NCBI GenBank assembly: GCA_017992055.1
Contig: JAGOPK010000007.1
Span: forward strand, 124,001 to 188,000
From: Burkholderiaceae bacterium
Lineage (GTDB): Bacteria > Pseudomonadota > Gammaproteobacteria > Burkholderiales > Burkholderiaceae_C
Direction of reading: 5' to 3'
DNA length: 64,000 nucleotides
The notes under the pieces were generated by a model that was not told where the DNA came from, did no database searches, and saw nothing but the letters and a program-made list of their open reading frames with translations. The translations under genes were made by a program, and so were the position numbers. This document shows positions 1 through 64,000 of the stretch, piece after piece. Every line of letters begins with the position of its first letter. The first letter of the stretch is position 1.

Positions 1-1
1 G

Positions 2-877
2 CTGTCCAGCTTTGCCTGCGCCATCCCCGGCATCATGGCCTCGCGCACCATCGGCGATGCACGCGACCGCCGCGTCACCATGCTGATCGCGCCGCTGATG
101 ACCTGCTCGGCGCGGCTGCCGGTGTATGCGCTGCTGATCGGCGCCTTCATCCCGGCGCGCGAGGTCACGGCGCTCGGGCTGCAGCTGCAGGGCCTGGTGC
201 TGTTTGCGCTGTACCTGGCCGGCATTGCCGGTGCCATGGCCGTGGCCTGGGTGCTCAAGCGCTGGGGCGGCGATGGCGGGGCGCTGGGCGTGCGCACGCT
301 GATGCTGGAGCTGCCCAGCTACCACTGGCCGCAGCCGCGCAGCATCGCCATCGGCCTGTGGCAGCGCGCGGCCATCTTCGTCAAGCGCGTGGGCGGCATC
401 ATCCTCACGCTGACCATCGTGCTGTGGGCGCTGGCCAGCTGGCCCGGCGCGCCCGAGGGTGCCAGCGGCGCGGCCATCCAGTACAGCCTGGCCGGCATGC
501 TGGGCCGCGGCCTGGAGCTGCTGCTGGCGCCGCTGGGCTTCAACTGGCAGATCGCCATCGCCCTGGTGCCGGGCCTGGCGGCGCGCGAGGTGGTGGTCAG
601 CGCGCTGGGCACGGTGTATGCGCTGTCGGCCGAGGGCGATGACGCCATGGCGCAGGCACTGACGCCGCTGCTGGCCGGCCAGTGGTCGCTGGCCACCGGC
701 CTGGCCCTGCTGGCCTGGTTTGTCTTTGCGCCGCAATGCCTGGCCACGCTGGCAGCGCTGAAGCGCGAAGGCGGCGGCTGGCGCCTGCCCCTGCAGGCCG
801 CCGCCTACCTGTTTGCGCTGGCCTACGCCGCCGCGTTTGTCACCTACCGAGTGGCGCTGGCCCTGGGCTGGGGCTGA
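2..877 (+). CDS. feoB: Ferrous iron transport protein B, C-terminal part (5' end outside window)
   Basis: This is the last 291 residues of FeoB, the inner-membrane Fe2+ permease; the reading frame is open from base 2, so the N-terminal GTPase domain lies outside the window. The segment holds the second Gate region, with the conserved Cys in MTCSARLPVYALL near residue 36, and several hydrophobic helices ending with a Trp/Gly-rich tail. The motif AAREVVVSALGTVYAL is typical of the FeoB C-terminus. A perfect hairpin follows the stop codon. Its position directly beside a Fur-box-controlled heme operon suggests that iron released from heme could enter by this route (inference). Confidence in the family is high. 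Confidence 0.95.
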   Translation: MSSFACAIPGIMASRTIGDARDRRVTMLIAPLMTCSARLPVYALLIGAFIPAREVTALGLQLQGLVLFALYLAGIAGAMAVAWVLKRWGGDGGALGVRTLMLELPSYHWPQPRSIAIGLWQRAAIFVKRVGGIILTLTIVLWALASWPGAPEGASGAAIQYSLAGMLGRGLELLLAPLGFNWQIAIALVPGLAAREVVVSALGTVYALSAEGDDAMAQALTPLLAGQWSLATGLALLAWFVFAPQCLATLAALKREGGGWRLPLQAAAYLFALAYAAAFVTYRVALALGWG

Positions 878-886
878 GAGGCCGAA

Positions 887-910
887 GTCTTGGCGGGTGG
901 ACGCCAAGAC
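887..910. terminator. Hairpin after feoB
   Basis: A perfect 9-bp inverted repeat (gtcttggcg / cgccaagac) with a 6-nt loop begins 9 bases after the feoB stop. It lacks a clear T-run, so it may be a weak terminator or an mRNA 3'-end stabiliser. Confidence 0.55.
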
Positions 911-944
911 CCGCTTGCGCAGAGGGGTGGATCATCTCTCTTGT

Positions 945-963
945 AATGCGAACGATTCGCATT
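945..963. promoter_or_regulatory. Fur box upstream of hemP
   Basis: The 19-mer aatgcgaacgattcgcatt is a perfect palindrome with 8-bp arms around cga, and the flanking t/a pair extends it to 21 bp. It fits the classical 7-1-7/6-1-6 Fur site. It lies about 105 bp before the hemP start codon, so iron-dependent repression of hemP and the three genes behind it is expected. Confidence 0.85.
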
Positions 964-1067
964 AAACTAGTGCCACTGGCCCCGCCCCGGGGCCAGAGAT
1001 CCCTGTCAGATTCCGCTGGGCCCGGCCTCGGGTCCGTGCCCATCCACCCGCCCAGGAGCCGCCCGCC

Positions 1068-1307
1068 ATGTTCACCCCTTCCGCCCAAGCTGCCGACCCG
1101 ATGAACCTGTCCGCCCTGCCGCCGCTGTCCGATCTGGCCGCCCCTGCCTCCGCAGCGGTCGCGCCCCTGCTGCGCCAGCAGGCCGGCCTGCGCCGCCTGG
1201 CCAGCCAGGCGCTGTTCCAGGGCCAGCAGGAACTGCTGATCGACCATGGCGAGGCCGTCTACCGGCTGCGCATCACCAGCCAGGGCAAGCTGATCCTGAC
1301 CAAGTGA
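1068..1307 (+). CDS. hemP: Hemin uptake protein HemP
   Basis: This 79-residue protein carries the HemP signature at its C-terminus: a QELLIDHGEAVYRLRITSQG stretch followed by KLILTK, which is the hallmark of the small HemP/HmuP family. Members are Fur-regulated and, in several proteobacteria, are needed for full expression of the heme receptor. The start at 1068 has an AGGAG ten bases upstream; the next in-frame ATG (1101) has none. The N-terminal half is Ala/Pro/Leu-rich and poorly conserved, as usual. It is the first gene of a rightward operon behind a Fur box. A DNA-binding or co-activator role here is inferred from relatives. Confidence 0.92.
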   Translation: MFTPSAQAADPMNLSALPPLSDLAAPASAAVAPLLRQQAGLRRLASQALFQGQQELLIDHGEAVYRLRITSQGKLILTK

Positions 1308-1409
1308 GCGGCCGCGGGCCAGCCTTGCCCCACCCTTCCCCCACCGCCCGACCCCCGCGCATGCCAGCCCCACGCCAGCACCGGTGCCCACCCGCCGCCT
1401 GGAGCTGCC

Positions 1410-2585
1410 TTGTCCGCATCCGCCCTGCCACCGCCCGTCCCGTCGCCGGCCTCGAGCTGGCTGCGCGCCAGCCTGGCGCTGCCGCCGGCCGCCCCCCCGG
1501 CCTGGCCGCCTGAGCGCATCCAGCAGCACACGGCCGATCTGCGCCAGCGCCTGCACGCCGGGGCCGGGGCCTGGCCGGGCCAGCAGGGCCGCATCGCCCA
1601 GGCCCTGGGCCTCAGCGAGGCCGACCTGCTGCTGGCCCATGCCGACGACCCGGCCGGCACCCGCGCCCAGCCGCTGGCCCGGCAAGGCCTGCCGACGCTG
1701 CGGGTACGCGAGCTGCAGGCCGCCGCCGACGCGCTGCTGCAAGGCCTGGCCGCGCTGGGCCCGGTCGACACCCTGGTCGGCACCGAGGCCAGCCAGCTCT
1801 GCATCCGCGGCCCGCATCCCGGCCCGGGCTGGTGGCGTGGCCCGGTGCGTCGCGGGCCGGCCGGCGGGCAAGGCGCCGGCAGCACGGCCAGCGCCGTGCT
1901 GGAAAGCCCCGGCCACTGGTGGCGCCATGCGCTGGCGGTGGAGGCGCGCTGGCCCGGCCAGCCCAGCCAGCACAGCGTGCAGTGCTTCGACGCCCAGGGC
2001 GCGGCCTTGCACCGGGTGCTGCTGCACGAGGGCAGCCAGGTGGCCGCCTGGCACGATCTGGTGGGGCTGCATGGCAGCCGATGGCGCCCGCCGGCCGGCG
2101 TCCTGGGCGCCGGCGAGGCCGATCCGGCACCGGCCTGCGAGCCACTGGCCGACGGCCTGGCCAGCGAGGTGGCCACGGCCAGCGCCTGCGAGGTGCTGCA
2201 GCGCGCGGCCCAGGTCGGCCTGCCGCTGACGCTGAGCGTGCCGGCCGGCCCGCTGCGCCTGCACCGCCGCGGCCCGGTGCGCCAAGTGCGGCTGGACGGC
2301 GCCTGGCTCAGCGCCAGCCACGACGACTTCCAGTGGCGGCTGCGCGAGGACCGCATCGCCCGCGCCTGGGTCGTGCGCCGCATCGCCCGCGGCCCCGGCG
2401 CCCAGGGCCTGACGCATGCGCTGCTGCTGTTGGGAGGGCGCGGCGAGCCGCTGGCCGAGCTGCGCGACGACCACGGCCCCGGCCAGGGCGAGCGCTGCGA
2501 ATGGCGGCAACTGCTGTCCACGCTGGCGGCCGAGCCCGCGCCCGCCCCGTCCACCCCCTTGCCACGCTGGCTGCGGCCGGCCTGA
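1410..2585 (+). CDS. HemS/HmuS-like cytoplasmic heme-degrading or heme-binding factor
   Basis: This 391-residue protein resembles the HemS/ChuS/HmuS family. An N-terminal RIAQALGLSEADLLLAHA segment is typical of the opening helix, and the second half has REDRIARAWVVRR (about residues 312-325) followed by a beta-rich GDxxAxL-like strand and a terminal Trp-x-x-Leu helix. Family members bind heme in the cytoplasm and either degrade it or hand it on. The start is a TTG at 1410 with GGAG five bases upstream; no in-frame ATG is well placed. It follows hemP in a Fur-controlled operon. It is somewhat longer and more divergent than typical HemS (about 345 residues), and no heme ABC transporter is present nearby to feed it. 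Confidence 0.75.
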   Translation: MSASALPPPVPSPASSWLRASLALPPAAPPAWPPERIQQHTADLRQRLHAGAGAWPGQQGRIAQALGLSEADLLLAHADDPAGTRAQPLARQGLPTLRVRELQAAADALLQGLAALGPVDTLVGTEASQLCIRGPHPGPGWWRGPVRRGPAGGQGAGSTASAVLESPGHWWRHALAVEARWPGQPSQHSVQCFDAQGAALHRVLLHEGSQVAAWHDLVGLHGSRWRPPAGVLGAGEADPAPACEPLADGLASEVATASACEVLQRAAQVGLPLTLSVPAGPLRLHRRGPVRQVRLDGAWLSASHDDFQWRLREDRIARAWVVRRIARGPGAQGLTHALLLLGGRGEPLAELRDDHGPGQGERCEWRQLLSTLAAEPAPAPSTPLPRWLRPA

Positions 2586-2603
2586 ACCCTGCGAGCCCGC
2601 AGC

Positions 2604-3932
2604 ATGTGCCAGACCCCCAACATCCCGTTTGCCCGCCCACCCCAGGCCGAACCCCTGCTCGAACCCCTGATCGGCGCCCCCGCTGCGCCGGCCACGCCGC
2701 TGCCACCCGCGTCCGACACCGGCTCGCGCCGGCGCCGGCTGTGGGACCTGGACAGCCATGCGCACTGCCCGGTGGTCGGCGTGTGCCTGCCCATCGCCCA
2801 GCTGCGGCGCCTGGTGGCCCGCCATGCCTCGGCGCTGCCGGCGGCCGACGACTACGAGCTGCACTGCATCGCCGTCAACGAGTGCAAGCGCCGCAGCCCG
2901 CTGGCCGACAGCGTGCAGAAGGAGCTGGACCAGCGCTTCGCGCTGGCGCTGCGCCAGTCGGCCCAGGCCAAGACCACCGACGACCTGGCCGCCTGGTGGC
3001 GCGAGGCCTCGGCCGGCCAGGGCCAGGGCCCCGGCCACTCGCTAGCGGCGGCCTTCTGGGCCACGCTGACCCATGCCCGCTGCGACGAGCTGCTGACGCA
3101 GAAGGTGCTGGGCGAGGTGCACATGCTTCAGCACCAGGTGGGCATGGCCACGCGCGTGGAGCTGGCACGCTTCGAGGCGCTGATCGACGAAAACGCCGTG
3201 CTGGCCCGCGAGCTGGGCGCGGCCCAGGAGCGCACCAGCCGCCTGGCCGCCGAGCAGCAGCGCCGCATCGAGCAGCTGGAGGCCGAGGCCGTGCGCCTGC
3301 GGGGCGAGCTGCTGGCGCGCGACATGCGCCTGGCCCAGCAGCAGGAACGCATGCAGGCGCTGACCGCAGCCGCGCCGGACCTGGCGCCACGCCATGCCCT
3401 GGCCCAGGACAACCAGCGCCTGGGCGAAGCCCTGCGCGACGCCCGGCGCGAGCTGCAGCGCCTGCGCCTGGCCGCCGAGGCGCCGCCGGCCCTGCGCGCT
3501 GAATCGCCCGCCACGCCAACAACGGCCGAAGCGCCGGCAGCGTGCGAGCCGGCGGCCCGCAGCGCGCCGGTGATCCCCATCCTGGCCGACCGTGCAGTGC
3601 TCTGCGTGGGCGGCCGCTCGGCCAGCGTGCCGGCCTACCGGCAGTTGATCGAGCGCACCGGCGGACGCTTTCTGCACCACGACGGCGGCACCGAGGACAG
3701 CCCGGCGCGGCTGGATGCCACGCTGGCCGCGGCCGACCTGGTGATCTGCCAGACCGGCTGCGTCAGCCACGACGCCTACTGGCGCGTCAAGGACCATTGC
3801 CGTCGCACCGGCAAGCGCTGCCTGTTCGTCGACACGCCCAGCCGCAGCGCGCTGGCGCGGGCGCTGGCCGCGGCGGCGGCCGACGCCACGCGGGTGGACG
3901 AGGCCGCGCTGCCACAGCCCCAGGCCCGCTGA
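2604..3932 (+). CDS. DUF2325 domain protein with central coiled coil
   Basis: This 442-residue protein has three parts. Residues 1-190 are a globular N-terminal region of unknown fold. Residues about 195-290 form a heptad-rich coiled coil (many Glu/Arg/Leu/Gln repeats). Residues about 325-425 match DUF2325, with VLCVGGRSASVPAYRQLIE, a DGG turn and VICQTGCVSHDAYWRVKDHC. The VGG/VCQTGCVSH pattern resembles a nucleotide-type Rossmann-like fold with a conserved Cys/His pair that could bind metal or heme (inference). DUF2325 proteins are frequent beside hemP-type genes in betaproteobacteria. It is 18 bp behind the HemS-like gene and probably cotranscribed. Function is unknown. Confidence 0.8.
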   Translation: MCQTPNIPFARPPQAEPLLEPLIGAPAAPATPLPPASDTGSRRRRLWDLDSHAHCPVVGVCLPIAQLRRLVARHASALPAADDYELHCIAVNECKRRSPLADSVQKELDQRFALALRQSAQAKTTDDLAAWWREASAGQGQGPGHSLAAAFWATLTHARCDELLTQKVLGEVHMLQHQVGMATRVELARFEALIDENAVLARELGAAQERTSRLAAEQQRRIEQLEAEAVRLRGELLARDMRLAQQQERMQALTAAAPDLAPRHALAQDNQRLGEALRDARRELQRLRLAAEAPPALRAESPATPTTAEAPAACEPAARSAPVIPILADRAVLCVGGRSASVPAYRQLIERTGGRFLHHDGGTEDSPARLDATLAAADLVICQTGCVSHDAYWRVKDHCRRTGKRCLFVDTPSRSALARALAAAAADATRVDEAALPQPQAR

Positions 3933-3939
3933 GGCCACG

Positions 3940-4242
3940 GTGGGTGGCCGTCGCGCACTGTCCTTTGCCAACGCCGCGCTGGCCTGTGCGGCAGCCCTGC
4001 TGGGCGCTGCGCCTTTCACGCCCGCGATCTTCGGCTTCCTGGCGCATGCGCCACTGGCCGCGCTGCTGGCGTGCAGGGGGAAGCCGCTGAGCAGCTGGAT
4101 CGTGATCGGCGCCGCGCTGCTGGGCTGGGGGCTGTCACCCATGGACTTTGGCCTGTCGGCCGGGTGGGCCACATTCTGGCTGTCGTGGGTTGGCCTGTGG
4201 TGCGGCGTCGCGGCCTGGAGAAGCCGGCCCAGCCGGCGCTGA
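3940..4242 (+). CDS. Small predicted inner-membrane protein
   Basis: This 100-residue protein is mostly hydrophobic. It has about three predicted membrane segments (residues 10-25, 30-45 and 50-90) and a basic C-terminal tail (WRSRPSRR). The gene starts 7 bp after the DUF2325 gene, so it belongs to the hemP operon. I recognise no family. Its stop codon lies in the loop of the hairpin at 4232-4250. Codon bias (G/C in third positions) supports it as a real gene, but the start could be a few codons later. Confidence 0.55.
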   Translation: MGGRRALSFANAALACAAALLGAAPFTPAIFGFLAHAPLAALLACRGKPLSSWIVIGAALLGWGLSPMDFGLSAGWATFWLSWVGLWCGVAAWRSRPSRR

Positions 4243-4250
4243 GCGCCGGC
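4232..4250. terminator. Bidirectional hairpin between two converging heme operons
   Basis: Arms gccggcgc and gcgccggc enclose a 3-nt loop formed by the TGA stop of the small membrane protein gene. It sits between the ends of the rightward hemP operon and the leftward receptor/chelatase operon, whose last stop is at 4252, so it can serve both strands. Confidence 0.6.
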
Positions 4251-4251
4251 T

Positions 4252-5136
4252 TCAGCGCGTTGGCGTTGTGATCGGCGGCGTGACCGGCGGCAGCTTCAGG
4301 CCCGCGCAGGGGTCGGCGCGCTGCACGCCCGCGGTGGTCCAGCGCCGGTCCGCGGGCTCGCTGCCCGGCGCCATGCCCTGCTCGTCGAGCACCACGCTGA
4401 CCACGCCCAGCCCCGGCGCCCAGGCCGCCAGCAGCTGCGGCACGCCATGGTCGCGGCGCACATGGCCGTTGCCGGCCACCAGCACCGCCGGCCGGGCGCC
4501 GGCCGCATGGGCCTGCAGCAGGGCCTGGGCCATGGCCGCGTCACGCGCGCGTTGGGCAGCACGCATCGCCGGCACGCGGCTGGCCGGCAGCTGGCCGCAG
4601 TGACCGTCGATCAAGGCCTGGTCCAGCGCCGCCTGGGCCTGCGGCGGCAGCGGCGCGGCACGCAGCCGGTCGGCCACGCCGGGCGGCAGCGTCGCATCCC
4701 AGGCCGCCTCGCCGCGACGGGCGATGTCGCGCGCGCTGTCGCGCGGCAGGTTGCCGCCCCAGACCGGCAGGCCGGGCTTCGGGCCGGCGGCCAGCGCCGG
4801 CTCGAACAGCGGCCGGTGCAGCGGCCAGGCCCAGCCGCGGGCATCGAAGCCGGCTGCCTGCAAGGCCGGCAGCAGGTCTTGCGCCGCCGCCGCGGCATCG
4901 ACGCGCTGGCCCAGCGTCAGATGCTCGGCCACCACCACGGCACGGCTGCCGCGCAGGCTGGCCAGCCATTCGCCACGGCGCTGGTGGTGGGCCGGGTTGT
5001 CGTGGCGCTCGCCGAGCAGCACGATGTCGGCCTGCTCCAGCGCCGGCACGCCGGGCGTGGCACAGCCGCTCAGCAGGGCCGGCGCCAGGCCGGGCGCCAG
5101 GCCCAGGACCAGCACCTGCCGGCGCTGCAGCCTCAC
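4252..5136 (-). CDS. ChaN-family heme-binding lipoprotein
   Basis: This 294-residue protein opens with an export signal ending in the lipobox LLSGC (Cys near residue 25). The motif [19 protein letters not shown] is the signature of the ChaN/'Cofac_haem_bdg' family, and a second His-containing block ([16 protein letters not shown]) lies near residue 225. In Campylobacter, ChaN is an iron-regulated outer-membrane lipoprotein that binds stacked heme. The gene is the last of the receptor/chelatase operon and its start overlaps the stop of the DUF2149 gene by 4 bp, so translation is probably coupled. It may buffer or pass heme in the periplasm (inference). Confidence 0.82.
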
Positions 5137-5459
5137 TGGCCGGCCTCCGGCACATAGACCATGGACCCGTCCTTCATGCGATAGGCCACGCCGGCCTTGT
5201 CGCCGTCGCCCGAGCCGATGGCGCCGCTGGCCTGGTAGCGCTCGATCTTCTGGCCCTGCTTGACGGTGATCTGCATGTTCGGCTTGCCGGGATCGGTGAC
5301 CACGGTGATGTCGCTCTTGCTGAAGGGGTTGATCAGCGGGTTCTGCGCCACGGTGATCAGCAGTGCGGCGATGATGACCAGGAAGATGTCGATCAGGTTG
5401 ACCACCGACAGGATGGGATCGTCGGTCTCGGCCTCGTGCAGCAGCTTCAGCGCCATCAT
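5133..5459 (-). CDS. DUF2149 domain protein (HmuV-type partner of CobN/ExbB)
   Basis: This 108-residue protein has one membrane helix (residues about 18-40, NLIDIFLVIIAALLITVAQN) and a small C-terminal domain ending in a GSMVYVPEAG-like strand. It matches DUF2149, whose members sit beside MotA/TolQ/ExbB proteins and CobN-like chelatases. The topology, a single N-terminal helix plus a periplasmic domain, is like ExbD/TolR. I infer that it is the ExbD-like half of a dedicated energising complex. Its start overlaps the preceding channel gene's stop by 4 bp, and its own stop overlaps the ChaN start by 4 bp. Confidence 0.82.
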   Translation of the reverse strand: MMALKLLHEAETDDPILSVVNLIDIFLVIIAALLITVAQNPLINPFSKSDITVVTDPGKPNMQITVKQGQKIERYQASGAIGSGDGDKAGVAYRMKDGSMVYVPEAGQ

Positions 5460-5962
5460 GCCGCTCCGGTGGCGGCGTTGGCCGGCGGGTTCAGGCGGCG
5501 GATCTCCAGCAGTTCCTCGGCCAGCCAGCGCCGGCGCACATGGGCCACCCAGAAGGTGATGGCCGCGGCGATCAGCGCCAGGATCACCGCCGAGAAGGCC
5601 ACGCCCAGGTTCTGCGACACCTGGGCCAGGTTGCCGTCGGACAGGCCCTTCAGCGCCGGCCCCATCGGGATCATGGTCGCCACCAGGCCCAGCAGCGGCG
5701 TCACGCGGCTGGCGATGCGCGGGCCTTCCATCAGCTTGTGGGCATGCAGGTCCAGCGTGTCTTCGTCCAGGCCCTGCGGGCCGGCAGCGCGGTGCAGGGC
5801 CAGCAGCGGCCGGCCCTGGCCCGAGCGGCGACGCCAGGCGGTCATCGCAAACTCGCCCAGCACCCAGAAGGCATAGAGAAACAGCGCGGCGATCAGCAGC
5901 AGCGTGGGCAGCAGGAACAGCTGCGCCACCGTGTACATGGAGTGTTCCAGGGTCTGGCTCAT
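5456..5962 (-). CDS. MotA/TolQ/ExbB proton-channel family protein
   Basis: This 168-residue protein starts at MSQTLEHSMYT. An upstream open frame continues but overlaps the CobN-like gene, and the ATG at 5962 forms a 4-bp ATGA overlap with that gene's stop. There are three predicted membrane helices: residues about 12-35, 85-105 and 115-140. The core RVTPLLGLVATMIPMGPALKG is the TolQ/ExbB pore signature. Such proteins form H+-driven channels that energise TonB-like partners. With the DUF2149 gene it probably makes a complex serving the adjacent CobN-like protein or the receptor. This is the same pairing seen in Bacteroidetes hmu loci and some archaeal CobN loci. Confidence 0.88.
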   Translation of the reverse strand: MSQTLEHSMYTVAQLFLLPTLLLIAALFLYAFWVLGEFAMTAWRRRSGQGRPLLALHRAAGPQGLDEDTLDLHAHKLMEGPRIASRVTPLLGLVATMIPMGPALKGLSDGNLAQVSQNLGVAFSAVILALIAAAITFWVAHVRRRWLAEELLEIRRLNPPANAATGAA

Positions 5963-8900
5963 GGCTTGGGGGACAGAGGGGAAAGCTTGAACAGGGCGGT
6001 GCCGGGGTGATCGCTGCGGCGGGCGCGCCAGGCGCCGCCGGCCATCACCAGGCCCAGCGCCAGCAGCGCGGCCAGCACAGCCGGCACCGTGGCCACGTCG
6101 TCGGCGCGCGGCAGCACACGGTCCAGGCGCAGACCGGTGACGGGCGGCGGTGGCGGCGGCGCCGCAGCGGCTGGCGGCGGCTCGGCCTGGGCGGCCGGGG
6201 CCGCGGCCTGCCGCTGAGGCTGGGCCGCACCGGCCGGCGCCTGCATGCCGAAGCCCGGCGTGGCCGTTGCCGTGGCGGTCTGCACGAAGCGCTTGAACTC
6301 GGCGTTGTCGCTGCGCACGTCGTGGCGCCGCGCCAGCTCGTTGTAGCGCGCCTTCAGCTCGGCCACGCTGCGTGCGTCGGCCTGCCACTGGCCCAGGCGG
6401 GCGGCCTCCAGCATGCGTTCGATGCTCTGTGCCAGCGCATGCGGGTTGTGCTGCTCGAACCAGCGCGCGAGGCCCAGCTCGTGCTTGTCGCGCACATAGA
6501 CGTCCATGAACTCCTGCCACTGGTCGTGGCGCACGATCTCGCGCGCCACGCTCTGCCAACCGGCAAAGTTATTGATGCCGTCCAGCACCTGCAACGTGCC
6601 GCTGTAGCCCTCGCGCATCAGGCCCTGGATGTAGCCCGGATGGAAGTTGCGCGTGGCCAGTTCCTTGGCCAGGAACTCGGCCGCACCTTCGACCTTGCCG
6701 CCGCCCGGGCCGGTGCCGCGCAGGTTGCTGATGTACAGCTCGGGCGCCTGGCCATCGAGGTGGCGCACGGCCAGGCCCAGGCCGCCCAGGTACTGGAACG
6801 GGTCGTCGGTGGTGAGCATGCCGTAGAGGTTGCTGGAGCGCGCCAGCACCGCGCCCTGGGTGCCGCGCAGGTGCTCGGCATAGAGGTTCAGCGCGCCCGC
6901 CGTGGCCACGCCGGCCTGGCCCCAGCGCGACTCATCCGGCCCGTAGGCGTATTGCATGCGCTGCAGGTACAGCGTGGCCAGCTTGCGGTCGCCCTCGGCC
7001 TGGGTCTTCCAGCTGTCGGTGGCCAGGGCCGCATCGTCCAGGCCGGTGCCGTAGCGGCCCGAGGCGCTGGAGAAGATGCGCGTGGCGCCGGCCAGCCGCG
7101 CCTGCTCCTCGGGCACGCCGTTGGCCGCCAGGCTGCGGGCGATGCGCCGGGCATTGGCGGCCACCGGGTTGTCGGCCTCGTCCACCGCCGCCGCGGCCAG
7201 CTCGGCAGCGCGGGCCAGCTGGCGCATCACATTCGGAAAGTGGTCGCGGTACAGGCCGGTGGCCGACAGCACCACGTCCACGCGCGGCCGGCCCAGCTGC
7301 TCGCGCGGGATCAGCTGCACGCCGCTGACGCGGCCGCCGGCGTCCCACTGCGGCTGCACGCCCAGGGCCCACAGCGCCTGGGCCTCCAGCACGCCGAAGT
7401 GGCGCATGGTCTCCACCGACCACAGCGTCAGCGCCAGCTTGGTGGGCGGTGATCCGGTCTTGGCGCGGTGGGCGGCGATCAGCTGGTCCATCGCCGCCTT
7501 GCCGGCCTCCCAGGCGGCCCGGGTGGGCACGCGGCTGGGATCGAAACCGTAGAGGTTGCGGCCGGTGGGCAGGGCATCGGGGTTCTTGATCGGATCGCCG
7601 CCATAGCTGGTGGGGATGTGGCGGCCGGCCAGGCCGGCCAGCAAGCCGGCCAGCTCGCCGCGGGCGCCCAGCTGCTCGTACCAGGTGCGAGCCTGGGCCG
7701 CGCGCTCGGGCTTCAGGCCGGCCGGCAGCGTGGCGCCGGGCTCGCCGCGCAGCCAGGGCGCCAGCAGGCGGTAGGGCTTGGACTCGACCAGGCGACGGTG
7801 GTCGGCGATCAGCATCTCGTCGGCCTCCTCGCCCAGCTTGGCATCGGCCGTGCCTTCCCAGAAATCCTTGCCCAGCATCATCAGCACGCTGGCCACGCGC
7901 AGCGGCTCGTCGGGGCCGGCGCCGAAGGTGTGCAGGCCCATGGGCTGGGCGCTCAGCGCCAGCTCGTGCAGGTGATCGTGCACGGCGCTGACAAAGCCGT
8001 TGAAATCGGCCTGGATGCGCGCCTCGCTCCAGCCCATGTCGGCGGGGATGCGCTCGGCGCGCACGCGGGCCAGGAAGTCCTGGCGCAGCTGGTCCTTGAC
8101 GCCGCCGCCGTCCTGGGCCAGCCACTGGTGCAGCAGGTCGTGGATGGTCGTCAGCCGGTCGTGCAGGCCGGCCGGCACCAGCGGTGGCGTCTGGTGGCTG
8201 AGGATCACCGCGCGGCCACGCCGCTTGGCCTGGGTGGCTTCGCCGATGTTGTCGACGATGTACGGATACAGCACCGGCAGGTCGCCGACGGCCAGCATCG
8301 GGTAGTCGGTGACGGCCAGGCCACGCTCCTTGCCCGGCAGCCATTCCTGCGAGCCATGGGTGCCGAAGTGCACCAGGGCATCGGCGGCAAACTGCTCGCG
8401 CGCCCACAGGTAGACGGCCATGTAGTAATGCGTGGGTGCGGCGCTCATCGAGTGGTACAGCGCCTTCTCGCGGTCGGCGCCACGCTCGCCGCGGCCGGGC
8501 TGGGGCAGCAGGCTGACCGTGCCCAGCTGCAGCCGCGGGATCACGAAGAAGGGCTCGCCGTCGCCATCGCTCAGCAGCATCGCCGAGCGTTCCGGTGCGC
8601 CGCCGGCGGCATCCATCTCGGCACGCTGCTTCTCGGGCAGCGTGGCCAGCCAGGCGCGGTAGCGCGACAGCGGCAGCCGGTCCGCCAGGCCGTCGCGCAG
8701 CAGCTCGCGCAGCACCTGGCGGTCTTCGGGCGGGCGGTAGGCCGGCGTCAGCAGGCGCTGCAGGCGGGTGGTCAGCGCGTCCGCATCCAGGTTCTGGGTG
8801 CCGTAGCCGGCCTGCTGCAGCGCGGCCAGCGTGCCGCTCAGGCTGCGTGGCAGGTTCATGAAGCTGGCCGACAGGTTCTTCTCGCCCGACGGGTAGTTCC

Positions 8901-10077
8901 AGAAGAAGATGGCCACGCGCTTGGCCGCCGCCGGCTTGCGCTGCAAGGCCACCAGGCGCAACGCCTTCTGGGCGATGGCCGCCGACTGGCCGGCAATCGG
9001 CAGCAGCTGCTCGTCGCCAGCGCGCGTGGCAGCGGCGATCTGGATGTCGGTGATGCCGGCGTATTCGGCCTGGGCCAGGTAGAACGGCACATCCATCAGC
9101 GGCACGCCCTGGGGATCGGCGGCCCAGGTGGACGCGTCGCCACGGCGATAGCTCATGGCCTGCACCACCGGCACGCCCAGGGCCTCGAAGGCCTTGCGCC
9201 GGCCCTCGGCGTCCAGCGTGATCTGGGTGTTGATGAGGGCATCCACCCGCGGCCGGCCCTGGGCGTCGCTGAGCTGGCGCACCAGGGGCTCGGCGCCCAT
9301 CACCGGGCCATAGAACGGCAGGGCGCGGGCGCCGCCGGCCTCCAGCCGGGCGATCAGGTCGTCCAGCAGCGCGGTCTGCTCGGCCGAGATGCTCTGCGGA
9401 TGGAAGGCGATGGCCACCACCGGCGCCCCCGCCGGCAGCGGCGAGACACGCTGCAGCGTGGCCAGATAGGCCTCGGCATCGGCCGTCACCAGGCCCGGCA
9501 GGCGCGGATGGTAGAAGCCCGCGGCCGGAAACAGCTGCGGCGCCGGCAGCATGGCCCAGGACGGCGCGGCGCCGGGCAGGCGCAGCCAGGACGCCAGGCT
9601 GGCCAGCCACTGCTGGCGGTTGTGTGCGCCGCCATGCTGGTGATAGGCCTGCAGGCGCTGGGCAAAGGCCGCATCCAGGCCGCCGCCGGGCTGGGCCGCG
9701 CTGCTGCTGAGCCAGGCATGGGGCCGGCCGGCCAGGGCCGGCAGCGCAGCGGCCAGGCGGCTGCGCATGAAGTCTTCCATGTGCTGGCGTGGCGCGTCGA
9801 ACAGCACCAGGGCCGCGCCGTCCCACAGCGCCGGCCCCGGCGCCGGCGTGGCCGGCAGCTTTTCAACGTACTGCACCTGCAGACTAAAGCCCAGTGGCAG
9901 CGCGGCCTGGGCCAGCAGGGCATAGCGTCCCGGCGCCACCGGGCTGGTGGTGTAGACCTGGACCGTCGGCACGGGCTGGGCCTGAGCCTGGGTCTGGGCC
10001 AGCGCCGGCCGCAGCCAGCCGACCCAGGCCAGCAGCGCCAGCAGCCCGGCCACCAGCAAACGCAACAGCGGGTGCAT
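5959..10077 (-). CDS. Exported CobN/BchH-like chelatase with C-terminal membrane anchor (HmuS-type)
   Basis: This 1372-residue protein belongs to the CobN/Mg-chelatase H family. Family blocks include VHFGTHGSQEWLPGKERGL, DNIGEATQAKRRGRAVILSH, LAGRHIPTSYGGDPIKNPDA and SASGRYGTGLDDAALATDSW. Unlike cobalt chelatase it has a signal peptide (MHPLLRLLVAGLLALLAWVG, ending near ALA-Q), a Pro/Ala-rich linker near residues 1295-1325, one membrane helix near 1340-1360 and a short cytoplasmic tail. The bulk should therefore lie in the periplasm. No CobS/CobT or ChlI/ChlD partner is present. The gene follows the TonB receptor by 4 bp. Relatives named HmuS in Bacteroidetes act on heme; removal of iron from heme is the likely role here (inference). 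The start at 10077 replaces a longer open frame because it begins the signal peptide. Confidence 0.88.
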   Translation of the reverse strand: MHPLLRLLVAGLLALLAWVGWLRPALAQTQAQAQPVPTVQVYTTSPVAPGRYALLAQAALPLGFSLQVQYVEKLPATPAPGPALWDGAALVLFDAPRQHMEDFMRSRLAAALPALAGRPHAWLSSSAAQPGGGLDAAFAQRLQAYHQHGGAHNRQQWLASLASWLRLPGAAPSWAMLPAPQLFPAAGFYHPRLPGLVTADAEAYLATLQRVSPLPAGAPVVAIAFHPQSISAEQTALLDDLIARLEAGGARALPFYGPVMGAEPLVRQLSDAQGRPRVDALINTQITLDAEGRRKAFEALGVPVVQAMSYRRGDASTWAADPQGVPLMDVPFYLAQAEYAGITDIQIAAATRAGDEQLLPIAGQSAAIAQKALRLVALQRKPAAAKRVAIFFWNYPSGEKNLSASFMNLPRSLSGTLAALQQAGYGTQNLDADALTTRLQRLLTPAYRPPEDRQVLRELLRDGLADRLPLSRYRAWLATLPEKQRAEMDAAGGAPERSAMLLSDGDGEPFFVIPRLQLGTVSLLPQPGRGERGADREKALYHSMSAAPTHYYMAVYLWAREQFAADALVHFGTHGSQEWLPGKERGLAVTDYPMLAVGDLPVLYPYIVDNIGEATQAKRRGRAVILSHQTPPLVPAGLHDRLTTIHDLLHQWLAQDGGGVKDQLRQDFLARVRAERIPADMGWSEARIQADFNGFVSAVHDHLHELALSAQPMGLHTFGAGPDEPLRVASVLMMLGKDFWEGTADAKLGEEADEMLIADHRRLVESKPYRLLAPWLRGEPGATLPAGLKPERAAQARTWYEQLGARGELAGLLAGLAGRHIPTSYGGDPIKNPDALPTGRNLYGFDPSRVPTRAAWEAGKAAMDQLIAAHRAKTGSPPTKLALTLWSVETMRHFGVLEAQALWALGVQPQWDAGGRVSGVQLIPREQLGRPRVDVVLSATGLYRDHFPNVMRQLARAAELAAAAVDEADNPVAANARRIARSLAANGVPEEQARLAGATRIFSSASGRYGTGLDDAALATDSWKTQAEGDRKLATLYLQRMQYAYGPDESRWGQAGVATAGALNLYAEHLRGTQGAVLARSSNLYGMLTTDDPFQYLGGLGLAVRHLDGQAPELYISNLRGTGPGGGKVEGAAEFLAKELATRNFHPGYIQGLMREGYSGTLQVLDGINNFAGWQSVAREIVRHDQWQEFMDVYVRDKHELGLARWFEQHNPHALAQSIERMLEAARLGQWQADARSVAELKARYNELARRHDVRSDNAEFKRFVQTATATATPGFGMQAPAGAAQPQRQAAAPAAQAEPPPAAAAPPPPPPVTGLRLDRVLPRADDVATVPAVLAALLALGLVMAGGAWRARRSDHPGTALFKLSPLSPKP

Positions 10078-10081
10078 GGGA

Positions 10082-12436
10082 TCAGAAACGCCAGCGCAGG
10101 CTGGCGCTGACCGAGCGGCCCGGCTGGCTGTAGGCATCGACCAGGGCCAGGTTGGCGGCGGTGCTGGTGAGGCCACGGATGTCGGTCCACAGCACGTAGT
10201 TCCGGTCGCTGAGGTTGTTCAGGCTGGCCATCAGCTGCAGGTCGCGGCTCAGGTTCCACCAGGCCGACAGATCGGCCTTGGCATAGCCCTCGGGCACGAT
10301 CAGGCCGCTGGCCTGGGGCCGGCGCTGGCTGCGCTGGGCGGTGAGCAGCAGCTCAGCGCCATAACGTTCGGCCTGCTCATAGGCCAGCGACAGCGTGGCC
10401 TTGTCGGGCTCGATGCTGGCCAGCGGCGTCTTCGTGCCATCGGTGGCCACCGAATCGCCCTTGGCATGGGCATAACGCGCCTCGGCCTTCCAGCCCGGCA
10501 GAAAGCGCCAGGCCAGCTGGGCCTCGACGCCCGCAATCTCTGCGCGGCGCAGGTTCACCGACTGGAAGGTGCGCGTGCTCGCCGCCATGCCGGCCTCCAG
10601 CGGCACCGTGGTGGTGGCGGTGACGTCGACATTGCTGTCGATGAAGTCGCGGTAGCGCGACGAGTACAGCGCCAGCGAGCCGCTCCAGTCGCCCAGGCGG
10701 CCACGCAGGCCCAGCTCCAGCGAGCGGCTGTGCTCGGGCTTCAGGTCCGGATTGCCGATCGAGCGGTAGGGCGGATTGGCCGTGGTGTTGCTGACCCCGC
10801 CATTGACCTGCCAGGGCGTGGGCGCACGGAAACCATGGCCGTACTGGCTGTAGACCTGCCACTGCGGCGACAGCTTCCACACCAGGCCCAGGCGCGGCGA
10901 GGCGGCACTGTCGCTCAGCGTGGACGGGGCGACCTTGTTGTTCACCGTGTACAGCGGGTTGCCGGTATCGGGCTGCAGGCTGAAGCGGTCCAGCCGCAGC
11001 GCCGGCGTCACGGTCAGCGCGCCCCAGCTGATCTCGTCCTGCACAAAGGCGCCCAGGGTGCGGTAGTCGGTGTCGGGGAAGCTCTGGTTGGGCACGAAGC
11101 CGCCGACGATCAGGCTGCCGCTTTGCGCATAGTGGGCGCCGTCCTTGTACGAATGCAGGCGCGCATCCGACACATCGGCGCCCACCAGCACCCGGTGCGC
11201 CACCTCGACGCCGAAGTTGGCCTCGGCCTGGACACTGGCGCCGGTGCTGCGCTCGCCATAGCGGGTGTCGCGCACACGGCGGCTCCAGGCGGCGGCGGCG
11301 CCATAGGTCTCCTGGCCCCACTGGCGGTTGCTCGTGTCCTGGGCATAGACGTGGGCGTTGACGCGCTGGAACCAGGCCGCCCGCGGATTGACGTACTGCC
11401 ACTCCAGCTTGCCCAAGGTGCGCGAGATGTCCTCCTGCGCCGCGCCGCCGGTGACGTTGGCATTGACCAGGGGCATGCCGATCAGCGTGTACAGCGGATC
11501 GGTGCGGTTGCTGCGGTCCAGCCATTCCAGCGTGGCCTTGAACTGGTGGTGGCCGTCCAGCCTGTACAGCGCCTTGCCCAGCACATAGTCGGAACTGCGG
11601 TCCTGCGGGTTGGGCGCCGTGCGGTTCCAGTTCAGGCCGGTGTTGCTGCCCTGGTTGTCCAGCTCATGGCCGCGGCGGATGCTGGCCAGCAGCAGGCCTT
11701 CCCAGGCACCGTCGCGCAGCGCCAGCTGCGGCACCAGGCTCCAGCTCTTGTCGGCCGAGTCGTAGCCCAGCTTCACCGCGCCGGCCAAGCTCTCGCCCTT
11801 GCGCAGCAGGTCCGACGGGTCCTTGGTGACAAAGCTCACCGCGCCCGACAGGCCGTCGGAGCCGAAGGCGGTGGACGAGGGCCCGCGCAGCAGCTCCACG
11901 CGCTTGTAGGCCTCGATGTCGATGTAGTCGCCGCGGCCGGCGACGAACGGGCCGCTGTCGTAGGCCAGCGGCAGGCGCACGCCGTCGGTCTGCAGCAGCA
12001 CCTGGTTGCCCTCCAGGCCGCGGATGTTGATGCCCTCGTTGCCGCCGCGACCGGTGGCGCCGAACACCGCCGACATGCGCGCCGGCTGCAGGCGCACGGC
12101 GATGCCGGGCTCGTCGTCGAGCAGGCTCTTCAGGTCGCGCGCACCGCGGCGCTCGATCTCCTCGGCGGTGCGCGTGGTGATGGTGGCGGCCACCTGGTCC
12201 TCGGCGGTCTCGATGCGCGTGGCCGAGGTCACCACCCGCGGCAGCGTGCCCACGACCTGTGGCGCGCTGGCCGGCGCGGCCGGTGTGGCTGGCGTGGCGC
12301 CGGCCTGGGCCAGGGCCGCGCCGCTGCTGGTGGCCAGCACGGCCAGCACGGCCGACACCATGGGCAGACGGGAATGGGGAACGGGCGAACGGAACGGGAC
12401 GGTACGACGCAGCACGGCAGACGGCTCCAGGCACAT
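10082..12436 (-). CDS. TonB-dependent receptor of the heme/hemoglobin type
   Basis: This 784-residue outer-membrane receptor has a signal sequence (hydrophobic core MVSAVLAVLATSSGAALA), a plug domain (VVTSATRIETAEDQVAATIT; GNEGINIRGLEGNQVLLQTDG; VELLRGPSSTAFGSDGLSG) and a 22-strand-type barrel ending in VSASLRWRF with terminal Phe. FRAPTPWQV and NPDLKPEHS correspond to the FRAP and NPNL boxes of heme receptors. The His usually found between those boxes is not present. The ATG at 12436 was chosen because it starts a basic n-region; a leader of about 150 nt then separates it from the Fur box at 12603. It is first of a five-gene operon. Confidence 0.88.
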   Translation of the reverse strand: MCLEPSAVLRRTVPFRSPVPHSRLPMVSAVLAVLATSSGAALAQAGATPATPAAPASAPQVVGTLPRVVTSATRIETAEDQVAATITTRTAEEIERRGARDLKSLLDDEPGIAVRLQPARMSAVFGATGRGGNEGINIRGLEGNQVLLQTDGVRLPLAYDSGPFVAGRGDYIDIEAYKRVELLRGPSSTAFGSDGLSGAVSFVTKDPSDLLRKGESLAGAVKLGYDSADKSWSLVPQLALRDGAWEGLLLASIRRGHELDNQGSNTGLNWNRTAPNPQDRSSDYVLGKALYRLDGHHQFKATLEWLDRSNRTDPLYTLIGMPLVNANVTGGAAQEDISRTLGKLEWQYVNPRAAWFQRVNAHVYAQDTSNRQWGQETYGAAAAWSRRVRDTRYGERSTGASVQAEANFGVEVAHRVLVGADVSDARLHSYKDGAHYAQSGSLIVGGFVPNQSFPDTDYRTLGAFVQDEISWGALTVTPALRLDRFSLQPDTGNPLYTVNNKVAPSTLSDSAASPRLGLVWKLSPQWQVYSQYGHGFRAPTPWQVNGGVSNTTANPPYRSIGNPDLKPEHSRSLELGLRGRLGDWSGSLALYSSRYRDFIDSNVDVTATTTVPLEAGMAASTRTFQSVNLRRAEIAGVEAQLAWRFLPGWKAEARYAHAKGDSVATDGTKTPLASIEPDKATLSLAYEQAERYGAELLLTAQRSQRRPQASGLIVPEGYAKADLSAWWNLSRDLQLMASLNNLSDRNYVLWTDIRGLTSTAANLALVDAYSQPGRSVSASLRWRF

Positions 12437-12602
12437 GGGGATGGCGGGGGCATCTGGCGCGCTGGCAACCCGGTCCGCGGGAACCGCGCCGGAGGCTTGC
12501 TGGCTGGATGGCACATCCCGGGGCCTCGGCCGGCCATGGGCCCTGGTGGCAGGGCGGGCGGCGGGCGCATCCGAGAGGTGAAGCAATGCAGTATAGACTA
12601 CA

Positions 12603-12621
12603 AATGCTAACCATTCTCATT
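12603..12621. promoter_or_regulatory. Fur box between receptor operon and S9 peptidase
   Basis: The 19-mer aatgctaaccattctcatt is an imperfect palindrome (6 of 8 arm pairs) that, read on the minus strand, closely matches the GATAATGATAATCATTATC consensus. It ends 11 bp before the peptidase ATG and lies about 165 bp before the receptor ATG, so it could repress both. A tatagact sequence at about 12592 is a candidate minus-10 element. Confidence 0.75.
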
Positions 12622-12632
12622 TGAATCGAGCC

Positions 12633-14699
12633 ATGGATTTCTCCCGCCTTCTGCTGCAGCGCCGCCAATGGCTGGGTCTGGGCCTGCTGCCCACGGCGCT
12701 GGCAGCCCGGACGGCCAACGCAGCGGCCGCGTCGGCCGCCCTGCCGCCCCTGCCGCCCCTGCCGGTCGAGGCCTTCGCCGCGCCGCCCCAGGTGCAGTCG
12801 CTGAGCCTGTCGCCCAACGGCCTGCAGGTCGCCGGCCTGCTGAACCTGGGCGACGACACGCTGCTGTTCACCCGCGCGCTGGACGGCGGCGCCACGCCAC
12901 GTGCGGTGCTGAAGACCGACAACCGCCAGTTCCGCTTTCTCTGGCACCGCTGGGCCAATGACCGGCGCCTGCTGGTCAGCGTGGTCTATCCCAACAAGCG
13001 CGGCTTCGTCGACATCCAGGAAACCCGGCTGCTGGCGGTGAATGCCGACGGCAGTGGCCTGCGGCCCCTGGTCGAGCATTTGTCGGTCAAGGGCCGGGTG
13101 GTCAGCGCCCAGTTCCAGGACCGCGTGGTCGACTGGCTGCCCAAGGATCCCGACCATGTGCTGCTGCAGCTGCCCGACACCAGCTCGGGCCTGCCGGCGG
13201 TGTGGCGGGTGCAGGTGGACAGCGGCGAGCGCCAGATGGTGCATCCGCCCGAGCGCCGCATCGGCGGCTGGATGACCGACTGCCAGCACCGCGTGCGCCT
13301 GGGCTGGGGCCGCGACAAGGAGCAGCTGCGCATCATCGTGCGCGACGCCACGCCGCCCGGCCAGCCGCCAGCGCCCTGGCGCGAGCTGTGGCGCTGGGAC
13401 ATCGGCAGCGCCGACGAGGTGGACGTGCTGGGCTTCGACCCCGATCCGCAGCGCCTGTGGCTGCTGGCCAACCACCAGGGCCACGCGGCGCTGTTCACCG
13501 CCGAGCTGTCGGAGGCGGCCACGCCGCGGCGCCTGGTGCTGGCCCGCGCGGGCGCCGACGTGGCCGGCAGCCTGCTGCGCGACCCGCTGAGCCAGGCCGT
13601 GCTGGGCCTGCGCACGGACGGTGACAACGACGGCGACAGCGACAGCGGCGCCAGCGGCGACGCCGGCCGCCCCGAGCTGCTGGATGCCGGCCTGCGCCAG
13701 CTGGCCGAGCGCATCGACGCCACGCTGCCGCAGCGCTACAACCGCCTGCTCCAGCCCAGCGCCGATGGACGGCGCTGGCTGCTGTATTCCAGCGGCAATG
13801 CCCTGGCCGGCGAGTACCACCTGGCCGAGCGTGGCCAAGGCGAAGCCGCACCCGTGCTGCGCCTGCTGGCCGAAACCCGGCCGCAGCTGCCACCCGAGCG
13901 CCTGGCCGGCAAGGCCGTGGTGCGGCTGCGCGCCCGCGACGGCCTGCAGCTCACCGCCTTTGTGATGCGCCCGCCCGGCCAGGACGGCCCGGCCGGCGCC
14001 GACGCAAAAGCCGGCCCGCTGGTGCTGCTGCCGCATGGCGGCCCGCATGGCGCCGACGACGACGACTTCGACCTGCTGGCCGAGCTGCTGGCCAGCCGCG
14101 GCTGGACCGTGCTGCAGGTCAACTTCCGCGGCTCCGACGGGCGCGGCCAGGGCTTTCGCGCCGCCGGCTACAAGGCCTGGGGCGGCGCCATGCAGGACGA
14201 CCTGGTCGACGCGCTGGATTGGGCCGTGGCCCAGCGCCTGGCCGACCCGGCGCGCGTGGCCATCGTCGGCGCCAGCTATGGCGGCTATGCGGCGCTGATG
14301 GGCGCGGTGAAGACGCCCACGCGCTGGCGCTGCGCGGTCAGCATCAACGGCGTGTCCGACCTGATCGCCCTGTGGCGCAATGCCATGGACTATGCCGGCG
14401 GCGAGCAGGCCATGCGCGTGCAGCTGGGCGAGCTGTGGGGCGACCGCGAGCGCCTGCTGGCCACCTCGCCGGCGCGCCAGGCCCAGGCCATCCAGGTGCC
14501 GGTGCTGCTGCTGCACGGCACGGCCGACCGCGTGGTGCCGCTGGCGCAGAGCCGGGCCATGGCCGCGGCGCTGAGCGCCGCCGGCAAGCCGCACCGCCTG
14601 GTCGAGATAGCCGGCGGCGGCCACAGCCTGGAGCGCCGCGCCGACCGGCTGACCTGGTTCCGCGAGATGCTGGGCTTTTTGCAGCAGCACCTGGGCTGA
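12633..14699 (+). CDS. Secreted S9-family peptidase (prolyl oligopeptidase type)
   Basis: This 688-residue protein has an N-terminal signal (ROW RRQWLGLGLLPTALAARTANA), a predicted beta-propeller (residues about 45-410, repeated short strands such as GRRWLLYSSGNALAGEYHL) and a C-terminal alpha/beta hydrolase domain. The triad is visible: Ser in GASYGGYAALMG (about 548), Asp in LHGTADRVVPL (about 630) and His in GGGHSLERRAD (about 664). It should cleave short peptides in the periplasm or outside. The ATG at 12633 is preferred over an upstream TTG at 12621 inside the Fur box. It is divergent from the heme receptor and shares its Fur box, so iron regulation is likely. Confidence 0.88.
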   Translation: MDFSRLLLQRRQWLGLGLLPTALAARTANAAAASAALPPLPPLPVEAFAAPPQVQSLSLSPNGLQVAGLLNLGDDTLLFTRALDGGATPRAVLKTDNRQFRFLWHRWANDRRLLVSVVYPNKRGFVDIQETRLLAVNADGSGLRPLVEHLSVKGRVVSAQFQDRVVDWLPKDPDHVLLQLPDTSSGLPAVWRVQVDSGERQMVHPPERRIGGWMTDCQHRVRLGWGRDKEQLRIIVRDATPPGQPPAPWRELWRWDIGSADEVDVLGFDPDPQRLWLLANHQGHAALFTAELSEAATPRRLVLARAGADVAGSLLRDPLSQAVLGLRTDGDNDGDSDSGASGDAGRPELLDAGLRQLAERIDATLPQRYNRLLQPSADGRRWLLYSSGNALAGEYHLAERGQGEAAPVLRLLAETRPQLPPERLAGKAVVRLRARDGLQLTAFVMRPPGQDGPAGADAKAGPLVLLPHGGPHGADDDDFDLLAELLASRGWTVLQVNFRGSDGRGQGFRAAGYKAWGGAMQDDLVDALDWAVAQRLADPARVAIVGASYGGYAALMGAVKTPTRWRCAVSINGVSDLIALWRNAMDYAGGEQAMRVQLGELWGDRERLLATSPARQAQAIQVPVLLLHGTADRVVPLAQSRAMAAALSAAGKPHRLVEIAGGGHSLERRADRLTWFREMLGFLQQHLG

Positions 14700-14766
14700 G
14701 GATGTGCGGGCTGCCCGGGCCGCTCCGGATGGACGCAGCGCCACGCCGCGCCTAGCCTTGGTGTCC

Positions 14767-15570
14767 ATGAGCCCCAGCGATGTGCCGCCCGTTCCAACCC
14801 CAGGCGATGCGCCCGAGCGCGACAGCTCGGCCTTCTCCATCCGCCTGCGCCCGCTGGGCTGGACGGCGCCGCTGCGCTGGCTGCGCCTGGGCCTGCGCGA
14901 CTTCGGCCGCGCGCCAGGCATCGGCCTGTTCTACGGCGCCTGCTTCGTGCTGATGGGCTGGGCCCTGATGTGGGTCTACCAGCGTGCGCCGGCCTATGTG
15001 CTGGCGTTGTCGGCCGGCTTTCTGCTGCTGGGCCCGCTGCTGTGCCTGGGCCTGTACCGCGCCAGCCAGCGCCTGGAGGCCGGCGAGCGGCCCGACTTCG
15101 GCGACTCGCTGCTGGCCTGGGACCGCCAGCCCGGCACGCTGGCCATCTTCGGCATGGTGCTGCTGGTGCTGGAGATGCTGTGGGGCCGCGCCTCGCTGAT
15201 CGTGTTTGCGGTCAGCTTCGACGGCATGCCCGACTTCAAGGGCTCGCTGCTGGCCCTGCTGGACCCCGAGAACATCAACTTCATCGTCGCCTACCTGCTG
15301 GTGGGCGCGGTGTTCGCCGGCCTGATCTTCGCCATCAGCGTGGTCGCCATGCCGATGATCCTGGACCGCCAGACCGATGCCATCACCGCCGGCCTGACCA
15401 GCCTGCGCCTGGTGCTCACCCAGCCCGGCGTGATGCTGTGCTGGGGCGCGCTGATCACCGGGGTCATCGTCGCCGCGATGCTGCCCTGGTTCCTGGGCCT
15501 GCTGCTGGCCGGGCCGGTGATCGGCCATGCCAGCTGGCATGCCTACCGCGAGGCCGTGCTGCCGGACTGA
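14767..15570 (+). CDS. DUF2189 integral membrane protein
   Basis: This 267-residue protein has a Pro-rich cytoplasmic N-terminus, a RWLRLGLRDFGRAPGIGLFYG motif typical of DUF2189, and about six membrane helices (residues 55-75, 80-100, 125-145, 175-200, 215-240, 240-258). DUF2189 proteins are of unknown function and common in proteobacteria. The ATG at 14767 starts MSPSDVPPV; a longer upstream frame overlaps the intergenic gap and was not used. A trypsin-like protease follows 20 bp after the stop. No functional link is apparent from sequence. Confidence 0.75.
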   Translation: MSPSDVPPVPTPGDAPERDSSAFSIRLRPLGWTAPLRWLRLGLRDFGRAPGIGLFYGACFVLMGWALMWVYQRAPAYVLALSAGFLLLGPLLCLGLYRASQRLEAGERPDFGDSLLAWDRQPGTLAIFGMVLLVLEMLWGRASLIVFAVSFDGMPDFKGSLLALLDPENINFIVAYLLVGAVFAGLIFAISVVAMPMILDRQTDAITAGLTSLRLVLTQPGVMLCWGALITGVIVAAMLPWFLGLLLAGPVIGHASWHAYREAVLPD

Positions 15571-15590
15571 ACTGGCGCCAGAATGCGGCG

Positions 15591-16382
15591 ATGCAACGCC
15601 GCACCCTGCTGCGCGCCGCACCGCTGACGCTGCTGGCGCCGGCCGCCGCGCCCACCCTGGCCGCCCTGCCCGAAGTGGTGGCCGCCAACCGCCCCGCGGT
15701 GGTGGCGCTGGGCACCTACCGCGAGACCGACAACCCGCGCTTCAGCTTCCGCGGCACCGGCTTTGCGGTGGGCGACGGCATGACCCTGGTCACCAATGCC
15801 CATGTGCTGCCCGATGCGGCCAGCGCCGATCCCGACGCCCGCCTGGTGCTGCAGCTGGGCCGGCCCGGCCCCACCGGCGAAGGCCAGTACCAGGTGCGCA
15901 GCCTGGCGCTGCAGGCGCTGGACCGCGAGCACGACCTGGCCCTGCTGCGCCTGGAATCCGGCCCGCCGCTGCCCACGCTGCGCCTGGCCGCGGCCGAGGC
16001 GGTGCGCGAAGGCCAGGCGGTGGCCTTCATCGGCTTTCCGATCGGCGGCGCGCTGGGCTTCTCGCCGGTCACGCACCGCGGCATCGTGGCCTCGATCACG
16101 CCGATCCAGCTGCCGCCGCCCAGCGCCCGCCAGCTCGATGCCGCGGCCGTGGCCCGCGCCCGCCGTGGCGCGGTGTTCGAGATCCTGCAGCTCGACGCCA
16201 CGGCCTACCCGGGCAACAGCGGCGGGCCGCTGTTCGATGCCCAGACCGGCGAGGTGGTCGGCGTGCTGAACATGGTCTTCGTCAAGGCCGGCCGCGAATC
16301 GGCGCTCAGCCAGCCCACCGGCATCAGCTATGCGATCCCGGTGCGCTGGGTGCATGCGCTGCTGGCGTCTCGGCAGCGATAG
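15591..16382 (+). CDS. Exported trypsin-like serine protease
   Basis: This 263-residue protein carries a twin-arginine-like N-terminus (MQRRTLLRAAPLTLLAPAAA) and an S1-type protease domain. The catalytic triad is His71 (VTNAHVL), Asp115 (REHDLALLRL) and Ser210 (GNSGGPLF), as in DegP/HtrA-like proteases. It lacks a PDZ domain, so it is a short stand-alone periplasmic protease. Its 3' end overlaps the convergent hybrid histidine kinase gene by 59 bp. Substrate is unknown; quality control or signal processing are possible. Confidence 0.82.
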   Translation: MQRRTLLRAAPLTLLAPAAAPTLAALPEVVAANRPAVVALGTYRETDNPRFSFRGTGFAVGDGMTLVTNAHVLPDAASADPDARLVLQLGRPGPTGEGQYQVRSLALQALDREHDLALLRLESGPPLPTLRLAAAEAVREGQAVAFIGFPIGGALGFSPVTHRGIVASITPIQLPPPSARQLDAAAVARARRGAVFEILQLDATAYPGNSGGPLFDAQTGEVVGVLNMVFVKAGRESALSQPTGISYAIPVRWVHALLASRQR

Positions 16383-18645
16383 GCTCGGCCAGCGCATCAC
16401 CCACGGCCCGCGCCAGCTCGGCACGCCGGTAGGGCTTGGCCAGCAGTCGCACGCCGGGGTCCAGCCGGCCATGGTGGGCGATGGCGTTGTCGGTATAGCC
16501 CGAGGTGAACAGCACCCTCAGCCCGGGCCGCAGGCGCAGCGCGGCCTCGGCCAGCTCGGGGCCGGTCATGCCGCCGTGCATCACCACATCGGTGAACAGC
16601 AGCGCCGGCACCAGCATGCCGTCGCCCGGCTGCAGCCGCTGCAGTGCGGCCGGGCCGCTGTCGGCCTCGATCACGCGGTAGCCCAGCGAGCGCAGCTCGT
16701 TGACCGCCAGGCGGCGCACCGCGGCATCGTCCTCGACCACCAACACCACCTGGCCATGGCCGGCCTGCAGCGGCTGCAGCACCTCGGCCGCCGGCGCATC
16801 GGCCGGCTGGGCGGCGCGGGGCAGGAACAATTTGACGGTCGTGCCATGGCCGGGCTCGGAATACAGCGCCACATGGCCGGCCGACTGCTTGACGAAGCCA
16901 TAGACCATGGCCAGGCCCAGGCCCGTGCCCTTGCCTTTTTCCTTGGTGGTGAAAAAGGGCTCGAACACCTGCTCCAGGTGCTCGGCGGCAATGCCGCTGC
17001 CGGTGTCCGACACCGCCAGCATCACATAGTCGCCGGGCTGCAGGTCGGCATGGCGCCCGACATAGGCCGCATCCAGCCGGGCATTGGCGGTCTCCAGCGT
17101 CAGCCGGCCGCCGCCGGGCATGGCGTCGCGGGCGTTCAGGCACAGGTTGAGCACGGCGTTCTCCAGCTGGCCGGGGTCGACCATCGCCGGCCACAGGCCG
17201 GCGCCGGGCAGCCACTCGATCTGCACCGGCGCGCCGAGCGTGCGCTGCAACATCGGATGCAGGCCGTCGACCAGGGCATTGACCTCGGTGGGCCGCGGCG
17301 CCAGCGCCTGCTTGCGCGCAAAGGCCAGCAGCTGGCGTGTCAGCTCGGCACCCCGCTCGGCGGCGGCCACCACGGCCTCGGCCAGGGCCTGCTGGGCATG
17401 TGGCGCCTGCTGGGCCGCGAGCTGCTCGGACAGCAGCTCGGCATTGCCCAGCACCACCGTCAGCAGGTTGTTGAAGTCGTGGGCCACGCCGCCGGTGAGC
17501 TGGCCGATGGCCTGCATGCGCTGCGACTGGCGCAGCCGCGCGTCGAGGCCGGCGATATCCTGGCGGTGCTGTTCCAGCGCCTGGGCGGTCTGGTTCAGCA
17601 CCTGCATCAGCTGGCCCAGCTCGCCGCGCGGCAGCGGCGGCTCCAGGCGCGCCGTCAGATCCCCGGCGGCCATGCTGCGGGCCATGCCGGTGATGCGCTG
17701 GATCGGCCGCCGCAGCGCCAGCTCGGCCACCGCCCACAGCGCTGCGAACAGCAGCGCCGCCACCAGGGCCAGCTGCAGCATCACCGCGGCAAAGCGGCGG
17801 TCGGCGTCGGCCACCAGGCCGTCGCGCGGCGCGCCCACCAGCACCAGCAGGCCGGCATCGGCGGTGAGCGCCGGATCGGCCCGCGTCCAGCGCATCACCT
17901 GGCCCTGGGGATCGGCCAGCTCGACGCTGTGCTGCGGCCCGGCCTGGCCGGCAAACTGCCACAGCGGCTGGCTGGCCAGCGAGCTGCCGGGCTTGAAGCC
18001 CGCGGCGTCGGCCGGCGTGCCGGCCAGCAGCGTGCCGCGGGCGTCCAGCAGCAGCAGGCGCACGCCGGGCACCGGCCGGGGCGTGCGCATGCGGGACTGG
18101 TCGAGCTGGCGCTGCAGGTTCAGCGAGGCCAGCAGCACGAACGGGCGGCCGCCCTCGGCGGCGGCGTCGGTGGCGCCGGCCTGGTAGGCGATCTGCAGCA
18201 CGGCCTGGCCGGTGATGCGGCCGAACACCGGTTCCAGCGCCACCGTGCCGGCCTGCGACATGGCCTTGCGGAAATAGGCCCGGTCGCTGAGCTGCAGTTC
18301 ACGCCCGCTGCGCAGCGAGTCGCAGAACAGCGTGCCGTCGGCGTGGATGGTGATCAGGCCGGTGTACTGCGGATGGGCCTCCAGCACCTCGGCCATGAAG
18401 TCCGAGCAGCCGCGGCGGTCGGTGGTGGCCAGCACCGGCACCCGCGACAGGCCATACAGCAGCTGGGCCGTGCCCTGGATGCGGTCGACCAGGTGCAGGG
18501 CCTGGGCCTCGGCCAGGGCCTGCATGCTGCGGGTCTGCTCGGCCAGCGCCGCGTCGCGCTCGTGCAGCAGGCGGGCAACGGCCATCAGCGCCGGCAGCAG
18601 GGTGGCCAGCAGGGCAATCGTCAGCAGGCGTGCACGGATGCTCAT
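16324..18645 (-). CDS. Hybrid sensor histidine kinase / receiver
   Basis: This 773-residue membrane kinase has helix 1 (residues about 6-25), a periplasmic Cache-type sensor (about 35-275), helix 2 (about 285-305), HAMP (about 308-360), HisKA with the phospho-acceptor His near 389 ([20 protein letters not shown]), HATPase_c (N box [15 protein letters not shown] boxes DTGSGI and [11 protein letters not shown]), and a C-terminal receiver ([13 protein letters not shown], phospho-Asp in [11 protein letters not shown], Lys in [11 protein letters not shown]). It should sense a periplasmic ligand. A stand-alone receiver protein is encoded divergently 89 bp away and may be its partner. Confidence 0.9.
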
Positions 18646-18734
18646 CAGGGGCGGGCAAAGGACCGCAGTGGCTCCACGGTCACGCGTAGTATGCGACCAG
18701 CCATGGCCACAGCAAGCCGACCCAACAACCCGCG

Positions 18735-19139
18735 ATGTGTGCGGCCATCTGGATGCGCCGCATGATGCAGCGACGCCTGCTGGTGCTGGACGACGACCCG
18801 ACCGTGGCGCAGATCCTGCAGATGGGCGCGCAGTCGCTGGGCTTCGACACCCGGCTGTGCCTGAGCGCGGCCGAGTTCCATCCGCTGCAGCGCGACTGGC
18901 AGCCCAGCCATGTGGTGCTGGACCTGGCCCTGCCCGATGCCGGCATCGGCCAGGTGCTGGAACGGCTGGCGGCCGATGGCTGCCGGGCCCGGCTGCTGGT
19001 GTGCAGCGGCGCCAGCCTGGGCGAGATCGAGGCGGCGCTGGATCAGGCCCGGGCCCGGGGCCTGCTGCTGGCCGGCAACGGCGCCCTGCCCAAGCCGTTC
19101 AGGCTGGCCCAGCTGCGCCAGCTGCTGGCCGCGGGCTAG
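18735..19139 (+). CDS. Stand-alone response-regulator receiver protein
   Basis: This 134-residue protein consists only of a receiver domain: acidic pocket in LLVLDDDPTVAQILQ, phospho-Asp in HVVLDLALPDAG, Ser in LLVCSGAS and Lys in ALPKPFRLAQL. It has no output domain, so it probably works by protein contact, for instance in a phosphorelay with the divergent hybrid kinase. The start is uncertain: ATGs at 18735, 18753, 18762 and 18765 are all possible, and the domain itself begins just after the last. The 3' end overlaps the convergent quinone oxidoreductase gene by 4 bp. Confidence 0.78.
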   Translation: MCAAIWMRRMMQRRLLVLDDDPTVAQILQMGAQSLGFDTRLCLSAAEFHPLQRDWQPSHVVLDLALPDAGIGQVLERLAADGCRARLLVCSGASLGEIEAALDQARARGLLLAGNGALPKPFRLAQLRQLLAAG

Positions 19140-20119
19140 GGGATCAGGATGCTGCAGCCGGTGGTCTGGCGCGCCTCCAGGTCGCGGTGTGCCTGGGCCA
19201 CCTGGTCCAGCCCATAACGCTGGTCGATGCGGATGCTGACCGCGCCCGAGCCGACCACGTCGAACAGGTCGTCGGCCATGGCCTGGGTGGCCTCGCGGGT
19301 GGCGATGTGGGTGAACAGCGTGGCCCGCGTGATGTACAGCGAGCCCTTGGCGCCCAGGATGCCCGGCGCAAACGGCGGCACCGGCCCCGAGGCATTGCCG
19401 AAGCTGGCCAGCAGGCCGAAGGGCCGCAGCACGTTGAGGCTGCCCTCGAAGGTGTCCTTGCCCACCGAGTCGTAGACCACCTTGACGCCGGCGCCGCCGG
19501 TGATCTGCTTGACCCGCGCCACCCAGTCCTCGCTGCGGTAGTCGATGGCGAACTCGGCGCCATGCTGCAGCGCCAGCGCGCACTTGGCGGCGCTGCCGGC
19601 GGTGGCGATCAGGCGCAGGCCCAGGTGGCGCGCCCACTGGCAGGCGATCAGGCCCACGCCGCCGGCCGCCGCATGCCAGACCACGAAGTCGCCCGGCTGC
19701 AGGCCCTCGGCCGGCAGCGTCTTCTTCAGCAGGTACTGGGCGGTCAGGCCCTTGAGCATCATCGCCGCGCCGGTGTCGAAGTCGATGCCGTCGGGCAGGC
19801 GGCAGACATTGCGCGCCGGCATCAGCCGCACATCGCAGTAGCTGCCCGGCGGGTTGCTGGCATAGGCCGCGCGGTCGCCGGGCTCCAGGTGCATCACGCC
19901 CTCGCCCACCGCCTCGACGATGCCGGCGCCCTCCATGCCCAGGGTCAGCGGCAGCGGGTTCTGGTACAGGCCGGTGCGCTGGTAGACGTCGATGAAGTTC
20001 AGGCCCACGGCCTGGTGGCGGATGCGGATCTCGCCGGGGCCGGGTTCGCCGACCTCGCGCTCGACCAACTGCATGGCTTCGGGGCCGCCGTACTGGGCAA
20101 TCTGGATCACGCGGGACAT
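19136..20119 (-). CDS. NADPH:quinone oxidoreductase (zinc-independent MDR family)
   Basis: This 327-residue protein matches QorA-type quinone reductases: N-terminal GroES-like domain with HQAVGLNFIDVYQRTGLY, TLGMEGAGIVEAVGEGV, and a Rossmann NADPH domain with WHAAAGGVGLIACQWARHLG. No zinc-binding Cys cluster is present. It should reduce quinones or enones with NADPH in the cytoplasm. AGGAGAG lies ten bases before the ATG at 20119. It is divergent from the EamA transporter gene. Confidence 0.9.
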   Translation of the reverse strand: MSRVIQIAQYGGPEAMQLVEREVGEPGPGEIRIRHQAVGLNFIDVYQRTGLYQNPLPLTLGMEGAGIVEAVGEGVMHLEPGDRAAYASNPPGSYCDVRLMPARNVCRLPDGIDFDTGAAMMLKGLTAQYLLKKTLPAEGLQPGDFVVWHAAAGGVGLIACQWARHLGLRLIATAGSAAKCALALQHGAEFAIDYRSEDWVARVKQITGGAGVKVVYDSVGKDTFEGSLNVLRPFGLLASFGNASGPVPPFAPGILGAKGSLYITRATLFTHIATREATQAMADDLFDVVGSGAVSIRIDQRYGLDQVAQAHRDLEARQTTGCSILIP

Positions 20120-20242
20120 GGCTGGGCTCTCCTGACTGGACACTCGTCCGAGAGCGTAACCGCTGCCGGCCTGGCGGCGCATGCCAACGGACTTTGCAGC
20201 GCCGCCATCCAGCCGCCCCGGCCAGGCCCGGACAATGCGGCG

Positions 20243-21223
20243 ATGAGTCTGTCTCCCCGCCTGGCCCTGCTGCTGGCCGTGCCCCCGCTGATGTGGGCCG
20301 GCAATGCCGTGGTCGGCCGCCTGGCCATCCAATCCATCGCCCCGCTGTGGCTGAATGCCGCCCGCTGGACCCTGGCCCTGCTGCTGCTGGCCCCGCTGGC
20401 CTGGCGCGCGCTGGCGCCGCGCGAGGCACGGGCGCAGATCCGCCAGCGCTGGCCGCACCTGGCCCTGCTGAGCCTGACCGGCGTGGGCGCCTACAACGCG
20501 CTGCAGTACCTGGCCCTGACCACCAGCACGCCGCTGAACGTGACCCTGATCGCCGCCAGCTCGCCGGTGTGGGCGCTGGCCATCGGCGCGCTGTGCTATG
20601 GCGAGCGGCCGCGCCGCGCCCAGCTGCTGGGGGCGGCGCTGTCCCTGCTGGGCGTGGCCGCCGTGCTGTCGCGCGGCGACCCGGCGGCGCTGGCGCGGGT
20701 GCAGTTCGTCTCGGGCGACCTGCTGATGCTGCTGGCCATCCTCAGCTGGAGCGTCTACAGCTGGCTGCTGGCGCGGCCGCCGGCGCACATGCAGGGCGAG
20801 GCCCGGCCGGCCTGGGCCCGCGACTGGGCCGGCTTTCTGCTGGTGCAGATGCTGCTGGGCCTGGCCTGGGCCGTGGCCGGCGCCGGGCTGATGGAGGCGC
20901 TGGCGCCCAGCGCGCCCGTCCGCTGGTCGCCGATGCTGGCGCTGGCCCTGCTGTTCATCGCCATCGGCCCGTCGCTGATCGCCTACCGGCTGTGGGGCCT
21001 GGGCGTGGCCCAGGCCGGGCCGGCGGTGGCGGCGTTTTTCGCCAACCTCACGCCGCTGTTCGCCGCCCTGCTGTCGGCGGCCCTGCTGGGCGAATGGCCA
21101 CGCGCCTACCACGGCCTGGCCTTTGCGCTGATCGCCGCCGGCATCTGGGTGTCGTCGCGGCGCCCAACGCGGGACCCATCGCCGCGCCAGAATGCAGGCC
21201 ATGACGACCCGCAGCGACGCTGA
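20243..21223 (+). CDS. EamA/DMT-superfamily transporter
   Basis: This 326-residue protein has ten predicted membrane helices in two EamA repeats. It opens with LLLAVPPLMWAGNAVVGRLA, the usual first helix, and includes NALQYLALTTSTPLNVTLI and VAAFFANLTPLFAALLSAALLGE, typical of the family. Such proteins export amino acids, nucleotides or other metabolites; the substrate cannot be read from sequence. The C-terminus overlaps the nitroreductase start by 23 bp, suggesting cotranscription. Confidence 0.87.
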   Translation: MSLSPRLALLLAVPPLMWAGNAVVGRLAIQSIAPLWLNAARWTLALLLLAPLAWRALAPREARAQIRQRWPHLALLSLTGVGAYNALQYLALTTSTPLNVTLIAASSPVWALAIGALCYGERPRRAQLLGAALSLLGVAAVLSRGDPAALARVQFVSGDLLMLLAILSWSVYSWLLARPPAHMQGEARPAWARDWAGFLLVQMLLGLAWAVAGAGLMEALAPSAPVRWSPMLALALLFIAIGPSLIAYRLWGLGVAQAGPAVAAFFANLTPLFAALLSAALLGEWPRAYHGLAFALIAAGIWVSSRRPTRDPSPRQNAGHDDPQRR

Positions 21224-21806
21224 CCTGGCCGGCCTGGCGCTGGCGCTGATCGCCAGCCGCCGCTCGGTGGCGCCCAAGCGCCTGCAGGCGCCCGGCCCCG
21301 GCGACGAGCAGCTGCGCCAGCTGGTGGATGCCGCAGCCACCGCGCCCGACCACGAGGGCCTCAAGCCCTGGCGGCTGATCCGCATCGCCGACCACCAGCG
21401 CGATGCGCTGGCCGACCTGTTCGAGGCCTGCGCCCGCGACCGCCACCCGCCCCCCGGCGCCGAGGACCTGCAGCGCTCGCGCGCCAAGGCCTACCGCGCG
21501 CCGGTGCTGCTGCTGGCCGTGCTGAACAGCCAGCCCGTCGATCCTGAGGTGCCCGACACCGAGCGCGCGATCTCGCTGGGCGCAGCGCTGATGGCCCTGA
21601 TGCTGGCCGCCCATGGCATGGGCTACGGCGCCATGCTGACCAGCGGCCGCGCGGTGCGCACCGAGCGCTTCGCCCGCGCCTTCGGCCTGGCCGAGGGCGA
21701 GCAGGCGGCGTGCTTTGTCTCGGTGGGCACGCCGGAGCAGCCGCGCAAGCATCGGCCGCGGGAGGATGGGCGGGCGCGGTTGAGCGACTGGGCCGGGCCT
21801 CAGTAG
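21201..21806 (+). CDS. Nitroreductase-family flavoprotein
   Basis: This 201-residue protein matches the nitroreductase family: LIASRRSVAPKRL near the N-terminus (FMN phosphate contact), AATAPDHEGLKPWRLIRI, and SLGAALMALMLAAHGMGYGAML, typical of the YdjA-type branch. It should bind FMN and reduce nitro or related compounds with NAD(P)H. The ATG at 21201 is preferred to one at 21192. It overlaps the transporter upstream and its stop overlaps the convergent acyl-CoA dehydrogenase by 7 bp. Confidence 0.85.
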   Translation: MTTRSDADLAGLALALIASRRSVAPKRLQAPGPGDEQLRQLVDAAATAPDHEGLKPWRLIRIADHQRDALADLFEACARDRHPPPGAEDLQRSRAKAYRAPVLLLAVLNSQPVDPEVPDTERAISLGAALMALMLAAHGMGYGAMLTSGRAVRTERFARAFGLAEGEQAACFVSVGTPEQPRKHRPREDGRARLSDWAGPQ

Positions 21807-22945
21807 TTCGACAACCGCGCCGCGCGGTCCAGGTGGAAGCCCGCATCGCCCAGCCAGGTCTGCAGCACCCGGGCCCGGGCCATGAACAGGCCGAAGTCCA
21901 GCGCGTCGGTCATGCCGATGCCGCCGTGCATCTGCACGCCTTCCTGCACCGCACGGTTGGCGGTCAGGCAGGCGCGGGCCTTGGCTTGCGACACCAGGCG
22001 GGCGGTGGCCGCTGACAGGGCCGGCGCGGTGGCTTCGGTAGCCAGCGCATCGAGGGCTGCGGTGACGATGGCTCGGCTCAGCTCCAGATCGCAGTGCAGC
22101 TCGGCGGCGCGGTGCTGCAGGGCCTGGAATTCGCCGATGGCACGGTCGAACTGCTTGCGCTCCTTCAGATAGGCCAGGGTGCGCTGGAACACCTCATCGG
22201 CCAGGCCTTGCAGTTCGGCGGCGATGACGGCGCGGCCCAGGTCCAGCGTGGCGTCCAGCGCCGCGGCGGCATCGGGTGCGCTTGAAAGCCGCGCGCTGTC
22301 GGGCAGCATCACGCCGTCGAGCGTGAGGCGCGCGGCGCCATGGGCATCGATCTGGACCAGGGCCTCGACGTCAAGCCCCGGCGTGCCGGCCGGCAGCAGC
22401 CACAGCGACAGCGCGCCATCGGCCAGCGCGCTGACCAGATGGCCATCGGCGCCGGCACCATCGACCACCAGGGTCTTGGCGCCATCGAGCCGCCAGCCGT
22501 CGCCGCTGCGCGTGGCCCGCGTCTGCACGCGGTCGGGACGGTGCCGCGGCGCCTCGTCGATGGCCAGGGCCAGGCGGGCCTCGGCGCTGGCGATGCGTCG
22601 CAACCAGTCGGCCTGCTGGGCGGCCGTGCCGGCGCGCTGCAACAGCGTGGCCGCCAGCACCGCGCCGGACAGCCAGGGCGTGGGCGTCAGCGTGTGGCCG
22701 ATCTGCTCGGCCAGCACGCCGGCCTCCAGCGGGCCCAGACCCAGGCCGCCGTGCTCGTCGGCCACCAGCATCGCCGCATAGCCCTGGTCGGCAAACTCGC
22801 GCCACAGCGCCGGGCTGTGGCCCAGCGCCGTGCTGGCATCACCGGCATCGCGCAGCGCACGCAGATGGGCCACCGGTGCGCGCTCGGCCAGAAAGTCGCG
22901 TGCGCTGTCCTGCAGCTGTTGCTGCTGTTCGTCGAGGTTCCACAT
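21800..22945 (-). CDS. Acyl-CoA dehydrogenase family protein (second of pair)
   Basis: This 381-residue flavoprotein matches the acyl-CoA dehydrogenase fold: an N-terminal helical domain (LQDSARDFLAER), a middle beta domain (GWRLDGAKTLVVDGAGADG) and a C-terminal helical domain with YLKERKQFDRAIGEFQALQHR and VQMHGGIGMTDALDFGLFM. It follows another acyl-CoA dehydrogenase by 4 bp; such pairs usually form heteromeric enzymes acting on unusual acyl-CoAs (for example steroid or aromatic side chains). The start is the ATG at 22945 (MWNLDEQQQQL). Confidence 0.88.
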   Translation of the reverse strand: MWNLDEQQQQLQDSARDFLAERAPVAHLRALRDAGDASTALGHSPALWREFADQGYAAMLVADEHGGLGLGPLEAGVLAEQIGHTLTPTPWLSGAVLAATLLQRAGTAAQQADWLRRIASAEARLALAIDEAPRHRPDRVQTRATRSGDGWRLDGAKTLVVDGAGADGHLVSALADGALSLWLLPAGTPGLDVEALVQIDAHGAARLTLDGVMLPDSARLSSAPDAAAALDATLDLGRAVIAAELQGLADEVFQRTLAYLKERKQFDRAIGEFQALQHRAAELHCDLELSRAIVTAALDALATEATAPALSAATARLVSQAKARACLTANRAVQEGVQMHGGIGMTDALDFGLFMARARVLQTWLGDAGFHLDRAARLSNY

Positions 22946-22949
22946 GGCT

Positions 22950-24122
22950 TCAGGCTCCGGGCAGGCCCAGCAGGCGCTTGGCAACAACGTTGAGCTGGAC
23001 CTCGCTGGTGCCGCCCTCGATGGAATTGGCCTTGCTGCGCAGCCAGGTGCGGGGCACGGCGCCGTCGCCGCTGCGCTCGCCTTGCCACTCCAGCGCCTCG
23101 GCGCCGCCGGCGGCCATCATCAGCTCCCAGCGGCGCTTGTTCAGCTCGGCGCCATAGAACTTCAGCGCCGACGAGGTGGCCGGGTGGCCACGCCCACGTC
23201 GGGCCTGGCTGGCGGCCATGGCCATCCAGGCGCGGAACGCGGCCTCGTCGCATTCGAAGCGGGCAATGTCGGCGCGCAGCAGCGGATCGTCCAGCCGGCC
23301 CGCCGCATCGCGGCCCAGGCGCTCGGCCGCGGCCTCGCCCACCGGGCGCGGCAGGTTGCGCTCGCCGATGGCGCTGATCATCTCGCGCTCGTGCTGCAGC
23401 AGATACTTGGCCACGGTCCAGCCGTCGTTCAGCTCGCCCACCAGGTTGGCGCGCGGCACGGGCACGGCATCGAAGAAGGTCTCGCAGAACGGGCTCTTGC
23501 CCGAGATCAGCTTGATGGGCCGGGTGCTGACGCCGGGCGTGGCCATGTCGATCAGCAGGAAGCTGATGCCGGTGTGCTTCTTGGCGCGGTCGGTGCGCGT
23601 CAGGCAGAAGATCCAGTCGGCCTGGTCGGCATACGAGGTCCAGACCTTCTGGCCGGTGACGACAAAGCCCTGGTCGGTGATCTCGGCGCGTGTGGCCAGC
23701 GAGGCCAGGTCGCTGCCGGCATTGGGCTCGCTGTAGCCCTGGCACCAGCGGATCTCGCCGCGCGCGATCCTGGGCAGGTGCTCGCGCTTCTGCGTCTCGT
23801 TGCCATACTTCAGCAGCGCCGGGCCCAGCATCCAGATGCCAAAGCTCTGCAGCGGCGGCCGGCAGCCGAGTGCCGCCATTTCTTCGCGCAGCACCTTGGC
23901 CTGGGCGGCGTCCAGGCCACCGCCGCCGTACTCGCGCGGCCAGGTCGGCACGGTCCAGCCGCGCTCGGCCATGCGTTCCAGCCACAGGCGCTGGGCTTCG
24001 CTCTGGAACTGCCAGTGCCGGCCGCCCCAGCAGATGTCGGCCTCGCTGCGCACCGGCTGGCGCATCTCGGGCGGGCAGTTGGCTTCGAGCCAGCCGCGCA
24101 CCTCGTTGCGGAAGTCTTGCAT
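22950..24122 (-). CDS. Acyl-CoA dehydrogenase family protein (first of pair)
   Basis: This 390-residue protein has the acyl-CoA dehydrogenase hallmarks: RWCQGYSEPNAGSDLASLAT and GQKVWTSYADQADWIFCL in the FAD/substrate region and KANSIEGGTSEVQLNVVAKR at the C-terminus. The long N-terminal Trp/Arg-rich segment places it in the branch that pairs with a second, shorter subunit. It sits between an SDR gene 13 bp upstream and the second dehydrogenase 4 bp downstream, so the three form one operon. The substrate is unknown. Confidence 0.9.
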   Translation of the reverse strand: MQDFRNEVRGWLEANCPPEMRQPVRSEADICWGGRHWQFQSEAQRLWLERMAERGWTVPTWPREYGGGGLDAAQAKVLREEMAALGCRPPLQSFGIWMLGPALLKYGNETQKREHLPRIARGEIRWCQGYSEPNAGSDLASLATRAEITDQGFVVTGQKVWTSYADQADWIFCLTRTDRAKKHTGISFLLIDMATPGVSTRPIKLISGKSPFCETFFDAVPVPRANLVGELNDGWTVAKYLLQHEREMISAIGERNLPRPVGEAAAERLGRDAAGRLDDPLLRADIARFECDEAAFRAWMAMAASQARRGRGHPATSSALKFYGAELNKRRWELMMAAGGAEALEWQGERSGDGAVPRTWLRSKANSIEGGTSEVQLNVVAKRLLGLPGA

Positions 24123-24135
24123 GGCCGCTCCCGCG

Positions 24136-24903
24136 TCAGATGGTGTTGCCGCCGTCGCAGACGATGGCCTGGCCGGTGACGAAGCTGGAGGCCTTGGACG
24201 CCAGGAACACCGCCGCGCCGGCGATCTCGTCGGGCTCGCCGATGCGGCGCAGCGGCACGTCCTGGGTGTGCTGGCGCAGCGTCTCGGGGTCTTCCCAGAG
24301 CGCGCGGGCGAAGTCGGTGCGGATCAGGCCGGGCGCGATGCAGTTGACGCGCACGCCCTGCGGGCCCACCTCGTGCGCCAGGTTGCGCGCCAGCTGGAAG
24401 TCGGCCGCCTTGCTGATGTTGTAGGCGCCGATGCTGGTGCTGCCGCGCAGGCCGCCGATGGACGAGACGATGATCACCGAGCCGTCGCGGCGCTCCACCA
24501 TCTGCGGCAGGCACATCTGGATCAGCCAGTGGTTGCTGATGACGTTGTTGTCCAGGATCTTGCGGAACTGCTCGTCGGCGATGCCGCCCATGGGCCCGTA
24601 GTAGGGGTTGCTGGCGGCATTGCAGACCAGCACGTCCACGCGGCCGAACTCGGCCATCGTCGCATCCACCAGGGCCTGCAGCTGCTGCTTGCTGCTGATG
24701 CTGGCGGCCACCGCCAGCGCGCGGCCGGCGCCGTGGCGGGCATTGATGGCCGCGGCCACCTCGTCGCAGGCCGGCTGCTTGCGCGAGCTGATGACCACGC
24801 GCGCGCCATGCTCGGCCAGGCGCTCGGCAATGGCGCGGCCGATGCCACGCGACGAACCGGTGACGATGGCCACGCGGCCGCTGAGATCAAAGAGTTCGGG
24901 CAT
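24136..24903 (-). CDS. SDR-family oxidoreductase
   Basis: This 255-residue protein is a classical short-chain dehydrogenase: the NAD(P) loop is GSSRGIGRAIAERL (residues about 16-30), the NAG-like strand is CNAASNPYYG, and the catalytic Ser-Tyr-Lys are in VSSIGGLRG and YNISKAAD. It ends with FVTGQAIVCDGGNTI. It probably oxidises a 3-hydroxyacyl-CoA or related alcohol together with the two dehydrogenases behind it. GGAG lies about 7 bases before the ATG at 24903. The operon is divergent from the double-TetR gene. Confidence 0.9.
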   Translation of the reverse strand: MPELFDLSGRVAIVTGSSRGIGRAIAERLAEHGARVVISSRKQPACDEVAAAINARHGAGRALAVAASISSKQQLQALVDATMAEFGRVDVLVCNAASNPYYGPMGGIADEQFRKILDNNVISNHWLIQMCLPQMVERRDGSVIIVSSIGGLRGSTSIGAYNISKAADFQLARNLAHEVGPQGVRVNCIAPGLIRTDFARALWEDPETLRQHTQDVPLRRIGEPDEIAGAAVFLASKASSFVTGQAIVCDGGNTI

Positions 24904-25081
24904 GTCTCGCTCCATCGTTGCGCGCCGGCTGCATGGGCCGGGGTCCGCGTTAACCCTGTGCAGGGGGCTTGTGCGAATGCGGGATGCTCGCGGCGATGCG
25001 CCGCAGGACCGACTTCGCCAGATCACCATACCGCCAACCCCAAAGCGCCATCCGTCGCCACAGCGACAGCGCCCCGGGGCG

Positions 25082-26395
25082 ATGAGCGGCGCCGCCCCAC
25101 CCGCCGATGGCGGCACGGCGCGCTTCCAGCGCCGTCGCGAGGCCATCCTCGACGGCGCGGCGCGGCTGTTCAACCAGCAGGGCCTGCGTGGCGGCACGCT
25201 GGCCGATGTGGCGCGCAGCGTGGGCCTGGCCACCAACAGCATCACCTACTACTACCGGCGCAAGGAAGACCTGGCCTGGGCCTGCCTGCAGCGCAGCATG
25301 CAGGCGCTGGGCGCCGATGCCCGCGCTGCCGCCGCCACGCCCGGCGGCCTGGCCGCGCGCCTGCACGCGCTGTGCGGCCAGCACCTGGCGCGGCTGGCGG
25401 CGATTGCCGAGGGCCGGCATCCGGAGCTGGTGCAGTTCACCGACGTGCTCAGCGTCGGCCCGCCGCACGACGCCGCGGTGCGCGCCGCCTACACCGCGCT
25501 GTTCCGCCAGCTGCGCACGGTGCTGGAGCCGGTCAGCGGCAGCGCCGACCCGCCGCTGCCGCGCGATGCGCTGAATGCCCGTGCCCACCTGCTGCTGTCC
25601 ACGCTGAGCTGGGCGCGGGTCTGGCTGCAGCGCTACGAGCCCGGCGACCACGGCCTGCTGGCCAGCCGCCTGGCCGACCTGCTGCTGACGGGCGTGGCCG
25701 CCGCCAGCGCAGCGCCGCTGGCCGCGGCGGCGCAGCCAGGCCAGACCCAGACCCTGACCCTGCCCGCCGAGGCGATCGGCGCCGCCGACGACACCGGCGT
25801 GGCCTATCTGCGCGCGGCCTCGCGCCTGGTCAACGAGCAGGGCTACCACGGCGCCTCGGTGGACCGCATCGCCGCCGAGCTGCAGCTGACCAAGGGCTCG
25901 TTCTACCACCACCACGGCACCAAGGAGGCGCTGATCGCCGCCGGCTTCAACCGCACCTTCGCGGTGGTGCGCGCGGCGCAGAGCATGGCGCTGGCAGCGC
26001 CGGGCAGCGGCCTGCAGCGCCTGGCCCTGGTGTGCCGCACGCTGCTGGACTTCCAGCTCGGCGCCCAGGGTCCGCTGCTGCGGCTGACGGCCTGGAACGC
26101 CCTGCCCGAAGCCCTGCGCCTGGATGCCCAGCGCACCATGGACCGGCTGGGCGAGCGCTTTGCCAGCTTCGTCATCGCCGGCATGGCCGACGGCTCGATG
26201 CGCGTGGTCGACCCCTCGGTGACAGCGCAAGTGCTCAACGGCATGCTCAATGCGGCTGCCGAGATGGAACGCTGGGTGCCTGGCCTGCATGCGGGCAATG
26301 CCTTCGAGCTGTATGCCATGCCCTTGTTCACCGGCTTCCTGTCCAGCGCCGCCCCCGATTTCGTCCCCGACACCGCCCCCGTTGCCGCCCCATGA
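25082..26395 (+). CDS. Double-headed TetR-family regulator (two TetR units in one chain)
   Basis: This 437-residue protein contains two TetR helix-turn-helix regions. The first is at about residues 18-62 (ILDGAARLFNQQGLRGGTL; LATNSITYYYRRKEDLA) and the second at about 240-287 (LRAASRLVNEQGYHGASVD; LTKGSFYHHHGTKEALI), each followed by an alpha-helical ligand domain. Normal TetR proteins are about 200 residues and dimerise. It is divergent from the SDR/dehydrogenase operon and its stop overlaps the AMP-ligase start by 4 bp, so it probably regulates both sides in response to an acyl-CoA (inference). Confidence 0.87.
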   Translation: MSGAAPPADGGTARFQRRREAILDGAARLFNQQGLRGGTLADVARSVGLATNSITYYYRRKEDLAWACLQRSMQALGADARAAAATPGGLAARLHALCGQHLARLAAIAEGRHPELVQFTDVLSVGPPHDAAVRAAYTALFRQLRTVLEPVSGSADPPLPRDALNARAHLLLSTLSWARVWLQRYEPGDHGLLASRLADLLLTGVAAASAAPLAAAAQPGQTQTLTLPAEAIGAADDTGVAYLRAASRLVNEQGYHGASVDRIAAELQLTKGSFYHHHGTKEALIAAGFNRTFAVVRAAQSMALAAPGSGLQRLALVCRTLLDFQLGAQGPLLRLTAWNALPEALRLDAQRTMDRLGERFASFVIAGMADGSMRVVDPSVTAQVLNGMLNAAAEMERWVPGLHAGNAFELYAMPLFTGFLSSAAPDFVPDTAPVAAP

Positions 26396-27957
26396 CCGCT
26401 GCCGTTGCCCCCACCGCCACCGAAGCCCCACCGTTCCGCGACCTGCCGTCGCTGATCGCCGAGCATGCGCGCGAGCGCCCCGAGGCCACGGCCCTGGTCA
26501 CCGGCGATCAGCGCCTGAGCTATGCCCAGCTGGACGCGGCCATGGACCGCGTGGCCGCCACGCTGCAGCGCGACGGCGCCCGGCCCGGCGACACCATCGC
26601 CATCTGCGCCTTCAGCTGCAATGCCTACCTGGTGCTGTTCATGGGCGCGCTGCGCGCCGGCCTGGCGGTGGCGCCGCTGGCGCCCAGCAGCACGCCCGAG
26701 CAGATCGCGCAGATGACGGCCGATGCCGGGGCGCGCCAGCTGTTCCTCGATGCCGCCAATGCCCAGGCCGTGCCGGCGGCGCTGACCGGCAGCGTGCGCC
26801 GCATCCGGCTCGACGATTCCACCGACGGCGATGAAACCCTGGCCGCCTGGCTGGCCCCGACCGGCTCACGGCCGCAGCCGGTGGCCATAGCTCCCGAGCA
26901 GGCCTTCAACATCATCTACTCCAGCGGCACCACCGGCACGCCCAAGGGCATCGTGCAATCGCATGCCATGCGCTGGGGCCAGATCCGCCGCGCCGAGGCC
27001 GGCGGCTACGGCCCCGACGGCACCACGCTGATCGCCACGCCGCTGTACAGCAACACCACGCTGGTGGTGGTGATCCCCACGCTGGCGCGCGGCGGCGCCA
27101 TCGTGCTGATGCCGAAGTTCGATTGCGGCCGCTACCTGGCCCTGGCCGAGCAGCACCGCGCCACCCACACCATGCTGGTGCCGGTGCAATACCAGCGGCT
27201 GATGGACTGGCCCGGGTTCGACCACCACGACCTGTCCAGCTTCCGCTTCAAGGCCTGCACCAGCGCGCCCTTCCGCGCCGAGCTCAAGGCCCAGGTGCTC
27301 AAGCGCTGGCCCGGCGGCCTGACCGAGTACTACGGCATGACCGAAGGCGGCGGCAGCTGCATCCTGTACTGCCACCTGAACCCGGACAAGCTGCACACCG
27401 TGGGCCAGCCGGCCGAGGGCCACGACATGCGGCTGATCGATGAAGAGGGCCGCGAGCTGCCGCGGGGCCCCGAGGTGATGGGCGAGATCGTCGGCCGCTC
27501 GGCCAGCATGATGACCGGCTACCAGAACCAGCCCGAGAAGACCCGCGAGGCCGAATGGTTCGACGCCAGCGGCCAGCGCTTCATCCGCACCGGCGACGTG
27601 GGCCGCTTCGATGCCGACGGCTTCCTGATCCTGATGGACCGGCGCAAGGACATGGTCATCTCGGGCGGCTTCAACATCTACCCCAGCGACCTGGAAGCCG
27701 TGCTGCGCGGCCATCCCGACGTGGCCGACGTGGCCGTGGTCGGCGTGCCGAGCGCCGAATGGGGCGAGACGCCGGTGGCCTATGTGGTGCCGCGCACCGG
27801 CAGCGCCAGCAGCGAGGCCGACATCCGCAGCTGGATGAACGAGCGTGTCGGCAAGACCCAGCGCCTGCACGCGCTGCGCTTCATCAACGAGCTGCCGCGC
27901 AGCGCCATCGGCAAGGTGCTCAAGCGCGAGCTGCGCGAGGCCTTCGGCAGCGCTTGA
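26392..27957 (+). CDS. AMP-dependent acyl-CoA ligase (copy 1)
   Basis: This 521-residue ANL-family enzyme activates a carboxylic acid to its CoA thioester through an acyl-adenylate. Visible motifs are the P-loop YSSGTTGTPKG (about 176-186), GLTEYYGMTEGGG (A5), FIRTGDVGRFDADGF (A7), DRRKDMVISGGFNIYPSDLE (A8), and the A10 Lys in AIGKVLKRELRE. The four-base overlap with the TetR gene indicates cotranscription. It probably feeds the neighbouring dehydrogenases. A close paralogue lies at 31507. Confidence 0.92.
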   Translation: MTAAVAPTATEAPPFRDLPSLIAEHARERPEATALVTGDQRLSYAQLDAAMDRVAATLQRDGARPGDTIAICAFSCNAYLVLFMGALRAGLAVAPLAPSSTPEQIAQMTADAGARQLFLDAANAQAVPAALTGSVRRIRLDDSTDGDETLAAWLAPTGSRPQPVAIAPEQAFNIIYSSGTTGTPKGIVQSHAMRWGQIRRAEAGGYGPDGTTLIATPLYSNTTLVVVIPTLARGGAIVLMPKFDCGRYLALAEQHRATHTMLVPVQYQRLMDWPGFDHHDLSSFRFKACTSAPFRAELKAQVLKRWPGGLTEYYGMTEGGGSCILYCHLNPDKLHTVGQPAEGHDMRLIDEEGRELPRGPEVMGEIVGRSASMMTGYQNQPEKTREAEWFDASGQRFIRTGDVGRFDADGFLILMDRRKDMVISGGFNIYPSDLEAVLRGHPDVADVAVVGVPSAEWGETPVAYVVPRTGSASSEADIRSWMNERVGKTQRLHALRFINELPRSAIGKVLKRELREAFGSA

Positions 27958-27975
27958 GTTCTGCGCCGGAGTGCA

Positions 27976-27998
27976 GCGCGCGGGCCGGCCCCGCGCGC
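27976..27998. terminator. Bidirectional GC hairpin between converging genes
   Basis: Arms gcgcgcgg and ccgcgcgc enclose a 7-nt loop in the 49-bp gap between the AMP-ligase and the convergent lipase-like gene. There is no T-run. Confidence 0.5.
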
Positions 27999-28006
27999 CG
28001 CGCCTC

Positions 28007-30184
28007 TCAGAAGTTCAGCGCATCCAGGATCTTCGTATCCACCCCCTGCTCGAAGATCGTCAGCGCGCCATCGGCGTCGTTGAAGGTGACACCGCCGCTG
28101 GCCAGGAAGGCGCCCATCTGGTGCTGGGCGGCCAGTGCAAACGGCAGGGCCGCGGCATTGCCCAGGTTGTTCAGATAGCCGTGCGGGTTGCTGCCCACCG
28201 CGGCATTGGCGGCCACCGCCAGGTCGTGGCGGTAGAAGCTGACGCGGTCGGCCAGCGCCCCGCCGCGCACCACCCACGATGAGCTGGGATTGGCCATGAT
28301 GGTGTCGCCCTTGGCCAGCTGCACGATCACCGGCTTGGCCGCATGGCCCGGCCGCGGCCGCAGGCGCAGCAGCGGTGCATAGGCCGCGCCGGTGCCGGCC
28401 TGCTGGGCCCACTCGCTGTTGTCGAAGGACTTGGCAATCGCCAGCGCCCCATCCACATGCTTGGTCAGCACCGGCAGGTTGCGCAGCGGCTGGTTGTCGT
28501 CCCACTGCAGCGCGCCGCTGGAGGTGGGCGCCAGGTTGATCAGCGACGGCGTGCGGCCGGCCAGCGAGGCCGTGCGCAGGCTGCGGAAGCCGCCGTTGCG
28601 CGTGGCCTCGATCAGGCTGCCACCGCCGACATTGGGCACGCCGGCCACCAGCTCGGACTCCACGCCCAGGAACATGAAGCCGTAGACGCCGCCGAAGGAC
28701 TGGCCGGCATAGCTGATCTTGCTGGTGCTGAAGTCAGCCACGCCGTCGCCGTCCAGGTCCACGCCGCTGCGCAGGCGCCGCGCCAGCTCGGCCAGGTCGA
28801 TGACGGTCTGGCGCAGCGAGTCGCGCGCGCCGATCACGCCATAGGGGGCCGGCGGCGTGCTGCCTTCGGTGCCGGCAAACTGGCCGTCGCCGTTGGTGTC
28901 CACCGCGCGACCGGGCGCCGGCACCGTGGTCACCGTGCCGCCGCTCTGCGTCACCGTCAGCGAGCCCAGCGGCCCGCCGCCATGGCCGACGACGTGGATG
29001 GACGCCGTGGCCAGGCCATGCGAGGCCAGCACCGAGGCCACGGCCCAGGGGATGCCGTACATCGAGTCGCCGAAGCCATGGCCGAAGATCACCACCGGCC
29101 AGCCACCCGCGGGCTTGGTGCCCGAGGGCACGAAGATCTGCGTCATCAGCCGGTGCTCGCCGCGTGGCAGCGTGGCCACGGCCGTGCCCACCGGCGGGAT
29201 GCGCGCCTGGCTGGTGACCATGAAGGTCGGCGACTGGAAGCTGGCATAGGCCACCTGGCCGACGCTGCCGGCCACGGTCTGCAGCTGGGCCAGCGGCAGG
29301 TTGCTGCTGCTGAAGACCGGCGCCGTGCCGGTCTGGCGGCTGAAGGCCAGGGTGGACAGCGTGGCCACGTCGAACACCGCGCGGCTGCTGGCGCCGCCGG
29401 TGGTGCCGACCATGAAGTCCAGCCCGGTGGCGGTGCGCGCCTTGACGCGGCTGACCATCTCGGCCAGCTCGGCGGTGGCGGTCTGGGTGGTGAACAGGCT
29501 GGCCGCCACCGGCTTGCCCGAGCCCTCGGGCACCAGGGCCAGGGCCTGGCGCAGCTCGGCCTGGTAGTCGCCGGTCTCGGTGGCCTTGCCGACGGCGCGG
29601 CCGCTGGCGGCCTCGATCCAGTCGCCACCGCCCAGCGGCCGGCCGGCCGTGTCCTTGACGCGGTCGCTCACCACCAGCAGGTAGCGCGCATGCTCGCGCA
29701 GCAGCTCGTCGCTCTTGAAGCTGAGCGTGCGCGACGGCGCATCCCAGGCGATCTGGTTGATGCCGCTGCGCTCGCCCAGGCGCCAGCCATCGGGGCCGCC
29801 CACGCGCAGCAGGTAGACGCTGTCGCTTGTGACCGTGGCCGGGTCGATGTCGCCGGTGAAGGGCACGGTGAAGCGCGGCGTGATCGAGAAGCCGTCCAGC
29901 GTGTTCAGCTCGTCGATGTCCTGGCAGTCGCTGACACGCACCGTGCAATCGGACTTGGGCAGGCTGACGCGGCGCGCCGAGCGCTGGTTGACATCGGCCA
30001 CCGTGTAGCGGTCGCTGGGAAAGGGCGCGCCATCGGGCAGGCTGGTCGAGAAGGCCACGGCCACATTGCTGGCCTCGACGGCATCGTTGTTGCCGCCGCA
30101 GGCCATCAGGGCCAGCGTGGTGCCGGCGGCCAGCAGGCCGAGCTGGGGCATGCGGCGCCGCCGCCGGGTGATGGCAAGAACCAT
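28007..30184 (-). CDS. Secreted lipase/esterase-like lipoprotein with EF-hand-like loops
   Basis: This 725-residue protein has a lipoprotein signal (lipobox LMAC at about residue 29), a predicted Ig-like domain (about 80-180, FTGDIDPATVTSDSVYLLR) and an alpha/beta hydrolase domain with VVIFGHGFGDS and the nucleophile elbow YAGQSFGGVYGF (Ser about 495). Two acidic loops precede the elbow, DTNGDGQFAGTE (about 429-440) and DLDGDGVADF (about 476-485); these fit calcium-binding loops. The layout resembles the VolA/Pla-type surface lipases. AGGAGACAGAC precedes the ATG at 30184. It is divergent from the AraC regulator. Substrate is unknown. Confidence 0.8.
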   Translation of the reverse strand: MVLAITRRRRRMPQLGLLAAGTTLALMACGGNNDAVEASNVAVAFSTSLPDGAPFPSDRYTVADVNQRSARRVSLPKSDCTVRVSDCQDIDELNTLDGFSITPRFTVPFTGDIDPATVTSDSVYLLRVGGPDGWRLGERSGINQIAWDAPSRTLSFKSDELLREHARYLLVVSDRVKDTAGRPLGGGDWIEAASGRAVGKATETGDYQAELRQALALVPEGSGKPVAASLFTTQTATAELAEMVSRVKARTATGLDFMVGTTGGASSRAVFDVATLSTLAFSRQTGTAPVFSSSNLPLAQLQTVAGSVGQVAYASFQSPTFMVTSQARIPPVGTAVATLPRGEHRLMTQIFVPSGTKPAGGWPVVIFGHGFGDSMYGIPWAVASVLASHGLATASIHVVGHGGGPLGSLTVTQSGGTVTTVPAPGRAVDTNGDGQFAGTEGSTPPAPYGVIGARDSLRQTVIDLAELARRLRSGVDLDGDGVADFSTSKISYAGQSFGGVYGFMFLGVESELVAGVPNVGGGSLIEATRNGGFRSLRTASLAGRTPSLINLAPTSSGALQWDDNQPLRNLPVLTKHVDGALAIAKSFDNSEWAQQAGTGAAYAPLLRLRPRPGHAAKPVIVQLAKGDTIMANPSSSWVVRGGALADRVSFYRHDLAVAANAAVGSNPHGYLNNLGNAAALPFALAAQHQMGAFLASGGVTFNDADGALTIFEQGVDTKILDALNF

Positions 30185-30246
30185 GTCTGTCTCCTGGTGT
30201 GTGATGAGGCGCGGGCAGTGTCCCGGTCGGCCCGCACAGCCAACAA

Positions 30247-30283
30247 TGGCCGCAGCGGCCGCCGCCTTGGCCGCAGCGGCCAA
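30247..30283. promoter_or_regulatory. Tandem palindromes between lipase gene and araC-type gene
   Basis: The 14-mer tggccgcagcggcc occurs twice (30247-30260 and 30268-30281), 21 bp apart. The second copy extends to the 17-bp perfect palindrome ttggccgcagcggccaa. The 21-bp (two helical turns) spacing is typical for an AraC-type dimer, so this is a candidate operator for the adjacent regulator. Confidence 0.55.
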
Positions 30284-30374
30284 TCGCGGGAAAACCCCGG
30301 ACGGTGCGCAGCGGCCCGCGTCACCCAGGTGGCATCGGCCCAACCCGGCGCGGGCCAGCATCAGGGCTGAGGCC

Positions 30375-31427
30375 ATGTCCCCCGACCTGCACCCCGCCGC
30401 GGCCGCTGGCCGCCACACCGTCAGCATCCACCATGTGGAGCACCTGCTGCTGGGCGCCTGCGCACGCGGCCTGGACGGCGATGTCCTGCTGCGCCGGGCC
30501 GGCATTGCACCGCTGCTGCGCGCCTCGCCGCTGTCGCGCGTCACCCAGGAGCAGCTGGCCCGGCTCGTGCGCCTGCTGCAGCAGCGCCTGCGCGACGAGC
30601 TGTGGGGCCTGTGCGGCACGCCGGTGCGCATCGGCACCTTCGCCCAGGTCGCCCGCCTGTGCATAGGCTGCAGCACGCTGGGCGAGGCCCTGGCGGTGGG
30701 GCTGCGCCAGTTCCGGCTGAGCCAGCCGGTGCTGGTGCCGCGGCTGCAGCTGCGCTCGGGCACGGCCGTGGTCTCGGTGGGCCTGGCCCCGCTGGACCAC
30801 TCGCCGTCGGCCGGCGGCGCCTATGCCCAGCGGGTGGTGGCTTTTTTTGCCTACCGCATGGCCTGCTGGCTGGTGGCGCGCCCGCTGCCGCTGCTGGCGG
30901 TGGACTATCCACGCCAGGCGGCGCGCATCGTCGAAGGCGAGCTGCTGTTCGGCGCCCCGGTGCGCAACGACCGCAGCCGGGCCGCCTGGCATCTGGAGTC
31001 GCGCTGGCTGGATCTGCCGGTGGTGCAGGACCGCACGGCCCTGGACATGCTGCTGCGCCAGGCGCCGGCCAGCATCATCGCCAAGTACCGTGCGCCGGGC
31101 AGCGCCGCCGAGGCAACGCGCCGCGTGCTGCGCCAGCACCTGGCCGCCGGCCTGGCCCTGCCCGAGCTGGCCGATGTGGCGCGCCAGCTGGCGCTGGATC
31201 CCCGCACGCTGCGCCGCCACCTGGCCGATGAAGGCCAGCCCTACCGGCGCCTGCGCGACGCGCTGCGCCGCGACCTCGCGGTGGAGCTGCTGGGCCGCGA
31301 GCCGCTGACCCTGCCGCAGCTGGCGCAGCGCCTGGGCTTCTCGGAGGCCAGCACCTTCTGCCGCGCATTCAAGCAGTGGACCGGCATGGCGCCGGGCGCC
31401 TACCGACTGGCGCGGCAGCAGGTCTGA
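30375..31427 (+). CDS. AraC-family regulator with N-terminal Arabinose_bd-type domain
   Basis: This 350-residue protein has an N-terminal ligand-binding region of the OruR/ArgR-like type (HHVEHLLLGACARGLDGDVL) and a C-terminal AraC DNA-binding domain with two helix-turn-helix motifs (LPELADVARQLALDPRTLRR and LPQLAQRLGFSEASTFCRAF, then FKQWTGMAPGAYR). It stands between the divergent lipase gene and a downstream AMP-ligase gene. It probably activates one or both in response to an aliphatic compound (inference). Confidence 0.9.
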   Translation: MSPDLHPAAAAGRHTVSIHHVEHLLLGACARGLDGDVLLRRAGIAPLLRASPLSRVTQEQLARLVRLLQQRLRDELWGLCGTPVRIGTFAQVARLCIGCSTLGEALAVGLRQFRLSQPVLVPRLQLRSGTAVVSVGLAPLDHSPSAGGAYAQRVVAFFAYRMACWLVARPLPLLAVDYPRQAARIVEGELLFGAPVRNDRSRAAWHLESRWLDLPVVQDRTALDMLLRQAPASIIAKYRAPGSAAEATRRVLRQHLAAGLALPELADVARQLALDPRTLRRHLADEGQPYRRLRDALRRDLAVELLGREPLTLPQLAQRLGFSEASTFCRAFKQWTGMAPGAYRLARQQV

Positions 31428-31441
31428 TCGCTGATCGTTCG

Positions 31442-31467
31442 TGCCAATGCCGGGCATCGCTTTGGCA
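31442..31467. promoter_or_regulatory. Inverted repeat upstream of second AMP-ligase gene
   Basis: The hexamers tgccaa (31442-31447) and ttggca (31462-31467) form an inverted repeat with a 14-bp spacer, 40 bp before the AMP-ligase ATG. It is a candidate regulator site; the short arms make chance possible. Confidence 0.35.
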
Positions 31468-31506
31468 ATGTCCGCGCCGGCAGAGCATCCCTAGACTGCC
31501 GGCCAC

Positions 31507-33075
31507 ATGAGCCCGAACCTGCAAGCCGCGCTGGAGCAACCCTTCGCCACCCTGCCCTCGCTGATCGCGCTGCATGCCGCGCAGCGCGGCAGCCACCCGG
31601 CCCTGGTGGTCGATGGCCAGGTGCCGGACTTTGCCGGCCTGCACGCCGGCATCGAGCGTGTGGCCGGCGCCCTGCAGCGCGATGGCCTGAAGCCTGGCGA
31701 CGTGGTGGCCATCTGCGCGGCCACGTCGCCGGCCTATGTCAGCACCTACCTGGGCGCGGCCCGCGCCGGCGTGGCCGTGGCGCCGCTGCCGCCCTCGGCC
31801 ACCGCCGAGCAGCTGGCCGGCCTGGCCGCCAATTCGGGCGCCAGGCTGCTGTTTGCCGATGCCGACACGGTGGCGCAGTGGTCCACGCCCGCCGATGCGC
31901 TGCCGCGCATCCTGCTCGATGACAGCACGGCCGGCGGCACGCCCGGCCATACCCCCTGGAGCCGCTGGCTGCAGCACGCGCCGTCGCCCGACGCCGTAGA
32001 CCTGAGGCCGGAGGACGCCTTCAACCTGATCTATTCGTCCGGCACCACCGGCCTGCCCAAGGGCATCGTGCAGTCCTGCGGCATGCGCTGGGCCCAGGTG
32101 CGGCGCGCACCGGCCAGCGGCTTCGGGCCCGAAGCCGTCACGCTGCTGGCCATCCCGCTGTACTCCAACCTGACGCTGACCTATCTGTTCAGCGCGCTGG
32201 GCACCGGCGGCACGGTGCTGCTGATGACCCGGTTCAACGCCGGCCAGTACCTGCAGCTGGCCGCACGGCACCGGGCCACGCATTCGATGCTGGTGCCGGT
32301 GCAGTTCCGGCGGCTGATGGACCATCCGGATTTCGAGCGCAGCGACCTGTCCACGCTGACGCGCAAGTTCTGCGCGGGCGCGCCGTTTGCGCCCGAATTG
32401 AAGGCCGAGGTGCTGCGCCGCTGGCCGGGCGAGCTGACCGAGTACTACGGCCTCACCGAGGGCGGTGGCCGCACCGAGCTGCAGGCCCACCGCCATCCGG
32501 ACAAGCTGCACACCGTGGGCCGGATCAGCGCCGGCAACGACCTGCGCCTGATCGACGAAGAAGGCCGCGAGCTGGGCCCGGGCGAGACCGGCGAGATCGT
32601 CGGCCGCTCGGCGACGATGATGAACGGCTACCACGGCCTGCCCGAGGCCACGCGCGCCGCCGAATGGCATGACGCCCAGGGCCAGCGCTTCATCCGCACC
32701 GGCGACGTGGGCCGCTTCGATGCCGACGGCTTTCTGCAGCTGGTCGACCGGCGCAAGGACATGATCATCTCGGGCGGTTTCAACCTCTATCCCAGTGACC
32801 TGGAAGCGGTGCTGCGCGGCCATCCCGACGTGGCCGACGTGGCCGTGGTCGGCGTGCCCAGTGCCGAATGGGGCGAGACGCCGGTGGCCTGGGTGGTGGC
32901 GCGCAGCGGCGCCACCGCCAGCGAGGCCGAGCTGCGCGACTGGATGAACCAGCGCGTGGGCAAGACCCAGCGCCTGCATGCGCTGCGTTTCACCACCGAG
33001 CTGCCGCGCAGCGCGGTGGGCAAGGTGCTCAAGCGCGAGCTGCGCGAGGCCTTCGTGGCCCAGCCTGCCGCCTGA
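31507..33075 (+). CDS. AMP-dependent acyl-CoA ligase (copy 2)
   Basis: This 522-residue ANL-family ligase is a paralogue of the one at 26392. P-loop YSSGTTGLPKG (about 178-188), ELTEYYGLTEGGG, FIRTGDVGRFDADGF and the Lys in AVGKVLKRELREAF are visible. The C-terminal third is almost identical to the paralogue even at the DNA level, while the N-terminal acid-binding domain differs more, suggesting a different acid. It lies 79 bp after the AraC gene. Confidence 0.92.
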   Translation: MSPNLQAALEQPFATLPSLIALHAAQRGSHPALVVDGQVPDFAGLHAGIERVAGALQRDGLKPGDVVAICAATSPAYVSTYLGAARAGVAVAPLPPSATAEQLAGLAANSGARLLFADADTVAQWSTPADALPRILLDDSTAGGTPGHTPWSRWLQHAPSPDAVDLRPEDAFNLIYSSGTTGLPKGIVQSCGMRWAQVRRAPASGFGPEAVTLLAIPLYSNLTLTYLFSALGTGGTVLLMTRFNAGQYLQLAARHRATHSMLVPVQFRRLMDHPDFERSDLSTLTRKFCAGAPFAPELKAEVLRRWPGELTEYYGLTEGGGRTELQAHRHPDKLHTVGRISAGNDLRLIDEEGRELGPGETGEIVGRSATMMNGYHGLPEATRAAEWHDAQGQRFIRTGDVGRFDADGFLQLVDRRKDMIISGGFNLYPSDLEAVLRGHPDVADVAVVGVPSAEWGETPVAWVVARSGATASEAELRDWMNQRVGKTQRLHALRFTTELPRSAVGKVLKRELREAFVAQPAA

Positions 33076-33164
33076 AACCCCGGTGTAACCGCGGCCGGCG
33101 CGCCTGGCGTTACATTGCCGGCCGCACCCTGACCCCCGCGCGCACCGGCGCGCCTGCCGCCACC

Positions 33165-33962
33165 ATGAGCCACGCCCAGGACATCGCCACCGCCTTCACC
33201 GCCGCCCGCGCCGCCGGCCGCGCCCTGCCCGCTTATCCCGGCCCGCTGCCCGCCGGCCTGGATGAGGCCTATGCCGCACAGGCCGCGGCCATCGCGCGCT
33301 GGCCCGATGCCGTGGCCGGTTGGAAGGTGGCGCGGGTGAACCCGGCCTTCGCCGCCCAGTTCCCGGACGAGCGCCTGATCGGCCCGGCCTTTGCCGCCAA
33401 CATCCACCGCCCGGCCTCGAACCAGGCCGCGCAATGCCCGGTGTTCGACGGCGGCTTCGCGGCCGTCGAGGCCGAGGTGGTGATCGTGGTGGCCGAAGAC
33501 GCCCCGGCCGGCAAGGCCGACTGGACGACCGACAGCGTGCGGCCGCTGGTGCGCTCCATGCACATCGGCGTGGAGGTGGCCAGCAGCCCGCTGGCCACGC
33601 TCAACGACCTGGGCCCCGGCGCGGTGATCTCCGACTTCGGCAACAACTGGGGCGTGGTGGTCGGCGCGGAAATCGCGAACTGGCAGAACCTGGACGGCCT
33701 GGATGTCGAGACCTTCATCGACGGCCAGTCGGTGGGCACGGGCCGCGTGTCCTTCGTCGCCGGCCCGCTGGGCGCGCTGGCCTTCACGCTGAACAAGCGC
33801 GCCGGCCAGGGCGCGGTGTTGCGCGCCGGCGATGTGATCTCCACCGGCATGATCACCGGCGTGCACGATGTGCGCGTGGGCCAGCGCTCGCGCCATGTGT
33901 TCGCCGGCTGCGGCGAGGTGGCGGTGCAGATCACCCGCGCTGGCGGGACGGCCGCGGCCTGA
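33165..33962 (+). CDS. FAH-family hydratase (2-keto-4-pentenoate hydratase-like)
   Basis: This 265-residue protein resembles 2-keto-4-pentenoate hydratase and 4-oxalocrotonate decarboxylase: VAGWKVARVNPAFAAQF, VEAEVVIVVAEDAP (Glu-x-Glu metal ligands), a DFGNNWGVVVG stretch and ISTGMITGVHDVRVGQ. These enzymes act late in meta-cleavage of aromatics using Mg2+ or Mn2+. No ring-cleavage dioxygenase is nearby, so the exact substrate is open. Its stop directly abuts that of the convergent flavin reductase. Confidence 0.82.
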   Translation: MSHAQDIATAFTAARAAGRALPAYPGPLPAGLDEAYAAQAAAIARWPDAVAGWKVARVNPAFAAQFPDERLIGPAFAANIHRPASNQAAQCPVFDGGFAAVEAEVVIVVAEDAPAGKADWTTDSVRPLVRSMHIGVEVASSPLATLNDLGPGAVISDFGNNWGVVVGAEIANWQNLDGLDVETFIDGQSVGTGRVSFVAGPLGALAFTLNKRAGQGAVLRAGDVISTGMITGVHDVRVGQRSRHVFAGCGEVAVQITRAGGTAAA

Positions 33963-34604
33963 TCACAGTTCGTCGATGGGCGTGGAGGTGCTGGCGGCCT
34001 TCAAGGGCCCGTCGCCGAGCACGAAGCGCTCGTTGCTGCGCGTGTAGAAGCTGGCGCCGAAGCGCGCCACCGGGTGGTAGTCGCGCAGGTTGACGCGCCA
34101 GGCCTCGGTGTCGACCAGGCCGTCGCGCGCCGCCAGCCACTGCACGCGGCCGATGAAGACATAGCGGCTGTCGGTCTCCAGCTTCTCGTGCAGCACGCAT
34201 TCAAAGGCCACCGGCGCCTCGGCGATGCGCGGCGGCGCCACGGTGCGCGCGGCGGTGGGCGTCAGGCCCACCGCGGCCAGCTCGCTGACCTCGCTGGGAA
34301 AGGCCTCGCCGCAGTCGTGCATCTTCTGCGCCATGGCCTCGTCGCTGATGTGCACGACGAACTCGCCCGAGCGCAGGATGTTGGCCGCCGTGTCCTTGAG
34401 CCGGCCGTCGTGCAGCCGGTTGATGCTGAGCATCAGGATGGGCGGGTCCTCGCCCACCATGTTGAACATCGAGAACGGCGCGGCATTGGCCACGCCGGTG
34501 GCGCCCAGCGTGGTGACCAGCGCGATCGGCCGCGGCACGATCAGGCTGGCCATCAGCTTGTAGCGCTGGTAGGCGGTGATGCCCTCGAAATCGACTTCGG
34601 TCAT
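33963..34604 (-). CDS. Flavin reductase family protein
   Basis: This 213-residue protein matches the flavin-reductase/DIM6-NTAB family: YKLMASLIVPRPIALVTTL at the FMN site, GVANAAPFSMFNMVGEDPP and GEFVVHISDEAMAQKM. It binds FMN and may supply reduced flavin or act as an oxidoreductase itself. The gene follows the Bug-type protein gene by 13 bp on the same strand. Confidence 0.87.
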   Translation of the reverse strand: MTEVDFEGITAYQRYKLMASLIVPRPIALVTTLGATGVANAAPFSMFNMVGEDPPILMLSINRLHDGRLKDTAANILRSGEFVVHISDEAMAQKMHDCGEAFPSEVSELAAVGLTPTAARTVAPPRIAEAPVAFECVLHEKLETDSRYVFIGRVQWLAARDGLVDTEAWRVNLRDYHPVARFGASFYTRSNERFVLGDGPLKAASTSTPIDEL

Positions 34605-34617
34605 GCAGGGTTCGGGT

Positions 34618-35601
34618 TCAGACGATCACCTCGACCTTGGCGCGCTTGGCCACCTTGGTCCAGGTGTCGATCTGGGCACGGATCAGCTTGCTGAAATCAT
34701 CGCCCAGAACCGGGGCCTTGCGCGGCAGGGTCTGCAACTCGTCCAGCCGCGCCATCACGTCGGGCTTGGCCAGGATCTCGGGCATCAGCGCCGTCAGCTT
34801 CTGGGCGATGGGCGCGGGCAGGTTCTTCGGCGCCGACAGGCCCAGCCACTGCGAGCCGGTCATCGAGGCATAGCCCAGCTCGGCAAAGGTCGGGATGTTG
34901 GGCAGGGCCGGCAGGCGCGCCGGGGTGGACACGGCCAGCGCCCGCAGCGAACCGGCCTTGAGCTGGGCCACATTGGTGGTGACCGGGTCGAACAGGCCGT
35001 CGATCTGGCCGCCCAGCAGGTCCTGCATGGCCGGGGCACTGCCCTGGTAGGGCACATGGTCGTGCTCGGGCGCCTGGCCCTCGATCTTCAGCAGCTCGCC
35101 GAACAAATGGTTGGCCGAACCCACGCCCGAGGTGCCATAGCGCACCGGCTTGGTCTTGGCCGCGGCCACGTACTGGGCCAGCGACTGGTAGGGCGATTGC
35201 GCGCGCACCAGCAGCACCATCGGCGCCTCCACCAGCATGGCCAGGTGGCTGAAGTCGCTGACCGCATCGAAGGGCATCACATTGCGCGTGGCCGCGGCAT
35301 AGATGTGCACCGAGGCATGGCTGACCAGCAGGGTGTAGCCATCGGCCTGCTGCTTGGACACATAGTCGGTGCCGATCAGGCCGCCGGCGCCGGGGCGGTT
35401 TTCCACCACCACGGTCTGGCCGATGGCCTGCGACAGGTGCGGCGCCACCAGGCGCGCCACCGTGTCCACCAGGCCACCGGGCGGGAACTGGGCCACCAGG
35501 CGCACCGGGCCGCGGCTGGGCCAGGCGGCCTGGGCCAGCCCCAGGGTCGGGGTGGACAGGGCCGCGGCACCGGCCGAGGCAAGAACAAGACGACGCTTCA
35601 T
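34618..35601 (-). CDS. Bug-type (TctC-like) periplasmic solute-binding protein
   Basis: This 327-residue protein has a signal peptide (MKRRLVLASAGAAALSTPTLGLAQA) and the Bug fold: VRLVAQFPPGGLVDTVARLV, VENRPGAGGLIGTDYV and VPYQGSAPAMQDLLGGQID. It binds a carboxylated ligand in the periplasm. No tctA/tctB membrane genes are adjacent. GAGGAG precedes the ATG at 35601. It is cotranscribed with the flavin reductase, so its ligand may be related to that pathway. Confidence 0.92.
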   Translation of the reverse strand: MKRRLVLASAGAAALSTPTLGLAQAAWPSRGPVRLVAQFPPGGLVDTVARLVAPHLSQAIGQTVVVENRPGAGGLIGTDYVSKQQADGYTLLVSHASVHIYAAATRNVMPFDAVSDFSHLAMLVEAPMVLLVRAQSPYQSLAQYVAAAKTKPVRYGTSGVGSANHLFGELLKIEGQAPEHDHVPYQGSAPAMQDLLGGQIDGLFDPVTTNVAQLKAGSLRALAVSTPARLPALPNIPTFAELGYASMTGSQWLGLSAPKNLPAPIAQKLTALMPEILAKPDVMARLDELQTLPRKAPVLGDDFSKLIRAQIDTWTKVAKRAKVEVIV

Positions 35602-35762
35602 GGACGGGCTCCTCGTTGAGCAGAACAAAGGCCGACCCGCTGCAGAAAGCGTGCCTGTGTCCGGCGGCCGTCCGGTGCAGACCCAGGCCCGTTGCAGTGC
35701 CCATGGAATGCGATTTGCTGATCCCCGCACACCGTCGTGGTGCATGACCCAGGAAAACCCGT

Positions 35763-36662
35763 ATGCCCGCCCAGTACCTCGGACCCCTGCCCGGCCACGG
35801 CCGCTTCGACTACAGCGCCATCAGCCACCGGCCGGGCCACCGCTGGCCCGGCGGCGCCGGCCTGGCGGTCTACCTGGCGCTGAACCTGGAGCACTTCGCC
35901 TTTGGCGAGGGCCTGGGCGCCGGCATCGCCCCGGCCTCGCCGCAGCCCGATGTGCTCAATTACAGCTGGCGCGAGTACGGCAACCGCGTCGGCGCCTGGC
36001 GCTGCCTGGAGCTGTTCGACCAGCTGGGCTGGCCGGCCGCGGCCCTGGTCAATACCGCGCTGTACGAGCACTGCCCCGAGCTGGTGGCCGCCTGCGTGGC
36101 GCGGGGCGACGAGATCGTCGGCCATGGCCACAGCAATGCCGAGCGCCAGGCGGCGCTGGACGAACCCGGCGAGCGCGAGCTGCTGGCGCTGTGCCGCAGC
36201 CGCATCCAGCAGCACAGCGGCTGCACGCCCGCCGGCTGGCTGTCGCCCTGGATCAGCGAAAGCCGGCTCACGCCCGACCTGCTGGCCGAGACCGGCTACC
36301 GCTACACGCTGAACTGGTGCCACGACGACCAGCCGGTGGCCCTGCGCACGCGCAGCGGCCAGACGCTGTGGTCTGTGCCCTATCCGCAGGAGCTCAACGA
36401 CATCCCGGCCATCGTCGCGCGCCAGATGGACGGCAGCGACTTCGCGCAGATGATCATCGACCAGTTCGACGAGATGCTCGAACAGTCGCAGCGGCATGCA
36501 CAGCCGCTGGTGATGGGCATCGCCCTGCACCCTTACATCGTCGGCCAGCCCTACCGGCTGCGCCATCTGCGCCGCGCGCTGCAGCACATCGGCCTGGCGG
36601 CGCGTGGCGGCGGCGTGTGGCTGACGACGCCGGGCGCGATCTGCGCCCAGGTTGCGGGCTGA
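35763..36662 (+). CDS. Polysaccharide deacetylase-family (PuuE-like) hydrolase
   Basis: This 299-residue protein resembles the allantoinase/PuuE branch of NodB-type deacetylases: LAVYLALNLEHFAFGEG, NYSWREYGNRVGAWRCLELF, GDEIVGHGHSNAE, AGWLSPWISESRLTPDLLAE and LHPYIVGQPYRLRHLRRAL. Family enzymes hydrolyse C-N bonds of N-acyl groups or cyclic amides. It is divergent from the Bug-type gene 161 bp away. Substrate is not known. Confidence 0.85.
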   Translation: MPAQYLGPLPGHGRFDYSAISHRPGHRWPGGAGLAVYLALNLEHFAFGEGLGAGIAPASPQPDVLNYSWREYGNRVGAWRCLELFDQLGWPAAALVNTALYEHCPELVAACVARGDEIVGHGHSNAERQAALDEPGERELLALCRSRIQQHSGCTPAGWLSPWISESRLTPDLLAETGYRYTLNWCHDDQPVALRTRSGQTLWSVPYPQELNDIPAIVARQMDGSDFAQMIIDQFDEMLEQSQRHAQPLVMGIALHPYIVGQPYRLRHLRRALQHIGLAARGGGVWLTTPGAICAQVAG

Positions 36663-36786
36663 CCTGGCGGGCCTGGCGGGCCTGGCCCAGGCCAAAGGGA
36701 ATAGACGGAGGCACATCCACGGCGCATGTCGGCGGACCTCATTCCGTCGGATGTGTCAGGGCCGCCCGGCCGGCAAGCTGGCGGCA

Positions 36787-36805
36787 CCGCCATCGCCGAT
36801 GGCGG
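36787..36805. repeat. Perfect hairpin in leader of isochorismatase-like gene
   Basis: Arms ccgccatc and gatggcgg enclose a 3-nt loop, 32 bp before the ATG. It may be a terminator for the upstream deacetylase gene or a leader structure. Confidence 0.45.
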
Positions 36806-36836
36806 CCCCCCAACAAGCCCGATCCAGGAGCCCGCC

Positions 36837-37490
36837 ATGCCCCTTGCCCACACCGCCGCACCCAAGGCGCTGCTGACGCCCGACGACCACACCCTGGTGC
36901 TGATCGACCACCAGTCGCAGATGGCCTTTGCCGTGCGGTCCATCGATGTCGTGCAGCTGCGCAACAACGCCGGCCTGGTGGCCGGCGCCGCCCAGGCCTT
37001 CGGCGTGTCCACCCTCGTCACCAGCGTGGCCGAGAAGAGCTTCTCGGGCCCGGTGTTCGACGAGATCAAGGCCGCGCTGCCGCGTGCCGAGGTCATCGAC
37101 CGCACGACGATGAACGCCTGGGAGGACGCGCCCTTTGTCGCCCAGGTCAATGCCATCGGCAAGCCGCGCATCGTGCTCGCCGGGCTGTGGACCTCGGTGT
37201 GCATCGTCGGGCCGGCGCTGTCGGCCGTCGAGCAGGGCTATGAGGTGTTCGTCATCGCCGACGCCTGCGGCGATGTCTGCGACGAGGCCCACGAGCGCGC
37301 CATCCAGCGCATGCTGCAGGCCGGCGTGCGGCCCATGACCTCGCTGCAGTACCTGCTGGAGCTGCAGCGCGACTGGACGCGCAGCCAGACCTATGGTGCG
37401 ACCACCGGCCTGGCCAAGGTGCACGGCGGCGGCTACGGCCTGGGCATCATCTATGCCGGAGCGATGTTCGGTGCGCAGGAAGGGCACTGA
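36837..37490 (+). CDS. Isochorismatase-family hydrolase (YcaC-like)
   Basis: This 217-residue protein has the cysteine-hydrolase fold: Asp near 23 in LVLIDHQSQMAFAV, EKSFSGPVFDEI and the nucleophile Cys near 121 in LAGLWTSVCIVGPAL. It resembles YcaC and nitrilase-like isochorismatase relatives; the reaction is not known. CCAGGAG precedes the ATG at 36837; a longer upstream frame was rejected because it crosses the leader hairpin. The HD-domain gene follows by 7 bp. Confidence 0.88.
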   Translation: MPLAHTAAPKALLTPDDHTLVLIDHQSQMAFAVRSIDVVQLRNNAGLVAGAAQAFGVSTLVTSVAEKSFSGPVFDEIKAALPRAEVIDRTTMNAWEDAPFVAQVNAIGKPRIVLAGLWTSVCIVGPALSAVEQGYEVFVIADACGDVCDEAHERAIQRMLQAGVRPMTSLQYLLELQRDWTRSQTYGATTGLAKVHGGGYGLGIIYAGAMFGAQEGH

Positions 37491-37497
37491 GGCCGGC

Positions 37498-38037
37498 GTG
37501 CCGGTCGTGGTCCGGGCCTTCCCGCGGGTCGACGAGCTGCTGGCGCCGTTCACCACGGTGCTGGGCGACGACTTCCGCGGCTACCGCCACCACATCCACC
37601 GGGTGCTGAACCACTACCTGGCGCTGGCCGGCACCGACCGGCTGCCGCAGGCGGTGGAACTGGCCGCGCCCTTCCACGACCTGGGCATCTGGACCGACCG
37701 CAGCCTCGACTACCTCGAACCGTCGGTGCGCCTGGCCCACACCCACCTGGCGTCAGCCGGCCTGCTGCAGCACGCCGACGCGGTGCGCACGCTGATCGTC
37801 GAGCACCACAAGCTGAGCCGCTACCGCGGGCCGTTCGAGCGCGAGGTCGAGTGCTACCGCCGGGCCGACCTGGTCGATGTCTCGCTGGGCCTGGTGCGCT
37901 TCGGCCTGCCCGGCGCGCATCTGCGCGCCCTGCGGCAGGCGTTTCCGGATGCCGGCTTCCATCGTCGGCTGGCCCAGCTCAGCGTGCGCCAGCTGCTGCG
38001 CACGCCGCTGCGCCCGCTGCCGATGCTGCACTGGTGA
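37498..38037 (+). CDS. HD-domain protein
   Basis: This protein of about 179 residues carries an HD metal site: YRHHIHRVLNHY, then AAPFHDLGIWTD, with later His in IVEHHKLSRYRG. Similar proteins are small phosphohydrolases of unknown substrate. I place the start at a GTG (37498) with GAGG six bases upstream; a GTG at 37471 is possible. It follows the isochorismatase-like gene closely and is probably cotranscribed. Confidence 0.75.
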   Translation: MPVVVRAFPRVDELLAPFTTVLGDDFRGYRHHIHRVLNHYLALAGTDRLPQAVELAAPFHDLGIWTDRSLDYLEPSVRLAHTHLASAGLLQHADAVRTLIVEHHKLSRYRGPFEREVECYRRADLVDVSLGLVRFGLPGAHLRALRQAFPDAGFHRRLAQLSVRQLLRTPLRPLPMLHW

Positions 38038-38210
38038 CGCCCGGCCGGCCGAACCTGCTGCGCCCACTGGGCGGAAGAGGTAGACGCCGATCACCCCATG
38101 GAGGAGCGCGGCCGGCGGCACGCGGCGGCACCATCCAACACATGACCTGCCTGCGGAGCGGGTCGAACCGGCCCCACCGCCACACCGACTTCTCTTGCCA
38201 GGAGCGCACC

Positions 38211-38723
38211 ATGTTCGGACTCACCTCCCTCGGCCTGATCCACACCGCGATCGGCCTCGTTGCCCTGGTCGCCGGCGCGGCAGCGCTGCTGCGCCACGGC
38301 GCCATCTCGCCACGCGATGGCCGTGCCGGCCAGGTCTATCTGGGCGCCACGCTGTTCACCTGCCTGACCGGCTTCGGCATCTTCCAGCACGGCGGCTTCG
38401 GCCCGCCGCATGCGCTGGGCCTGCTGACCCTGCTGGTGCTGGCGCTGGCGGAACTGGCCGAACGCCGCGCCCCGTTCGGCACCGCCTCGGTCTATGTCTC
38501 GACCGTGGCCTATTCGCTGAGCTTCTTCCTGCACTTCATCCCCGGCACCACCGAGACCTTCACCCGCCTGCCGCAGGGCGCACCGCTGTTCACCGGCCCC
38601 GACGACCCGGCGCTTCAGAAGGTGGTGGGCACGCTGTTCCTGGTGTTCGTGCTGGGCGCGGGGCTGCAGGTGCGGCATCTGCGCGCACAGCGTGCGCCGC
38701 TGCGGGCCATGCGCAGCGCCTGA
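38211..38723 (+). CDS. DUF2306-like small membrane protein
   Basis: This 170-residue protein has four to five hydrophobic helices (residues about 8-28, 42-60, 66-82, 95-112 and 140-158) and a GAISPRDGRAGQVYLGATLFT loop. It looks like the DUF2306/YesK-type membrane proteins, but I cannot assign it firmly. The ATG at 38211 follows GGAGCGCACC. It stands alone between the HD gene and an alpha/beta hydrolase gene. Function is unknown. Confidence 0.65.
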   Translation: MFGLTSLGLIHTAIGLVALVAGAAALLRHGAISPRDGRAGQVYLGATLFTCLTGFGIFQHGGFGPPHALGLLTLLVLALAELAERRAPFGTASVYVSTVAYSLSFFLHFIPGTTETFTRLPQGAPLFTGPDDPALQKVVGTLFLVFVLGAGLQVRHLRAQRAPLRAMRSA

Positions 38724-38793
38724 GCCGCGTGGCCGCCGGTCGCCGTGCCACCCGATCCCGTCCAGCCACCCGCCCACCCGCCGGAGCCCCACC

Positions 38794-39681
38794 ATGCTGC
38801 CCAGCCCCCTGCACTCCCTGAACCCGGCCGCAGCCGAGTCCACCGTGGCCGCGCCCACGCAATACCTCGGCATCGATGACCAGCGCATCGCCTATCGCCT
38901 CATCGGCGCGGGCAGCGGCGTGCCGCTGCTGCTGCTGAACCGCTTTCGCGGCACCATGGACCACTGGGACCCGCTGCTGATCGACCGCATCGCCAGCGAA
39001 CGGCCGGTGCTGATGTTCGACCAGCCCGGCTTCGCCCGCTCGCAGGGCACGCCGCCCGACTCGCTGGACGGCTTTGCCGACTCGGCGGCCCGGCTGCTGG
39101 AGGCCCTGGGCCAGCCTCAGGTGGACGTGCTGGGCTTCTCGATGGGTGGCATGGTCGCGCTGCAGCTCGCGTTGAACCATCCGCAGCGGGTGCGCCGGCT
39201 GGTGATCGCCGGTTCGGGCCCCGGCTTTGTGCCCGACCTGCCGCCCGGCGTGGCACCGGCCGGCCCCGAGGTGTGGCAGGTGGCCACCAAGCCGGTCAAC
39301 GAGGACGCCGACTTCCTGTTCCTGTTCTTCGAGGACACGCCCACCAGCCAGGCCGCCGGGCGCGCCTACCTGAAGCGGCTGCACCAGCGTGCCGACGCCT
39401 TTGCCCAGCAGGTCGAGGCCGGTGCCTGGCAGGCCCAGCTGAAATCGGCCCTGGCCGTGGGCAGCGCCCAGACCTCGCTGCTGCCGCGCCTGGCCGGCGT
39501 GCGCCAGCCGGTGCTGGTGGCCAATGGCCGCCACGACATCATGGTGCCGACCTATGCCTCGTATGCGATGGCCCAGACCCTGCCGGACGCGCGCCTGGTG
39601 ATCTACCCGGACTCGGGCCATGGCTTCCTGTTCCAGTACCCGCAAGCGTTTGGCGACGAAGTGCTGCGCTTCCTGCGCTGA
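38794..39681 (+). CDS. Alpha/beta hydrolase
   Basis: This 295-residue protein is an alpha/beta hydrolase. An oxyanion-type strand LLLLNRFRGTMDHWDP is followed by the nucleophile elbow VLGFSMGGMVALQLALNH, an Asp in VANGRHDIMVP and a His in YPDSGHGFLFQ. The cap (VNEDADFLFLFFEDTPTSQA) is typical of haloperoxidase/esterase relatives. GGAG lies before the ATG at 38794. Substrate is unknown. Confidence 0.87.
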   Translation: MLPSPLHSLNPAAAESTVAAPTQYLGIDDQRIAYRLIGAGSGVPLLLLNRFRGTMDHWDPLLIDRIASERPVLMFDQPGFARSQGTPPDSLDGFADSAARLLEALGQPQVDVLGFSMGGMVALQLALNHPQRVRRLVIAGSGPGFVPDLPPGVAPAGPEVWQVATKPVNEDADFLFLFFEDTPTSQAAGRAYLKRLHQRADAFAQQVEAGAWQAQLKSALAVGSAQTSLLPRLAGVRQPVLVANGRHDIMVPTYASYAMAQTLPDARLVIYPDSGHGFLFQYPQAFGDEVLRFLR

Positions 39682-39709
39682 GCGGCTGCAATAGCCGGCG
39701 AGGCCAGCC

Positions 39710-41326
39710 ATGCACGCGCAACACGCCGGTCCGCAGCGCCGCTGGCAACGGCTGCGCGCCGGGCTGGAACCGACGCGGATCACGGCGCTGCTGGCCACGC
39801 TGGCGGCGCTGTGGCTGATGGCCGGCTGCGCCAGCCTGCCGGCCGCACCGGCGCGAACCCCGTCCTGGGCACGGGCAGCGCTGCCGCCGCAGGCGCTGCT
39901 GGGCGAGACCGCCGCGGCGCCGGCCGCCGGCCTCAGCGGCTTCCATCTGGTGCCCGATGGTGCGCAGGCCCTGCGCGCCCGGCTCGACCTGGTGCGGCGC
40001 GCGCAAAGCTCGCTGGACCTGCAGTGTTATCACCTGCAGGACGATGACAGCGGCCGCAGCCTGCTGCGCGCGCTGCGCGACGCCGCGGCCCGCGGCGTGC
40101 GCGTGCGCCTGCTGCTGGACGACCTGTACACCGCCGGCCAGGACCGGCTGCTGCTGGGCCTGGCGGCCCATCCGGGGGTCGAGCTGCGCCTGTTCAACCC
40201 CTTCCCGGCCGGCCGCGACAGCCTGGCGCGGCGCTTTGCCGCATCGCTGGCCGACCTCGGCCGCGTGCACCGACGCATGCACAACAAGCTGATGGTGGTC
40301 GACGGCGTGGTCGCCGTCGTGGGCGGGCGCAACATCGCCGACGAGTACTTCATGCGCCGGCCGGGCGACAACTTCATCGACATCGACACCCTGGTCATCG
40401 GCGCGGTGCTGCCCAGGCTGGCCGCGCAGTTCGACCGCTACTGGAACAGCCGCCACGCCTGGCCCATCGAGACCATCGCCACGGCCGCCGCAGCCGGCGT
40501 CGGCGCCGCGGCGCTGCGCCAGCAGTTCGATCAGCACATGGCGGCCTCGGCGATGCCCAACGCGGAGGGCGTGGCGGCCGGTCTGCCCCCCGGCGAGCCG
40601 CCCGCCTGGGTGTGGGCGCCGGCCGAGGCCTATGCCGACGACCCCGACAAGATCCTCGGCGACGAATCGCCGCAGGACGCGGCCGCACCGCTGGACACGC
40701 AGGGCATCCGCCACCGGCTGGTCGAGCGCATCCGCTCGGCCACGCACGAGGTCCAGGTGGCCTCGCCCTATGTGGTGCCGACGCGGCGCAGCATCGACAC
40801 GGTGGAGCTGCTGCGCCGCCGCGGCGTGCAGATGACCGTGCTGACCAACTCGCTGGCCGCCACCGACGAGCCGATGGTGCACGCCTCCTACGGCTCCTAC
40901 CGGCAGGCCCTGCTGCGCCAGGGCGTGAAGGTCTACGAGCTGGACCCGCTGCGGGTGCCCGAGACCCTGCGCATGGCCCGCATCGGCCCGGCCGTCGGCC
41001 GCCTGCACGCCAAGCTGGTGGTGGTCGATGGCCAGACGCTGTTCATCGGCTCGTTCAACTTCGACCCGCGCTCGGCCACCCACAACACCGAGCTGGGCCT
41101 GCTGGTGCACAGCCCGGAGCTGGCCGCCCAGGCGCTGGCGCTGCTGGGCCAGCTGCAGCAGCAGGGCGCCTACCGGCTGCAGCTGCGTGCCGACGGCCGG
41201 GGCATCGACTGGCTGGCGCGCGCCGCCGATGGCCGCGAGCAGCGCCACGAAGAACCCGACCCCGGCTGGTGGCGCCGCCTGCTGCTGCGCCTGATCGGCC
41301 CCTTCGTGCCCGTGGACCTGCTCTAG
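39710..41326 (+). CDS. Phospholipase D-family lipoprotein (ClsC-like)
   Basis: This 538-residue protein has two HKD motifs: HNKLMVVDG with GGRNIADEYF (His about 190) and HAKLVVVDGQ with GSFNFDPRSATHNTE (His about 433). A hydrophobic N-terminal segment ends at LMAGCASLP, a likely lipobox. The layout matches ClsC/YmdC-type cardiolipin synthases, which join phospholipids in the inner membrane. Some ClsC enzymes need a partner (YmdB), which is absent here. Confidence 0.87.
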   Translation: MHAQHAGPQRRWQRLRAGLEPTRITALLATLAALWLMAGCASLPAAPARTPSWARAALPPQALLGETAAAPAAGLSGFHLVPDGAQALRARLDLVRRAQSSLDLQCYHLQDDDSGRSLLRALRDAAARGVRVRLLLDDLYTAGQDRLLLGLAAHPGVELRLFNPFPAGRDSLARRFAASLADLGRVHRRMHNKLMVVDGVVAVVGGRNIADEYFMRRPGDNFIDIDTLVIGAVLPRLAAQFDRYWNSRHAWPIETIATAAAAGVGAAALRQQFDQHMAASAMPNAEGVAAGLPPGEPPAWVWAPAEAYADDPDKILGDESPQDAAAPLDTQGIRHRLVERIRSATHEVQVASPYVVPTRRSIDTVELLRRRGVQMTVLTNSLAATDEPMVHASYGSYRQALLRQGVKVYELDPLRVPETLRMARIGPAVGRLHAKLVVVDGQTLFIGSFNFDPRSATHNTELGLLVHSPELAAQALALLGQLQQQGAYRLQLRADGRGIDWLARAADGREQRHEEPDPGWWRRLLLRLIGPFVPVDLL

Positions 41327-41441
41327 CCGCACGGCGGCGCCGACCTGGCCAAAGGAGGTAGCCGCCGGCAGTGCCTGCCGGGGTGGTGCTTTTACCCGAT
41401 GGTGTGATGCGGCCGGCGCGGGATCCTGGGAACATCGCGCC

Positions 41442-44240
41442 ATGGGGGCGCAGGATCAGGAGCATTGTTTCGGTCCGTTCCGGCTGGTGCCGGCGCGGCG
41501 CCTGCTGCTGGAGGACGGGCAGGTGCGGCGCCTGGGCAGCCGCGCCTTCGACCTGCTGGTGGCTCTGTGCCAGCGCGCCGGCGAGGTGGTGTCCAACCAG
41601 GACCTGCTGGCCGCTGCCTGGCCCAACCGCGTGGTCGAGGAGGGCAGCCTGCGCGTGCACATCGCGGCGCTGCGCAAGGTGCTGGGCGACGGCCAGGACG
41701 GGCACCGCTACATCTCGAACGTGCCGCTGCGGGGTTATTGCTTCGTGGCGCCGCTGCTGCACGGCCAGCCGGCCGAGGCCGGCGCGCCGGCTGCGGCACC
41801 GCCCATCCCCGCGGCCACCGGCCTGCCGCCGGTGCTGACGCGCCTGGTCGGCCGCGACGAGACCATTGCCGAGCTGACGCTGCGCCTGCCGCAGCGCCGC
41901 TGCATCACGCTGGTCGGTCCAGGCGGCATGGGCAAGACCAGTGTGGCGCTGGAGGTGGCACGCCAGCTGGCCGAGACCCGAGGCCATGAGGTGGTGCTGG
42001 TCGAGCTGGCCGCGCTGCAGGACCCGGCCCTGGTGCCGCAGGCCCTGGCTTCGGTGCTGGGCATCGTCGTGCCGGTGCAGGAGCCGGTCGCTGCGCTGGC
42101 GGCCTATCTGCGCGAGAAGTCGGGACTGCTGCTGGTATTGGACAACTGCGAGCACCTGATCGCTGCCGTGGCCGAGCTGGCCGAGCGGCTGCTGCTGCAG
42201 GCCCCGGGCATCCACCTGCTGGCCACCAGCCGCGAGGCCCTGCGCATCCAGGGCGAATGGGTGCAGCGCCTGGCTTCGCTGCGCCTGCCGCCGCCGCAGA
42301 CGCTGCTCAGCGCCGAACAGGCGCTGGGCTTCGCCGCGGTGCAGCTGTTCGCCGAGCGTGCGGCCGCCCAGCTCGACGGGTTTGTGCTGCGCGACGAGGA
42401 CGTGGCCGCCGCGGTGCAGGTCTGCCGCGATGTCGACGGCATCCCGCTGGCCATCGAGCTGGCCGCCTCGGCCGTGGGCATGCTGGGCCTGGGTGGCCTG
42501 GCCCAGGGCCTGGGCGGGCGGCTGTCGCGACTGGGTCGCGGCCGCCGCACGGCGCTGCCGCGGCACCAGACCCTGCGTGCCACGCTGGACTGGAGCTTCG
42601 GCCTGCTGTCGCCCGCCGAGCAGGACCTGCTGCTGCGGCTGTCGGTGTTCCGCGGCATGTTCTCGCGGGCGGCGGCGGCGGCGGTGTCCGCCGCCGGCCC
42701 GGGCCTGTCCACCGACGAGGCGCTGGCCGGCCTGGTCGGCAAGTCGCTGCTGGTGGCCGAGGCCCAGGCCGACCAGGTGCTGTACCGGCTGCTCGAAACC
42801 ACGCGGGCCCACGCCGCCGAGCAGCTGGCCGCCACCGGCCTGCAGCCGGAGCTGGCCGCACGGCACGCCCGCCACATGCTGGCGCAGCTGCGTGACGCCG
42901 AGCGCGAACGCGACGGCCAGGTGCAGGCCGGCTGGGCCGGGGCCCATGCGCGCAGCATCGACGACCTGCGTGCCGCCGTGGCCTGGGCCTTCTCGCCGGC
43001 CGGCGACGTGGTGCTCGGCGTCGCGCTGCTGGCCTGGTCGGCCCCGCTGTGGTTTGCCCTGTCGCTGATGGCCGAGTTCCGCGGCCTGTCCGAACAGGCC
43101 CTGGCGGCCATCGACGCCGGCGCCGCGGTGGCCGACGAGGACAGCATGCGCCTGTGCGAGGCCCTGGGCCATGCGCTGTGGCACACCCGCGGCGGCGGCC
43201 CCGCCATGGCCGCGTGTTTCCGGCGCGCACTGGGCCTCGCCGAGCGGCTGAGCGCCACCGCCTACCGCCTGCGCTGCCTGTGGGGCCTCTGGCTGATCTG
43301 CAACACCGTGGGCGACTATGCGGGCTCCAAGCGGCTGGCCGAGGAGTTCGGCCTGATCGCCGCCGCTTCGCCCGAGAGCGGCACCCAGCTCACCCATGAG
43401 CGCATGATGTCGCTCGGCCTGCACTACCACGGCGAGCAGGCCCGTGCCCGCATGCATGCCGAGCGTGTGCTGCAGCATCCGCTGACCATCAACCACACGG
43501 CGCGCAACAGCGGCTTCCAGTTCGACCAGCGGGTGGCCGCGCTGACGGTGATGGCGCGCATCCTGTGGTGCCAGGGCTTTGCCGACCAGGCGCTGCGGCG
43601 CGCGCAGGAGGCGGTGGACGAGGCCCTTGCCATCGACCATGCGCTGTCGCTGTGCTACGCGGTGGCCAATGGCTGCGCGCCGGTGGCCTTCTGGGTCGGC
43701 GACCTGGCGGCCGCGCGGCGCTACACCGATCTGCTGCAGCAGCGCGCCGACGAGCGCTCGCTGTACTTCTGGCAGGCCTTCGCCAGCGCCTACCGGCTGC
43801 TGCTGGACCTGCAGGACGGCCAGACCGATCCGCCCTCGCTCAGCGCGCTGCAGCATCCGGCCATGGGCACCTTGCTGCGCGAGACCCTGTGCACCGTGCA
43901 GCCGTCGCTGGCCGACGAGGCCCTGCTGGCGCGCGGCCTGCGCAACGAGGCCGGGTGGTGCACGCCCGAGCTGCTGCGCCTGCAGGGCGAGCGCGAGCAG
44001 GCCGCCGGCCGCAGCGCTGCGGCGCAGGCGCTGTTCGAGCGCGGCATCGTGCTGGCGGCCCAGCAGCAGGCCCTGGCCTGGGAGCTGCGCTGCACCACCA
44101 GCCTGGCGCGCAGCCTGGAGCAGGCGGGCGAGCGCACGCTGGCCCACCAGCGCCTGCAGCGCGTGCTGTGCCGCTTCAGCGAAGGCGCGCTCAGCGCCGA
44201 CCTGCGCCAGGCCAGCGAGCTCATCCGCCGCTGGCAATGA
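41442..44240 (+). CDS. Winged-helix/NTPase regulator with TPR-like tail (copy A)
   Basis: This 932-residue protein joins an OmpR-type winged helix (residues about 8-103: SRAFDLLVALCQRAGEVVSN; LRVHIAALRKVLG; YISNVPLRGYCFV) to an AAA/STAND-type NTPase with Walker A GPGGMGKTS (about 159-167) and Walker B LLLVLDNCEHL (about 229-239), followed by a helical domain and a long TPR-like repeat region. It resembles the predicted-ATPase/winged-helix proteins of proteobacteria and lacks a SARP/BTAD domain. It probably binds DNA in response to a ligand sensed by the helical tail. A paralogue lies at 46684. Confidence 0.85.
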   Translation: MGAQDQEHCFGPFRLVPARRLLLEDGQVRRLGSRAFDLLVALCQRAGEVVSNQDLLAAAWPNRVVEEGSLRVHIAALRKVLGDGQDGHRYISNVPLRGYCFVAPLLHGQPAEAGAPAAAPPIPAATGLPPVLTRLVGRDETIAELTLRLPQRRCITLVGPGGMGKTSVALEVARQLAETRGHEVVLVELAALQDPALVPQALASVLGIVVPVQEPVAALAAYLREKSGLLLVLDNCEHLIAAVAELAERLLLQAPGIHLLATSREALRIQGEWVQRLASLRLPPPQTLLSAEQALGFAAVQLFAERAAAQLDGFVLRDEDVAAAVQVCRDVDGIPLAIELAASAVGMLGLGGLAQGLGGRLSRLGRGRRTALPRHQTLRATLDWSFGLLSPAEQDLLLRLSVFRGMFSRAAAAAVSAAGPGLSTDEALAGLVGKSLLVAEAQADQVLYRLLETTRAHAAEQLAATGLQPELAARHARHMLAQLRDAERERDGQVQAGWAGAHARSIDDLRAAVAWAFSPAGDVVLGVALLAWSAPLWFALSLMAEFRGLSEQALAAIDAGAAVADEDSMRLCEALGHALWHTRGGGPAMAACFRRALGLAERLSATAYRLRCLWGLWLICNTVGDYAGSKRLAEEFGLIAAASPESGTQLTHERMMSLGLHYHGEQARARMHAERVLQHPLTINHTARNSGFQFDQRVAALTVMARILWCQGFADQALRRAQEAVDEALAIDHALSLCYAVANGCAPVAFWVGDLAAARRYTDLLQQRADERSLYFWQAFASAYRLLLDLQDGQTDPPSLSALQHPAMGTLLRETLCTVQPSLADEALLARGLRNEAGWCTPELLRLQGEREQAAGRSAAAQALFERGIVLAAQQQALAWELRCTTSLARSLEQAGERTLAHQRLQRVLCRFSEGALSADLRQASELIRRWQ

Positions 44241-44697
44241 AGCGGTCCAGCCGCGCAGCCTGCCGCACCTCGTCGGGCTGGCGGTCGAGCCGGTCGGCCG
44301 GTGCGGCGCCGCCCAATGCGCTGTTGGCACGGGCCCACCACTGCAGCAGTTCGCCGTCGTCGAACACCGGTGCCAGCTCGGCCATCGCCGGCTCCAGCCC
44401 GGGCTTCAGGCCCGATGCCAAGGCACCGAACTGAAACCGCGGCAGCAGGGTCTGGCCTGCCAGGCTCAGGCTCAGCACCCGGCGCTCGACGATCCAGCGC
44501 GCCAGCAGCGACAGCGGCTGGCTCGAACTGCGGCGCAGCGCCAGCAGCAGCGCATCGGCCGTGACCAGGCCGCCGCTGCGCTGGTAGCCCTGGCGCAGCA
44601 GCTCCAGGTCGCCCGCCGGCGGCCGGCGCGCAGGGGCAGGGCCGCGGGTCAGCGGGCGAAGCCGGGGCGGGGACATCGGGGGCAGAGCGGTGTGCAT
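44221..44697 (-). CDS. Hypothetical protein with MbcA/ParS-like C-terminus
   Basis: This 158-residue protein has a Pro/Arg-rich start, a middle VTADALLLALRRSSSQPLSLL helix and the C-terminal segment FDDGELLQWWARANSALGG followed by ADRLDRQPDEVRQAARLDRF. The last part resembles the toxin-binding domain of Xre/MbcA/ParS antitoxins. No RES-type toxin is adjacent, so the link to toxin-antitoxin systems is only a structural hint. It overlaps the convergent NTPase gene by 20 bp. Related proteins of unknown function occur in Burkholderiales. Confidence 0.6.
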   Translation of the reverse strand: MHTALPPMSPPRLRPLTRGPAPARRPPAGDLELLRQGYQRSGGLVTADALLLALRRSSSQPLSLLARWIVERRVLSLSLAGQTLLPRFQFGALASGLKPGLEPAMAELAPVFDDGELLQWWARANSALGGAAPADRLDRQPDEVRQAARLDRFIASGG

Positions 44698-44778
44698 GGC
44701 GCCACTGTGGGCCGTGGGCCGGCACCGCGCCTCCCGCCGGGGCCCAGGGCCAAGCGCCCGCCCTCGGCAGAGCCCGGC

Positions 44779-45444
44779 CTACCCCCAATGGCCGTCCGCC
44801 CGCGCGCCGCAAGCGCCGTGGCCGGCACGGTGCAAGCCGGTCGGCGCGATCAGGCCGCGCCGCAGGCCGATGCTCATCGCCTCGGTGCGGCTGCGCGCAC
44901 CCAGCTTGACCAGCACCGACTTGACATGCACCTTCACGGTGCCCACCGCCAGGCCCAGGGCCTGGCCGATGGCCTTGTTGGACTGGCCTGCGGCCAGCAG
45001 CCGCAGCACCTGCAGCTCGCGCGGGGTCAGGGGCGGCAGTGCAAAGCTGTCGACGATGCGCTGGGCCGCCTCGGCGCAGATCTGCCGCTGGCCGCGCGCC
45101 AGCTGGCGCACCGCGGCCAGCACCTCGTCGGCCGAGCAGTCCAGCATCAGATAGCCGTGGGCGCCACGTTCGAGGGCCTGGCGCACCTCGGGCTCGCGGT
45201 CGATGGCGGTGACGATCAGCACCCGCGGCGCCGGCGCCGGCCGCGTGGCCGCCTGCGCCAGCCAGCGCAGGCCGTTGGCATGGTCGCAGATCACCACGTC
45301 CGGCGGCGGGTCGTCCAGCCCGGCCCGGCCGGCCGGCAGATGCAGGTCGTCGTGCTGCGCCAGCACGGCGCACAGGCCTGCGGCCACCAGCGGGATCGGG
45401 TGGTCGACAAGCACCTGTGGGAGGCGGACTTCCGGCGTCGGCAT
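44779..45444 (-). CDS. LuxR/NarL-type regulator with degenerate receiver (copy 1)
   Basis: This 221-residue protein has a receiver-like domain and a LuxR helix-turn-helix (LTPRELQVLRLLAAGQSNKA; GTVKVHVKSVLVKLGA). The phospho-Asp position is kept in VVICDHANGL, but the usual acidic pair is reduced to a single Asp (VLVDHPIPL) and the conserved Lys is replaced (GYLMLDCSADE). It probably does not depend on normal phosphorylation. The start at 45444 opens MPTPEVRLPQVLVDHP; longer frames cross the operator region. It is divergent from the OYE-like gene at 45659. Confidence 0.85.
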   Translation of the reverse strand: MPTPEVRLPQVLVDHPIPLVAAGLCAVLAQHDDLHLPAGRAGLDDPPPDVVICDHANGLRWLAQAATRPAPAPRVLIVTAIDREPEVRQALERGAHGYLMLDCSADEVLAAVRQLARGQRQICAEAAQRIVDSFALPPLTPRELQVLRLLAAGQSNKAIGQALGLAVGTVKVHVKSVLVKLGARSRTEAMSIGLRRGLIAPTGLHRAGHGACGARADGHWG

Positions 45445-45577
45445 GCGCGGGGCGGGATGGCGGGGCGAGGCTGGCGATGCTGCGCCGGCGGCGGGCTGGC
45501 GCCCAGTGGTCGGTTGCAGTGTCTTGCAGCGGCCTGCGCGGCCCGGTCGTCGCCGCGCGGCAGGCGGCCCACGGCGC

Positions 45578-45606
45578 TTTGCAAGCCTTTGCAAGTTGCA
45601 ACTTGC
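45578..45606. promoter_or_regulatory. Repeats and 16-bp palindrome between LuxR copy 1 and OYE-like gene 1
   Basis: A direct repeat of tttgcaag (45578-45585 and 45588-45595) overlaps the perfect palindrome gcaagttgcaacttgc (45591-45606). The stretch aagccttt here resembles aagccttg upstream of the second LuxR gene and of OYE-like gene 2. It is a candidate operator for this gene set. Confidence 0.55.
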
Positions 45607-45658
45607 GCCCCGGCCATGCCGCTGACGATGATGGCCTCCAGGCCTCGTCTGCCCAGCC

Positions 45659-46687
45659 ATGTGTGCCTCCCACGACCTGCCGACCGCCCGACCCATCGAA
45701 CCGATGCCCGCTGCCTCGACGCCGGACCTGTTCACGCCGCTGCGGGCCGGCGCCTTCGAGCTGTCGCACCGGGTGGTGATGCCGGCGCTGTCGCGCCACC
45801 GGGCCGATGCCGACGGCGTGCCGTCGGCGCGCATGGCGGCGCACTACGGACGTCGCGCCAGCGCCGGTGGCCTGATCGTCTGCGAGGCGACGGCGGTCAA
45901 TGCGGCCAGCTGCCAGCCCGGCGCGCCCGGCCTGCACAGTGCCGAGCAGGTCAATCATTGGCGCCAGGTCACCGACGCGGTGCACCGCGGCGGCGGCATC
46001 GTGATCGCCCAGCTGCGCCTGGGCGCGGCCGCCGGTGGGCCGGCCCCTCCCGATCCCGACAGCATCGAGCGCTGGCTGCTGGACTACCGCAGCGCCGCCG
46101 AGAACGCCGGCGATGCCGGCTTCGACGGGGTTGAGCTGCAGGCCGCGCAAGGCGCCCTGCCCGAGCGCATGCTGCACGAGGCCAGCGCCGAGGACGGGCC
46201 CGGCATGCGCTTTCTGGCGGCGGCGCTGCGCTCGCTGATCGGCGTGTGGGGCCGCGAGCGCGTCGGCCTGTGCCTGTCGCTGCAGCGGCCCGAGCCTGGC
46301 CGGCGCAGCGCCGGACTCGACGCGCTGGCCTTTTATGCCCAGCTGCTGTGTGATCTGCAGCGCGAGGGCATCGCCTACCTGCAGCTGGTCGAGCCCGGCC
46401 ACGACGGCCTCGTCACGCCCCCCGAGCGAGCGCCGCAGCCGCGCCTGGCCAGCCTGCTGCGCCCGCACTATGCCGGCGTGCTGCTGGTTGCCGGCGGGCA
46501 CGATGCGGCCTCGGCACGGCAGGCCCTGGGTTCCGGCCAGGCCGACGCGGTGGCCTTTGGCCGCGCCTTCATCGCCCACCCGGACCTGCCGGCGCGGCTG
46601 CGCGCCGGACTGCCGCTGCGGCGCGGCAGCCCACGCTGGTACTTTGCCGGCGGCGATCGGGGTTATGTCGACGCCGCCGGCGGATGA
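45659..46687 (+). CDS. Old Yellow Enzyme-like protein with altered active site (copy 1)
   Basis: This 342-residue TIM-barrel protein is related to NemA-type OYEs: LFTPLRAGAFELSHRVVMPA, RRASAGGLIVCEAT, HWRQVTDAVHRGGGIVIAQL and a final FGRAFIAHPDLPARL. The usual GVEIHGANGYLxDQFL is GVELQAAQGALPERML here, so the His and Asn that hold the substrate carbonyl are both Gln; the WHVGR block is also changed. FMN binding may survive, but standard ene-reductase activity is doubtful. An alternative start is 45704. The stop overlaps the following NTPase gene by 4 bp. Confidence 0.82.
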   Translation: MCASHDLPTARPIEPMPAASTPDLFTPLRAGAFELSHRVVMPALSRHRADADGVPSARMAAHYGRRASAGGLIVCEATAVNAASCQPGAPGLHSAEQVNHWRQVTDAVHRGGGIVIAQLRLGAAAGGPAPPDPDSIERWLLDYRSAAENAGDAGFDGVELQAAQGALPERMLHEASAEDGPGMRFLAAALRSLIGVWGRERVGLCLSLQRPEPGRRSAGLDALAFYAQLLCDLQREGIAYLQLVEPGHDGLVTPPERAPQPRLASLLRPHYAGVLLVAGGHDAASARQALGSGQADAVAFGRAFIAHPDLPARLRAGLPLRRGSPRWYFAGGDRGYVDAAGG

Positions 46688-49644
46688 CAGAATGGATCGA
46701 CATGCAAGGGCCGGCCACCTCAGACCAGATGTTCGTGTTCGGGCAGTTCCGGCTGCTGCCCGCGCAGCGCAGCCTGCTCGAAGCCGGCGCACCGGTGCGC
46801 ATCGGCAGCCGCGCGCTGGACCTGCTGACGGTGCTGGTCGAACGCGCCGGCGAGGTGGTCGGCAAGGACGAGCTGATGCGCCGCGTCTGGCCGCATGCGG
46901 TGGTCGACGAGGCCGGCCTGCGCGTGCACATCGCCACGCTGCGCAAGCTGCTGGGCGAGGGCCGCTCGGGCGTGCGCCATATCGCCAATGTGCCGCTGCG
47001 CGGTTACTGCTTCGTGGTGCCGGTGCAGCGCCAGACGCTGGCGGCGCCACGCCCGCCGGCCGCCCTGCCGCCGGCCGCGGCCAGCCTGACCGTGCCGCCG
47101 CGGCTGACCCGGCTGATCGGCCGCGAGACCGCGGTCGACGCGGCGGTGCAGACCCTGCTGCAGCGCCGCTTCGTCACCCTGGTCGGCCCGGGCGGCATGG
47201 GCAAGACCTCGGTGGCACTGGCCGCGGCCGAACGTGTGGGCGGTCGCTATCCGCACGGCGTGTGCTTCGTCGACCTGGCGGCGCTGGCCGACGGCCGCCT
47301 GGTGCCCAGCGCGCTGGCCGCCGCGCTCGGCGTGCCGCTGCGCTCGGACGACGCCTTGCGCGACACCCTGCCCTGGCTCAGCGGGCGCACCCTGCTGGTG
47401 GTGCTGGACAACTGCGAGCACCTGGTCGATGCCGCCGCGGCCCTGGCCGAGCGCCTGGTCGGCGAGCTGCCCGGCCTGTCGATCCTGGCCACCAGCCGCG
47501 AGCCGCTGCGTGCACGTGGTGAGTGGGTGCAGCGCCTGGCCTCGCTGGCGGCGCCGCCGGGCCATGCCCCATGCAGCTACGAGGCGGCACTGGCCTACCC
47601 GGCCTTCGAGCTGTTCGTCGAGCGCGCCATGGCCAGCACCGACGGCCTGGCCTTTGGCGATGCCGACGTGCCGCTGGTGGCCCACCTGTGCCGCAGCCTG
47701 GACGGCATGCCGCTGGCCATCGAGCTGGTGGCCGCGCGGCTGGGCGTGTTCGGCCTGCGCGGCCTGGCCGAGCGCCTGGACGACCACCTGTCCCTGCCCA
47801 CCCTGGGCCACCGCACGGCCCTGCCGCGCCACCAGGGCCTGCGCGCCACGCTGGACTGGAGCCATGGCCTGCTGACGGCCGACGAGCAGCGTGTGCTGCG
47901 GCGGCTGTCGGTGTTCCGCGAGCGCTTTGCGCTCGACGGCGTGCAGGCCGTGGCCGAGGGTGCCGGCCTGGATGCCACCGATGCCACGCGCCTGGTGATG
48001 AACCTGGTGGCCAAGTCGCTGGTCAGCGCCGAACCCGGCGACGACATGGTCCAGTACCGGCTGCTCCAGACCACGCGCAGCTATGCCGCCGAGCGCCTGG
48101 CCGCCAGCGGCGAGCAGCCAGAGACGGCCCGGCGCCATGCGCTGTACTGCCGCCAGCTGCTGGGCGTGGTGATGCGCGACAGCGAGCTGATGGTGGCCAC
48201 GCGCTGGCGCGAGCGCCATGGCCGGCGGGTCGACGACCTGCGGGCCGCGCTGGCCTGGGCATTCGGCGAAGGCGGCGACGCCGAACTCGGCGCCGCGCTG
48301 CTGGCGCATTCGGCCGCGCTGTGGTTTGGCCTGTCGCTGGTCAGCGAATACCTGCAGCGGCTGGAGCAGGCCATCGCCGGCCTGCCGCCGGCCCTGGCAG
48401 GCGGCACGCTGGACATGCGGCTGCAACTGGCCCATGGCCAGGCCAGCCTGGCCATGCGCGGCGGCGCGCCCGAGGGCCTGCAGGCGCTGCAGCGGGCGGT
48501 GGCGCTGGGCCGGCATTGCGGCGACGCCGAGGTGCAACTGCGCGGGCTGTGGGGCATCTTCAGCCTGCAGGCGCTGCGCGGCGACTATGCCGCCGCACGC
48601 GATGCGGCCGAGGCCCACGGCCAGGTGGCCGAGCACAGCGGCGACCTGGCCGCACGCTACATGTATCACCGCATCATGGCGCTGTGCCTGCACAGCCTGG
48701 GCGACCAGCCGCAGGCGCTGGAGCATGTGCAGCAGGCCCTGCAGCCGGCCGCCATCCAGCTGCAGCCGGCCCAGGGCACGCTGTTCCACCTCGACCACCG
48801 CACCGCGGCGCTGACACAGCTGGCGCGCATCCTGTGGCTGCAGGGCCGGCCCGATGCCGCACGAAGCGCCGCCGAGGAGGCCGCCGAGGCCGGCCGCGCG
48901 GCCGACCACCCGCAGTCGCTGACCTATGCGCTGAGCTACGCAGCCTGCCCGGTGGCGCTGTGGTGCGGCGACGATGCCGGGGCCCAGGCGCTGATCGACG
49001 AGCTGCGCGAATGCGTGGAGGTCAATGCGCTGGGCTTCTGGCGCTCGTGGCCGCCGCTGTTCATGCGCGCGCTGGCCGCACGCCGCGGCGATGCGGCGGC
49101 GGCGGCCATCGCCGCCGGCGAGCTGCACTTCAGCCACCTGGACATGCTGGCCACGTTGCATCCGGACTTCGTCGGCGAGGCGGTGCTGGCACGCCTGCCG
49201 CTGGGCCTGAACGGCTGGTGTGCCGCCGAGGTGATGCGCGTGGATGCCGAGCGCCGGCTGCTGGCGTCGGCCACGGCTGCAGCGGCCGATCCGGCCCAGG
49301 CCATGGCCTTGCTGCAGGCGGCGCTGAGCCTGGCGCAGCGCCAGGGCGCGCACGGCTGGGCGCTGCGCTGCGCCACCAGCCTGGCCGCGGCCGAGCTGGA
49401 GGCCGGCCGGGCCGAGGCCGCGCGCACGGTGCTGGACGCCGCGCTGGCGCGCATCGAAGGTGGCGGCGACACGGCCGATGTCGGTCGCGCACGCGGGCTG
49501 CTGGCCCGCATCGATGCATGCGGACCGGCTCCTGCCGCCCGGCCCAGCGGCCAGCGGCCCGACCATCAGCGGGACAGTCCGCGCGACGGTCAGCGCGACA
49601 ACGCGGCGCTGCGCGACAGCCACCGGGCCGCCAGCGGCCGGTAG
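46684..49644 (+). CDS. Winged-helix/NTPase regulator with TPR-like tail (copy B)
   Basis: This 986-residue protein is a paralogue of the one at 41442: winged helix (residues about 12-110: LDLLTVLVERAGEVVGKDEL; IANVPLRGYCFVV), Walker A GPGGMGKTS (about 169-177), Walker B LLVVLDNCEHL (about 236-246) and a long helical TPR-like tail. A start at 46702 is possible. The first codons overlap the stop of the OYE-like gene, implying coupled expression. Its 3' end overlaps the convergent Bug gene by 55 bp and encodes a His/Arg/Asp-rich tail. Confidence 0.85.
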   Translation: MTEWIDMQGPATSDQMFVFGQFRLLPAQRSLLEAGAPVRIGSRALDLLTVLVERAGEVVGKDELMRRVWPHAVVDEAGLRVHIATLRKLLGEGRSGVRHIANVPLRGYCFVVPVQRQTLAAPRPPAALPPAAASLTVPPRLTRLIGRETAVDAAVQTLLQRRFVTLVGPGGMGKTSVALAAAERVGGRYPHGVCFVDLAALADGRLVPSALAAALGVPLRSDDALRDTLPWLSGRTLLVVLDNCEHLVDAAAALAERLVGELPGLSILATSREPLRARGEWVQRLASLAAPPGHAPCSYEAALAYPAFELFVERAMASTDGLAFGDADVPLVAHLCRSLDGMPLAIELVAARLGVFGLRGLAERLDDHLSLPTLGHRTALPRHQGLRATLDWSHGLLTADEQRVLRRLSVFRERFALDGVQAVAEGAGLDATDATRLVMNLVAKSLVSAEPGDDMVQYRLLQTTRSYAAERLAASGEQPETARRHALYCRQLLGVVMRDSELMVATRWRERHGRRVDDLRAALAWAFGEGGDAELGAALLAHSAALWFGLSLVSEYLQRLEQAIAGLPPALAGGTLDMRLQLAHGQASLAMRGGAPEGLQALQRAVALGRHCGDAEVQLRGLWGIFSLQALRGDYAAARDAAEAHGQVAEHSGDLAARYMYHRIMALCLHSLGDQPQALEHVQQALQPAAIQLQPAQGTLFHLDHRTAALTQLARILWLQGRPDAARSAAEEAAEAGRAADHPQSLTYALSYAACPVALWCGDDAGAQALIDELRECVEVNALGFWRSWPPLFMRALAARRGDAAAAAIAAGELHFSHLDMLATLHPDFVGEAVLARLPLGLNGWCAAEVMRVDAERRLLASATAAAADPAQAMALLQAALSLAQRQGAHGWALRCATSLAAAELEAGRAEAARTVLDAALARIEGGGDTADVGRARGLLARIDACGPAPAARPSGQRPDHQRDSPRDGQRDNAALRDSHRAASGR

Positions 49645-50642
49645 CGCTCGACCTCGGCCAGCAGCAGTTGCTGCGCCTGGGCCAGATCCATCGGCGGCGC
49701 CGGCTGCGAGCCGCTGGCCAGCAGCGTCTGCTGGAACTCCGCGCTGCGCAGCGTGTCCTGCAGCTCCTGCGCCAGCCGCTGCGCCACCGCATCGGGCACG
49801 GCCGCCGGCACCACCAGGCCGGCCCAGCTGTGGTGCACAAAGCCGCCCAGGCCCAGGGCCTGGGCCAGCGTGGGCAGCTGCGGCAGGCGGGCATCACGCT
49901 CGGCGGCCGCCAGCCCCAGGGCGCGCAGCCGGCCGGCCGCCACCGCCTCGTGGATGCCGCCGGCCAGCGGCAGAAAGGCCAGGTCGACATGGCCGCCCAG
50001 CAGGTCTTGCAGCAGCGGCGCAATGCCCTTGTACGGCAGGTGCACCCCGATCAGGCCCGTGCGCTGCTGGAAGTCCTCGGCACACAAATGGCTGTTCGAG
50101 CCCACGCCGTAGCTGCCGAAGACGGCCGGCCGGGCCGCGGGGCGCCGGGCTTCGGCCAGCCATGGCGCGAGCTCGGCGCCCTGCAGCCCGGCGCCGGCCA
50201 CCAGCACCATCGGCGAGCGCGCCACCAGGCCGATCAACCGCAGCTGCTCGGTCCGGTAGCGCAGCTGGGGGTTCACCAGCGGCACCAGCACCGCATCGCT
50301 GTCGGTGGCCAGGGCCAGTTCGTGGCCGTCGGCGGCGGACTGCAGCAGCTTCTGCAATCCGAGGGCACCGGCCGCCCCGGGCAGGTTCTCGACCCGCACC
50401 TCCTGGCGCAGGGCCGGGCGCAGCGCAGCCGCCAGCTGGCGCGCCAGCAGGTCGACCGTGCCGCCAGCCGGATAGGGCACGGTCAGGTGCAGGCCACGCG
50501 ACGGGAAGTCCTGGCCGTGCGCAGCGCCGGTCGTGCCCAGCCACGGCAGCGGCAGCAAACGCCACAACAGGGCTCGCCGCCGCGCCAGGGCTGGAGCAGG
50601 GGCCGGCGGCGGGTGGCGACGGGTGGCGGGGTGCAGCTTCAT
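49590..50642 (-). CDS. Bug-type periplasmic solute-binding protein
   Basis: This 350-residue protein has a Pro-rich, Arg-containing signal region (hydrophobic core ALLWRLLPLPWLGTTGAAHG) and the Bug fold: LHLTVPYPAGGTVDLLARQL, VENLPGAAGALGLQKLL and LPYKGIAPLLQDLLGGHVD. It is an orphan with no TctA/TctB partner. It lies between a winged-helix/NTPase gene and LuxR copy 2, so it may serve as a ligand sensor for that set rather than in transport (inference). The start at 50642 begins the signal region. Confidence 0.87.
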   Translation of the reverse strand: MKLHPATRRHPPPAPAPALARRRALLWRLLPLPWLGTTGAAHGQDFPSRGLHLTVPYPAGGTVDLLARQLAAALRPALRQEVRVENLPGAAGALGLQKLLQSAADGHELALATDSDAVLVPLVNPQLRYRTEQLRLIGLVARSPMVLVAGAGLQGAELAPWLAEARRPAARPAVFGSYGVGSNSHLCAEDFQQRTGLIGVHLPYKGIAPLLQDLLGGHVDLAFLPLAGGIHEAVAAGRLRALGLAAAERDARLPQLPTLAQALGLGGFVHHSWAGLVVPAAVPDAVAQRLAQELQDTLRSAEFQQTLLASGSQPAPPMDLAQAQQLLLAEVERYRPLAARWLSRSAALSR

Positions 50643-50819
50643 GGTGGGGTGGGGCCTCGGCCTGGCGGCAGGGTCGGACCATGCTAATCCGGCGCCCGGG
50701 GCATCGGCGTCTCTTCGCAAGCCTTGACAACGAATAACTCGTCAGCTCACCGGACGCGGATCAACATGCCGGGCATGGCGGGGACGCTCCTGCCAGTCCA
50801 CGCCAACAGGAGGTCCCCC

Positions 50820-51542
50820 ATGCAAGCTCAGGCCATCGAAGTTCCGACCCGCGTGCTGGTGCTGCACGCCCAGGCCATCATCGGCTGCGGCCTCGGAGCC
50901 GCTCTGGGGGGCCAGCCCGGCTTCGAGGTCCAGGTGGCCTCGCCGCTGGTGGACGCCGGGCTGCCCGCCGACGCCGATGTCGTGGTCTGTGACCACGACA
51001 CCGGTCTGCGCCTGGCGCAGGCCGCACGCCGGCCGCCGACGGCGCGCCGTGCCGCCCGGCTGCTGGTGCTGGCGGCGCACGACCGCGAACATGCGGTGCG
51101 CCATGCGCTGGAGTGCGGCGTGCATGGCTACATGCTGCAGGACGCGCCGGTGGACGAGCTGGTGACCGGCGTGCGTGCGCTGGCCAGCGGCCAGCGCTTC
51201 CTCAGCCTGGCGGTGGCCCAGCGCATGGCCGACAGCATGGCCCGCGAGTCGCTCACCCTGCGCGAAACCCAGGTGCTGGAGCTGCTGGCCTGCGGCCAGT
51301 GCAACAAGGCCATCGCGCGCGAGCTGCAGATCGCGGTGGGCACCGTCAAGACCCATGTCAAGGCCGTCATGGCCAAGCTCGACGCCAGCAGCCGCACCCA
51401 GGCGGTGAGCGTGGCCGCGCAGCGCGGCCTGGTCAGCCTGTTCCGGCCCGAGTCCGCTGCCGCTGCCGCTGCCGCTGCGATGGTCCCGCTGTCGATGGCC
51501 GCGGCGCGCGCGGCCCATCCGCCGTCGCCGTCCTACGCCTGA
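50820..51542 (+). CDS. LuxR/NarL-type regulator with degenerate receiver (copy 2)
   Basis: This 240-residue protein has a receiver-like domain and a LuxR helix-turn-helix (LTLRETQVLELLACGQCNKA; GTVKTHVKAVMAKLDA). The phospho-Asp is kept (VVVCDHDTGL), but the acidic pair is lost (VLVLHAQAIIG) and the Lys is replaced by Gln (GYMLQDAPVDE). It is a paralogue of the protein at 44779. A strong AGGAGGT precedes the ATG at 50820, which fixes the start. The C-terminus has an Ala run. It converges on OYE-like gene 2. Confidence 0.87.
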   Translation: MQAQAIEVPTRVLVLHAQAIIGCGLGAALGGQPGFEVQVASPLVDAGLPADADVVVCDHDTGLRLAQAARRPPTARRAARLLVLAAHDREHAVRHALECGVHGYMLQDAPVDELVTGVRALASGQRFLSLAVAQRMADSMARESLTLRETQVLELLACGQCNKAIARELQIAVGTVKTHVKAVMAKLDASSRTQAVSVAAQRGLVSLFRPESAAAAAAAAMVPLSMAAARAAHPPSPSYA

Positions 51543-51584
51543 ACCCTGGGCGGCGCTCCCGGCGGCGCGCTGTTCACGCGCTGT

Positions 51585-52457
51585 TCAGGTCGGCGTGTCC
51601 AGCGCCGCATAGTCGGTGTAGCCGTGGGCACCGCCCTGGTGCAGCGTGGCCCGGTCCGGCTCTGCCAGCGCCGCGCCGCGGCGCAGCCGCTGCGGCAGGT
51701 CGGGGTTGGCGACAAAGGCCAGCTCGAAGCTGAGCGCGTCCACCCTGCCACGCTCCAAGGCCGCCACCGCGTCCGCCGGCGAGTGGTCGCCGCAGACCAG
51801 CAGCGCGGCACCGCCCAGGTGGCGCAGCTGCTTCAGGCACTCGTCTTCGGGCAGCGCTGGCCCCGACAGGCGCAGATAGGCGATGCCCGGCCAGCGCTGC
51901 GCTGTCATGGCCGCTGCGGCCGCACAGGCCTGCCCCGGCCCCAGCCCCAGACCCACCCGGTCGCCGCCCCACACGCCGATCAGGGCAGGCAGCAGATCGG
52001 CCACGGCAGCCGCATGGTCTCCGGCGCACAGCTCGACCCCATCGAAGCCGGCGTCGCCCGCCAGTTCGGCGGCGTCGCGCAAGGCCTCGGACAGGCTGTC
52101 CAGCGCCTGCGCATCGAGCGCGGCCTGCGGCAGGCCCGGCCCGAGCTGGGCCAGCATCAGGCCGCCACGCTGGTGCACGGCATCGGTGACCTGGCGCCAC
52201 AGATTGGCCTGCTGGCTGGTGTACAGGCCCGGCGCCTCGGACGAGGTGGGCGCGTCGCGCTGCACCGTGATCGGCTCGCTGATGACCAGACCGCCGGCGC
52301 TGGCACGCTGGCCATGGTGCTGGGCCATCAGCGCGGTGGGCAGGCCATCGGGCCGCGCACGATGGCGCGGCGGCGTGGCCATCACCACGCGGTGGCTGAT
52401 CGACCAGCCGCCCAGGCTCAGCGGTGTGAACAGCATGGGGACGGGCTGGGGCGGCAT
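51585..52457 (-). CDS. Old Yellow Enzyme-like protein, strongly degenerate (copy 2)
   Basis: This 290-residue protein keeps the OYE N-terminus (LFTPLSLGGWSISHRVVMAT; GQRASAGGLVISEPITV; WRQVTDAVHQRGGLMLAQL). The active-site region reads GVELCAGDHAAAVADL, so the His/Asn pair is gone, the post-barrel hairpin is deleted, and the FGR phosphate motif is SFELAFVANPDLPQRL. It is about 70 residues shorter than normal OYEs. It is a paralogue of the protein at 45659. Loss of catalysis is likely. The start could be 52436. Confidence 0.78.
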   Translation of the reverse strand: MPPQPVPMLFTPLSLGGWSISHRVVMATPPRHRARPDGLPTALMAQHHGQRASAGGLVISEPITVQRDAPTSSEAPGLYTSQQANLWRQVTDAVHQRGGLMLAQLGPGLPQAALDAQALDSLSEALRDAAELAGDAGFDGVELCAGDHAAAVADLLPALIGVWGGDRVGLGLGPGQACAAAAAMTAQRWPGIAYLRLSGPALPEDECLKQLRHLGGAALLVCGDHSPADAVAALERGRVDALSFELAFVANPDLPQRLRRGAALAEPDRATLHQGGAHGYTDYAALDTPT

Positions 52458-52524
52458 GGTGGCGATCGGCAGGATGAGGGTCCGATGATCGCGGCCGTGG
52501 CCGGCCGCGGCCAATTAAGCCTTG

Positions 52525-52545
52525 TCATGCCTTGCTAAGGCATGA
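52525..52545. promoter_or_regulatory. 21-bp palindrome upstream of OYE-like gene 2 and fadB-like gene
   Basis: Arms tcatgcctt and aaggcatga form a perfect inverted repeat around gct. It is 68 bp before the OYE-like ATG and about 150 bp before the fadB-like ATG. The adjacent aagccttgtca (52518-52528) resembles sequences before LuxR copy 2 and OYE-like gene 1. It is a strong operator candidate. Confidence 0.6.
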
Positions 52546-52694
52546 CGCGGCAGCCCAGTTCGGCGCGGAGCCGGGGCCCTGCCGCCGCTCGCGACCGCGC
52601 TGCGGAACGCGCGGTGACGCTGGGGCGACTTGGCGCGGCGTCGAAGGCGTCCAGAATGCACGGTCCGTATTCCGCACGCCAGGAGAAAGCAGCG

Positions 52695-54785
<2,091 letters not shown>

Positions 54786-54802
54786 TCCGGGAGACAGACA
54801 CC

Positions 54803-55981
54803 ATGGTCGACGCAGTGATTGTTTCCACCGCCCGCACCGGCCTCGGCAAGAGCTGGAAGGGTGCGTTCAACATGACCCATGGCGCCACGCTGGGCGCCCA
54901 TGCGGTGCAGCATGCCGTGGCCCGCTCGGGCCTGGACCCCGCCGAGATCGAGGACTGCATCATGGGCGGCACCTTCGGCGAGGGCACGACCGGCGGCAAC
55001 ATCGCCCGCGCCATCGCGCTGCGCGCCGGCCTGCCGGTGACCACCGCCGGCCTGAGCATCAACCGCTTCTGCTCGTCGGGCCTGCAGAGCATTGCGCTGG
55101 CGGCCCAGCGCGTGATCACCGAGGGCTGCCCGGCCATCGTGGCCGGTGGCGTGGAAAGCATCAGCTGCGTGCAAAACGAGGCCAACCGCCACATGCGCAT
55201 CGACCCCTGGCTGGCCGAGCACAAGCCCGAGCTGTACTGGAGCATGCTGCAGACCGCCGAGCAGGTGATCCAGCGCTATGGCATCGCCAAGCTGGCACAG
55301 GACGAGTACGGCGTGCGCAGCCAGCAGCGCGCCGCCGCGGCCCAGGCCGCCGGCAAGTTCGCCGACGAGATCGTGCCCATGACCACGGTGATGGGCGTGG
55401 TCGACAAGGCCACGGGCCGCATCACGCGCAAGGAAGTGACCATCGCGGCCGACGAGGGCATCCGCGGCGACACCACGCTGGAGGCCATCAGCGGCCTGCG
55501 CCCGGCCCTGCCCGGCGGCATGGTCACGGCCGGCAATGCCAGCCAGTTCAGCGACGGCGCCTCGGCCGTGGTGGTGATGAACGGCAAGCTGGCCGAGCAA
55601 CGGGGCCTGAAGCCGCTGGGCATCTTCCGCGGCTTTGCGGTGGCCGGCTGCGAGCCCGACGAGATGGGCATCGGCCCGGTGTTTGCCGTGCCGCGGCTGC
55701 TGCAGCGCGCCGGGCTCAAGGTATCGGACATCGACCTGTGGGAGCTGAACGAGGCCTTCGCCTGCCAGGTGCTGTATTGCCGCGATACGCTGGGCATTCC
55801 CGACGAGCGGCTCAATGTCAACGGCGGCGCCATCGCCGTGGGCCACCCTTATGGCGTTTCCGGCGCGCGCCTGACCGGCCATGCGCTGATCGAGGGCAAG
55901 CGCCGCGGCGCCAAGTACGTGGTGGTCACCATGTGCATCGGCGGCGGCCAGGGTGCGGCCGGCCTGTTTGAAGTGGCCTGA
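54803..55981 (+). CDS. Acetyl-CoA acyltransferase (thiolase)
   Basis: This 392-residue thiolase keeps all active-site elements: Cys90 in [15 protein letters not shown], His in [16 protein letters not shown] and the second Cys in [15 protein letters not shown]. It splits 3-oxoacyl-CoA, completing the cycle begun by the protein encoded 17 bp upstream. A GGGAG is placed before the ATG at 54803. Confidence 0.95.
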
Positions 55982-55992
55982 GCGGAGCGGGC

Positions 55993-57072
55993 ATGGCCGA
56001 CGAGTTCGAGCATTTCACCGGCACCAAGCCGGTCCATCCGCAGCACGCCTTCGATGTCGGCGCCCTGTCGGCCTGGGCGCGCGACCAGCGCATCCCGGGC
56101 TTCGACCAGGCGGTGACGGTCGAGCAGTTCAAGGGTGGGCAGTCCAACCCCACCTTCCGCATCAGCGCCGGCGGTCAACGCTATGTGCTGCGGCGCAAGC
56201 CGCCCGGCAACCTGCTGCCCTCGGCCCATGCGGTGGACCGCGAGTTCCGCGTCATCAGCGCGCTGCACGGCACCGACGTGCCGGTGGCCAAGCCCTGGGC
56301 GCTGTGCGAGGACACGGCGGTGATCGGCGCCATGTTCTACCTGATGGACTGCGTGGACGGCCGCGTGCTGTGGGACCCGGCCCTGCCCGGCATGACGCCG
56401 GACCAGCGTGCCGCCCACTACGACGAACTCGGCCGCGTGATGGCCGCGCTGCACAGCGTGGACGTGCAGGCCGTGGGCCTGGACGGCTTTGGCAAGCCCG
56501 GCCAGTATGTGGCACGCCAGGTCGAGCGCTGGACCAAGCAGTACCGCGCCGCCGAGACCGAGCCCATCGCCGCGATGGACCGCCTGATCGAGTGGCTGCC
56601 GGCGCGCATCCCCGCGGGTGACGAAACCCGGGTGGTGCACGGCGACTACCGCTTCGACAACGTGATCTTCCACCCGAGCGAAGCGCGCATCCTGGCCGTG
56701 CTGGACTGGGAGCTGTCGACGCTGGGCCATCCGCTGGTGGACTTTGCCTACCACTGCATGACCTGGCACATGGCCACCGGCGAGGGCAACCGCGGACTGC
56801 TGGGCGTGGACCTGGCGGCGCTGGGCATCCCGGACGAGGCCGCTTACCTGGCGCGCTACCTGGAACGCACGGGCCGCGCGCCGGGCAGCATCAGCGCGGC
56901 GGACTGGAACTACTACCTGGTGTTCAACATGTTCCGCCTGGCCGGCATCCTGCAAGGCATCCTGGCGCGGGCGCTGCAGGGCAATGCCTCCAACGAGCGC
57001 GCGCTGCAGGCCGGCAAGCGTGCCCGGCCGCTGGCCGAGCAGGCCTGGGCGCTGGCACAGTCGCTGGGCTGA
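55993..57072 (+). CDS. Phosphotransferase-family protein (ACAD10/11-like kinase domain)
   Basis: This 359-residue protein has the aminoglycoside phosphotransferase fold: GGQSNPTFRISAGGQRYVLR (Gly-rich loop and Lys/Arg), Brenner motif VVHGDYRFDNVIFHP and metal motif AVLDWELSTLGHPLVDFAYH. Relatives fused to acyl-CoA dehydrogenases phosphorylate 4-hydroxyacyl-CoAs. It lies in the beta-oxidation operon 11 bp after thiolase, which fits a similar role (inference). Confidence 0.9.
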   Translation: MADEFEHFTGTKPVHPQHAFDVGALSAWARDQRIPGFDQAVTVEQFKGGQSNPTFRISAGGQRYVLRRKPPGNLLPSAHAVDREFRVISALHGTDVPVAKPWALCEDTAVIGAMFYLMDCVDGRVLWDPALPGMTPDQRAAHYDELGRVMAALHSVDVQAVGLDGFGKPGQYVARQVERWTKQYRAAETEPIAAMDRLIEWLPARIPAGDETRVVHGDYRFDNVIFHPSEARILAVLDWELSTLGHPLVDFAYHCMTWHMATGEGNRGLLGVDLAALGIPDEAAYLARYLERTGRAPGSISAADWNYYLVFNMFRLAGILQGILARALQGNASNERALQAGKRARPLAEQAWALAQSLG

Positions 57073-57091
57073 AAGACCGAAGGGCTTCACG

Positions 57092-57823
57092 ATGGACGCA
57101 ACCTCCCCCGTCACCACCCGCTGGGTTCCGCTGGCCACGCCGGCCGGCACGATGGACGCCTACCTGGCCCTGCCGCCCGCCGGCCGCGGCCCGGGCCTGC
57201 TGCTGCTGCAGGAGATCTTTGGCGTCAACGCCCACATCCGCGCGGTGGCCGAGCAGTACGCGCTGGCCGGCTTCACGGTGCTGGCACCGGACCTGTTCTG
57301 GCGCCAGCAGGCGCATGTGGAACTGGGCTATGTGGGCGAGGACCGCGAGCGTGCGCTGGCGCTGATGCGGGCGCTCAAGCCCGACGAGGTGGCGGCCGAC
57401 CTGCAGGCCAGCGTGGCCGCGCTGCGCGCCCTGCCCGAATGCGGGCCCAGGGTTGGCGCCATCGGCTACTGCATGGGCGGGCGCCTGGCCTTCGTGGCCG
57501 CGGCCCAAGGTGGCGCGGATACCGGCGTGGATGCTGCGGTCGCCTACTACGGCGGCGGCATCCACACCCAGCTGGCGCTGGCGCCGCAGATCCGCTGCCC
57601 GCTGCAGTTCCACCATGCCGAACAGGACGCCAGCATCCCGCCCGAAGCGGTGGCCGCGGTGCGCCAGGCCATGGCCGCATCACCGGCGGCGGCGCAGGTG
57701 GAGTTCCACGACTACGCCGGCACCCAGCACGGCTTCAACTGCTGGGCGCGCAGCGCCCACCATCCGGGCGCCGCCGCGCTGGCCCTGGGCCGCAGCCTGG
57801 CCTTTCTGTCGCGGCTGTTCTGA
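57092..57823 (+). CDS. Dienelactone hydrolase family protein
   Basis: This 243-residue protein has the dienelactone-hydrolase fold: LLLLQEIFGVNAHIRAVAEQ, nucleophile Cys126 in IGYCMGGRLAF, Asp in HHAEQDASIPP and His in YAGTQHGFNCW. It hydrolyses lactones or thioesters in the cytoplasm. It is the last gene of the beta-oxidation operon, 19 bp after the phosphotransferase gene. A perfect 11-bp hairpin follows. Confidence 0.92.
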   Translation: MDATSPVTTRWVPLATPAGTMDAYLALPPAGRGPGLLLLQEIFGVNAHIRAVAEQYALAGFTVLAPDLFWRQQAHVELGYVGEDRERALALMRALKPDEVAADLQASVAALRALPECGPRVGAIGYCMGGRLAFVAAAQGGADTGVDAAVAYYGGGIHTQLALAPQIRCPLQFHHAEQDASIPPEAVAAVRQAMAASPAAAQVEFHDYAGTQHGFNCWARSAHHPGAAALALGRSLAFLSRLF

Positions 57824-57848
57824 CGCCGGGGGCGGCCCGCCCCCGGCG
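57824..57848. terminator. Strong hairpin ending the beta-oxidation operon
   Basis: A perfect 11-bp stem (cgccgggggcg / cgcccccggcg) with a 3-nt loop starts immediately after the stop at 57823 and ends 2 bp before the stop of the convergent TRAP binding protein gene. It can terminate both strands. Confidence 0.7.
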
Positions 57849-57850
57849 CC

Positions 57851-58876
57851 TCACTTGCCAGCGTGCTTGGCGATCAGGGCCTTGGCATCGTCCAGCATCT
57901 TGCTGCCGGCCAGGCCCTTGCCGTTCATCTCGGCCACCCATTCGGCGGCCAGCTTGTCGCCCAGGGTCTTCCACTGCGCAAGCTCAGCCGCCGGGATCAC
58001 GTTGGTGGTGTTCTTGGTGGTCAGCTTCTTGCCTTCGCCATCGGCCTGCAAAAAGGCCTTGCCGGCCTGGCCCGACAGCGCCTGGCCGGAGTTGCTGTCG
58101 ATGACCTTCTTCAGGTCGGCCGGCAGCGCGTCGTACTTGGCCTTGTTCATCGCAAAGATGAACACCGAGGTGTAGAAAGCCGGCTGGGCCGGGTCGGTCT
58201 CGGAATGGAACTTCACCAGTTCCTGGATCTTCACCGCCGGCACCACCTCGTACGGCACCACCGCGCCGTCGATCACGCCCTTGCTCAGCGCATCGCCCAC
58301 CTGCGGCACCGGCATGCCCACCGGCGTGGCGCCCAGCATGGCGATGAACTTGTTGGTCATGCGCGTGGGCGCACGCAGCTTCAGGCCGCGCAGGTCGGCC
58401 AGGGTCTTGATCGGCTTGGCCACCATGTGGAACACGCCGTCGCCGTGCACATGGAAGGCCAGCGGCTTGACGTCCGCGAACTCCTTGGCGCCGTGCAGCT
58501 GCACATAGTCCCACACCGCCTTGGACGTGGCCTCGGGGCTTTGCATCATGAACGGCAGCTCGAAGGCCTCGACCGACGGGAAGCGGCCGGCGGTATAGCC
58601 CGGCAGCGTCCACACCACGTCGGCCACGCCGTCCTTGACCTGCGAGATCAGCTGCGGCGGCGTGCCGCCCAGTTGCATCGACGGGTAGATCTGGCACTTC
58701 ATCCGGTTGCCCGAGTCCTTGGCGATCTTGTCGCACCAGGGCTGGATGAACAGGGTCTGCGCAAACGAGCTGGGCGGCAGGAAGTGGTGCAGCTTCAGCA
58801 CCACCTCGTCGGCCCGGGCCAGCGGGGCGGCGGCCAGCAGGGCCAGGCTCAGGTTCAGGGCGCGGCGGATCTTCAT
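57851..58876 (-). CDS. TRAP transporter solute-binding protein (DctP type), orphan
   Basis: This 341-residue protein has a signal peptide (MKIRRALNLSLALLAAAPLARA) and the DctP fold: LKLHHFLPPSSFAQTLFIQP, PSMQLGGTPPQLISQVKDG and the Arg-containing LRGLKLRAPTRMTNKFIAML that holds ligand carboxylate. No DctQ/DctM membrane genes are adjacent. GGAGACAACG precedes the ATG at 58876. Ligand is unknown. Confidence 0.92.
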   Translation of the reverse strand: MKIRRALNLSLALLAAAPLARADEVVLKLHHFLPPSSFAQTLFIQPWCDKIAKDSGNRMKCQIYPSMQLGGTPPQLISQVKDGVADVVWTLPGYTAGRFPSVEAFELPFMMQSPEATSKAVWDYVQLHGAKEFADVKPLAFHVHGDGVFHMVAKPIKTLADLRGLKLRAPTRMTNKFIAMLGATPVGMPVPQVGDALSKGVIDGAVVPYEVVPAVKIQELVKFHSETDPAQPAFYTSVFIFAMNKAKYDALPADLKKVIDSNSGQALSGQAGKAFLQADGEGKKLTTKNTTNVIPAAELAQWKTLGDKLAAEWVAEMNGKGLAGSKMLDDAKALIAKHAGK

Positions 58877-58953
58877 CGTTGTCTCCAGGTGGGTCGGGGA
58901 TCGCGGGACAGCCACGATTATGGGCAGGCCGCAGGCGGGACAAGCGGCGCCGT

Positions 58954-59682
58954 TCAGGCCTCGTGCGGCAGGTAGATGCGCGCCAGGCCCTGCTTGATGG
59001 CCTCGACGATCTGCTCGCGGCGCAGCGCGATGTGGCCGGCCATGTGCTGGTCGCCGGCCGCGGCATCGCGCGCGGCCAGCGCCTCCAGGATGTCGGCATG
59101 CTCGCGCTGCGTGACATCGCGGCCGACGTTTTCCATGTCGATCCAGCGGATGAAGCGGATGCGCTCGTTGAGGTTGGCCAGCATGCGCTGCAGCTCGGCA
59201 TTGCCGGCCATCGCCGCGATGCGGTCGTGGAAGGCCTCGTCCAGGCGCACCAGCTCGTCCACCGAGGCGTCGGCGCGCGCCGCCTGGCTGGCGGCGAGAA
59301 AGTCGCGCGCCTCGGCGATGGCCTCGTCGCTGGCGCGTGCCATGGCCAGGCGCAGGGTCTCGCGCTCCAGCATCACGCGGGCCTCGTACAGGTCCAGCGT
59401 GGACTGCACCTCCAGCGGCCGGCGCACATAGCCGCGCGCGGCCGGCAGCAGAAAGCCGTCGGTGACCAGGCGGTTCAGCGCCTCGCGCACCGGCGTGCGG
59501 CTGACGCCCAGCTGCTCGGCCAGCGCGATCTCGCTGATGCGCTGGCCGGGTTTCAGCTCGTAGCGGATGGCCATCTCGCGCAGCCGGTCGAGCACCGACG
59601 AACCGCGCTCGCGGCGCAGCGTGGAGATGCCGTCATCGGCCGGTCGCCCGGCAGGGGTTTGGCGGGCAGGGGCTTGACGCAT
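58954..59682 (-). CDS. GntR-family regulator with FCD domain
   Basis: This 242-residue protein has a GntR winged helix (residues about 30-95: LKPGQRISEIALAEQLGVSR followed by TPVREALNRL) and an FCD ligand domain with metal-binding-type His and Asp residues (LDEAFHDRIAAMAGN; REHADILEALAARDA). It is divergent from the ThDP-enzyme gene with only 18 bp between start codons, and a palindrome lies there. It probably represses that gene and its own (inference). Confidence 0.9.
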   Translation of the reverse strand: MRQAPARQTPAGRPADDGISTLRRERGSSVLDRLREMAIRYELKPGQRISEIALAEQLGVSRTPVREALNRLVTDGFLLPAARGYVRRPLEVQSTLDLYEARVMLERETLRLAMARASDEAIAEARDFLAASQAARADASVDELVRLDEAFHDRIAAMAGNAELQRMLANLNERIRFIRWIDMENVGRDVTQREHADILEALAARDAAAGDQHMAGHIALRREQIVEAIKQGLARIYLPHEA

Positions 59683-59686
59683 GCAG

Positions 59687-59700
59687 TTAAGTATACTGAA
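59687..59700. promoter_or_regulatory. Candidate GntR operator between divergent start codons
   Basis: The 14-mer ttaagtatactgaa has the perfect core agtatact and outer tt/aa pairs, with one mismatched pair. It is AT-rich in an otherwise GC-rich region. It lies between the GntR ATG and the ThDP-enzyme ATG. Confidence 0.5.
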
Positions 59701-61452
59701 ATGAATGCACTCAATCGACCAGGATCTGTCTTGAACTTTCCCCCTCCCAGCAATGGCGCCGAGGTGCTGGTGCGCATGCTGCAACTCAACGGCGTGCGCG
59801 AGATCTTCGGCCTGTGCGGCGACACCAGCCTGCCGTTCTACGACGCGCTGGCGCGGCTGGACCATGGCATCACCCACCACCTGACGCGCGACGAGCGCAG
59901 CGCCGCCTACATGGCCGACGCCTATGCCCGCGTCAGCGGCCGCGTCGGCGTCTGCGAAGGCCCCAGCGGTGGCGGCGCCACCTATCTGCTGCCAGGCCTG
60001 GTGGAGGCCAATGAATCGTCGGTGCCGGTGCTGGGCATCACCTCCGATGTGTCGGTGGGCGCACGTGGCAAGTACCCGCTGACCGAGCTGGACCAGGCCG
60101 CGCTGTACAAGCCGCTGACCAAGTGGAACGGCCGCATCGACCGCGTGGACCAGGTGGCGCACAGCGTGCGCAGCGCCTTCCGCGCCATGACCACCGGCCG
60201 CCCCGGCGCCGCCCACCTGTGCGTGCCCTATGACCTGATGAAGCATCCGCTGGACGCGGCCATGCAGGCCGATGTCTGGGCCCAGCCGGGGCACGAGCGC
60301 TTCCCGGCCACGCGCGTGGCGCCCGATCCGGCCGAGCTGGCCCGCGCCGCCGAGCAGCTGCTGCAGGCCAAGGCCCCGGTGCTGGTGGTCGGCGGCGGCG
60401 TCATCAACGCCGGCGCCGAGACCCAGCTGGCCGCGCTGGCCGAGTTGCTGGATGCGCCGGTGTGCACCACGGTCAGCGGCCATGGCAGCCTGCCCAGCGC
60501 CCATCCGCTGCTGGTGGGCGTGGTTGGCAGCAACGGCGGCGTGGATGCCACGCGGGCCGTGCTGGAAGCCGCCGACTGCGTGCTGTTCATCGCCTGCCGC
60601 ATCGGCTCGACCACCACCGAGCACTGGTCCTGCCCGTCGCGCCAGGCCACCATCCTGCACCTGGACAGCGACCCCATGACCATCGGCACCAACTACCGCA
60701 CCGCGGTGGGCCTGGTGGCCGATGCGCGCCTGGGCCTGCAGGCGCTGGCCGCCGAGCTGCGCGAGCGCCTGGCCGATGGCGCACGCCGGCCCGCCGGGGC
60801 CGTGGACGGCCGGGCCGTGGCGGCCCGCGCCCGCCAGGCCAAGTGGGCGGCCTTCGAGCCGCTGGCCGCCAGCAGCGAGCGGCCGATCCGCCCCGAGCGC
60901 GTGGTGGCCACGCTGAACCGGCTGCTGCCGGCACGCTCCATCGTCGTCGCCGATCCCGGCACGCCCTGCCCGTATTTCTCGGCCTTCTTCCAGGCGCCCG
61001 ATGCCGGCCGCCACTACATCACCAACCGCGCCCATGGCGCGCTGGGCTATTCGATGGCCGCGGCCTATGGCGCGCAGATCGCCCGGCCCGATGCGGCCGT
61101 GGTGTCGGTGATGGGCGACGGCAGCTTCGGCTTCACCTGCGGCGAGCTGGAGACGCTCAAGCGCCGCCAGGTGCCGGTGAAAATGATCGTCTTCTCCAAC
61201 AGCGTGTTCGGCTGGATCAAGGCCAGCCAGAAGTTCGGCTATGACGAACGCTACTACTCGGTGGACTTCGACCGCACCGACCATGCCCGCGTCGCCGAGG
61301 CCTTTGGCGTGCGCGCCTGGCGCGTGAGCGATCCCAGCGAGCTGGAGTCGGCGCTGAAGGCTGCCCTGGCCCACGACGGCCCGGCCCTGGTGGACGTGAT
61401 CTCGCAGGAGCTGCAGGACACGGCCGTGCCGGTGAGCCGCTGGATGGGCTGA
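59701..61452 (+). CDS. ThDP-dependent enzyme (acetolactate-synthase-like)
   Basis: This 583-residue protein has the three domains of the pyruvate-oxidase/acetolactate-synthase family: N-terminal PYR domain (EIFGLCGDTSLPFYDAL; the catalytic Glu in TRDERSAAYMADAYARVSG), central domain (VLVVGGGVINAGAETQL) and C-terminal PP domain with VMGDGSFGFTCGELETL and NSVFGWIK (Mg-ThDP motif GDG...N). The substrate cannot be read from sequence. A TTG at 59731 with AGGA upstream is an alternative start. A Bug protein and a VOC protein follow and probably share its pathway. Confidence 0.87.
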   Translation: MNALNRPGSVLNFPPPSNGAEVLVRMLQLNGVREIFGLCGDTSLPFYDALARLDHGITHHLTRDERSAAYMADAYARVSGRVGVCEGPSGGGATYLLPGLVEANESSVPVLGITSDVSVGARGKYPLTELDQAALYKPLTKWNGRIDRVDQVAHSVRSAFRAMTTGRPGAAHLCVPYDLMKHPLDAAMQADVWAQPGHERFPATRVAPDPAELARAAEQLLQAKAPVLVVGGGVINAGAETQLAALAELLDAPVCTTVSGHGSLPSAHPLLVGVVGSNGGVDATRAVLEAADCVLFIACRIGSTTTEHWSCPSRQATILHLDSDPMTIGTNYRTAVGLVADARLGLQALAAELRERLADGARRPAGAVDGRAVAARARQAKWAAFEPLAASSERPIRPERVVATLNRLLPARSIVVADPGTPCPYFSAFFQAPDAGRHYITNRAHGALGYSMAAAYGAQIARPDAAVVSVMGDGSFGFTCGELETLKRRQVPVKMIVFSNSVFGWIKASQKFGYDERYYSVDFDRTDHARVAEAFGVRAWRVSDPSELESALKAALAHDGPALVDVISQELQDTAVPVSRWMG

Positions 61453-61494
61453 ACCCAGGCCGTCAATGAACTCAACCCCCTCGGAAATCACAGC

Positions 61495-62475
61495 ATGAGC
61501 CCAAGCTTTCCCCGTCGCCAGGCCCTGGGCCTGGCCGCCGCCACCGCACTGAGCTGGGCCGCCGGCCCGGCGCTGGCCCAGGATGCCACGCCGCTGAAGC
61601 TGGTCGTCACCTTCCCGCCCGGTGGCAGCACCGACATCACCGCACGCATCCTGCAGCCGCGCCTGGCCGAGCGCCTGGGCCGGCCGGTGGTGGTGGAGAA
61701 CCGCGCCGGTGCGGCCAGCGTGGTGGGCACCAGCTACGTGGCCAAGTCGGCGCCCGATGGCAACACCGTGCTGGTGTCCTTCGACAGCCATGCCATCAAC
61801 CCCATCGCCAAGCCACGCCTGCCCTACGACACCTTCAAGGACTTCAGCGGCGCCTCGCTGGCTGTGCGCTTTCCGCTGGTCATCGCCGCCTCGGCCTCGG
61901 TCAAGGCGGCCAATCTGAAGGAGTTCCTGGCCCAGGCCAAGGGCGAGCCGGCGCGCTACAGCTATGCCTCCACCGGCGTGGGCTCGATGAACCAGCTGGT
62001 GATGGAAGACATCAAGCGCCAGGCCGGCGTGTATGTGCTGCACGTGCCCTATGGCGGCGGCGGCCCGGCGGTGCAGGCGGTGCTGGCCGACCAGGTGCAG
62101 CTGACGCTGCTGAGCTATGCGGCGCTGAAGGGCCAGATCTCGGCCGGCAAGATCAAGCCGCTGGCCGTCACCGGCGCCAAGCGCCTGGCCGACCTGCCCA
62201 ATGTGCCCACGGTGGCCGAGTCGGGCTTCCCCGGCTTCGAGGCCTATTCGTGGATCGGCCTGTTCGTGCCCTCGGCCACGCCGCCGGCCACGCTGCGCAA
62301 GCTCAGCGACGATATGCGCGCCGCGCTGAACCATGCCGAGGTGCACGACCGGCTCACGGCCGCGGGCTTCGAGGTCATGGCCAGCGACGGCCCGGCGCTG
62401 GACCGCTATGCCCGCGAGCAGCACGACCGCTGGGCCGACTTCATCGCCAAGACCAAGCTGAAGATCGACGACTGA
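61495..62475 (+). CDS. Bug-type periplasmic solute-binding protein
   Basis: This 326-residue protein has a signal peptide (FPRRQALGLAAATALSWAAG, ending ALA-Q) and the Bug fold: LKLVVTFPPGGSTDITARIL, VENRAGAASVVGTSYVAKS and VPYGGGGPAVQAVLADQVQ. It is an orphan of the tripartite tricarboxylate transporter type. It follows the ThDP-enzyme gene by 42 bp and its stop overlaps the VOC gene start, so its ligand may be the substrate of that pathway. Confidence 0.92.
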   Translation: MSPSFPRRQALGLAAATALSWAAGPALAQDATPLKLVVTFPPGGSTDITARILQPRLAERLGRPVVVENRAGAASVVGTSYVAKSAPDGNTVLVSFDSHAINPIAKPRLPYDTFKDFSGASLAVRFPLVIAASASVKAANLKEFLAQAKGEPARYSYASTGVGSMNQLVMEDIKRQAGVYVLHVPYGGGGPAVQAVLADQVQLTLLSYAALKGQISAGKIKPLAVTGAKRLADLPNVPTVAESGFPGFEAYSWIGLFVPSATPPATLRKLSDDMRAALNHAEVHDRLTAAGFEVMASDGPALDRYAREQHDRWADFIAKTKLKIDD

Positions 62476-63314
62476 TGAAGCTGCGCCTGGACCATGTGGT
62501 CATCGCCGTGCACGACCTGGCCGCGGCCATGGCCGACTACACGGCCCTGGGCTTCCAGGTGCTGGCCGGCGGTGCCCACCCGGGCCGCGAGTCGCACAAC
62601 GCGCTGGTGGTGTTCGACGACGGCGCCTACCTGGAGCTGATCGCCTGGCGCGCGCCCAACCACGAGCCCTGGTATCAGACGCTGCAGGCAGACGGCGAGG
62701 GCCTGGTCGACCATGCGCTGCTGCCACCGCACGGCGCGGACGTGGCGGCGCTGGCCGATGCGGCGCGCGCCCGCGGCCTGGCCACGCTGGGCCCGCTGAC
62801 CCCGGGCGGCCGGCTGCGGCCCGATGGCCAGCAGGTGGCCTGGCAGTCGCTGCGCCAGACCACGCGGGCCCTGCCCTTTGTGTGCGCCGATGTCACGCCG
62901 CGTGCGCTGCGTGTGCCCGAGGGCGCCGTGCGGCGCCAGGCCAATGGCGTGACCGGCATCGCCGCCGTGCTGCTGGCGGTGGCCGATCTGGCCCAGGCCC
63001 GGCAGGATCTGCAGGCCCTGCTGGGCACGGCGCTGCAGCATGGCCTGCCGGACGGCCCGGCCTCGGCCTGGCCCGAGCTGGGCGAGCCGGGCCTGGCCTG
63101 CGCCTGGGCCGCCCTCGACGGCGGCCAGCTGGTGCTGGTGGCGCCGCAGCCGGGCGCAGCCGCCGGCAGCACGGCAGCCGCCCTGCAGGACCGGCTGGCG
63201 CGCCGCGGCCCCGGCCCCTGGAGGCTGCTGCTGCGCGGCCAGCCCGGCACCCCCGCCGGCACGCTGCCGGCAGCGCTGGGCCACCAGGTGGTGATGCACA
63301 TCGCGGCGGCCTGA
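62475..63314 (+). CDS. VOC-family (glyoxalase-like) protein
   Basis: This 279-residue protein belongs to the glyoxalase/VOC group of the Glyoxalase_3 kind: LRLDHVVIAVHDLAAAMADY (metal His near residue 6), ALVVFDDGAYLELIAW (Glu) and a second half TGIAAVLLAVADLAQARQDL. Function may be isomerase or dioxygenase-like; it is not known. The ATG at 62475 overlaps the stop of the Bug gene (TGATG), so translation is coupled. Confidence 0.83.
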   Translation: MKLRLDHVVIAVHDLAAAMADYTALGFQVLAGGAHPGRESHNALVVFDDGAYLELIAWRAPNHEPWYQTLQADGEGLVDHALLPPHGADVAALADAARARGLATLGPLTPGGRLRPDGQQVAWQSLRQTTRALPFVCADVTPRALRVPEGAVRRQANGVTGIAAVLLAVADLAQARQDLQALLGTALQHGLPDGPASAWPELGEPGLACAWAALDGGQLVLVAPQPGAAAGSTAAALQDRLARRGPGPWRLLLRGQPGTPAGTLPAALGHQVVMHIAAA

Positions 63315-63362
63315 AACCCGGCCCCAAAAGGCTGGCGACGCCCGGCCGACGGGCGCACAATG

Positions 63363-63422
63363 CCCTTGGTCCCTGCGGGGACGCGCAGAGACATCCGCCG
63401 GAACACCCGCAGAGACCAAGGG
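63363..63422. promoter_or_regulatory. Long inverted repeat before universal stress gene
   Basis: A 17-bp arm cccttggtccctgcggg (63363-63379) faces cccgcagagaccaaggg (63406-63422) with one mismatch and a 26-nt loop. A cgcagagac copy also lies in the loop. It may be a terminator for the VOC gene or a regulatory leader of the universal stress gene 60 bp downstream. Confidence 0.5.
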
Positions 63423-63481
63423 GGTCGCCGGGTCGATCTCGGCGCGGCGGCGCAGGCAGTGGCTGACCATCGGAGGTCACC

Positions 63482-63934
63482 ATGTTCAAGCATCTCCTGC
63501 TGGCGACGGACGGCTCGGCGCTGTCCGATGTGGCCATCTACAAGGGCCTGGAACTGGCGCGCTCGACCGGCGCCAAGGTCACCGGCATCACCGTGATGCC
63601 CGAGTACCACCTGATGAGCTATGCGGTGGAGTCCTTGCAGGACACGCAGCAGCAGTTCCAGTTTGAAACGCGGCGCCATGCCGAGCAGGTGCTGAGCCGG
63701 CTGGCCCAGGCCGCCACCCAGGCCCAGGTGGCCTGCGACACCCTGGCGGTGCCGGGCGACCATCCGTATGAGCAGATCATCGTCGCGGCCGAGCAGCGGC
63801 AATGCGACCTGATCGTGATGGCCTCGCATGGTCGCAAGGGCATCAAGGGCCTGCTGCTGGGCAGCGAGACGCACAAGGTGCTCACGCACACCCAGATCCC
63901 GGTGCTGGTGTTCCATCCCGAGACCGCCCGCTGA
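63482..63934 (+). CDS. Universal stress protein (UspA family)
   Basis: This 150-residue protein has the Usp fold: HLLLATDGSALSDVAIYKGL at the N-terminus and the ATP-binding motif SHGRKGIKGLLLGSETHKVL near the C-terminus, followed by PVLVFHPE. The G-x2-G-x9-G(S/T) pattern suggests that it binds ATP. GGAGGTCACC precedes the ATG at 63482. A GC hairpin follows. Confidence 0.93.
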   Translation: MFKHLLLATDGSALSDVAIYKGLELARSTGAKVTGITVMPEYHLMSYAVESLQDTQQQFQFETRRHAEQVLSRLAQAATQAQVACDTLAVPGDHPYEQIIVAAEQRQCDLIVMASHGRKGIKGLLLGSETHKVLTHTQIPVLVFHPETAR

Positions 63935-63952
63935 CCGGGTGCGGCCGGGCCT

Positions 63953-63980
63953 GCGGCGGCCCGGACCGGCGGGCCGCCGC
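63953..63980. terminator. GC hairpin after universal stress gene
   Basis: Arms gcggcggccc and gggccgccgc enclose an 8-nt loop, 19 bp after the stop. There is no T-run within the window. Confidence 0.5.
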
Positions 63981-64000
63981 CGGCGGCGCAGGCGTCGCAC

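Follow-up and report, generated by a model that had tools for sequence, protein, structure and literature searches.

The stretch of 64,000 nucleotides of Burkholderiaceae DNA analysed here, called the window throughout, contains a compact operon for which a heme or iron role is well supported by its sequence, with heme iron as the best-supported substrate. We lean, with somewhat more confidence than doubt, towards reading the region as a Fur-controlled heme-iron acquisition operon in which a CobN-like protein would release iron outside the cytoplasm. The system seems to resemble the heme system of gut Bacteroides, but its active site differs.

All five leftward genes reported in an earlier note on this DNA were present, encoding a heme-type TonB receptor, a CobN-like protein, an ExbB-like protein, a DUF2149 protein and ChaN. 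Their junctions were as tight as described, with a 4-bp gap between the receptor and CobN-like genes followed by three 4-bp overlaps. Pfam matches for all five products, together with the NCBIfam classification of the receptor as heme-type, upheld the family assignments. The feoB gene adjoins the operon region, as had been noted, and feoA lies directly before it, just outside the window; in a profile search of the whole genome, the only FeoB_C match was this same feoB. The hemP gene, the HemS-like gene and both Fur-like sites (Table 1) did not figure in the earlier description of the region.

Table 1. Features of the operon region, in window coordinates.
Feature	Position	Strand	Remarks
feoB, 3′ part	1..877	+	feoA and 5′ part of feoB just outside the window
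Fur-box-like site (TAATGCGAATCGTTCGCATTA with flanks)	947..961		Upstream of hemP; at least 9/10 core matches
hemP (HemP/HmuP family)	1068..1307	+	PF10636, 66.2 bits; ends KLILTK
HemS/ChuX-like heme-handling protein	1410..2585	+	PF05171 9e-18, PF06228 3.5e-16; no export signal by eye
DUF2325 protein	2604..3932	+	PF10087; also near related modules
ChaN (haem-binding, Tiki superfamily)	4252..5136	-	PF04187 E=2.1e-37; lipobox-like LLSGC
DUF2149 ExbD-like protein, 108 aa	5133..5459	-	PF09919 E=4.9e-29; one hydrophobic segment
ExbB/MotA-type proton channel protein, 168 aa	5456..5962	-	PF01618 E=1.6e-5; 4-bp overlaps
CobN-like class I chelatase, predicted exported and C-terminally anchored, 1372 aa	5959..10077	-	PF02514 E=2.9e-285; hydrophobic N- and C-terminal segments; predicted fold
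Heme-type TonB-dependent receptor	10082..12436	-	TIGR01786/TIGR01785 above cut-offs; FRAP...NPDL boxes
Fur-box-like site (AAATGAGAATGGTTAGCATTT with flanks)	12605..12619		Between receptor gene and divergent S9-peptidase gene; 9/10 core matches

The receptor scored above the cut-offs of two heme-type NCBIfam families, reaching 360 bits against 324 for TIGR01786 and 322 bits against 317 for TIGR01785, and contains the TonB receptor barrel domain (E=1.6e-55). The loop between its FRAP and NPDL boxes holds a Tyr and no His. Translation would start at an ATG at 12436 or 12361, the choice being uncertain. Import of heme into the periplasm by this receptor is supported by its family and boxes.

Fur-like sites were scored against what we take to be the core consensus of the Fur box. 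Only two sites in the 64 kb reached at least 9/10 matches, compared with an average of 0.1 in 20 shuffles, and these two precede hemP and the receptor gene, respectively. The operon is probably induced by iron shortage. The C-terminal KLILTK of the hemP product conforms to the KLILxK motif of HemP/HmuP proteins (PMC9241770). Folding of the receptor leader RNA gave a z of -1.15.

The module recurs in relatives: the best 80 of 246 carried it, 74 of them betaproteobacterial by title. Receptors were classed with NCBIfam in ten cases (nine of the 80 loci plus L003) and otherwise by how they scored against the window receptor in phmmer. Neighbours were counted with a length filter in 74 classed loci, six having no receptor in view, and Fur-like sites were scored in 71, three receptors lying too near the locus edge. 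Heme-type loci were richer than CirA-like loci in Fur-like sites (25/48 vs 2/23, Fisher p 5e-4), HemP (14/50 vs 0/24, p 0.003) and ChaN (18/50 vs 1/24, p 0.004), in tests that are not independent because receptor type switches only 6 times on the tree. A strong Fur match was absent from 23 of the 48 heme-type loci. DUF2325 genes occurred in 17/50 heme-type and 3/24 CirA-type loci. Of 51 heme-type receptors, 41 (the window's among them) had FRAP..NPxL boxes, versus none of 23 CirA-like ones.

The CobN-like protein bears hydrophobic segments at its N and C termini, which five cytoplasmic CobN/BchH references do not have. Residues 70-1267 (P0001 numbering), modelled with AlphaFold2 at pLDDT 84, were predicted to adopt a class I chelatase fold about equally close to HmuS (TMq 0.71) and to CobN (TMq 0.75). 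Its HFGTHG motif was found as H(F/Y)GTHG in 80/80 of the best 80 of 246 relatives, and its His607 and Glu646, the equivalents of HmuS His538 and Glu577, were invariant across a 34-row alignment. His538 is described in PMC12583661 as essential in B. theta HmuS and conserved superfamily-wide, so the HFG(T/A)HG motif does not discriminate HmuS.

Several features that define HmuS were absent. In place of the motif LSLDHxxEFMGG (His1209/Glu1212) the window protein has LTTDDPFQYLGG, and TDDPFQ was present in all 80 relatives examined; His1209 is replaced by Asp, as in 4/4 cytoplasmic CobN references, and Glu1212 by Gln. The head and neck heme ligands Met79 and His254 (HGR motif) were also absent, with Pro for Met79 and INTQI in the neck in an alignment uncertain by 1-2 residues; subject to the same uncertainty, two of the 80 relatives (L041, L042) have a His inside the neck motif. 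The Met-rich insertion in domain IV, as defined for HmuS (mean 82 aa, minimum 22), was not found either: the window protein has a span of 107 aa holding 3 Met, and the 80 relatives one of 102-118 aa, versus 166-355 aa with 8-32 Met in three HmuS references. On the tree, the exported proteins without HmuS formed a group with node support of 0.95; support was lacking (0.32) for a clade that unites them with HmuS and leaves CobN outside. Orthology with HmuS was rejected on the missing insertion, head and neck ligands and second active-site His, and on the lack of a complete hmuYRSTUV operon. Conversion of heme by the CobN-like protein is predicted by homology.

The likeness to Bacteroidota hmuYRSTUV put forward earlier held in part. 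A TonB heme receptor, an exported class I chelatase, an ExbB-like protein and DUF2149 are shared with the systems of B. theta and P. gingivalis (PMC12583661, PMC13227078; for the ExbB/DUF2149 gene content of the Bacteroidota operon, see PMC10434189). The five-gene operon has no hmuY or hmuT equivalent and adds ChaN; HemP and Fur-like sites are further differences. The equivalents of the catalytic His538/Glu577, probable iron regulation and FeoB as the proposed point of iron entry are common to both. Predicted export and membrane anchoring connect the window protein to the BtuS family (Rodionov et al. 2003, via PMC6460266), a third kind of CobN-related protein, predicted to be periplasmic and membrane-anchored and proposed to act in metalloporphyrin salvage; the window protein matches PF02514 and has the same predicted location and anchoring. 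Functional tests of BtuS in B. fragilis are reported there to have given mixed results. With the cytoplasmic CobN and ChlH/BchH proteins it shares fold and superfamily, but those proteins are not exported, have AAA+ partners and insert metal.

The following sequence of events would account for the operon. Iron limitation would lift Fur repression, with HemP aiding expression, as the Fur-like sites and hemP suggest, and the TonB receptor would bring heme into the periplasm. There ChaN, the CobN-like protein or both may hold the heme, and the anchored CobN-like protein, by homology, may open the metal-nitrogen bonds through His607 and Glu646 and free iron outside the cytoplasm. Asp residues would then stand where HmuS has its second His in the de-chelation step. 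ExbB and DUF2149 could energise either the receptor or the chelatase. Adjacency and the lack of any second FeoB match in the genome point to FeoAB as a route for Fe2+, and any heme reaching the cytoplasm would fall to the HemS-like protein; since its gene is present, some heme may be processed there. Iron removal in the periplasm with Fe2+ entry through FeoB, as proposed earlier, is plausible. Of that earlier interpretation, the link to iron and heme stood, on the receptor family and boxes, HemP, HemS-like protein, ChaN, feoAB, the Fur-like sites and the contrast between receptor types, but the identity with HmuS did not, several HmuS-defining features being absent. Among the points that count against the proposed scheme are the missing HmuS-specific features, the Asp shared with cytoplasmic CobN, a fold that is equally CobN-like, and a HemS-like gene that points to cytoplasmic heme.

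A non-catalytic relay would also accommodate the adjoining HemS-like gene. The CobN-like protein and ChaN would bind periplasmic heme and pass it to an importer in the inner membrane, either the genome's one FecCD-type ABC transporter or another carrier, and the HemS-like protein would free iron in the cytoplasm. The Asp replacing the second active-site His of HmuS in 80/80 relatives agrees with such a relay, as does the B. fragilis btuS1 btuS2 double mutant, which still formed protoporphyrin (PPIX) according to PMC6460266 and so also counts against the main reading. The one FecCD permease in the genome is flanked by genes for a BtuF-like binding protein and an ABC ATPase and by cobO. The best match of this ATPase in NCBIfam was the heme-transporter model, although at 213 bits it fell below the cut-off of 261. 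The permease is probably BtuC in a likely B12 cluster, because of this setting, although the assignment is not firm: its best named hit was BtuC (181 bits, cut-off 334), BtuF reached 85 (cut-off 234), and cobO passed its own cut-off. With its BtuC/BtuD/BtuF-type scores all under cut-off and its ATPase closest to the heme model, this transporter may instead carry heme, a point against the main reading. The HmuV model scored 212 bits here, short of its cut-off of 261, and exceeded that cut-off in 0/20 heme-type genomes searched (64 first-look candidates scored per genome). The relay is nevertheless unlikely in our estimate, given the invariant His607/Glu646 equivalents, the position of the FecCD transporter beside cobO and a BtuF-like protein, and the sole FeoB match adjoining the operon region.

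The same machine might serve another metal: the receptor would import a metallo-tetrapyrrole or metallophore, and the chelatase would strip it of its zinc, nickel or cobalt. P. aeruginosa PA1922-PA1925 likewise combines a TonB receptor, a CobN-like and an ExbD-like protein in one operon, but is described in PMC4542158 and PMC10393844 as Zur-regulated and thought to serve zinc. Relatives lie next to nikR in Azospirillum, amid genes for hydrogenase maturation in Runella and near cobalamin genes in Trichlorobacter. Zur-like cores, however, showed no clear enrichment in the 75 of 80 loci scanned, five loci without a receptor in view being left out (3/75 at 10 or more matches vs 1.7% of shuffles; 0/75 at 11 or more), and the window itself has Fur-like sites, a heme-type receptor, HemP, a HemS-like protein, ChaN and feoAB; we consider a different metal quite improbable here. 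As for cobalt insertion for B12, the function implied by the NCBIfam name, the protein did pass NF004644 (CobN; 1348 vs cut-off 1248 bits) and has the CobN-like Asp. Its terminal hydrophobic segments, the heme-type receptor, the lack of any CobS above cut-off in the genome and of a cobalamin riboswitch in the 64-kb window make a true cobaltochelatase extremely improbable. The operon's CobN-like gene is the only PF02514 gene in the genome. A cobalamin role via a riboswitch was rejected, none being found at the module in the 12 of 80 relatives scanned either; the sole hit among these, found in L016, stands ahead of another, distant CobN-family gene.

A broader proposal, which we regard as doubtful, is that the exported chelatases of class I together make up a general Gram-negative envelope cassette for stripping metals. 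ExbB-DUF2149 would be a motor driven by protons, taking the place of ChlI/ChlD or CobS/CobT, which run on ATP and cannot work in the periplasm, and receptor and regulator would be swapped per metal: heme iron here; nickel, cobalt or zinc elsewhere. Such generality is suggested by the nickel, cobalt and, from the literature, zinc settings of relatives. In favour of the proposal are the ExbB and DUF2149 pair in 63/74 loci with a receptor in view, and a chelatase/ExbB/DUF2149 trio on one plasmid where no TonB receptor is annotated within 9 kb. Eight of the 11 loci without the full pair end at most 0.5 kb from the chelatase and L059 at most 1.7 kb; L021 and L077 are true misses. The proposal is weakened by the report that B. 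theta HmuS, produced in a heterologous host, converts heme with NADH, no such motor being named in the available text (PMC12583661). If the proposal is true, bacteria would have here a general means of reaching metals held in organic complexes.

Direct literature evidence for enzymatic heme de-chelation apparently comes from Bacteroidota HmuS alone, and biological de-chelation is said to have been controversial before that work (PMC12583661). The system described here is proteobacterial, differs from HmuS in its active site and occurs in cultivable genera such as Rubrivivax; it would allow a direct test of which residues de-chelation needs and whether the second His is dispensable, and may explain a set of proteins currently named 'cobaltochelatase subunit CobN'. 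Heme use calls for explanation in a bacterium that has a heme receptor but neither an evident permease for heme nor a heme oxygenase of the PF01126 family. A profile search of this genome gave no PF01126 match, which favours the main reading; among module genomes, where the HmuV and PF01126 searches covered 27 of 28 (all but L055), PF01126 was present in 7/27, which counts against it. Mutual exclusion of the DUF2149 module and HmuTUV within the order was unsupported, HmuV exceeding its cut-off in 4/12 DUF2149 genomes vs 11/138 others. Unsupervised clustering of neighbours, blurred by shadow frames, pointed to ABC and NnrS genes.

Gene coordinates and family assignments bore out the earlier note's five leftward genes, joined by one 4-bp gap and three 4-bp overlaps. 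The receptor, which had been called heme-type, scored above the curated thresholds of the two heme-receptor models and carries the boxes FRAP...NPDL, the loop between them containing a Tyr and no His. The CobN-like protein (1372 aa) is hydrophobic at its N-terminus and carries a C-terminal hydrophobic stretch, features that are both lacking in all five cytoplasmic CobN/BchH references, in agreement with the proposal that it is exported and C-terminally anchored. Among relatives long enough to judge at the threshold used, the former was present in 62/78 and the latter in 60/75. ChaN contains a lipobox-like LLSGC.

As for the neighbourhood, feoB adjacency stood, but the earlier account had overlooked hemP, a HemS/ChuX-type gene, DUF2325 and two Fur-like sites. 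Scored with the Fur-box core consensus used here, these sites were the only matches of at least 9/10 in 64 kb (mean 0.1 in 20 shuffles). Since the second abuts the start of an S9-family peptidase gene (ATG at about 12633), it may control both directions, receptor and peptidase. HemP/HmuP are described in excerpts of two papers as regulators of heme uptake (PMC11442138, PMC9241770).

Features of the operon and its surroundings (window positions unless stated)
Feature	Position	Direction	Remark
DUF1513 gene	L098 (stretch reaching left beyond the window) 8654-10426	(-)	outside the window, directly left of feoA and upstream of feoAB
feoA-feoB	left of operon, start outside window	rightward	
Fur-box-like palindrome	947-961		after feoA-feoB, ahead of hemP
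hemP	after Fur-box-like site	rightward	PF10636
HemS/ChuX-type gene, then DUF2325	after hemP	rightward	
TonB receptor, CobN-like protein, ExbB, DUF2149, ChaN	12436-4252	leftward	five-gene operon
Second Fur-like site	12605-12619		ahead of receptor gene
S9-family peptidase gene	12621-14699	(+)	adjoins second Fur-like site

A scan of genome contigs yielded 246 relatives, the best 80 of which were kept. The module was found in betaproteobacterial relatives: by record title, 74 of these best 80 were betaproteobacterial, five only Proteobacteria/Pseudomonadota and one Chromatiales. ExbB and DUF2149 were both present in 63 of the 74 loci with a receptor in view. In eight of the other 11 the sequence stops less than 0.5 kb from the chelatase, and in one (L059) less than 1.7 kb from it; L021 and L077 are genuine misses, sequence being present there around the chelatase. 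ChaN occupied three different positions within the operon. Next to their window-type gene, two loci carry another, divergent gene for an exported CobN-like protein (L042, 14445-18698; L037, 16261-20469), and in one MAG a frameshift or assembly error breaks the CobN-like gene into two frames (L081, 9932-13857).

Receptors adjoining the chelatase were split by phmmer score to the window receptor into heme-type (50 loci) and CirA-like (24). NCBIfam tests of ten sampled receptors confirmed this split, 5/5 heme-type and 0/5 CirA-like exceeding both heme cut-offs. The loci are not independent, since the receptor type switches just 6 times along the tree, against a mean of 21 when labels are shuffled. 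Heme-type vs CirA-like counts were 25/48 vs 2/23 for Fur-like sites, 14/50 vs 0/24 for HemP, 18/50 vs 1/24 for ChaN, 40/50 vs 0/23 for FRAP..NPxL boxes and 17/50 vs 3/24 for DUF2325 (p 0.057). Overall, 27/75 loci have a Fur-like site, compared with 0.6% of shuffled sequences and 3.7% of 800-bp windows drawn at random from the same loci. Zur-like cores showed no clear enrichment, with at least 10 matches in 3/75 loci vs 1.7% of shuffles.

The host genome (5.9 Mb, 99% complete) contains one PF02514 gene and one FeoB_C match, the neighbouring feoB, and no match to heme oxygenase PF01126. For CobS, not seen in the window by the earlier note, no gene scored over the cut-off genome-wide. The neighbours of the single FecCD permease are a binding protein (PF01497), an ATPase of ABC type and cobO (PF02572). 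We tentatively take permease, binding protein and ATPase for BtuFCD, but no member exceeded any BtuFCD cut-off; the ATPase (2457-3236 of L002, the host stretch with cobO), whose best NCBIfam match was a heme-transporter model below its cut-off, could serve B12 or heme. Among 27 module-bearing genomes searched, HmuV exceeded its cut-off in one (L075, CirA-type), with 0/20 for heme-type, and PF01126 was found in seven. HmuV is rare across the order in any case (15/150 genomes), and occurred together with DUF2149 in 4 of the 12 genomes that have DUF2149.

Comparison with HmuS, the Bacteroidota heme de-chelatase, divided the equivalence drawn earlier. Excerpts of an EMBO J paper (PMC12583661) list as marks of HmuS an insertion rich in Met, the residues Met79 and His254, and motifs of the body, LSLDHxxEFMGG among them, and report His538 to be essential. 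His538, Glu577 and Asp1208 are kept in the window protein as His607, Glu646 and Asp1124, so the catalytic His538/Glu577 counterparts stand. However, the head/neck ligands and Met-rich insertion that define HmuS are missing, and His1209 and Glu1212 are replaced by Asp and Gln; membership in HmuS was therefore rejected. Asp at the His1209 position is also found in 4/4 cytoplasmic CobN references, and a TDDPFQ motif in 80/80 relatives (best 80 of 246). The structure comparison suggested earlier, run on an AlphaFold2 model (residues 70-1267, pLDDT 84), could be superposed on most of CobN (TMq 0.75), HmuS (0.71) and ChlH (0.65). A profile from which HmuS rows were left out gave HmuS a slight lead, at 577 bits against 522 (CobN) and 501 (ChlH). 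The window clade had support 1.0 in a FastTree tree; support for a group of HmuS with the other exported proteins reached no more than 0.32. Though not classed as HmuS, the window protein plausibly works like it.

The operon likely serves heme-iron acquisition, and extracytoplasmic de-chelation by the CobN-like protein would be the best single mechanism. Among the papers listed, in a search with subscription journals mostly outside its range, no description of a betaproteobacterial heme role for the module was found. Published neighbours, from partial texts, are HmuS/BtuS work in Bacteroidota and a Zur-linked Pseudomonas operon (PMC4542158, PMC10393844), the P. aeruginosa exported relative being under Zur. 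Similar excerpts treat P. gingivalis HmuS (PMC13227078), place ExbB and DUF2149 in Bacteroidota hmu loci (PMC10434189) and give mixed data for B. fragilis btuS mutants, which grew poorly on heme and still formed PPIX (PMC6460266).

Exported relatives with ExbB/DUF2149 also occur in other settings, their metal being read from neighbour genes. In Azospirillum brasilense Sp 7 they lie close to nikR, to an ABC permease that carries an iron-transporter annotation and to the binding protein of that permease; in Runella slithyformis they are surrounded by hyp hydrogenase-maturation genes; in Trichlorobacter lovleyi they have cobalamin genes nearby; and in Aureibacter, Bacteroides finegoldii and Prevotella nigrescens they are accompanied by HmuY. 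In nine Acidovorax/Comamonas/Simplicispira/Diaphorobacter-type loci the CirA-type module has a Crp/Fnr regulator and an ABC transporter next to it and in most cases NnrS as well, a denitrification-like setting judging from neighbour genes. These varied settings suggest that exported CobN-like proteins form a single enzyme platform whose receptor and regulator can be exchanged.

On the Azospirillum plasmid (L089, 4596-16554), CobN-like, ExbB, DUF2149, ABC, ferredoxin-domain and TonB receptor genes adjoin nikR, and motif 2 of the CobN-like protein reads STDHPFEYLGG, with HmuS-like His and Glu. The Runella plasmid (L006, 3161-13878) carries a TonB receptor, an annotated urease accessory protein, ExbB, DUF2149 and CobN-like protein among hyp genes, possibly a nickel version. 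The Trichlorobacter plasmid module (L090, 1240-16853) adjoins cobT (phosphoribosyltransferase), BzaF and cobyric acid synthase and has its own ExbB-ExbD-TonB. In the nine CirA-type loci (L043, L047, L055, L062, L087, L033, L044, L060, L003) a binding protein and ABC permease lie around CobN-like, ExbB and DUF2149. Around the ExbB-DUF2149-CobN-like trio of a Comamonadaceae OTU4NAUVB1 plasmid (L088, 8486-13559), no TonB receptor is annotated within 9 kb. Finally, L016 has a cobalamin riboswitch (21124-21346) away from the module, ahead of a second gene of the CobN family.
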